From contig RPFO01001284.1 in assembly GCA_009746045.1 (NCBI GenBank), forward strand, positions 177,392 through 241,391: a stretch of 64,000 nucleotides of DNA, written 5' to 3'. Position numbers and translations under genes: made by a program. The DNA comes from Mesostigma viride (lineage: Eukaryota > Streptophyta > Mesostigmatophyceae > Mesostigmatales > Mesostigmataceae). The first letter of the stretch is position 1; each line of letters begins with the position of its first letter. The notes beneath the pieces were generated by a model, which did no database searches, was not told the origin of the DNA, and saw only the letters and a program-made list of their open reading frames with translations. Of the stretch, positions 1 to 64,000 are shown piece by piece.

Positions 1-1940
1 TCTGCTCAATAGCGCATCCCCGCCAGCATAGCGGGCGGGGACATCGACACTTTTAGTCACATCCTCCTTGCTCGGGGAGTTGGAAACTGCCCGGAAGCCG
101 CGCCGAGCTATTGGATGTGGTGATGCGGTGTCAATGTCCCACTTGCGCCGCTGTCGCGGCGACACAGCCGGCGAGCTCATGTGACTTTTTCTTCCCTAAT
201 GATGGTACGAATGAACCAGGACAAAGTCAAAGGTGGTCTCTAGTCATCTTGCTCGTCCTGAACTCGCTTCTAACCGCCATAATTTGTATGATAAAGGTGA
301 AATAACCTGAATTCCATGCGCGTGAGCTAGAACTCGTACAGAATTCTGACAACTGCGAGTTTATCCCATCCGTAACTAAGAAGGAATTCCCTGCGTCAAT
401 CATGGTGCTCCTTTTACAACTTGGCTGCCGTAAACCGAAGTTATGTGGCAATGTGGCTAGTGCGCCATGCTCCGACAAACGGACCGGGCATGCCTGGTCC
501 GACGCTACCATCGCGCAAGCAACTGCTAGGTTGGCATGCGCAGAATCTGCATTTTTTGCAGCTGGCTGTCCCTATCCCTTGTCCCTTCTTCGTGGGAAAA
601 ACTCTTCCTGCCATGGCTCGACAGAGGCCAAGTCCTTCAGGTGCAAGTTTAGTAGTTGGCCCCTGGTTGGCGTACTTTGCATTTCTCCGGTCGTAAGATA
701 TAGGTTCGTTGCAATTCAAAACGTGGTCTTACGGTGACACGCAACCACTACGTGACGCGTGGTGCCCAGATGATCCAAGTGCCACGGTAGTAGTAGTTGT
801 GTGGGTGGTTCCGCTTACGGCACTGTAGATAGCAGCTGATGGGTAGTAGTAGTTGTTGTTGCCCACGCCGCACATGGGCAGCAGAGATGCCACGGTAGTA
901 ACTTAGCAGGAATCTGGGCAACTGCGCATCAGTCAGATACATGCGCGTACTATCCCTACACAACAACAACAACAACAACAACAACAACTGTATCCCTACA
1001 GTAGGACTCAGGACCGGCACGGGAATAAACTCAACTCAACTCAAACATTAGAGGATCTGATCTCATGGCCTGCTCATGGTGTTATTTGGGCGAGCCGTTG
1101 TAAACGCCAACTGCCAAGAGCCTGTGGCAACGAGTAACGACAACACGCACGTTTGCGTCACCAGGAGGGGGGGGATAACGAGGCGCAATTGTCGTAAGGC
1201 ATCGTATTATTTGTTCCTTCCAAGGTGGACGGGACAGGAGACAACAGGCATGCCGAGCGAAGGACAACAGGCAGCGGCTGCCGAAGGTAAATGCTGCGCA
1301 ACCAGCACACTTGCCCCTTGGGGTCACCGTTCTGTGGAATGGTGCATCGCATGACTGCATAGTTAATTGTATTAAATGAGGCGCGTAAGGCGATTTCGAG
1401 CATACATTGAGGGTAAATGTGTGATGCCACGTTTGAAAAACCCACGGCCTAGATTGTTTGTAGTGACATTTAAAGGGTTCTGATTTGATTTGCAGATTTC
1501 TACCCTCGGTCATCGCATCATTGCAGCGCAGCCCATCTCATGACCCATCTCATGACTCGCAGGAATAGTCGAAGAGCTTCATGGATCTCGTGGGGTATTA
1601 AGTTCTAGCATTACGGCATACCCATATATCGGCATACTATTTGCTTGATCCCAGCACGACGTAACTCCATGGCATGCCCCAAAGGTTGCGGCATTGCAAG
1701 CCGATAGCCCCACCATGTTCGGCAGGGCTTTCACGCACCAGGCATTCCACTCCTCATTTCTCTTCACGTAATGCAGATATTAATTTCAGTGTTACAATCA
1801 CCTTACCACATTCTACCGTCTCCCTTCATGGCGTGAATGTTCATCTATCGTAGTTGGATGAGTTGCAAGCATGGTTATACTTTGTGTTATAGCTGACTCG
1901 TTTTGTCGATCCGTTGTCATGGCCTGCGCGACGCAAGTGC
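1..1940. other. Upstream region without a supported gene
   Basis: I see no convincing coding exon here. Short open frames occur on both strands but lack recognisable domains. A (CAA)n microsatellite lies at about 958-988. The promoter and 5' UTR of the downstream C2/VASt gene, and perhaps an earlier exon of it, would be expected here, but no core promoter motif stands out. Confidence 0.5.
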
Positions 1941-26282
<24,342 letters not shown>

Positions 26283-26589
26283 TCCTGCGCTCCGAGGCCT
26301 CAGATGCAAGTGGCATGATATGCAAACAGTGTCTAGTTCAATCATCTGGGGGTGCTGTGAGGGCTGCCACTGGTGATGAGCTAGTGATCCTGTGTGAGGT
26401 TTTGATTCTAAATAGGTGGTGCCTTCACCAAGTTAGCTGAGATCCTAATGGTGTACCACTGACAGGTTGTGGGAGATACCGGGCCATTTTGGAGCCATCA
26501 GTATGTCATGCATGCCCTACACCTGGCAGCTGCCATTGAAATGTGACTCGATGGAAGTCGCCATGGCTGATGGTCATGAATTAAGTACT
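26283..26589. other. 3' flank of the C2/VASt gene
   Basis: Presumed 3' UTR and spacer. No further coding sequence is recognised, and a specific polyadenylation signal cannot be chosen with confidence. Confidence 0.4.
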
Positions 26590-26758
26590 GCATCACGTGA
26601 GAATAAATCTACGATGAATGGGTGAAACAAAATGGGACCGAGCGCCTGACTCAGCGAGACTTGTAGGAGTGCAGGCTCCACGGTCCGAATCACTATGTTT
26701 ACCATGCATATTTGGTCACAGGCGTCATCCCCACCGATTTGGGGATTCCATCCTTTCC
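26590..26758 (-). mobile_element. Diverged LINE 3'-end remnant
   Basis: Read on the minus strand, this matches the 3' end of the LINE at 28458-30727. The shared landmarks are TCACGTGAG, GGTCCGAATC, TTGGTCACA and a GGGG-rich block in the same order, with many substitutions and small indels. It is older than the two neighbouring LINE copies and lies immediately before the 5' truncation point of LINE copy A. Confidence 0.65.
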
Positions 26759-26762
26759 GACT

Positions 26763-27519
26763 TGTACTTGCTCGCGCTCGCGTCCCCACTCCCCTGATTA
26801 CCGTCATCCGCACGCTGTATGAGGCCGGGTCGACCACTTCGGTGCGCACTCAACACGGCATTACCCCGCCATGCCCACTGCAGACCGGCGTCTGGCAGGG
26901 TTGCGTCCTGTCGCCGTACCTGTTTATTATTGTAGTGGATTATATTATGCGCCAGGCACGTGCTCGCTTTGCTAGCATTGCAGGCCGTGCCCCTGCATGG
27001 CCTAGCGATCACGAACGAGCTTGGGGAAGGGGGGCCGACTAACAAGCAGAATTTACTAGCTGACCTCATTTATGCCGACGACATCACGCTCATCGAGAAG
27101 CCGGAGTCTGCCCAACTTTGGCTGGACTGCCTGGCGCTCGAGGCTTGGGCGGTTGATCTAGAAATCAGCCCCAAAACGGAGGCCCTGGCCCTCGGCATGG
27201 CAGGGCCCCCACCCACACTCCGCCTCTTAGACGACACCGAGGTCAACTACCCTCCTTCAGGCCGCTTCAAGCTGCTCGGCAGTTGGCTTCCCGACTGCGA
27301 GGACGACATGACGACACGGATCGGCATGGCGTGGGCGCACCTCCATGACCACCGCCGCTGGTGGAGCAACCCCGCCCTACCCCGGATCGTCAAGCGTGAC
27401 CTCTTCAAGGTCGTCATTCTGACGATCCTGACCTACGGCGCCGAGACGTGGACACTGACGCAGGAGCTGGAGCAACGACTCGACGGCGCCGTCACCAAGA
27501 TACTGTGCAAGGCCCTTAA
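26763..27519 (+). pseudogene. LINE copy A, 5' part: non-LTR reverse transcriptase fragment
   Basis: Starts inside the reverse transcriptase (LARARVPTPLITVIRTLYE). It keeps the QGCVLSPYLF block and the catalytic YADD box (LIYADDITLIEKPES), then the thumb and C-terminal region. Compared with copy B it has a 4-bp insertion near 26995 (CCCCTGCATGGCC against CCCCTGGCC) that shifts the frame, so it is dead. It is cut at a TTAA (27516-27519) by the piggyBac-like element and resumes at 31540. Confidence 0.88.
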
Positions 27520-27686
27520 CCCGTGTTTTTTTACAACGCGATGTATCGCGTTGTAGGGTTAGAACGCGATGTATCGCGTTGTAATCTGACACGTGGCAGG
27601 CACAGTAGATACGAGATTTTCGGTCTGAAACTCGGTGGACGGCCTCCTTACATCCCGTAGAACTCAAGAAAAAATCCTGGTATTTT

Positions 27687-28103
27687 TTGGATTTTTTTTG
27701 TGACAGCTGCAAACAAATATGTACCACTGAAATCAGGCATTTTCGCGGGACGAAGGTGAAGACGACGGCGATGGCGGCAGGTAGATCTCGCCAGTTTTTG
27801 CGCGAATTTCAAAGGCTGTTGGGTGGCACGACCATGATGATGCGTTCAAAGGTTGATAATGAGGTTTCTACGAGTTTGTTGAGGTACTGGGGCAAAGGAA
27901 ACGTAGATTTTTCCAGTTTCTCACCCAACTTTCATGCGGAAACCCTGGAAACCGGCATACATATTATTACGGCAGGACTCGGGTCTGCTGCGGCACCATG
28001 CTTGGTATTTCCATGGTGTTTCGACTTCTTAACACATGTTTATTCATTCCGAACGCCCGGACTCTCGGCTAAACCGAGATTTGTGCAGACTTTTATTGGG
28101 TAG
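27687..28103 (+). CDS. Unrecognised open frame inside the piggyBac-like element
   Basis: An open frame of up to 138 codons, with serine- and phenylalanine-rich stretches and no domain I can name. It may be a relic of the element's own gene or a chance frame. No splice or codon signature decides. Confidence 0.2.
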   Translation: MDFFCDSCKQICTTEIRHFRGTKVKTTAMAAGRSRQFLREFQRLLGGTTMMMRSKVDNEVSTSLLRYWGKGNVDFSSFSPNFHAETLETGIHIITAGLGSAAAPCLVFPWCFDFLTHVYSFRTPGLSAKPRFVQTFIG

Positions 28104-28457
28104 CTCCGGGCATGATGGTGCCTGCAAATAGCGTAAGGCGTGACCGTGGCTATTGCTACGGTATGCTGTATTTTCCTGGAAATGGGCTCTGTCACCGGCT
28201 CAAAAGTGCTTGCAGGCGTAAGTATATCGTGTTTCCACCTAGTTTCTGCCAGTTTTCCACTTATTTCTGCCGACCTCTGCCCAGCCTCTCTAAGACCGCC
28301 ATCCTACTCAACGTTGCTTGCATGTCAGCCATAGCAGGTTGCAGTTGTGCAGTATTTAGGTGCTGTATACGTCGTCAAGCCGTGAATATATCGTGAGGAT
28401 TGGATATTGATGGTTTATACTGCGTTGATTGTGCAAGAAGATCAGCTAGGTGCCCAT

Positions 28458-30727
28458 TAATTAATTAATTAATTAATAGACACGTGACTGCGTCACGTGA
28501 GCATAAGTCCTCAGTGGGAGGGGAACATGGGATGGAATGGATGGTATAAGCTATCTAGGTCCTAGTTACAGGGGTGTGGGCACCGCGGCCCGAATCGCTA
28601 TGAATGCCATACTTGGTCACACGCGGAGCCCCCACAGGCTTGGGGGTGGTCTCCTTCATCACTACTTGCCATCTATCCTTGCGCACCATCTGCCTCCATA
28701 TTACAGACAAACCAGGAGGCTGCCCGGGGGTGAGCCCGTCACGTCTAGTGTAGCACATGTCCATGCCGAGTCTATCACGAAAAGTCCACGGGTGGCGGCC
28801 CTGCCGCGCGCGGCCGGGGGCACGCCAGGTGAGGACATATCGCCCAGGCTGGGCGGGCTTGGTGCCAGCTAGTCTATCTGATGTATCTACCTGATCTGTG
28901 CGGGCCAGGTGCCCGGCTAGGCCCAGGCGCCTGTGCCTAATAATGTGGGAAACATAGGGCAAATCAGCGTACAAATCCTCATTACTAATGTGCAAACCAA
29001 AGGGGATGTTAAGGGCCTGGCGCAGCATCTTGGTGACGGCGCCGTCGAGTCGTTGCTCCAGCTCCTGCGTCAGTGCCCACGTCTCGGCGCCGTAGGTCAG
29101 GATCGTCAGAATGACGACCTTGAAGAGGTCACGCTTGACGATCCGGGGTAGGGCGGGGTTGCTCCACCAGCGGCGGTGGTCATGGAGGTGCGCCCACGCC
29201 ATGCCGATCCGTGTCCTCGCAGTCGGGAAGCCAACTGCCGAGCAGCTTGAAGCGGCCTGAAGGAGGGTAGTTGACCTCCACATCGTCTAAGAGGCGGAGT
29301 GTGGGTGGGGGCCCTGCCATGCCGAGGGCCAGGGCCTCCGTTTTGGGGCTGATTTCTAGACCAACCGCCCGAGCCTCGAGCGCCAGGCAGTCCAGCCAAA
29401 GTTGGGCAGACTCCGGCTTCTCGATGAGCGTGATGTCGTCGGCATAAATGAGGTCAGCTAGTAAATTCTGCTTGATAGTCGGCCCCCCTTCCCCAAGCTC
29501 GTTCGTGATCGCTAGGCCAGGGGCACGGCCTGCAATGCTAGCAAAGCGAGCACGTGCCTGGCGCATAACATAATCCACTACAATAATAAACAGGTACGGC
29601 GACAGGACGCAACCCTGCCAGACGCCGGTCTGCAGTGGGCATCATTGGTGGGGTAATGCCGTGTTGAGTGCGCACCGAAGTGGTCGACCCCTCATACAGC
29701 GTGCGGATGACGGTAATCAGGGGAGTGGGGACGCGAGCGCGAGCAAGTACAGCCCATAGAGCGTCCCAGAGGACAGAATCAAAAGCCTTGATGAAGTCGA
29801 CGAAGATCAAGATTGCGGGAAACTCACCAGGTTGCAGGAGAGCGATTTCCTCGAAGAGGCGACGCGCGACGAAGATGGCCATGACGGTGTTGCGCCCAGG
29901 ACGGAAGCCCATTTGACTTTCCCCAAGGTGACAGTCGAGAGCAGAACGAAGGCGGTTGAGGATCATGCGCATGAACAACTTAAATGCGGCGCTCTGGATG
30001 CACACTCCTCTGTAGTTGGCGGGGTCGTCGGGGGAACCTTTGTTTTTGTACAGCATAATACGGTAGCTGTGCTGCCACTCAGGAATCGGCGGCGCGTCGG
30101 CAAGCAGGATCCGGTTGCAGACGTCAAGCAGGAACCCCGTGAGCACCGTCAGCTTAATCACCGGGGCTGGGAGCTGGTCAGGTCCAACGGCGGCATAGAA
30201 GCGGAGTTGCTTGGCGGCGGTGCTCAGCTCGAGCTCGGTGAACGGCGGGAGCTCGTTGGGGTCGGCCAGGGGTTCCGTCAGGGCTGGGTATGTGTAGTCC
30301 TGCTCAGCGGCGGGCGGCGTGGGCGGCGCAGGGACGTCCGCAGGTGCTACTGCCAGGCGTGCGGCCGCCAGAGGGCCAAGCGGCGGAGGCGGCGGGGGGG
30401 CGCCGAGCAGCCGGGACTGGGAGGAATACCACTGGTCGAGCTGCTGCTGCGGTGAGCCAGAGAGCGTCGGCGGCGCCGGCTGCGCGCCGCCGGCGGGCCG
30501 TTGGGCGTGACGCAGGCGGGTCCAGGCGTACTTGCCGTGCTGGTCCTTGAGGTGGGCGAAGTACTCGCGGACATGAAGGTCCTCCTGCTCCTTGGTCGCC
30601 TGCCGGATGGCCGAGTGGTAATCGGCTTTGAGGCGGGCGTAGCGGGCGGGGTCGCTGTTGTCGCGCAGGGCTTGCCGGGCCTGGATGACGGCGGGGAGCC
30701 GGTGCAGGCTGGTGAAGCGCCATGCAG
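28458..30727 (-). pseudogene. LINE copy B: 5'-truncated non-LTR retrotransposon inside the piggyBac-like element
   Basis: Flanked by a perfect 13-bp target duplication, GCTAGGTGCCCAT, at 28445-28457 and 30728-30740. On the minus strand it holds a Pro/Ala-rich linker, then reverse transcriptase blocks (YRIMLYKNKGS, NYRGVCIQSAAFKL, MGFRPGRNT, FVDFIKAFDSVLW, YADDITLIEKPES) and a C-terminal segment (RLGLAGHLARTDQ), ending in an (ATTA)n tail. No apurinic-type endonuclease remains, so it is 5' truncated. A 4-bp insertion near 29640 and an 11-bp deletion near 29215 break the frame. Confidence 0.88.
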
Positions 30728-31539
30728 GCTAGGTGCCCATAATCATGGTGTATAATCATGCGTTGTTAGCATCTTGCCACCATTTGCTAGCATGCATTCC
30801 AGCGTCATCTTTGCCTGCATGTAAGCTCATGGATCACTCAACCTATCCAAGCCTTGCATTACACATGCCTCTTTCTTTCAGTATTGCACACGTTATGGAA
30901 TGAAAACCCAGTGCCTCCCTTCCCACGAGGCATGTGCTCAACAGTTGTGAGAGTGGATGATGCTTTGGCTATGGCTGCCTGATTCAGTCATATTATGTCA
31001 TCCAGTCATGATGTTTGATGCATGTTTGATGCTGTATAACTTATACAACACCAATTTTCAACGTTTTGACCCTCCTAGCTCATGATATCCCCGTTTATGG
31101 GGCTCGTGTCGTTGGGTCATGTTGTGAAGGGCTCCCATTTTTCCCACTGCGTTGTACTGCGTTGTAATTGTAATGCTAATAAAAAATAGCTCCAGTGGCC
31201 CAATGGGCCTGAGTTTTGTTTCACAGAGCCTGCATATGTTGCCCATAGCTCGTGCAAGAAGCCAGATTTTTTTCATGAACCATTTGTGAATAAGCACATG
31301 ACTTGTGACCTAGGGTCAACAAATCGCGGTCATGGTCAGACCCCCCTGTATTCAAACCAGTGTATCTCTCTAATGAATTAGCATTTTGTAGGTCTAAGTA
31401 GCTCAAAAAATCCTTTGATTTATGGGCTTTCAGGAAAGTATACACATGACTATGAAAAAAAATTTTCCCTAGATGTTATGACGTGTTCTATAAATAGCTT
31501 ACAACGCAGTATATCGCGTTCTAAAAAAAACAACACGGG

Positions 31540-32099
31540 TTAACATCCCCTTAATTTGGTTTGCACATTAGTAATGAGGATTTGTACGCTGATTTGCCCT
31601 ATGTTTCCCACATTATTAGGCACAGGCGCCTGGGCCTAGCCGGGCACCTGGCCCGCACAGATCAGGTAGATACATCAGATAGACTAGCTGGCACCAAGCC
31701 CGCCCAGCCTGGGCGATATGTCCTCACCTGGCGTGCCCCCGGCCGCGCGCGGCAGGGCCGCCACCCGTGGACTTTTCGTGATAGACTCGGCATGGACATG
31801 TGCTACACTAGACGTGACGGGCTCACCCCCCGGGCAGCCTCCTGGTTTGTCTGTAATATGGAGGCAGATGGTGCGCAAGGATAGATGGCAAGTAGTGATG
31901 AAGGAGACCACCCCCAAGCCTGTGGGGGCTCCGCGTGTGACCAAGTGTGGCATTCATAGCGATTCGGGCCGCGGTGCCCACACCCCTGTAACTAGGACCT
32001 AGATAGCTTATACCATCCATTCCATCCCATGTTCCCCTCCCACTGAGGACTTCTGCTCACGTGACGCAGTCACTTGTCTATTAATTAATTAATTAATTA
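31540..32099 (+). pseudogene. LINE copy A, 3' part
   Basis: Continues copy A after the piggyBac-like insert, with the RLGLAGHLARTDQVD region, the 3' UTR and an (ATTA)n tail at about 32079-32099. The sequence is nearly identical to copy B, which lies inverted inside the insert. The pair therefore forms an inverted repeat of about 0.55 kb at 28458-29010 and 31550-32099. Confidence 0.88.
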
Positions 32100-33830
32100 C
32101 TAACGGATAAAAACACAGGCGATAAGACAGCCAGAATTTCAGCCCCGCCAGGCGACCATTCTTTGCTGGGAAACTGGGCAATCATGAAGAGCGCGCTCCT
32201 CCCGGCCACCAAGATTTGCTCCAGCCCCGCATCCTCACTGAAACTCCCGTCTGGCCACAGGCCTATAGATTGGGTCCGCTGTCAGGCTCCTGGCGGTTAT
32301 ATGGGCTACCATGGCACCCCGCGCTAGCCATCTCCACACTTAAGCCATTTTCGCCTCGACCTGTGATTCTTTCCACCGTAGCTGCTGGCCCTGGCCTGTA
32401 TGGCTCCTTCCCTGACGTTGTCCGACTTAAAACGCAGGCTCCCCTGGCAGCGTCAGGAATTCAGCTGCTTGCCGCACCCAGGGGAAGAGGGGAATCGTCA
32501 GCGCCGGAAATCACACGTACCCTTTTACTCAAATCGTACGGAGCCCCCCACCCACCAACCATTACCGTGGCCTGTAATGGTTGGTGGCGAACATAAAGAA
32601 TTCTATTCTAGGCCTCTCCACGCCCGGAGAGGCCGATAGCATCGTCTTACATTCAGCGCAGCCGCAATACTGGCCAGCCGACCTTGCCAGCAAATGCTGG
32701 GATAAAGTTTCGAAGCTGAAAAGAGGCCTCCCTACGTCCCCTACACCACTCTTAGAAGTACTGACTATCATTCACATTGCGCCACGCAGGCCTGGCAGCT
32801 GGCGCAGGTACAAGGTCTAGTGACGTACATTAGAAGCTACCTATAGGCCTGCACTTCGGAACCACACTCAGCGTCCGCACAGAAAGGGCCAGCCGGTGCA
32901 GTACCCTCGTGACAAGCGCTAGTCTTATGCCACATACTGCAGGTCGGTCCCCTTTGAGCCCGTCCACGCGTCATACATAAAAAATGAGCGAAGCTCAGCA
33001 AGTGCGAGTCATCAGCCTCCATATCACAGAGTATGCCAGGGCTGGCGGTCATAGAAAAGTTTGAAAAGCAATGCCTGTGTGCCATGGCTCATACCGTTGC
33101 TTTTGCGCGTTGTTCTGGAAATCGTTTAATTGAAAGAGCATTCATCAGCACGTATTTCTGGCATCACTTAGGTTTTCTGTGACAAATGTAATGTGTTGTC
33201 ACGTCCGTGATCATTTCCGTCCGCGCACTCGAGAAACGGCTGTTCACCGAATCATTCACGTCCGGTTCAGTTCCGTAGGTTTGGTTCCGCGGTAGCCGTT
33301 TGGCTTGGATTTGTTCAAGTCTGGGTACCGGCCGGTGTGAAGCGCCGCGCCGGATGCTAGTACCCAACTCTGCGACGCTTGTAGCTGAATATTTACTCTT
33401 GTAGTATGTTCAGTAATCAGTCTAGTAACCGTTGGTAGATATTGGACGGCACAGTCATTATGTCATATGATGACTGAGCGTCGCGCGTAATCATTATTGT
33501 ATTGCTGCCGTGCAGACTGATTTGATTGATGCACACACGCGTCGCTCATATATATTCATTGAGAATTATAGATTACGGAGGTGAGATAGGCATGCAACAT
33601 AAGGAAAAACCCGATATCTGGGAGAATAACCCTGAAGAAATTAATAGCAATCTGACACGAACAATGATCCAAGGATCACGCCAGCTGCACAAGGTACAAC
33701 TAACTATACATCACAAAACTACACGCAGCAACAGCGCTGCCGGCCCACCATGCAGGCCTGGAAGGGATCTAGACCGGATGGGTCGCGACAAAGTCGGCCC
33801 GGGTGCGGCGGAATAACACATCAGCCACGG
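32100..33830. other. Spacer with no supported gene
   Basis: Short open frames only. There is a perfect 14-bp inverted repeat with an 8-nt loop at 32552-32587 (CCACCAACCATTAC and its complement). The open frames near 32216-32820 have no domain I recognise. Confidence 0.45.
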
Positions 33831-33899
33831 TGCGAGTGAGGGCGAGTGACAGGCGCTGCCGCCAATATACGAGGACCACGTGCGGGCCGACCACGGGGC

Positions 33900-35520
33900 G
33901 GTCTGACCCTCGAGGTTGAGGCGGTCTTCACGGCGCTGGCAGCACTCGTGGAAAAGCTCCGCTGTCTTCAATGGGGCCCAGGGCCCCGAACTCCTCAAGG
34001 ACAAAGGAGATGACCCGGTGGGGCCCCACATTGCATGCCGTAGGAGGCAAACTTGGCGCGCTCAGCCACAGCGGCAGCAGCGCCGGCATCCACAGCCGCC
34101 CGGACTCAGGATGTGGCGACCGGAGAGCGGCCGAGCCACGGAGACATCGATGAGCAGGTTGCAACCCTGCCCGTCGTAGTCAAGCACGGTAATGTCGGGG
34201 CGGTGGTTGGGTGAGTAGAGGGCGGCCCCATCCGCGTCCTCGCACTTAATTGATGGTGGAGTGGGGAAAGACCGACCGAACCATGGCACACACCACCCGG
34301 AGGAGAGCGGTATGGAGATAGAGGAACCAGATGGAGATAGAGGAACCAGTTCTGGTTCTGAGCTGGCCACCCATGCACGCGATGTAGTGCGCGTCCCAGT
34401 AGTATCCAGAGCAAGCCCGCAGCTGCCGCAGGACGCACCCGCCGTGATGAGAGGTTAATTGCGGGGCAAAGAGCTGGTGGCGGAGAGCGATGGCGTAAAG
34501 GGCCGGAACCAGCGTGAACAAAGGGCTTATGGGGAGGGCGCGCAGGAATGCGGACCCCACGCTCCCCTCAAGGGAAACGGAGTGAAGCCAAGCCTTCCCC
34601 TGATCCTTCAAGCTTGCATGCAGACCGCCATCCAGTCGGCACAGTGTAGTATATACCCGCGTAGGTCTTTTGTTGTTTTTCATGAACGCAGGCAGGGAAG
34701 ACACTAGGACTGACGACAGTGGACACGCCGGGCGTGCCCCGGGGCAGGCGACGGTGGACGGCCTGAGCGGGGCGGACGAGGTCGCAAGCCTGCTGGATCC
34801 CGAGGTAAGAATCCTGCACAGCCTGCACAAAGGGGAAGGGGGATGGGGTGACCAAGTCGGGAATGGCGCTGACGGTGCTGGGGACCAACCGGCGGATCTC
34901 CGCCCAGGCCTGAGCAACAGAGCCAAGGAAGGCGGCGGGGGCGAGGCGGGCGGCGTGGGTGAGCCCACATCCGCCCATGCGGCAGGGGAGGGTGGCCAAG
35001 CGCATGGAGTGAGCTGGCAGGCTAGGGCCGGGGAGGAGCACCTGCAAGGCGGCCTGAATGCGCTCGTCATGGCCTTCCGCGGCAAGCCGCACCAAGTGGG
35101 GGGGAGCGCCACGGAGCCAGTGAACCACCCGCGGGTGGGCGCAAAACCACAGGAGGAGCCCTTTGGTCTGGGGGTCCTTGAGGCGCGCCCAAGTCTCGAG
35201 GACATGGGTGCGCTGTTCCACGGTGGCCCGGAGCTCCTCTTCGACGTAGTCAGGGTCACCCACAGGGACGCCCAGGCACGAGAAACCACGCGCCCGCGCC
35301 AATGCCCCCGGGATCGATAGCCGCGGGGAAGCCAGAGCAGTCCCCCTGGGGCGAAAAGACTGCACACTTGGGGAGGGTGAGCCGAAGGTTGATGGCCGCC
35401 ATGGCCACTTCAAGGGCAGCCAGGGCGGCAACCACAGCGTTGCATGGCGAGAGTGGTGGCGTGATGAAAATAGTGGGCCCCGCGGCTGATTTCTGCATCA
35501 ACGGCTGAGCTGGGGGCCCT
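33900..35520 (-). pseudogene. C-terminal fragment of another reverse-transcriptase retroelement
   Basis: Minus-strand frames contain INLRLTLPKCAVFSP (a post-YxDD motif), FSCLGVPVGDPDYVEEEL, RMGGCGLTHAARLAPAAFLG and, after frameshifts, HRPDITVLDYDGQGCNLLID. These blocks are typical of the region downstream of the catalytic core in a family of LINE-like polyproteins whose C-terminus carries a nuclease-like fold. The YxDD box is missing, the element is truncated upstream near 35.5 kb, and at least two frameshifts are visible. It differs from LINE copies A and B. Confidence 0.65.
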
Positions 35521-36420
35521 GCGGTGGCCGCTGCAGCCCTTCGCATTTTCGCCTCCGCCAGCTCGCGCTCGAGCCTTTCGATGTGGTCGTCCTGCGTCAT
35601 TTGGATGTCCATCGGCTTGATCTCGTCGGCCTGCACAAGAGAGCATTGATACGAAATGAAGGGTCCGAGTAAATGCTTCAGCGAGTACACTGAGGGGCCG
35701 GGTACACTGACGCATTGGTAGTTTCATTAAATAATTATGACACTGGCGGCGCTGGCCACCTCAGTGCAAACGATAAATAAAACAAAAGATTTTCGAATAG
35801 CTAAATTTACCTTGGCGGCATTCTCGAAAGCGACGATGTTCGTCAGGGAACTCAGAGGCTGCCGGCTGCTGCCGGTGGGCGAGTCGGCATTGACTGTGCT
35901 GACCCGCTCTTTCGCTTGCTTTTTCCTCATCTTCCGTGGGGGACCCGCGGCCTCATTGTCGTCATCGTCACTAGGACTCTTCAAATCCTTGTCCTTGTGG
36001 TTTGAGAGGTATCGGGACCACTGCGTCTCAACGTACTGGGCGGCTGTCTCCTGTTTTGGTTCGAGGGGCGGTCGTTTCCGATTTCCTGCCTTGAACTTTT
36101 CTAGACTGACTGCATAAGTAGCTTTTGCAGCCTGAAAATCTTGCGCTGCCAGCGCCCCAGCCCAAGGACAAATTACGAGCAAACGGGCAACGCAGGCCTG
36201 GAAATGGTCCTCGTCCTGGTATTTTCCAACAATCCCCGGCGCGAAATAACGCTCGCTCAGGACGGCGATCTGCTTGCGCAGAGTTGACTGATATTTTGGG
36301 GGATTGACGCAAACCAGGGGCTGCCCCTCCTCCAAGTACTTCAGTTGTTGAAGAATCGCTTCTTCACCTCGTCGGAAGCTACCTGGACAGGCTGCGGATG
36401 ATGTTTGCCCATATCCTGGA
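35520..36420 (-). CDS. Unrecognised host-like gene, two exons visible
   Basis: A minus-strand open stretch runs from about 36420 down to a donor at about 35812 (GCCAAG|GTAAAT). An intron of about 180 bp ends CTCTTGTGCAG, and the second exon starts about 35631 (ADEIKPMDIQ). The first part contains SERYFAPGIVGKYQDEDHF and a basic, Asp-rich segment with a likely nuclear localisation pattern (PRKMRKKQAKER). The second exon has a coiled-coil stretch (HIERLERELAEAKMRR) and then runs into the retroelement fragment. I see no ATG start, so an upstream exon is likely missing. I do not recognise the family. Confidence 0.45.
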
Positions 36421-37300
36421 TCGAATCACCATCTCACGAGCGGCAGCATCAGAATCACCATCTCACGATCAAATCTCCTGTGAATTTCAGAGCTTCCTGT
36501 TAACTTCCGGTGGAGGAGCAAGACGCGATGGAGGTTTTCAAACACCGCGCCTTTCCAAGTTCTTGGTCGTTTGCAGTTGCCTTGGCTGTTGGCAGTTGGC
36601 GCGGCCAGTGACTGCCAACAGCAGGCGCAACGTGCAAGGAATCTTGCACTGCGAAAATCGGACGGCCAAAAAAAGCTCACCCCGCCGGAAATTCGAAATT
36701 GCGCCAAAAGTGGTCCCTGGGCACATGCAGCGGCTGACGCAATAGCCTGGAGGGAATCGGATTCGGAACCTTTGGTACCTTCGCAACCGTCAGTCACTCA
36801 AGGCGCGTGCTATCCAACGGTTACTTATTCCCACGCCTGTTTCGTAACTGTGAAGAAATCATTATGATTGGAAAAAACTAAGAATATCGTGACTGACATC
36901 TCACGTCTCTCCTTAGTTGGTCCAAGTTTGTTTCAGCACACCGGAATGACTAATTGGTCTAAATCAGCTGCTATCTACAGTGCTGTAAGCGGAACCACCC
37001 ACACTAATTTATCTGAATTCGTCCAGTACGGAAGCGCTTCTTTGCTATTCACCAAAACTCTATTGCGCGACGCAAAAAAATCTGGACGTTCAGAGATTGA
37101 TCTTATTGGATCCTAGTCGTTGTATTTTGCCGGCAGGAATCTCATTCCATTCACCAGAGTGAAACACGTCGCGGCGGTGCCAGGCTCGTCACATACAGTA
37201 TGCGGCTGCCTTGTTTTAAAACAAATTTTATTGTTAAAAAAATCGGATCTCTTACCTTAGCAACAGCCACACGACACTGCGCCGTTTGGACCTTCGCACG
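36420..37300. other. Spacer, no supported gene
   Basis: A perfect 16-bp repeat (ATCACCATCTCACGA and neighbours) occurs near 36425-36470. An open frame of 82 codons at 36868-37116 has no recognised domain. Nothing else is supported. Confidence 0.4.
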
Positions 37301-37566
37301 CGGTTTGGACCTTCTCACGCAACCGGGACAACAACCACCCGGTGTATCTACCTTACAATTTGGGAGACCTGCGCTAAGGACAGCCATAGCGACAGTGCCG
37401 GACTTGACGGCCATACGACTCTGCTCCGGATTCGGTTTGGACCTTGCACAGTCAACCGGGACAACAACCACACACATGTGTCTACCTTACAATTTGGGAG
37501 ACCTGCGCTAAGGACAGCCATCGCGACAGTGCTGGAGGGCCTGCATCGTCTGGAGTCGAGACGATG
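37300..37566. repeat. About 131-bp imperfect tandem duplication upstream of the tnp2 gene
   Basis: GGTTTGGACCTT, CAACCGGGACAACAACCAC and TACAATTTGGGAGACCTGCG recur in the same order about 131 bp apart. CACTA elements often have repeated subterminal motifs bound by their transposase, so these may be subterminal repeats, but I cannot see the CACTA terminus itself. Confidence 0.6.
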
Positions 37567-37706
37567 CAGGCCCTGATCCGGTCCACAGTTAAGTGGATCT
37601 TTCCAATGATGATTGACCATCTTCCTTCTGGAATGTAGGTAGCTCGGGCAGCCATCATGACGTAGGGTGGGAGGGCCTGCATCATCTTGACTTGATGCAG
37701 GCCCTC
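37536..37706. repeat. Two hairpins sharing the same arm sequence
   Basis: At 37536-37574 a 16-bp perfect stem (AGGGCCTGCATCGTCT) closes a 7-nt loop. At 37671-37706 a 14-bp perfect stem (GAGGGCCTGCATCA) closes an 8-nt loop. Both lie just before the ATG of the tnp2-like gene at 37744. Confidence 0.85.
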
Positions 37707-37743
37707 TGACACGGTTTCAGCCTTGTTGTTTTATCGGTTCCAG

Positions 37744-39124
37744 ATGGCGAGCATGCACGGGTCTGTCGATGACTACATGATGGGTGGCATGCCTGCCGAT
37801 GGCGGGCCTGAGCAGGAGGCCCGTGAGTTTGCCCGCAATTTCGAGGAAACTGTGCAAAGCATTCGTACGGACACACCCCTCTATCCCGGGTCGTATAAGA
37901 TGGCCCTCGCCACGTCTTTGGAAATCCTGTCTCTGCTTGGCAAGAACAGCGCATCCGCCGTGTTTGCCGATGAGCTCTTTAAGTTTTTCTCTGACATACT
38001 ACCACCGGGCAACCAGTTTCCAGCGTCGGTGGCCAAGGCAAAGTCTGTGATGAATAATTTAGGGCTGGATTACCAAGTGTACGATGCGTGCCCATGGGAC
38101 GAGTATCTGTATAAAGACAAGACTGTAAAGCAATGCCCCGTTTGCAAGCTGAACCGGTATGTATGAGACCTATGAAGACCGGAGTGGAGAGACGGTTGTG
38201 ACCACCAGACCGCATCGGCAGGTTCGCAAGTTTTCCCTGAAGGACCGGATCAGGGGCCTTTTCAGAATACCGGTGATGGCCAAAGCATTTAGGTACGCGG
38301 CGGAGAACCGAAGCAAGGAGCCTGACCACCCGCATAGAAGATCCACGGGATTAAAGGTCAGTTTGGCGCTGTCGTTTCCGCTTTTTTAATGTCCCTTTTT
38401 GAAAAAATATTTCCCTTGAAAGCTTGTTCTTGTGCACCGCTGCTGTTGATCCTCAAGGTATATGCTGATTTCAGTGATTTGTGGCTCTGGCTCGTGCAGC
38501 AAAGTACCTGGACTAAGTTTTGCATGCATGTTTGCTTTTTTCCTTGGTTTGAACTGTTTTCTTGTGCGTCCCTGAGTGCAGATACAAGGGCCTCAGCAGC
38601 GGCTTTTGGACTTGTTCCCTGAGCTTGCATCTGATCCGAGAAATCTCTTCATCGGATGCTGCTTTGACGGTGTATGCCCTCGCTACTGGCTGGACACATA
38701 TTCCTGCTGGCCATGCATGGTCTGTTTTTTCAATCTGCCTGAGTGGGCCCACATGATCAACAAGCATTTCTGCCCCATGGTCCTCCTGGTGGGGGCACAC
38801 CGTGGGCGAGCCCCCCAAAAGATGCGCATCTTCTTGGACCTATTCGTAGACGAGCTAATAGAGCTTTTCAAAGGGTTTTTTATATGTGATGTACTTGACG
38901 ACGCCAAGGGGGAATTCCAAACTGCATTCATACGTGTGGTGCTGCTGATGACCATGCATGACTATCCCGCATTTCCAAAGCTGATCAACATGCCGGATGC
39001 AGGGTATGACGGGTGTTTAAAACATGGCCCGAAGTGGAAGGGGACGTATTTTTCAAACGGCAAGATTGTATTCCTGGGCAATGACCGCATGCTCCCTGAC
39101 ACAGACCCACGTCGTGTTAGTTAG
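37744..39124 (+). pseudogene. CACTA (En/Spm) tnp2-type transposase, N-terminal half, frameshifted
   Basis: The frame from ATG 37744 gives a tnp2 (PF02992-like) core. It has LGLDYQVYDACPWDEYLYKD and CPVCKLNR, the zinc-like motif of the family. Then, in another frame, come YEDRSGETVV and FRIPVMAKAFRYAAE. After an intron at 38357-38581 (GTCAGT..TGCAG, phase 0) come FPELASDPRNLFIGCCFDG, FNLPEWAHMINKHFCPMVLL, MTMHDYPAFPKL and KIVFLGNDRMLP. The frame change at about 38157 coincides with a tandem GTATGTAT, i.e. a 4-bp duplication. The C-terminal catalytic half, past the stop at 39122-39124, is not found. The family moves CACTA DNA transposons; this copy is inactive. Confidence 0.85.
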
Positions 39125-39630
39125 CATATTGGGGCACCAATGTGCTAGATGGATGCAGGTTAAGGAGACCTTTCCAACGCCGTGTCAACCGCCTAGAACA
39201 GACAAGGGACTAGAAAGATATCAGGTCCCGAAGTACTGCCGACCGGCAGGCGAGGGCGGTGCACTCTCAGGGCAAAGTGGACAGGACACGTGGCAGGCAG
39301 TGCCTGCACAGGCTTAGCCTGAACCATCACGTGACTGGGACACAGTGTACTGAGGGCTCAACGGTCCTGTGGCTAGTAGAAGCCAGTAGCCAGCCAGCAG
39401 GTCTGCAAGGATGTAAGTCCATGCAGGACTGTGGCAGGTCCTGTGCTGTCCTAGACACAGGATAGCCAGAGATTCCTGTATGCTGCCTGCAACAAGGATG
39501 CAGGGCAGCGATACGAGGCTCTGGCAATGTAGCGTTGCCCAGCGTTGCCCATGACCGAGGAACAAGGATGGAACGAGGTTGCATATAGCTCGAGGCTCAA
39601 CGAGGCAACGAGCATCTTCACACACGAACC
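39125..39630. other. Spacer after the tnp2 fragment
   Basis: Possibly degenerate transposon sequence. A candidate exon after TGGATGCAG at about 39157 gives about 50 codons before a stop, with no clear match to the rest of tnp2. Confidence 0.35.
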
Positions 39631-39639
39631 TTGGTCGTC

Positions 39640-40923
39640 ACGACGAGTGGCGAGCCTATCGAGGGTCGTAGGCCTGGTGTGAGGATAAAGGTTGCTAGCC
39701 AGCAGCCTAGGGTCATTCCAGCCGGCAAGGACCAGGAGCTCACAAGCTCTGCTGACGAGTTGCTGTGCAAATCGTACTATTGCTTCCAAGCGCTTTCATG
39801 TCTGGTTCATCGTCGAGCAGCCACGGTGCTGGTGAGGCGAACGAGCAGAGAGACGCGCAAGCGTTTTTCCCCTTACCGTAACCAAGCAAACGCTCCAACA
39901 TTCGTGCAAGCGGCCTACGTAGCAAGGCACTTGGCAGTAGAGGGGTGGGTGGCGGTGTGTGGGGGAGGCAGCAGGCGAGCGGCGGCGGACCCGATTATAC
40001 AGCGGGCTCGCCTCGTGATTTCTCCGGGTGAGACAGGGCGAGTGGCGGTGGAGGAGTTGGTGCGCATTCGTGACGCGCTAGCTGAAACTGCTAATCGCGT
40101 GGAGGTCGCCTACCAGGGCGCCCATATCACGCTAGCCGGTCTCGACCTAGCCAGGGAGGCGCTTAGCCAGATCGTGGCGACAGCGCTCGGCAGCACCAGA
40201 CTGTTCAACCACTGGGTGGCGACAGCAGTGCTAGGAGAGGGGGTACCAGACGCCGACATAATCCGGAACGCCCGCGCTCGCGAGGTTGTGAATCCTTGGA
40301 GCACGGCGGAGGTATTTGCTCAGACCATTGAGAATCCTGTTTCCATCCTTTTGCAAGAGTCGAGAGGGTACGCGGACAGGTTCTTTATTACCACGCAGCC
40401 TTTCGGAGTGTACTCTAGGCTTGATACACCAAGGCCGGAAACCACCGCAGCGTGGGGTCCGGAGGTGGAGATTGTCGCGGGTGTCGAGAAGACGCCTGAG
40501 GATGTCCATTTTGAGTGGACAGACAAGCCAGAGGGCTCCGTCAAGCGCTCGGCCCAGCAGATAAACGAGGGCGACGGCACTACAGAAACCTACGAGGAGA
40601 GGCAGAGGGCAGATCTGCACGTCCCTCGTGAGGTGACTCACGAGTACGATCGTTACGGCCGAGGCGAGCAAAACGAGCTTGTCGGAGGCGGTAAGCGGTG
40701 GGTACGCAACCTTGCTTGGCATCGCAATCCAGGTGAGGAACAACACCCAGTCGAACGCAAGGAAGACGGGCGACCTGTGACCTGCGTGCTGGGAGAGTTT
40801 AACCCAGACCTCCAGATTGTCGCAGTGGCAGCAGCAGCCACATCGGTTGCTGAGGGTGTTGAGCAGCGTCCAGACCGTGAGGAGGGGCAGGCGAGTGCAA
40901 GCCAGGAGGCGGCCTCGTCTGGA
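39640..40923 (+). CDS. Long open stretch without any ATG, function unknown
   Basis: About 430 codons are open on the + strand and contain no methionine codon at all, so this cannot be a simple single-exon gene. It could be one or more internal exons: GGA|GTAAGTG at 40921-40930 is a strong donor, and AG acceptors are available. The predicted protein is Ala/Glu/Arg-rich with an amphipathic helical region (EVAYQGAHITLAGLDLAREA) and an acidic, Gln-rich tail. I do not recognise it. A Penelope-like element begins 37 bp after the donor, so the next exon, if real, was separated by that insertion. Confidence 0.35.
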
Positions 40924-40960
40924 GTAAGTGCGTAAGCCTGAGTAGGTTCCAGCAGCCATA

Positions 40961-41376
40961 TCCGGCTTTTTGCCTTTGCACCGTGTGCAGTTCTTGGACG
41001 TTTGGAATCATGGCATGGCTAACGTGATGACTGACTAGCTAGACCTTTTCAGTGGTTTTCCATTTGCGGGTATTTCCTCGTAAATGGTGGGAGAGCGATC
41101 GCAGCAATGGTGCTCACCACTAGACACTCCCGGCCAGTTAGGCTAGAAACACACGCCCTGATCAAGCATGCTGTTTCCGGCCCCACCGTCTAGGTCATCT
41201 AGTCGCTCCACACGTAAGCCAGCCATAATTTCAATGCACAAGGATACACATTTCCATCACCATTCATCTTCATCATCCTGAACGACTCGAAAACGCGGAA
41301 AAGATAACGGCAGGCTCGAGCTACCATGGTCCGGATTCTCCCGATTTCTGGCCTGCGCTGGTTGTCTCTTTGATAT
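40961..41376 (+). repeat. 416-bp direct repeat, upstream copy (Penelope pLTR)
   Basis: Nearly identical to 45513-45928; I noticed one substitution (GAGCTACC against GAGCCACC). It is the 3' end of one element unit lying in tandem before a full unit, the pseudo-LTR arrangement of Penelope-like elements. Confidence 0.92.
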
Positions 41377-42311
41377 TAGATTGGTTGAATATAGTTCGTT
41401 TTCGGCTAGGAGGCGTGGCCTTTGCATGACGGGCAAGAGGATTTCAGCCGTGGGCAACCAAGCACACATGTCGTCGGGCTAGTCCGACGAGTGCGCACGT
41501 GAACCGGCACTCCCGGTCACACACGACACCATAGAGATAGTCAGCTGCACCGCCTCATGTCGGCGAAACCCATAGTTCCATCGGAATCGTTTCAGCGGCC
41601 GGCATTTCCTCTCCGCGTTTCCTCAACCTCGTTTTCAGGATCATACTCATCGTTCCTGCATTTTCCTCTTCCACGCAGGTTGTGGCTTTTTTGAAAGCCA
41701 CGAATGTACCCGGGGATGGGACGCTTCGGCTGCCTCAATGCCTACACATTCAATACGATGTCCCCCTCTCACCTTCCTCCATCATTCCGCTCACATTGCA
41801 CTACGTGTCTGTGTTTTGTTCTTTTTCTTGTTCTCGTTTGTTTTGCTGTTCTTGTCCTTTTTCTTTTACTTTTACTGAGGGAGCTAGGCTGGGCTGCGCG
41901 CTGTGTGTGCTACTCTCGTGTTTTTCTGTGGGCACTTGAGAGACTAACCAAGGATCGGGCCCCCCACACGGCAATATCAGCCTTTGCTTTTGTTTACCCT
42001 CCCATATCTCTTTACAAACGCCAAAAAAACACAAAGGCAGGAGCACGGTGACTCATCTGGAACATGAAGAAGGGAAATCTTTTCGTTACAGGAAAGAGGT
42101 GTCAAGTATGACAATTGGAAGGCCCCCCCACTGGGAATCCACATGTTCCGAGTCCATTCAGCTGTGTTGTTAGCCACATCCTGCCCCGGGGAGATGCATC
42201 ATGGACCACCGCTATCGCGTAACGGGTGTTACGCAGTGAATATTGACTTACCTCAATATGCTCCGCTCTGGTTCTGTTTGATGTCTTAGCTCTCAGTGCA
42301 TCTGAATCATC

Positions 42312-45300
42312 ATGAAACACCTTATGACTTTCTGGCATGCTCTTACCCTCCACAGAATACGGCAATCCAGTGGCATTGATTACCGGAAGTACACTGCTAT
42401 TTCTCGGCAGTTCCCCTATCGTATCTCCTCACAGGCATGGCGGAAGCGTTGTCGCATCAACACGCGCCATAACCATCACTGCAAGGATGACCATACTCTA
42501 CGTCGCCTCCGGCGCTTACAGCGCACGCATTTGTCGCTTACCAACTCCACTCGCCCACACCCCGTAAGCACCCATCGCGTCATTTATGCCATTTACAACC
42601 GCAGGTACCCTCAGCGTATCTACGTTGGCCAGACGCAACGGGATGCCTGGACGCGTTTTCAGGAACATGTCCGAGCGGCACGCCGCCTTCATATTGGCCG
42701 CCCTGCCGCCAACGACGACACCCCCCTACATGGCGCCATGGCCCAATACGGGTGGTGGGATTGGCGAGTCGTCCCCTTGGAACATGTCCCCGGCACCTTT
42801 ACCGGCGCCGCTTTTCGCAAAGCCGCAGGGCATCGGGAAACGTTTTGGAAACGAATGTTACATGCATTTCTGCCCCACGGTTTTTGCATTGAAGGCAAGA
42901 GTTTCAAAGCTCGGTCTCGCCGCCGCCCGCCTCCCCTCCGTCCCCGCCCTCTTATGTTCATCCGTGCCTGGCGTCTGAAGCACAATCTCCACCCATATCG
43001 CCCCTATCCCCCCAGCGTCACCCCGGCCCCTCCACCTTCCACACATGTGTCCACCGATCCTTCCCTTTACTCCACCAGTCTCCGCTGCTTACGTCACATG
43101 TCTCGGCTTATGCAACGCGGCAACTTTCATGCATCCTATCTCGAAGCCTGCAGCTTGAAGAAGCTTACCAGCTTACACATTGCCGTCGGGTCGTGCTCCC
43201 CAGCTGATCTGCAAGTCCCCCGCTCCCATGCCACTAGTCTGCGAGGCCTTCTCTCACGTATCATTCGGCACCGTGTCAATGGGAATGCAGATGCACTGCG
43301 TCCGCGCCGTTTGCTGATCTCACCTTTCATTCATGCTGCGATGGATGAGCTGTGTTTGCCACACATTCTGCATTTGCCGCAAGTGCAGGCTGCGATGCCG
43401 CTCGTGGTGCGCAACACTTTCGGCACTCCCATTGCTGCCTGGCATTACTCTCCCACCTTGGGACAAATGGTTTTCAGCAACGGGAAGGTCAGCCGCGATA
43501 CAACGCCCACCGAGCTGGCCACCATCTTGGCAGGGCCCTGCCCCTGCCAACAACAACGGTATTTCAAGTACCTTGATCCCACCTCACAGCACGTCATGAC
43601 CGCTGACCTCAGCATCCTGCCGAGCCACACGCTTGTAGACCTTTTTGCCAAAGGCACCAAGTTTCGGCCGTGGGTCCAGCGCACGTGTGCCAAAGAGGTG
43701 AATGCACTGCTCTCCACATCACTGCGCAAATTTTGCAATGCCATGAGCACGGACCTACAGCTTGCTCCCCTTGCCATGGAACCGTGGTTTCGCGCCGTCA
43801 TTCACGAATGCAATGCACGTCTCACCAGGCTTGATTACCGTCTCCAGCAGGTCCACCGCACCACCTGGCTCAACACCACAGATAAAGCACTTCTTGACCA
43901 CTTCAAGCAGGACTTTATCATCACGTGTGTTGACAAGAGTGCCAACAACTTTGCTTTCATATGCAAGAAGCACTACCTTGCTACTTTGCAACACGAGTTG
44001 GCGTCCAGCCCTACCTATGTTCAGCGTGCACAGTCCACCGCCAGTATCACCGCTGCTCATCGGGCTTTTCTGCACAGCCAAAACATTTTTGCTCGGGCAT
44101 TCCTTAAGCGGCAGCGACGCGCCACCACCACTACGTTCCCATATCTGTATCTCACTCTTAAGCTGCACAAAACTCCTGTTGCTTTGCGCACCATTGCTGC
44201 GTCGCATTCAGCCCCACTGATGCCTCTCTCGAAACTCATCTGCCATGCTTTGAATGCTCTTCTCCCCGAAGCCAATGCATTATGGGTGGAGGTGCTGTCG
44301 AATGCCGGGTATGAATGCGCTGGTAGTTGGATCGTCATAGACTCAGCCCAAGTACGCCTACGCCTTGCCGCCCTTAGCCGTTCTAAGACAGCAGCAGAGA
44401 AACGTATACCTATGCCCATAGCCACCTATGATTTCACCACTCTATATACCACACTAGATTTGCACGATTTGAAAGCTCGTTTAGATAGCCTCCTTACTCG
44501 TCTGTATGCACGTAGGCCTCACGGGCGCAACCACCTGCACGTGCGTGTTTCTCAGACCAAGCCCACGGCAACGTGGCTCTCAGGGATCGCGGCAGGTGCT
44601 ATCGTGCGGGATGGTTATAATTATATTATCACGAAGGCTGACCTTGTCCATTGGATCTCTTATCTTGTTGATAACACCTTCATCTGTTTTGCGGGCAATG
44701 TATACCAACAAGCTATCGGCATCCCTATGGGCACTAACTGTGCCGGGCTCCTTGCAAACCTCTATCTATACACTTATGAGCTTGCATTCATGGAGAATCT
44801 CATTGCCTCAAACGATGATGTTCTCATCAGGCGTTTTATCCATACATGTCGATACATTGATGATGTCATCGCTTTCGACAACCCTGATTTCGCAACCCAT
44901 TTGTATATCACCGCTGGTCTGCCTGGCATCTACCCGCAAGCGTCCCTCACATTAAAGCTCACGTCGGAGGATACTCATTGCAATTACCTCGATCTTAACA
45001 TTACCCATAACAAGAAGGGCTGGCGTACGGCTATCTATGATAAGCGCAAGGATCCTAAATACCAGCAAATTCCTTTTATTCGTTACCCCGATATTCACAG
45101 TCTCCTTTCCCACACAGCAAAATATGGTGTTGTTCTTTCTCAGTTACATCGTTTTTCCCGTCTTTGTTCTTATCGTGTTGATTTCATCACGACTCTTGTT
45201 GAACTCTTGCAGCGTTTATTGGTCAAAGACTATGACCGAGCCATTATGCTCCGTCAAGTCCGATGTTTTTTGCAACGTCACCCACATCTGTTCGGTGCTG

Positions 45301-45368
45301 CCCCTTGGCACAAGCTCTACAAACAGGTCGTGGACCGGCTGGATCGCATAGTATCTCCGCACATCTGA
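42312..45368 (+). CDS. Penelope-like reverse transcriptase with N-terminal GIY-YIG endonuclease
   Basis: The ATG at 42312 opens a frame of 1018 codons with no interruption. Residues about 88-150 hold the GIY-YIG module: IYAIYN then IYVGQT (variants of GIY and YIG), followed by RFQEH with the conserved Arg and a later Glu (PLEHV). The central part has CVDKSANNFAFICKKHY, matching the conserved DK motif at the N-side of Penelope reverse transcriptases. The catalytic palm follows: YDFTTLYTTLDL, IPMGTNCAGLLANLYLYTYE, and CRYIDDVIAF with the YIDD box near residue 847. Then YLDLNI and DKRKDPKYQQIPF complete the fingerprint. It nicks target DNA and copies its RNA into the site. A minus-strand overlapping frame at its end is probably a shadow. 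Confidence 0.93.
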   Translation: MKHLMTFWHALTLHRIRQSSGIDYRKYTAISRQFPYRISSQAWRKRCRINTRHNHHCKDDHTLRRLRRLQRTHLSLTNSTRPHPVSTHRVIYAIYNRRYPQRIYVGQTQRDAWTRFQEHVRAARRLHIGRPAANDDTPLHGAMAQYGWWDWRVVPLEHVPGTFTGAAFRKAAGHRETFWKRMLHAFLPHGFCIEGKSFKARSRRRPPPLRPRPLMFIRAWRLKHNLHPYRPYPPSVTPAPPPSTHVSTDPSLYSTSLRCLRHMSRLMQRGNFHASYLEACSLKKLTSLHIAVGSCSPADLQVPRSHATSLRGLLSRIIRHRVNGNADALRPRRLLISPFIHAAMDELCLPHILHLPQVQAAMPLVVRNTFGTPIAAWHYSPTLGQMVFSNGKVSRDTTPTELATILAGPCPCQQQRYFKYLDPTSQHVMTADLSILPSHTLVDLFAKGTKFRPWVQRTCAKEVNALLSTSLRKFCNAMSTDLQLAPLAMEPWFRAVIHECNARLTRLDYRLQQVHRTTWLNTTDKALLDHFKQDFIITCVDKSANNFAFICKKHYLATLQHELASSPTYVQRAQSTASITAAHRAFLHSQNIFARAFLKRQRRATTTTFPYLYLTLKLHKTPVALRTIAASHSAPLMPLSKLICHALNALLPEANALWVEVLSNAGYECAGSWIVIDSAQVRLRLAALSRSKTAAEKRIPMPIATYDFTTLYTTLDLHDLKARLDSLLTRLYARRPHGRNHLHVRVSQTKPTATWLSGIAAGAIVRDGYNYIITKADLVHWISYLVDNTFICFAGNVYQQAIGIPMGTNCAGLLANLYLYTYELAFMENLIASNDDVLIRRFIHTCRYIDDVIAFDNPDFATHLYITAGLPGIYPQASLTLKLTSEDTHCNYLDLNITHNKKGWRTAIYDKRKDPKYQQIPFIRYPDIHSLLSHTAKYGVVLSQLHRFSRLCSYRVDFITTLVELLQRLLVKDYDRAIMLRQVRCFLQRHPHLFGAAPWHKLYKQVVDRLDRIVSPHI

Positions 45369-45512
45369 ACCCTGTGATGCCAGATCTCCTTTGCGGCCGT
45401 TCCGAGCTTGGCACTGGATTCGTTGTCCACATCGTCGCGTCGCTGCCGCAACACGATGTTTTCTGGCATCCGCGGGCTTTTGGTTCCCGCCGCACATTTG
45501 AAAGTGCTGTCC

Positions 45513-45928
45513 TCCGGCTTTTTGCCTTTGCACCGTGTGCAGTTCTTGGACGTTTGGAATCATGGCATGGCTAACGTGATGACTGACTAGCTAGACCTTT
45601 TCAGTGGTTTTCCATTTGCGGGTATTTCCTCGTAAATGGTGGGAGAGCGATCGCAGCAATGGTGCTCACCACTAGACACTCCCGGCCAGTTAGGCTAGAA
45701 ACACACGCCCTGATCAAGCATGCTGTTTCCGGCCCCACCGTCTAGGTCATCTAGTCGCTCCACACGTAAGCCAGCCATAATTTCAATGCACAAGGATACA
45801 CATTTCCATCACCATTCATCTTCATCATCCTGAACGACTCGAAAACGCGGAAAAGATAACGGCAGGCTCGAGCCACCATGGTCCGGATTCTCCCGATTTC
45901 TGGCCTGCGCTGGTTGTCTCTTTGATAT
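45513..45928 (+). repeat. 416-bp direct repeat, downstream copy (Penelope 3' end)
   Basis: The matching copy of 40961-41376. It begins 144 bp after the stop codon and forms the element's 3' terminus, ending CTCTTTGATAT before unrelated flank. Confidence 0.92.
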
Positions 45929-45956
45929 CTGCGTGTGTTGTCTGTAGTATTTTATA

Positions 45957-46436
45957 ATGCTTCGTAACACGCGCGGGAGCGGCAGCGGGAGCGGGGCGGG
46001 AGCGGGGGATGGCGGTGGTGAGGCAAGGGCGGATACGGGAGGCCCCGCCAGCGTCGTGCCAGAGGGACAGGCAATCCCAACGGCAGAGGGCGCCAATGGC
46101 AGGAGGGCATCCATCCGGAAGAGGAAGGAGGTGGCACAAGGGGAGGAGCGTGCGGGGTGGCCAACCGACGGCGTGGTGCTGACGGGGGAGGGCCAGGATG
46201 ATGCTGAACGTCAAGGCCCGGGTAAGAGACCACGTGTGCCTGATGCTGGTGTCACTCCACCTGCAGCTAGTGTTCCTGCGCCATTAGCACCGGTAGGAGC
46301 TGCCCGTGTTGGTCTGTACGGCAGTACGGGGTACTCGGTAAAACCCTTGCGTACTGTAAAAATACAGGTAATAATTTTTGCGAGGGGTCAAAAATACGCG
46401 AAAAAATACGCAGTACGGCATACGGGGTATTTTTGA
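45957..46436 (+). CDS. Unrecognised open frame, possibly a retroelement gag-like remnant
   Basis: A 159-codon frame rich in Gly, Ala, Ser and Arg, with a basic patch (RRASIRKRKEV). There is no zinc knuckle or known domain. Its place, upstream of a protease and reverse transcriptase on the same strand, would suit a gag start, but the last 40 codons run through the TACGGGGTAT repeats and are unlikely to be coding. Confidence 0.25.
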   Translation: MLRNTRGSGSGSGAGAGDGGGEARADTGGPASVVPEGQAIPTAEGANGRRASIRKRKEVAQGEERAGWPTDGVVLTGEGQDDAERQGPGKRPRVPDAGVTPPAASVPAPLAPVGAARVGLYGSTGYSVKPLRTVKIQVIIFARGQKYAKKYAVRHTGYF

Positions 46437-46500
46437 AATTGTGCTAAAAAAGTACGGGGTATTATTGAGGCCAAGGCTTAAAGTACGGGGTATTCTAAGG
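46310..46500. repeat. Interspersed TACGGGGTAT direct repeats
   Basis: TACGGGGTA occurs about four times (near 46326, 46421, 46453 and 46485), with related GTACGGCAGTACG and GCAGTACGGCATACG variants between. The spacing is irregular, as in a protein-binding or subterminal transposon array. Confidence 0.6.
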
Positions 46501-46520
46501 ATGTGTGGCCCTGCATCCAA

Positions 46521-48255
46521 CAGTGTTTCTGCTAACGGGCCGCGCGCGGCCACATGTGGCCGCCGGCCGCCGGATTTTGGGGCCCGCGGTCACACGTGGC
46601 CGTCGCATTTCGGTGGCCGCGATCACATGTGGCCGCGGGATTTTCAGTGGTGGCCGCGACCACAGGCCTACAAATAGTCTTGTGACCGTGGTCACTTCTG
46701 GCTGCGGGTTGCACTCAATTGTTAGAGTGCCCATTGGACGGTCAGTTGTAACTTCGAGGGTTGTGCTGAAATTGTCAGAACCAAAATTCCCAAGTACAGA
46801 GAGTTGACTGAACAAAATTCAGCCTTCCTTGGTTTATTGCTGAAATCAGATATTTTCTAGTGACTAGTATCCGCGTTCCGAGGACTGCCTAATAGATTGG
46901 TGCCGACGTTGCCAACCTGGCTCAAGTCTCAGCCATACCTACCTAGAGTCTACTGTAGAGCCTGCACCTCAACGTGCTGCGATGAATTATTGTAGCTGCT
47001 GCAACGGTCGACAGTGCGGCAAAGCCAGTATGGCTGACGATTTCGTAGACATGATGCTAGGTTTTGTTGCTGGATAAAACTTAGTAATTAATATTATCAG
47101 TGGAAACGCATAGCAAATTTAGAGCCGATAGCGGCTAGCCCTGCTTTGGGGGATTTTGCTTGCCTTGGCCTGAAATGCGAACCTGTCGGCTAACGGGACA
47201 TTTAACATGCCCGCGGCCAGCAACAATAGGAAAGAGTCTAGTGCAGGAGCGTCCGCCGCAGGCAGACCTAAAGGTATATTAGCGTGGCTCGTGCCAAAAC
47301 GTACACTTTCTCGGCCACGGTATTTGTCTGAGCCACGATCACCATCTCGATCCTCTCATTCGTCTGGTAAAGCTGGCCGCAGCCTCCCTGGCGATGCCAT
47401 GCCGGAAGCAGTGCCTGATCCGACGCCATCGTCAGGGCGCATCTACCGCCGCCTGGGAATCTGAGTAATGTCGAAGCTAGCCGCAATTCTGAATCTCACG
47501 ATAAGAATAGCGGGACAAGCTCTGGGTCGTCTCTGACACTCACGTCCGCATTCTGACGATATTGCTCGGAATTCAGGTCATGGAAAGCATCGCCGTTTTC
47601 AACCTAGTAAACCTACATAGCACTTGCCAGTTGCCCGGCCAATGGCCAATTGGCCATGCCCTCGAGTTTTGGCCCATGTGGCATGTGTGACTTCACTTCA
47701 TCACTTGTTACGGCGTAATCTAAATCTACTATTGTCGCTAGCTGTTAATTTAATGGTTTGACAGTCCTCAATCCTATCGTGCACATTGGATATCGCACTG
47801 TGCCTTCTGAAGGGAGTGAAGGCTGTAACTGTAGTAATAAGATCAATTCCGGCCTGGATTCATTTGCAGATCGCGTTTTCCGCGGACCGGCACTGAACGC
47901 AAATGGTTTTCACCTTTGCGGCGTGCCAAATCAGAATAGTAATAAGGGCTGTAAGGCCATAAGCCCGTCAGGCATAATATTTGCCTTAACAGTGCCTGCC
48001 ATTATTAATCCACGTCCCACCTAACAATGCCTATATAATGGTATAGCAAACCCGGCCCCCCCCCTCCCCATTCCCCAATACAAAGCCGACCTAGGCTAAG
48101 CACTCAATGGAGTGTATAAGACATCTTGCTTGCAACAAAGCTATGTTGAAAGGTGCGACCGCGGGATTTTGGTGGCTGAGGTCACATTGACCGCAGGATT
48201 TTGGGAGCCGTGGTCACACGCGACCGCAGCCCAAAAACCCTTAGCAGAAACACTG
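46521..48255. mobile_element. hAT-like element with 15-bp inverted ends
   Basis: CAGTGTTTCTGCTAA at 46521-46535 faces its exact reverse complement at 48241-48255. Both ends are followed inward by repeated GGTCACANNTGGCC-like and GGATTTT motifs, i.e. inverted subterminal repeats. CAGTG-type ends with such motifs are common in hAT transposons. I could not see the expected 8-bp target duplication (GCATCCAA against CTGGGCGC), and no transposase is recognisable, so the class assignment is tentative. A short exon-like frame begins at ATG 47207. Confidence 0.5.
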
Positions 48256-48369
48256 CTGGGCGCCCATGCCGGGTGACGTCGAGATCAACGCTGTGGAGGC
48301 TACCAAAGGCAAGCAGGCACGCAGGCCGCTTTCTTTTCAGCAGGCACCCATGTTGCCTGCCGGGCACTG

Positions 48370-49440
48370 TTGCCCGCGTCCTTTTCCATGCCGCTGGCTG
48401 GGGTGCAATCTGCTTTTGAGCATGCGAACCCTGCTGGGCTGGAGCAGCGTAGGCGATTGGCGCCTGTGTACCCAATGCCGTTCATTGTGGACGTACCCAT
48501 GTTTTCAGCACGGCAGGTGGTCGACACCTTCGGGCAGAAGGGGGTTGAGTGGCTGGGGTCGGTTGTGTCCGAGATCCAGTTGTTCGCAGATGGGCATGAT
48601 GTGCGCACCTTGCGCAATTCTGAGTCCGTCACCCACGGGCGTCAGCCGGTAGAAGCCGCAGTGCCCGTGGTGCAAGCGGGAGTGGTCAGCACAAGTAGCC
48701 AGCAGCGCACTAGTGCAGTTCCCCAGGTTCCCACGGTGGTTCCATACCCCAATGGTGAGCCGTCCATAGCGTTCCAAGCAGTTGGAGCCTGTGGAGATGT
48801 ATGGAGCGACATGGTGACATGTCGATCCGTTGGTTGGCGCAGTCAAGCTTGATAGCGGTGCTCAGCCGCTAGTCATCAGCACAGACTTGGCCACCATGCT
48901 GAACCTGACCTACGAGAACGGTGGCTTAGTGGAAAGCCCCGTGTCTGTGTCAGGTTGGCAGGGTCCGGCTAGTAAGCCGTACGCTATGACGGCGGTTAAA
49001 GTCAACGTGATTTTCAATCCGTTGCGCGCCTCTAGCATGACCACCGTGTCCGCGTATGCGCTGGTGGTCAACAAGTGTGGATATTCCGCACTACTGTACT
49101 CGGGGTGGATGTCCTTGCTCGCGCCATGGTTCAGGTGGACTATAGGGCGGAGGAGGCATCTTACATCCCTGATTGGGATGGGGCTGGCCTGAAGCGGGCC
49201 AGTGTGCCGGTCTCATGCTTCAGTTTTTCAGCCGGGGCTGCACGCCTAAACCCTTCCGCGGCTGCGGGCGTGGTGGAGGTCAGCATGGTGGAGGTACGGG
49301 CGGCGGGCTCATCGGCGTGGGACAAGCATCGGACGGTGCTGCCTCAGCCAACGGCGAGCATTGCCAAGATGCGCACGCAGTGGTCGCTGGATGCTGTGAC
49401 GTCCATGCACGCGGCAGCTGGCTATGCGCAATTAAGCGGG
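48370..49440 (+). pseudogene. Retroviral-type aspartic protease region of the gypsy element
   Basis: After a Val/Gln-rich spacer, the frame at 48830 gives VKLDSGAQPLVIS, with the DSG catalytic triad codons at 48851-48859. Later comes NKCGYSALL, and in a shifted frame LGVDVLARAMVQVDY, the usual C-terminal end of the domain. A 1-bp type shift near 49095 separates them. The enzyme would cleave the polyprotein as a dimer. The upstream part is in yet another frame, so the copy is inactive. Confidence 0.75.
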
Positions 49441-49544
49441 TGACTGAAGCCGTCGTCACCGTTCCTCAGATGGCCAGCCATGGCCTCACTTTGGTGCAAC
49501 CGGGTGTCTCGGAGGCCCAAGGTAATTTTTCTGCTGCAATCTTA

Positions 49545-50565
49545 CCGCAGGCCCCTGATTTTGCCAAGGGTGCGGTAGTGTTGTTGGAACTGTTTGCGGG
49601 GATCGGAGGGGGCATTGCAGGCTTTTTGGCCGCAGGCGGCGTGTGCCGTAAACTCATCGCGGTAGAGCCATCGCACAAGGCGCGTCAGGTGTACTTCAGT
49701 CACTGTGGCGTGTTGTCGCGAGAGTATCCCGCGCAGTTTCCGCCCTCAGCATGGCGTGACCCGTTTGGGGAATGTCCTCAAGATATCCGAGCCATCGGTG
49801 AGGTGCAGGTGCAGCAGTTGTTGCGCAGGCATCATGCCATCGACTTGGTAATCGCGGGTTGGGAGTGCCAGGGCCTGAGCCAGGCAGGGCACGGGCGGGG
49901 GCTAGCCGATCCGCGTAGCGCGCTGTTCTGGGAACTGTTGCGTGTGGTGGGACTGTTGCAGTCGCGTCAGCCCCATCCGCCTGCGTATCTGTTTGAGAAC
50001 GTTGTGGCGGGTGACAGCCCACATCAGGCGGTGCGGGAGGACTGGGCTACAATGGTGGCACTCCTGGGGGAGCCCATCGTGTGTGACAACGCAGGGCTGG
50101 GTGGGCTCACGCATCGTTTGCGTGCCTATTGGACCAACGTGGCGTGTGCGACCGGTGTGCAGGCGGTCTTGGGGGCCGTAGCAAGGCAGCATCCGAGTGT
50201 GTCTGCGGAGGTAGCATTGCCTTCCCACCTAGTCACGCAGAAGGTGGATAGCGAGGATCGCCCACCGTATGCACGCGTTAACCGGGTCGGGAGCCCCATG
50301 TGTGCACTGCCGACCCTGCATGGTCAGTTACCAAGGGTCGACAGCATACCGTGATCGGGGTAAGGGTCTCGTTTGGGACACTACCACCGGTCTGTTGGTG
50401 CAGCCACCCGCAGAATTTCGTGAGGCCAGCATGGGTTTTCATGTCGGGGCCTCGGCGCTGCCGGGCGTGCTCGAGAGTGAGCGCTGGTCTTTGATAGGCC
50501 AGGCTATGTCGGTGTTGCAGGTCGGGTATGTGCTGCTTGCATCGGTTGCCGTGCGCCAGTCTGGG
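49545..50565 (+). pseudogene. C5-cytosine DNA methyltransferase domain within the retroelement
   Basis: Motif I is LLELFAGIGGGIAGFLAAGG, the S-adenosylmethionine site. Motif IV is IAGWECQGLSQAG, with the catalytic cysteine codon at 49866-49868 but Glu-Cys instead of the usual Pro-Cys. Motif VI is FENVV and motif VIII is GLTHRLRAYWTN (RxR). In the next frame, after a shift near 50315-50330, come motif IX (REASMGFHVG) and motif X (LIGQAMSVLQVGYVLL). The set covers a complete catalytic domain, and the RxR/YWTN neighbourhood recalls DNMT3-like enzymes. Such enzymes transfer methyl groups to cytosine C5 in DNA. The single frameshift makes this copy non-functional as read, unless it is corrected by frameshifting or is a sequence error. 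Confidence 0.85.
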
Positions 50566-51840
50566 GGGGCGTCCCCAGCCAATCCGCCTCAGCAGGTTGA
50601 GGCGCGTGCAGCCAAACTGAAGCGCCCTGCAGCGACGGGGACTTCATCAGCATGGGGGTGGCGTCTGCGACAGGTGTGGACTATCATTCTCATGACCGCC
50701 CTGCTGACCAGCACCGTGCTGGCCGGCGAGCCCACGCTGCATCGGGTAATACACCGGGCGGCACGCGAGGCTCCGGCGGTGGGTGTCACACCAGGTGTGG
50801 CAGCCTTTTCCTTGTTCCACGACGATGCGGCTAGGGCGCCGCATCTTGAGGCACATGCGGTAGCTGTGGGTGATCCCGCGGATACGCACCCCTGGGCTAT
50901 TGGCGAACACCTTTCTGATGCGCAGCGCTCAGCCATGCTAAAGTGGCTAGGCACTGCAAGGGGGGCCTTCGCTTTCACAAGTGATGAACTGGGGTGTTTC
51001 AATGGTGGGACCATGCGTGTTCCATTGGACACTGACACTCCTTTGTTCCGACGCCAGCATCGCCTGAGTCAGGCCGAGTTGGATTTTGTCGCCGAGCAAT
51101 GCAAGGAGTTAGAGGATGCCGGTATCATCAGGCAATCTTCCTCCAGCTATGCTGCTGCCGTTGTCGTTGCGCCCAAGAAGGACGCTATCACCGGGGCATG
51201 GACGGGTATGCGCATGGCCACCGATCTGCAGTTGCTGAATGCACACACACCCGTGGACCGTTACCCCATTCCACGTGTGGATGCTGTCTTGGATAAGATA
51301 TCTCCTCATGTGAAGTTTGTGTCCTCGCTGGACCTGCGTAGCGGCTTTCATCAGATCGCAGTTGCGTCGGAGGATCAGCGGAAGCTTGCATTCTGGGGGG
51401 GCGGCAATTTGTATGAGTGGGTGCGCATGCCGTTTGGGCACCGCAACGCTAGTGCTGTTTTCCAACGAGCTATGGACAAAGTGCTTGCAGGTCTTCCTTT
51501 CGCCGCTTGTTACATTGATGATGTAATCGTCTTTAGCGCAACATTTGAGGAGCACCTGGCGCACTTGGAGCAGGTTCGCTTGGCTCTCGAGGAGCATAAT
51601 ATGCGGCTGCACCCTGAGAAGTGCAAGTTCGCCCAGCGGACCCTCTCATTCCTTGGTCATCAGATTGTGCCGGGTGGCCGGACGCCTGATGCCGCCAAGG
51701 TCGAATCCATTGCGCAGGCCGCCGTACCCACGGATGTCTCAGGGGTGCGGGCGTATTTGGGTTTGGCTGGCTATTACCGAGGTTACATTGAGAACTTCAG
51801 CAGCAAGGTGAAGCCCTTGACCGAGTTACTCAAGAGTTAA
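50566..51840 (+). pseudogene. Ty3/gypsy reverse transcriptase, ends in a premature stop
   Basis: The frame is continuous with the end of the methyltransferase. It has the pre-RT MRVPLDTDTPLFRRQHRLS, then EDAGIIRQSSSSYAAAVVV, RMATDLQLLNAHT, FVSSLDLRSGFHQIAV, YEWVRMPFGHRNASAVFQRA and CYIDDVIVFS with YIDD (51511-51522). HNMRLHPEKCKFAQRTLSFL and the connection region AYLGLAGYYRGYIENFSS follow. The fingerprint is typical Ty3/gypsy. The frame stops (TAA 51838-51840) just after PLTELLK, where RNase H should start. Reverse transcription of element RNA is the family role. Confidence 0.92.
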
Positions 51841-51890
51841 ATAGTGCCGGAACCTTTTGCCGCCTGAGGCAAATCGGGCCGGAACACTAT
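51841..51890. repeat. 50-bp imperfect palindrome at the reverse-transcriptase break
   Basis: ATAGTG..CACTAT ends enclose imperfectly complementary arms (CCGGAACCTTTTGCC against GGCAAATCGGGCCGG). It starts immediately after the stop codon at the point where RNase H is lost. Confidence 0.7.
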
Positions 51891-51989
51891 TTTGCCCGGA
51901 ATAACCACTTCCGAGCACCCAAGTTAATTCTGAGACAACCTCAGCAATCTCAGTCCCTGCTCGCTGCCCAATTTGGTCCACGACCTCCA

Positions 51990-52241
51990 ACCGCACACAT
52001 CTCGCCGAGTCAAGGACGCCCAGTGTCAGGTTTGTCACCGGGTCGATCAGGCGGAGTCCATGTTATTGTGTGATCAGTGTAACTGTGGTTGGCACATGCA
52101 GTGTTTGCATCCAGTGGTCACCAGCATTCCGGAGGGCGATTGGTTTTGTCCAGTGTGCACCGCTGCGCAGTTTACCTCCCGCAGCTTGACTGCGGTCACC
52201 GCTGCCCTTGTCTTGGTGGGGAGGCCCACACTAAATCACTA
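51990..52241 (+). pseudogene. PHD zinc finger fragment of the gypsy element
   Basis: The cysteine/histidine pattern fits the C4HC3 PHD finger exactly: C-x2-C-x11-C-x2-C-x4-H-x2-C-x14-C-x2-C, with the Trp two residues before the seventh zinc ligand (GDWFCPVC). Positions are about 52024-52158, in the same frame as the reverse transcriptase. PHD fingers read histone H3 tails; in retroelements they may guide integration or bind chromatin. The frame stops at 52239-52241. Confidence 0.82.
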
Positions 52242-53317
52242 ATCGAAAATTACTTGGGAAATGTTGTCTCGGGCTGATGGACATGTGTGCCCCTCAATTG
52301 CGGAGTTAAATTGGATGTATAATTGAATGAAATACATTATTACATTCCATGCATCGATGCTCGAGTCATCGCGATATCTGAATATCTTACATAATTACAG
52401 ACCCATCAATTGGAAGATCAGAAAGCTCCAGTGCATCTGCTCTACGACCGGACGTCTCAATCGTACGTAGTGCTTTCGAGTTATAATTACCCTCAATGTA
52501 TGTCTGGAAAATCCACGTGCAGGCAGTGTCAAATGCATGGTATATGAACTAGTTATGTACATGTCAAGATGATGACAGTCAAGCGAGGCCATACATGTTG
52601 ACGGACAAGTGAGCCTGTAGACCTACGTCGATCCCCAGTTCCTCGATGTCGTGCGCAGCCCCGATATCATCAGATTTCCAATCCCCAACGGCCGTCGGCT
52701 CCGCAAAATCCACGTTCGCGATTAAACAGTGCAACCGCGAGGGCCGTTCTAACTTGTAATCCACCTATATAATGGGCTCCGTCTCGTCACCGTGCGTTCG
52801 CATCAACAGGACAGCCACGGGTGTCGCGACGTCTCGGACGCTGTGCACTACACGCATCATCTCGGTCATCGCAGCCGTCGAGCACGTCACAAGCATCAAT
52901 TATTCTCTGGACGAATTCTCGTGACCGTGTTGATATTAATGTCTGCCAACTTCACGACTGTGAACAGCAGCCTCACGCACGTCCGGTCCATCCGACTCCG
53001 TCAGGCGGTGTTGCGAATGGCGTCCTGCGTGCAAAAACCAGTACATGAAGGACAATAATGTTAGCCCGTTAGACAGATTTGTCTGTGGTTCCGCTTACAG
53101 CAGTACTAATCACCCGTTACGCGGATTTCGGGCAAGTGGGTATCCTCCTACATTACATGTATCCAATTATGGACGGGAGATTTAAAATGGGAAACAAGTA
53201 TCAGCGAACCCAGAATCAAGGTATCCACGCAACGGTTTTGAAGAAACGGCTATGTACATATAGACACAATGAACTGAACAAAACTTTAGTAGCTCACTCG
53301 TCGTTCACTTGTTAGTC

Positions 53318-53437
53318 GTAACGGAGGCAGTCATTCAGTCAGTTTGCAAGTTCAGTTGGCAAGTACGGAAACACACGCAAGTGCGTAACGGAGGCAGTCA
53401 GTCAGTCAGTTTGCAAGTGCAGTTGGCAAGTACGGAC
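53318..53437. repeat. 67-bp tandem duplication
   Basis: GTAACGGAGGCAGTCA and CAGTTTGCAAG..CAGTTGGCAAGTACGG occur twice, 67 bp apart, with small differences. Confidence 0.85.
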
Positions 53438-53738
53438 CACCAACCGCGTGTGTACGTCCATGATATCGCAATATAATCAAGAATAACAGGGAACGGTTAA
53501 TGTATCCTTTACGCAGCTTTTTCGTTCAGGGCATGTTGAAATAACGAAAGTGGGGTCAGGTGTTCGAACCTTCCAAGTGCCGAATTTTTTACGAACCAGC
53601 GCATTCACGAACCTTGCACTGGGGACGCGGTGGACGTGTACCATTACCCCGGCCTAATTCTAGCATTGTACACAAGGGGCGGTGGCTAGCAGTAAAGAAG
53701 GGCATCCTAGTCATAACGCTGGGCAAGTTTAAAAGCAC

Positions 53739-54570
53739 CAACGGCCGTTGAGTAGGAAAAAAAAAGAGCAGGAGAAGAGCACGTCGACGTTTCAACAGCA
53801 AGACAAAAATATTGAACCCCGAGTACCAATGAAAATGCTTTCATGCATGTCCACCCCGACGAGGCACAAATTCATGCATGCCCACCCCGACGAGGCACAA
53901 ATTAATGAACGACAGATTTCTCACCCCCCCCCGGCACATGGAACAAGTGCCATCGCACGCACACACTTTGTAGACAGGAGAGTTTCGAGAGTCCAACGGC
54001 CGTTGGCTCGGAGAAATTGACAGTACACCAGTAAAGACATTAAAATTATCACTTTGTTGTCTTATGTGTGCCGTGTCATTTCCCAAGGTCAAAAGCCGTC
54101 AACTTCTGCACCTCTTGTCCCTCCCACCCGTACGCACTAAGCATGCCCACCTTACACTACCACATGTGGCTCTTGAGAAAACTCCCCCCGACGATGCACA
54201 TGTGCCATTCACGCACACACCTTCAGACAAGGCTATCAGTTTTTCGAAGTCCAACGGCCGTTGGCTCCGAGAAATGCTGTTACAACTCAAAATTACAATG
54301 GTGACATCCACGAGCTAGTGGTACGCCGAACAAGTGCTTGTATGACATATGGCGACTGCCCGTGAGGAAAAGTCCACCACCACACACGGTCAGTTTTTTG
54401 AGTCCAACGGCCGTTGGCTCCGAGAAATGCTGTTACAACGCAAAATTACAATGGTGACATACATGAGCTAGTGGTACGCCGAACAAGTGCTTGTATGACA
54501 TATGGCGACTGCCCGTGAGGAAAAGTCCACCACCACACACGGACAGTTTTTTGACTCCAACGCAAGAACA
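53739..54570. repeat. CCAACGGCCGTTGG palindrome family and 153-bp tandem repeat
   Basis: The 12-bp palindrome CAACGGCCGTTG occurs at about 53742, 53997, 54252 and 54405, mostly followed by GCTCCGAGAAAT. From 54251 to 54556 a 153-bp unit is present twice, and a third, broken start of the unit (CCAACGCAAG) follows at 54557. Confidence 0.88.
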
Positions 54571-54897
54571 GACGTAATGCACACCAAGTGACCAAGTGGC
54601 AAGATAAAGACACCCTTGCCAATCTCTACCCACAAAAACTTAGCCCCGAAATCCGTAGCCCCGAAATCCGTGATTGATTTGTACATTGTAGATGACAATG
54701 CAGCGATCACATGTATTCTGAAACCAACACGTTTTTACCTAGTTATCATGGTAACCAATTTATGGTTACCTAGTTATCCATGGCTAGAAAGTTGTAAATA
54801 CACGATGTGGCCACACACGCCATAGATGAAAATCATAACCAGATCACGCACATGATCATGGAAGGGGACTCTATTGATCTCAAAAAAGAAAGCTCAA

Positions 54898-54956
54898 GAC
54901 ACCCTACACCCTACACCCTACACCCTACACCATACATCCTACAACCTACACCCTTA
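54898..54956. repeat. Degenerate telomere-like (CACCCTA)n tract
   Basis: Four to five perfect 7-bp CACCCTA units followed by degenerate ones (CATACATCCTA, CAACCTACACCCT). The complementary strand reads TAGGGTG, close to but not identical with plant-type TTTAGGG. Confidence 0.7.
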
Positions 54957-54990
54957 ACTCTCCACCCTTAGCTTACGTGACCTTTTTTTC

Positions 54991-55059
54991 GGAGAAATGT
55001 CCGAGTGGAATGCTATGTATGGGGTAACTTTCCCAAGGGTTCGAATCCCTCTTTCTCCA
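54991..55059 (+). pseudogene. tRNA-Ser-like pseudogene lacking the anticodon arm
   Basis: The ends GGAGAAA and TTTCTCC pair as a perfect 7-bp acceptor stem. TGTCCGAGTGG matches the 5' D-arm box (A box) and GGGTTCGAATCCC the T-arm (B box) of serine tRNAs. The total length is only 69 nt, without space for both an anticodon arm and the long variable arm of tRNA-Ser. I read it as a deleted copy or a tRNA-derived element head. Confidence 0.5.
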
Positions 55060-55170
55060 TTAGAGTTTTGTTTAGCTTCTATTCTCGTCTACACATAATT
55101 CACACGAAGTACGCTTGCAAATACTTTATTACTATTTTGTTTGATATACTACACTAATATTATAATTGTT

Positions 55171-55335
55171 GTGTGTGTGTGTTGTTCACGTGTGCGTGTG
55201 TGTGTTGTGTGTGTGTGTGTGTTGTGCGTGTGCGTGTGCGTGTGCGTGTGCGTGTGCGTGTGCGTGTGCGTGTGCGTGTGCGTGTGTGTGTGTATATAAT
55301 TTTTTGTTGTGTGTGTGTGTTGTGTGTTGTACGTG
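55171..55335. repeat. (GT)n and (CGTGTG)n microsatellite
   Basis: TG runs separated by single-base changes, and about ten CGTGTG hexamers at about 55225-55282, leading into the 40-bp minisatellite, whose unit contains a related GTACGTGTGTGTG segment. Confidence 0.93.
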
Positions 55336-58300
55336 CAAGGTGTATGTACATGTGTGTGCAGCCGGCCCTTGCGTGCGCGGTGTGTGTACGTTTCTGTGCA
55401 GCCGCCCCTTGCGTGCGCGGTGTATGTACGTGTGTGTGCATGCCGGCCCTTGCGTGCATGGTGTGTGTACGTGTGTGTGCAGCCGCCCCTTGCGTGCGCG
55501 GTGTATGTACATGTGTTTGCACTCGCCCATTGCGTGCGCGGTGTATGTACGTGTGTGTGCAGCCGCCCCTTGCGTGCGCGGTGGATGTACGTGTGTGCGC
55601 ACTCGCCCCTTGCGTGCGCGGTGTATGTACGTGTGTGTGCAGCCGCCCCTTGCGTGCGCGGTGTATGTACATGTGTGTGCATCCTTGTCCTTGCGTGCAT
55701 GGTGTATGTACATGTGAGTGCCGTCGCCCCAACCGTGCATTGTGTATGTACGTGTGTGTGCAGCCGCCCCTTGCGTGCATGGTGTGTGTACATGTGTGTG
55801 CATCCTTGTCCTTGCGTGCATGGTGTATGTACATGTGTTTGCACTCGCCCCTTGCGTGCGCGGTGTGTGTACGTGTGTGTGCAGCCGCCCCTTGCGTGCA
55901 TGGTGTGTGTACATGTGTGTGCATCCTTGTCCTTGCGTGCATGGTGTGTGTACATGTGTGTGCAGCCGCCCCTTGCGTGCGCGGTGGATGTACATGTGCG
56001 GGCAGTTGCCCCTTGCGTGCGCGGTGTATGTACATGTGTTTGCACTCGCCCCTTGCGTGCGCGGTGTATGTACATGTGTGTGCAGCCGCCCCTTGCGTGC
56101 ATGGTGTATGTACATGTGCTTGCACTGGCCCCGTGCGTGCGCGGTGTATGTACGTGTGTGTGCAGCCGCCCCTTGCGTGCGCGGTGTATGTACGTGCGTG
56201 TGCAGCCGCCCCTTGCGTGCGCGGTGTATGTACATGTGTGTGCATCCTTGTCCTTGCGTGCGCGGTGTATGTACATGTGTTTGCACTCGCCCCTTGCGTG
56301 CGCGGTGGATGTACATGTGTGTGCAGCCGCCCCTTGCGTGCATGGTTTATGTACATGTGTGTGCAGTCGCCGGCCCCGTGCGTGCGCAGTGGATGTACGT
56401 GTGTGTGCAGCCGCCCCGTGCGTGCATGGTGTGTGTACGTGTGTGTGCAGCAGCCCCTTGCGTGCGCGGTGTATGTACGTTTCTGTGCATGCCGGCCCTT
56501 GCGTGCATGGTGTATGTACATGTGCTTGCACTGGCCCCTTGCGTGCGCGGTGTATGTACGTGTGTGTGCAGCCCCCCTTGCGTGCGCGGTGTATGTACGT
56601 GTGTGCGCACTCGCCCCTTGCGTGCGCGGTGTATGTACGTGTGTGTGCAGCCGCCCCTTGCGTGCGCGGTGTATGTACATGTGTGTGCAGCCGCCCCTTG
56701 CGTGTGCGGTGGATGTACATGTGCGGGCAGTTGCCCCTTGCGTGCGCGGTGTATGTACATGTGTTTGCACTCGCCCCTTGCGTGCGCGGTGTATGTACAT
56801 GTGTGTGCAGCCGCCCCTTGCGTGCATGGTGTATGTACATGTGCTTGCACTGGCCCCGTGCGTGCGCGGTGTATGTACGTGTGTGTGCAGCCGCCCCTTG
56901 CGTGCGCGGTGTATGTACGTGTGTGCGCACTCGCCCCTTGCGTGCGCGGTGTATGTACGTGTGTGTGCAGCCGCCCCTTGCGTGCGCGGTGTATGTACAT
57001 GTGTGTGCATCCTTGTCCTTGCGTGCGCGGTGTATGTACATGTGTTTGCACTCGCCCCTTGCGTGCGCGGTGTATGTACATGTGTGTGCAGCCGCCCCTT
57101 GCGTGCATGGTTTATGTACATGTGTGTGCAGTCGCCCCGTGCGTGCGCAGTGTATGTACGTGTGTGTGCAGCCGCCCCTTGCGTGCGTGGTGTGTGTACA
57201 TGTGAGTGCAGCCGCCCCTTGCGTGCGCGGTGTATGTACGTGTGTGTGCAGCAGCCCCTTGCGTGCTTTGTGTGTGTACATGTGTGTGAATCCTTGTCCT
57301 TGCGTGCATGGTGTGTGTACGTGTGTGTGCAGCCGCCCCTTGCGTGCATGGTGGATGTACATGTGAGTGCCGTTGCCCCTTGCGTGCGCGGTGTATGTAC
57401 GTGTGTGTGCAGCCGTCCCTTAATTGCGTGCGCGGTGTGTGTACGTGTGTGTGCACTCGCCCCTTGCGTGCGCGGTGTATGTACGTGTGTGCAGCCGCCC
57501 CTTGCGTGCGCGGTGTATGCCAGTGTGTGTGCATGCCGGCCCTTGCGTGCAAGGTGGTGTGTAAGTGTGTGTGCAGCCCCTTGCGTGCATGGTGTATGTA
57601 CGTGTGTGTGCAGCCGGCCCTTGCGTGCATGGTGTGTGTACATGTGAGTGCAGCCGTCCCTTCCGTGCATGGTGTGTGTACGTGTGTGTGCAGTTGCCCC
57701 TTGCGTGCGCAGTGTATGTACGTGTGTGTGCATGCCGGCCCTTGCGTGCATGGTGTGTGTACGTGTGTGTGCAGTTGCCCCTTGCATGCGCGGTGTATGT
57801 ACATGTGAGTGCAGCCGCCCAAGAGTATGTACATGTGAGTGCCGTCGCCCCTAATTGCGTGCATTGTGTGTGTAAGTGTGTGTGCAGCAGCCCCTTGCGT
57901 GCGCGGTGTATGTACGTGTGTGTGCAGCCGCCCCTTGCGTGCATGGTGTATGTCCATGTGAGTGCCGTTGCCCCTTGCGTGCGCGGTGTATGTACGTGTG
58001 TGTGCAGCCGTCCCTTAATTGCGTGCGCGGTGGATGTACATGTGCGGGCAGTTGCCCCTTGCGTGCGCGGTGTATGTACGTGTGTGTGCAGCCGTCCCTT
58101 GCGTGCGCGGTGTATGTACGTGTGTGTGCAGCCGCCCCTTGCGTGCATGGTGAGTGTAAGTGTGTGTGCAGCAGCCCCTTGCGTGCGCAGTGTATGTACG
58201 TGTGTGTGCAGCCGCCCCTTGCGTGCGCGGTGTGTGTATACTGTGTGTGCATGCCGGCCCTTGCGTGCATGGTGTGTGTACGTGTGTGTGCAGCCGCCCC

Positions 58301-61300
58301 TTGCGTGCGCGGTGTGTGTACGTGTGTGTGCACTCGCCCCTTGCGTGCGCGGTGGATGTACAGGTGTGTGCAGCCGCCCCTTGCGTGCATGGTGTATGTA
58401 CATGTGTGTGCAGCCGCCCCTTGCGTGCGCGGTGGATGTACATGTGTGTGCAGCCGAACCTTGCGTGCATGGTGTGTGTACCTGTGCGTGAAGTCGCTCC
58501 TTGCGTGCATGGTGTGTGTACGTGTGTGTGCAGCCGCCCCTTGCGTGCATGGTGTATGTACATGTGAGTGCCGTTGCCCCTTGCGTGCGCGGTGTATGTA
58601 CGTGTGTGTGCAGCCGTCCCTTAATTGCGTGCGCGGTGTGTGTACGTGTGTGTGCACTCGCCCCTTGCGTGCGCGGTGTATGTACGTGTGTGCAGCCGCC
58701 CCTTGCGTGCGCGGTGTATGCCAGTGTGTGTGCATGCCGGCCCTTGCGTGCAAGGTGTGTGTAAGTGTGTGTGCAGCCCCTTGCGTGCATGGTGTATGTA
58801 CGTGTGTGTGCAGCTGCCCCTTGCGTGCGCGGTGTGTGTACGTGTGTGTGCAGCCGCCCCGTGGTTGCGCGGTGTATGTACATGTGTGTGCAGTTGCCCC
58901 TTGCGTGCGCGGTGTATGTACGTGTGTGTGCAGCCGCCCCTTGCGTGCGCGGTGTAGGTACGTGTGTGTGCAGCCGCCCCAAGCGTGCGCGGTGTGTGTA
59001 CATGTGTGTGCAGTTGCCCCTTGCGTGCGCGGTGTATGTACGTGTGTGTGCAGCCGCCCCGTGGTTGCGCGGTGTATGTACATGTGTGTGCAGTTGCCCC
59101 TTGCGTGCGCGGTGTATGTACGTGTGTGTGCAGCCGCCCCTTGCGTGCAAGGTGTAGGTACGTGTGTGTGCAGCCGCCCCAAGCGTGCGCGGTGTGTGTA
59201 CATGTGTGTGCAGTTGCCCCTTGCGTGCGCGGTGTGTGTACGTGTGTGTGCAGCCGCCCCTTGCGTGCGCGGTGTATGTACGTGTGTGTGCAGTTGCCCC
59301 TTGCGTGCGCGGTGGTTTTTCGTGTGTGTGCAGCCGGCCCTTGCGTGCGCGGTGTGTGTACATGTGAGTGCAGCTGCCCCAAGCGTGCGCGGTGTGTGTA
59401 CATGTGTGTGCAGTTGCCCCTTGCGTGCGCGGTGGATGTACGTGTGTGTGCAGCCGCCCCTTGCGTGCGCGGTGTATTTACGTGTGTGTGCAGCCGCCCC
59501 AAGCGTGCGCGGTGTGTGTACGTGTGTGTGCAGTTGCCCCTTGCGTGCGCGGTGTGTGTACATGTGTGTGCAGTTGCCCCTTGCGTGCGCGGTGTATGTA
59601 CATGTGTGTGCAGTTGCCCCTTGCGTGCGCGGTGTATGTACGTGTGTGTGCAGCCGCCCCTTGCGTGCGCGGTGTAGGTACGTGTGTGTGCAGCCGCCCC
59701 AAGCGTGCGCGGTGTGTGTACATGTGTGTGCAGTTGCCCCTTGCGTGCGCGGTGTGTGTACGTGTGTGTGCAGCCGCCCCTTGCGTGCGCGGTGGATGTA
59801 CGTGTGTGTGCAGTTGCCCCTTGCGTGCGCGGTGGATGTACGTGTGTGTGCAGCCGCCCCTTGCGTGCGCGGTGTGTGTACATGTGAGTGCAGCTGCCCC
59901 AAGCGTGCGCGGTGTGTGTACATGTGTGTGCAGTTGCCCCTTGCGTGCGCGGTGGATGTACGTGTGTGTGCAGCCGCCCCTTGCGTGCGCGGTGTAGGTA
60001 CGTGTGTGTGCAGCCGCCCCAAGCGTGCGCGGTGTGTGTACGTGTGTGTGCAGTTGCCCCTTGCGTGCGCGGTGTGTGTACATGTGTGTGCAGTTGCCCC
60101 TTGCGTGCGCGGTGTATGTACGTGTGTGTGCAGCCGCCCTTGCGTGCGCGGTGGATGTACGTGTGTGTGCAGCCGGCCCTTGCGTGCGCGGTGTGTGTAC
60201 GTGTGTGTGCAGCCCCTTGCGTGCGCGGTGATGTACATGTGTGTGCAGCCGCCCCTTGCGTGCGCGGTGTGTACGTGTGTGTGCAGCCGCCCCTTGCGTG
60301 CGGGTATGTACGTGTGTGTGCAGCCCCTTGCGTGCGCGGTGGATGTACGTGTGTGTGCAGCGCCCCTTGCGTGCGCGGTGTGTGTACATGTGAGTGCAGC
60401 TGCCCCAAGCGTGCGCGGTGTGTACGTGTGTGTGCAGCCGCCCCTTGCGTGCGCGGTGTATGTACATGTGTGTGCAGTTGCCCCTTGCGTGCGCGGTGTA
60501 TGTACGTGTGTGTGCAGCCGCCCTTGCGTGCGCGGTGTAGGTACGTGTGTGTGCAGCCGCCCCAAGCGTGCGCGGTGTGTGTACGTGTGTGTGCAGGCCC
60601 CTTGCGTGCGCGGTGTGTGTACGTGTGTGTGCAGCCGCCCCTTGCGTGCGCGGTGTGTACGTGTGTGTGCAGTTGCCCCTTGCGTGCGCGGTGTATGTAC
60701 GTGTGTGTGCAGCCGCCCTTGCGTGCGCGGTGTGTGTACATGTGTGTGCAGCTGCCCGCGTGCGCGGTGTGTGTACATGTGTGTGCAGTTGCCCCTTGCG
60801 TGCGCGGTGGATGTACGTGTGTGTGCAGCCGCCCCTTGCGTGCGCGGTGTAGGTACGTGTGTGTGCAGCCGCCCCAAGCGTGCGCGGTGTGTGTACGTGT
60901 GTGTGCAGTTGCCCCTTGCGTGCGCGGTGTGTGTACGTGTGTGTGCAGTTGCCCCTTGCGTGCGCGGTGATGTACATGTGTGTGCAGTTGCCCCTTGCGT
61001 GCGCGGTGTATGTACGTGTGTGTGCAGCCGCCCCTTGCGTGCGCGGTGTAGGTACGTGTGTGTGCAGCCGCCCCAAGCGTGCGCGGTGTGTGTACATGTG
61101 TGTGCAGTTGCCCCTTGCGTGCGCGGTGTGTGTACGTGTGTGTGCAGCCCCTTGCGTGCGCGGTGTATGTACATGTGTGTGCAGTTGCCCCTTGCGTGCG
61201 CGGTGGATGTACGTGTGTGTGCAGCCGCCCCTTGCGTGCGCGGTGTGTGTACGTGTGTGTGCAGCCGCCCCTTGCGTGCGCGGTGTGTACATGTGTGTGC

Positions 61301-64000
61301 AGTTGCCCCTTGCGTGCGCGGTGTGTACGTGTGTGTGCAGCCGCCCCTTGCGTGCGCGGTGTAGTACGTGTGTGTGCAGCCGCCCAAGCGTGCGCGGTGT
61401 GTGTACGTGTGTGTGCAGCCCCTTGCGTGCGCGGTGTGTGTACGTGTGTGTGCATGCCCCTTGCGTGCGCGGTGTGTGTACGTGTGTGTGCAGCCGGCCC
61501 TTGCGTGCGCGGTGTGTGTACGTGTGTGTGCAGCTGCCCCAAGCGTGCGCGGTGTGTGTACATGTGTGTGCAGTTGCCCCTTGCGTGCGCGGTGGATGTA
61601 CGTGTGTGTGCATGCCGGCAATTGCGTGCATGGTGTGTGTACGTGTGTGTGCAGCCGCCCCTTGCGTGCGCGGTGTGTGTACGTGTGTGTGCATGCCCTT
61701 GCGTGCGGTGTGTGTACGTGTGTGTGCAGCCGCCCTTGCGTGCGCGGTGTGTACATGTGAGTGCAGCTGCCCCAAGCGTGCGCGGTGTGTGTACATGTGT
61801 GTGCAGTTGCCCCTTGCGTGCGCGGTGGATGTACGTGTGTGTGCAGCCGCTTGCGTGCATGGTGTGTGTACGTGTGTGTGCAGCCGCCCCTTGCGTGCGC
61901 GGTGTGTGTACGTGTGTGTGCAGCCGCCCCTTGCGTGCGCGGTGATGTACATGTGTGTGCAGCCGCCCCTTGCGTGCGGTGGTGTATGTACATGTGTTTG
62001 CACCGCCCCTTGCGTGCGCGGTGGATGTACGTGTGTGTGCAGCCGCCTTGCGTGCATGGTGTGTGTACCTGTGCGTGAAGTCGCTCCTTGCGTGCATGGT
62101 GTGTGTACGTGTGTGTGCAGCCGCCCCTTGCGTGCATGGTGTATGTACATGTGAGTGCTGTTGCCCCTTGCGTGCGCGGTGTATGTACGTGTGTGTGCAG
62201 CCGCCCTTGCGTGCGCGGTGTGTGTACGTGTGTGTGCAGCCGCCCTTGCGTGCATGGTGAGTGTACCTGTGCGTGAAGTCGCTCCTTGCGTGCATGGTGT
62301 GTACGTGTGTGTGCAGCCGCCCCTTGCGTGCATGGTGTATGTACATGTGAGTGCCGTTGCCCCAAGCGTGCATTGTGTGTGTAAGTGTGTGTGCAGCCGG
62401 CCCTTGCGTGCATGGTGTGTGTACATGTGAGTGCAGCCGGCCCTTGCGTGCATGGTGTGTGTACGTGTGTGTGCAGTTGCCCCTTGCGTGCGCGGTGGAT
62501 GTACGTGTGTGTGCAGCCGGCCCTTGCGTGCGCGTGTGTGTACATGTGAGTGCAGCCGCCCCAAGCGTGTGTACATGTGTGTGCAGTTGCCCCTTGCGTG
62601 CGCAGTGGATGTACGTGCGTGTGCATGCCGGCAATTGCGTGCATGGTGTGTGTACGTGTGTGTGCAGCCGCCCTTGCGTGCGCGGTGTGTGTACGTGTGT
62701 GTGCACTCGCCCCTTGCGTGCGCGGTGTATGTACGTGTGTGCAGCCGCCCCTTGCGTGCGCGGTGTATGCCAGTGTGTGTGCATGCCGGCCCTTGCGTGC
62801 AAGGTGTGTGTAAGTGTGTGTGCAGCCCCTTGCGTGCATGGTGTATGTACGTGTGTGTGCAGCTGCCCCTTGCGTGCGCGGTGTGTGTACGTGTGTGTGC
62901 AGCCGCCCCAAGCGTGCGCGGTGTATGTACGTGTGTGTGCAGCCGGCCCTTGCGTGCATGGTGTGTGTACGTGTGTGTGCAGCCGGCCCTTGCGTGCGCG
63001 GTGGATGTACATGTGTGTGCAGTCGCCCCTTGCGTGCGCGGTGTAGGTATACGTATGTGTGCAGCCGCCCCTTGCGTGCGCGGTGTAGGTACGTGTGTGT
63101 GCAGCCGCCCCAAGCGTGCGCGGTGTATGTACGTGTGTGTGCAGCCGCCCCTTGCGTGCGCGGTGGATGTACGTGTGTGTGCAGCCACCCCTTGCGTGCG
63201 CGGTGTATTTACGTGTGTGTGCAGCCGCCCCAAGCGTGCGCGGTGTGTGTACGTGTGTGTGCAGTTGCCCCTTGCGTGCGCGGTGTGTGTACATGTGTGT
63301 GCAGTTGCCCCTTGCGTGCGCGGTGGATGTACGTGTGTGTGCAGCCGCCCCTTGCGTGCGCGGTGTATTTACGTGTGTGTGCAGCCGCCCCAAGCGTGCG
63401 CGGTGTGTGTACGTGTGTGTGCAGTTGCCCCTTGCGTGCGCGGTGTGTGTACATGTGTGCAGCCGCCCTTGCGTGCGTGTGTGTACGTGTGTGTGCAGTT
63501 GCCCCTTGCGTGCGCGGTGGATGTACGTGTGTGTGCAGCCGGCCCTTGCGTGCGCGGTGTGTGTACATGTGAGTGCCGCCCCAAGCGTGTGTACATGTGT
63601 GTGCAGTTGCCCCTTGCGTGCGCAGTGGATGTACGTGCGTTGTGCATGCGGCAATTGCGTGCTGTGTGGTACGTGTGTGTGCAGCGCCCCTTGCGTGCGC
63701 GGTGTGTGTACGTGTGTGTGCACTCGCCCCTTGCGTGCGCGGTGTATGTACGTGTGTGCAGCCGCCCCTTGCGTGCGCGTGTATGCCAGTGTGTGTGCAT
63801 GCCGGCCCTTGCGGCAAGGTGTGTGTAAGTGTGTGTGCAGCCCTTGCGTGCATGGTGTATTAGTGTTGTGCACTGCCCTGCAGTCGCGGCGTGTGTACAG
63901 TTGTCAGCCGCCCCAATGCGTCGCGGTATGTACGTGGTATGCAGCCGGCCCTTGCGTGCATGTGTTGTACATGGTGTGCAGCCGGCCCTTGCGTGCGCGG
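55336..64000. repeat. 40-bp minisatellite array, about 215 units, running off the window
   Basis: The unit is CAGCCGCCCCTTGCGTGCGC followed by GGTGTATGTACGTGTGTGTG, with recurring variants (CAGTTGCCCC, CACTCGCCCC, CCAAGCGTGC, ATGCCGGCCC, ACATGTG). Since 40 is not a multiple of 3, the frame cycles every 120 bp. The unit lacks stops in several phases, which yields reading frames of up to about 1750 codons on the minus strand; I regard these as non-coding. A variant block (TTAATTGCG, then TATGCCAGTG) recurs 1201 bp apart at 57421 and 58622, showing higher-order duplication. Confidence 0.95.

Follow-up and report, generated by a model that had tools for sequence, protein, structure and literature searches.

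A DNMT3-type cytosine-5 methyltransferase in a probable Ty3/gypsy retrotransposon family of the alga Mesostigma viride

Hosts commonly silence transposons by DNA methylation, and a transposon that carries its own methyltransferase is therefore a direct test of what methylation is worth to the element. In the Mesostigma viride window analyzed here, a stretch of 64,000 nucleotides, a cytosine-5 methyltransferase lies among retrotransposon domains, which raises the question of whether the enzyme belongs to the element or came to lie there by chance. The explanation that we favor, and consider probable, is that the window holds a dead, truncated copy of a Ty3/gypsy family of M. viride, or of a very closely related strain, whose polyprotein carries a DNMT3-type C5 methyltransferase between its protease and its reverse transcriptase (RT).

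Organization and decay of the window copy

Read 5' to 3', the plus strand between 48257 and 52242 codes for a linker, followed by a DSG aspartic protease, a C5-methyltransferase, a Ty3/gypsy RT, and finally a PHD finger. A reading made from the sequence only had claimed that the methyltransferase motifs lie between a DSG protease and a Ty3/gypsy RT on one strand, and all of these parts were recovered close to where it had placed them. The closest protein to the element is the M. viride gene model P0126 (a cluster of 4), in which one predicted protein takes in the linker, the protease, and the larger part of the methyltransferase; matches to it and to the relatives P0001, P0002, P0127, and P0128 support several of the parts given here.

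46517-48259, no strand assigned: inverted-repeat-bounded element with 22-nt arms (46517-46538 and 48238-48259, 91% complementary), directly adjoining the retroelement fragment at its 5' end
48257-48834, plus strand: pre-protease linker, Gag-like by position only, in two frames, from tblastn of P0126 residues 186-377
48838-49096, plus strand: aspartic protease core in frame 2, DSG at 48851-48859, with a P0126 match
49097-49404, plus strand: protease end and linker to the methyltransferase in frame 1, P0126 residues 460-564 at 96% identity (tblastn 49090-49404)
49422-49550, plus strand: linker directly before the methyltransferase in frame 3, the start of a tblastn match to P0126 residues 568-865
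49551-50318, plus strand: methyltransferase motifs I-VIII and the start of IX in frame 3, PF00145 E = 2.5e-12, 98% to P0126
50320-50553, plus strand: C-terminal part of the methyltransferase with motif X in frame 1, the RT frame, from tblastn of P0002, P0127, and P0128
50554-51036, plus strand: methyltransferase-RT linker in the frame 1 ORF 50233-51840, with a hydrophobic stretch after LRQVW
51037-51840, plus strand: Ty3/gypsy RT, PF00078 E = 6.6e-27, YIDD at 51511-51522
52024-52158, plus strand: PHD finger in frame 1, 3' of the truncated Pol, PF00628 E = 3.3e-10

The pre-protease linker is read first in frame 2 and then in frame 1 (48370-48834, 98% identity to P0126 by tblastn), and a Pfam scan of P0126 found no Gag domain. 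The protease sequence KLDSGAQPLV is in frame 2, and its match to Pfam Asp_protease_2 is weak and below the cut-off (E = 0.0071); the call is secured by the relatives, whose alignments run through this region, and by P0127, in which the protease scores above the cut-off (2.9e-6) and a CCHC motif is seen by pattern (Pfam E = 0.14). The frame 3 ORF 49173-50354 contains motif I (LELFAGIGGG, near 49584), motif IV (DLVIAGWECQGLS, with the Cys codon at 49866-49868 in the context Glu-Cys-Gln), motif VI (ENV, 49995-50003), and motif VIII (THRLRAYWTN, from 50109). The catalytic Cys, ENV, RLR, and motif X are thus kept in order, with Glu in place of the motif IV Pro. The stretch from motif IX into X reads in frame 1 within ORF 50233-51840, which bears out the earlier claim that motifs IX-X share the RT frame, and three relatives align there by tblastn: P0002 at 50287-50679 (54%), P0127 at 50314-50535 (43%), and P0128 at 50314-50550 (42%). 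At 535 codons, this frame is the longest in the element (simulated median 186, maximum 451, in 500 Markov-1 simulations), and the window is the only place where the methyltransferase C terminus and the RT share one such frame.

The RT matches best, among solved chains, 4ol8 (2.5e-37), which we take to be the Ty3 RT, and Ty3-G Gag-Pol (2.2e-36). Protease and RT stand in Ty3/gypsy order, and RNase H and integrase were not found in the truncated copy by a Pfam scan of seven frames; three gypsy polyproteins that have both domains match the window at the RT alone. The PHD finger matches the BAZ2B PHD (2.1e-15), and we infer from its strand, frame, and distance only that it is part of the element.

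The window copy is dead and broken, with shifted frames, with RNase H and integrase not found, and with its 5' end cut at the inverted-repeat element, which is presumably hAT-like given its CAGTG...CACTG ends. The frame breaks might instead be sequencing or assembly errors in a copy whose true frame is intact, as 679 of 686 aligned residues match P0126, the other 7 being substitutions, and all of the length differences are short insertions, with no deletions. We consider this improbable: P0126 residues 1-185 have no tblastn match anywhere in the window, and with RNase H and integrase they would have to be accounted for as well; the frame breaks exceed single bases; and a neighboring frame of 1020 codons is unbroken, so errors do not pervade the assembly. 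No long terminal repeats (LTRs) or target-site duplication were found in 46000-52700; the copy has lost its ends, and the missing LTRs therefore say nothing about intact copies.

Relatives and the protease-methyltransferase junction

Relatives were compared as proteins, either gene models or predicted ORFs. Besides P0126 there is a second Mesostigma subfamily, in which P0001 comprises protease and methyltransferase, lacking the stretch after motif I, and P0002 comprises motif X and the post-methyltransferase linker. P0127 and P0128 align with P0126 unbroken from the protease through the methyltransferase (E = 4.4e-56 and 2.4e-55), and in all of P0126, P0127, P0128, and P0001 the two domains lie in a single predicted protein. 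Between the subfamilies, using a proxy at the protein level only, the methyltransferase is better kept (62.7% over 150 aa) than the protease (48.6% over 107 aa, window against P0001 by tblastn).

As the junction is common to P0126, P0001, P0127, and P0128, it looks heritable. The sequence-only reading had asked whether family members share it, and had staked its proposal against other copies that lack the enzyme and a junction of the chance-insertion type; among the relatives found, as proteins, the junction is held in common. These comparisons support the predicted membership of the methyltransferase in a protease-bearing polyprotein family. A chance insertion of a methyltransferase gene fragment, of host or bacterial origin, into one gypsy copy would agree with the broken state of the window copy, with the other mobile DNA that it adjoins, and with our finding no relative that has both RT and methyltransferase, but it is largely contradicted by the recurrence of the junction in these four proteins, which include two Mesostigma subfamilies, and no relative was encoded in 66 prokaryotic contig stretches matching one peptide pattern. 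We regard a chance insertion as very improbable.

The link between the enzyme and the RT has a narrower base. An RT domain was detected by Pfam in none of six family proteins scanned; among the best 120 of 274 RT relatives, many have gypsy RNase H and integrase domains and none has PF00145. The RT-methyltransferase link therefore rests on the window and on P0002, whose linker extends to WRQVW, the counterpart of LRQVW in the window. In a tree of the window RT with 26 of the 120 listed relatives, the window sits on a long, unsupported branch outside a 100/100 clade with plant elements.

Class, catalytic motif, and donor of the enzyme

A family profile built from six sequences matched solved structures in the order DNMT3A (6.5e-20), HhaI (4.1e-9), DRM2 (2.3e-8), the DNMT2-type tRNA C38 enzyme (2.9e-6), and DNMT1 (0.78), and P0128 alone matched a DNMT3 structure at 3.6e-11. 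Used singly, the window methyltransferase and P0126 matched best 4onj, which we take to be a DRM, followed by HhaI and HaeIII, with no DNMT3 structure at E ≤ 0.01. In the methyltransferase tree, the family falls in a 99/99 clade with DNMT3A/B and DNMT3-like phage enzymes. All 50 of the fold matches listed for an AlphaFold model are DNMT3-family entries, and as the model is poor (mean pLDDT 44.6, low confidence) these matches have a supporting role. By profile, tree, and low-confidence fold, the enzyme is a DNMT3-type C5 methyltransferase. A restriction-type enzyme of the HhaI kind was also considered and is ruled out by the family profile and the trees.

The family might have acquired its enzyme from a phage or algal virus with a DNMT3-like methyltransferase rather than from a host DNMT3 gene. 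In favor of such a donor, P0128 has matches in 442 phage records, of which the top one shares 29% identity over residues 351-663; PHROG 116 matches P0128 residues 345-663 at 5.1e-22; and the data do not reject a grouping of the family with six phage enzymes (p-AU 0.40). On the other side, the best tree puts the family with DNMT3A/B (bootstrap 56, SH-aLRT 98), and DNMT3 leads the profile, P0128 single-sequence, and fold matches among solved structures, a library in which no phage DNMT3-like enzymes are known. The phage enzymes, for example that of Pseudomonas phage Epa40, resemble the family in having a DNMT3-type catalytic domain (9e-31 to DNMT3B) and in being co-linear with P0128 through motif X; they differ in being stand-alone phage genes, at about 29% identity, with a Pro-Cys motif. 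Of the candidate stretches from two scans of viral contigs, 5 of 28 in one and 7 of 38 in the other encoded relatives, 25-45% identical in the best segment, and two gypsy polyproteins had no match in the first five viral loci. A viral donor is possible, if on balance unlikely.

The catalytic motif itself varies within the family. Glu-Cys is found in the window and in three of the five family proteins that cover motif IV (P0126, P0001, and P0003), and Pro-Cys in P0127 and P0128; among 20 viral loci, Pro precedes the catalytic Cys in 18 of the 18 where motif IV was found. Judged from sequence, the replacement of Pro-Cys by Glu-Cys may weaken catalysis. It is also what would be seen if the domain no longer methylated and were kept for nucleic-acid binding or particle structure, the viral loci having retained Pro throughout. 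However, P0126 has lost neither the catalytic Cys nor the glutamate of ENV nor the Arg motif within VIII, motif X is kept in P0002 and the window, and P0127 and P0128 keep Pro-Cys, and we consider loss of catalysis decidedly unlikely.

Possible role and comparison with known elements

Methylation of the element's own cDNA would be the likeliest role of the enzyme. In intact copies, the methyltransferase would be synthesized within Gag-Pol, probably cut free by the protease and packaged with the RT, and it would methylate newly made double-stranded cDNA at CG sites, either ahead of integration or shortly afterwards. Where the host genome has widespread CG methylation, new copies methylated at CG would resemble resident DNA, and self-methylation might shield the cDNA or, through early silencing, lessen the harm that the element does. 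Marking of element DNA, which the sequence-only reading had proposed, is plausible, and it was also raised as a use of such enzymes by de Mendoza et al. (PMC5890265). That paper describes retrotransposon DNMTs as able to methylate CG de novo, naming SymbioDIRS-Dnmt3, and 5mC in Mesostigma is described as widespread and mainly CG (PMC6947507).

The cases known so far come from dinoflagellates and a single charophyte and were put down to independent captures. With a second streptophyte lineage and a junction common to diverged families, the choice between one old capture and several becomes testable, and Glu-Cys and Pro-Cys are natural variants for asking whether catalysis is a retained trait. 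Tentatively, and with the odds against it, there may have been a single capture between protease and RT before the deepest streptophyte-algal split, inherited since, so that the Klebsormidium element and others would be descendants and the Mesostigma branch would be the one with Glu-Cys and a PHD reader. If so, the Mesostigma-branch element would both read chromatin and write DNA methylation.

We found no report of a methyltransferase-bearing retrotransposon from Mesostigma in the open-access literature, supplements aside, and the passages of the Mesostigma genome paper that were covered make no mention of one. Among described elements, SymbioLINE-Dnmt (PMC5890265) is likewise a retroelement with a C5 methyltransferase, but it is a LINE, and its enzyme, of an orphan class, is in a separate upstream ORF. 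SymbioDIRS-Dnmt3 of Symbiodinium (PMC5890265) also combines DNMT3 and RT in a Pol polyprotein, but it is a DIRS element with a tyrosine recombinase, whereas the Mesostigma element has a Ty3-type RT and an aspartic protease. The nearest parallel is KnitGypsy-Dnmt3 of Klebsormidium nitens (de Mendoza et al. 2018, PMC5890265), which is also a streptophyte-alga Gypsy element with a DNMT3-type domain within its Pol ORF, in a host with CG methylation, but from another host class, the window element being from the Mesostigmatophyceae. The sequence-only reading had taken an enzyme inside pol as a point of distinction; since the Klebsormidium enzyme is described as lying inside Pol too, this position does not set the Mesostigma element apart. 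Neither PHD nor protease occurs in the main text of PMC5890265, so the PHD finger of the Mesostigma element is not described there. A DNMT3 inside a Gypsy Pol is thus already known, and what is new is its occurrence in Mesostigma, the shared junction, the Glu-Cys catalytic motif, and the PHD finger.

Layout and state of the element

Pieces of a retrotransposon polyprotein, recognized by six-frame reading and Pfam, occupy positions 48257-52242 on the + strand in the following order.

First, + strand: linker (six-frame reading)
Second, + strand: aspartic protease with DSG (Pfam, weak on its own, E=0.0071)
Third, + strand: C5-methyltransferase (Pfam PF00145, 2.5e-12)
Fourth, + strand: reverse transcriptase, RT (Pfam PF00078, 6.6e-27)
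Fifth, + strand: PHD finger (Pfam PF00628, 3.3e-10)

In the six-frame reading, methyltransferase motifs I to VIII lie in frame 3 and the part running from IX into X lies in frame 1, which is also the frame of the RT, bearing out the claim of the sequence-only reading that motifs IX-X share the RT frame. The longest frame of the element has 535 codons, against a maximum of 451 in 500 Markov-1 simulations. By homology the RT is Ty3-type, with 4ol8 (2.5e-37), which we take to be the Ty3 RT, and Ty3-G Gag-Pol (2.2e-36) as its top solved chains. Only strand, frame, and distance connect the PHD finger, whose closest solved relative is the BAZ2B PHD (2.1e-15), with the element. A membrane-like hydrophobic stretch (50680-50727, +), noted by eye in the translation, lies between the methyltransferase and the RT.

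The window copy is, to judge from its sequence, dead, because its polyprotein is split among three frames, because neither RNase H nor integrase was found in it (seven frames against Pfam, with three gypsy polyproteins matching the RT region only), and because the first 185 residues of P0126, a related Mesostigma viride gene model, have no match anywhere in the window. No LTR-like direct repeat was found for the window element within 46000-52700. Residues 186-877 of P0126 align with 679 identical positions, 7 substitutions, and several short insertions in the window but no deletion; that all the aligned length differences over 48257-50322 are short window insertions, with 0 deletions, is unusual for pseudogene decay. 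The near-identity to P0126 makes Mesostigma viride, or a very near relative, the probable source of the window. Homology begins at 48257, just where an inverted-repeat pair (46517-46538 / 48238-48259, 91% complementary) finishes; the ends of this pair are presumably hAT-like, and inspection by eye revealed no matching duplication on its flanks.

Other features were observed in the window.

9499-10321: tandem array, 49-bp unit x 17
11985-14222: tandem array, 27-bp unit x 83
29541-30728, - strand: further RT fragment (RVT_1, E=2.1e-13), unmatched by the three gypsy polyproteins in tblastn
42306-45368, + strand: intact frame of 1020 codons whose N-terminus is GIY-YIG-like and which contains the RT motifs IGIPMGTNCA and RYIDD; no match in Pfam and a weak group II RT match in NCBIfam (5.2e-5); presumably a Penelope-like element whose N-terminal nuclease is of the GIY-YIG type
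52673-54428: 37-nt motif in five spaced copies, 70-100% alike, with a CCAACGGCCGTTGG-like palindrome at the centre
54899-54968: a 7-bp unit, ACACCCT, repeated about eight times and resembling a telomere repeat
55332-64000: satellite array, a 40-bp unit repeated about 219 times, continuing beyond the window end

The protease-methyltransferase fusion among relatives

One methyltransferase search returned three matches: P0001 and P0002, both gene models of Mesostigma viride, and a further related protein, P0003. A second returned P0126 (99% identity to the window) and two more relatives, P0127 and P0128. P0126, in a cluster of 4 sequences, is a single predicted 890-aa protein that runs from an N-terminal part through the protease to the methyltransferase; as its final residues reveal, this model omits the motif X region and stops soon after. 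P0001, of a second Mesostigma subfamily, joins protease and methyltransferase without the stretch after motif I, and the P0002 methyltransferase is nearly the same (96.9% over 96 aa), and extends past motif X to a linker resembling that of the window, with the match reaching as far as WRQVW. P0127 (1427 aa, with a CCHC motif by pattern, Pfam E=0.14) and P0128 each align with P0126 in one stretch that begins within the protease and finishes within the methyltransferase (E 4.4e-56 and 2.4e-55), and five family methyltransferases form one clade (100/99 in a 26-row tree and 100/100 in an 18-row tree). With the junction recurring in P0126, P0001, P0127, and P0128, the relatives found do not show the pattern that the sequence-only reading had named as evidence against it, other family copies lacking the methyltransferase together with chance-insertion junctions. 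As far as protein data reach, the protease-methyltransferase fusion appears to be a family trait. Between the subfamilies, conservation is higher for the methyltransferase (62.7% over 150 aa) than for the protease (48.6% over 107 aa). Counting against a family-wide fusion, an RT domain was found in 0 of 6 family proteins scanned, and PF00145 in none of the 120 RT relatives listed of 274, so the putative methyltransferase-RT link rests on the single 535-codon frame of the window and the linker of P0002.

Class and catalytic motif of the methyltransferase

A six-sequence family profile matched DNMT3A (6.5e-20), 4onj (1.2e-12), which we take to be a DRM, HhaI (4.1e-9), DRM2 (2.3e-8), the tRNA C38 (DNMT2-type) enzyme (2.9e-6), and DNMT1 (0.78). 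As a single query P0128 reached DNMT3A at 3.6e-11; the window methyltransferase alone and P0126 alone did not reach DNMT3 at E<=0.01, their best match being 4onj (3.6e-5 and 0.0013), followed for both by HhaI and HaeIII. For the AlphaFold model of P0128, which is poor (mean pLDDT 44.6), DNMT3-family entries made up 50 of the 50 matches listed, of 94 with E<=0.001. Phages carry DNMT3-like enzymes too: 442 phage records match P0128 (best 29% identity), and the stand-alone enzyme of the Pseudomonas phage Epa40 matches DNMT3B at 9e-31. The larger tree, with DNMT3A/B as the eukaryotic DNMT3 in both trees, comprised 26 of 28 collected rows, L002 and L014 being dropped for want of a match to the core profile; in it the family joins DNMT3A/B and 7 phage enzymes in a 99/99 clade separate from HhaI. 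In the smaller tree (18 rows, including 10 of 20 viral rows) the family groups with DNMT3A/B at 56/98 (bootstrap/SH-aLRT); a grouping of the family with six phage enzymes was not rejected (p-AU 0.40), and likewise one of DNMT3A/B with the same six (p-AU 0.51). The donor of the domain may have been either a eukaryotic DNMT3 gene or a phage-like enzyme.

The proline of the catalytic motif is, to our knowledge, near-invariant in the C5-methyltransferase class, and Glu-Cys-Gln replaces Pro-Cys-Gln in the window, P0126, P0001, and P0003; P0127 and P0128 retain the proline, as do all 18 of the 20 viral loci in which the motif was located. This Glu-Cys motif suggests the main rival reading, a non-catalytic role for the domain; P0126 and the window retain the catalytic Cys, along with the Arg motif and the glutamate of ENV.

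Proposed role and described elements

The methyltransferase domain sits together with the protease in a polyprotein and, in the window, ahead of the RT. In the role we propose as most likely, it would be packaged and then methylate new cDNA at CG, so that integrating DNA might resemble host DNA, be protected, or be silenced early. De Mendoza et al. (PMC5890265) report that DNMTs of retrotransposons methylate CG de novo and consider such roles, and in Mesostigma viride LTR elements are abundant (27.9% of the genome) and 5mC is widespread, mainly at CG (PMC6947507).

A DNMT3 domain within the Pol ORF, with Ka/Ks below 0.2, is already described for a Klebsormidium nitens Gypsy element (PMC5890265), and a 2025 survey (PMC12344493), which names Copia and DIRS, refers to earlier reports of retrotransposon-embedded DNMT3 members from dinoflagellates and streptophytes. 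Among the open-access papers listed in the literature searches, none was seen to describe the methyltransferase-bearing family of Mesostigma. Given that absence and the Klebsormidium precedent, the Mesostigma family is an addition to the already described kind of DNMT3-bearing Gypsy element.
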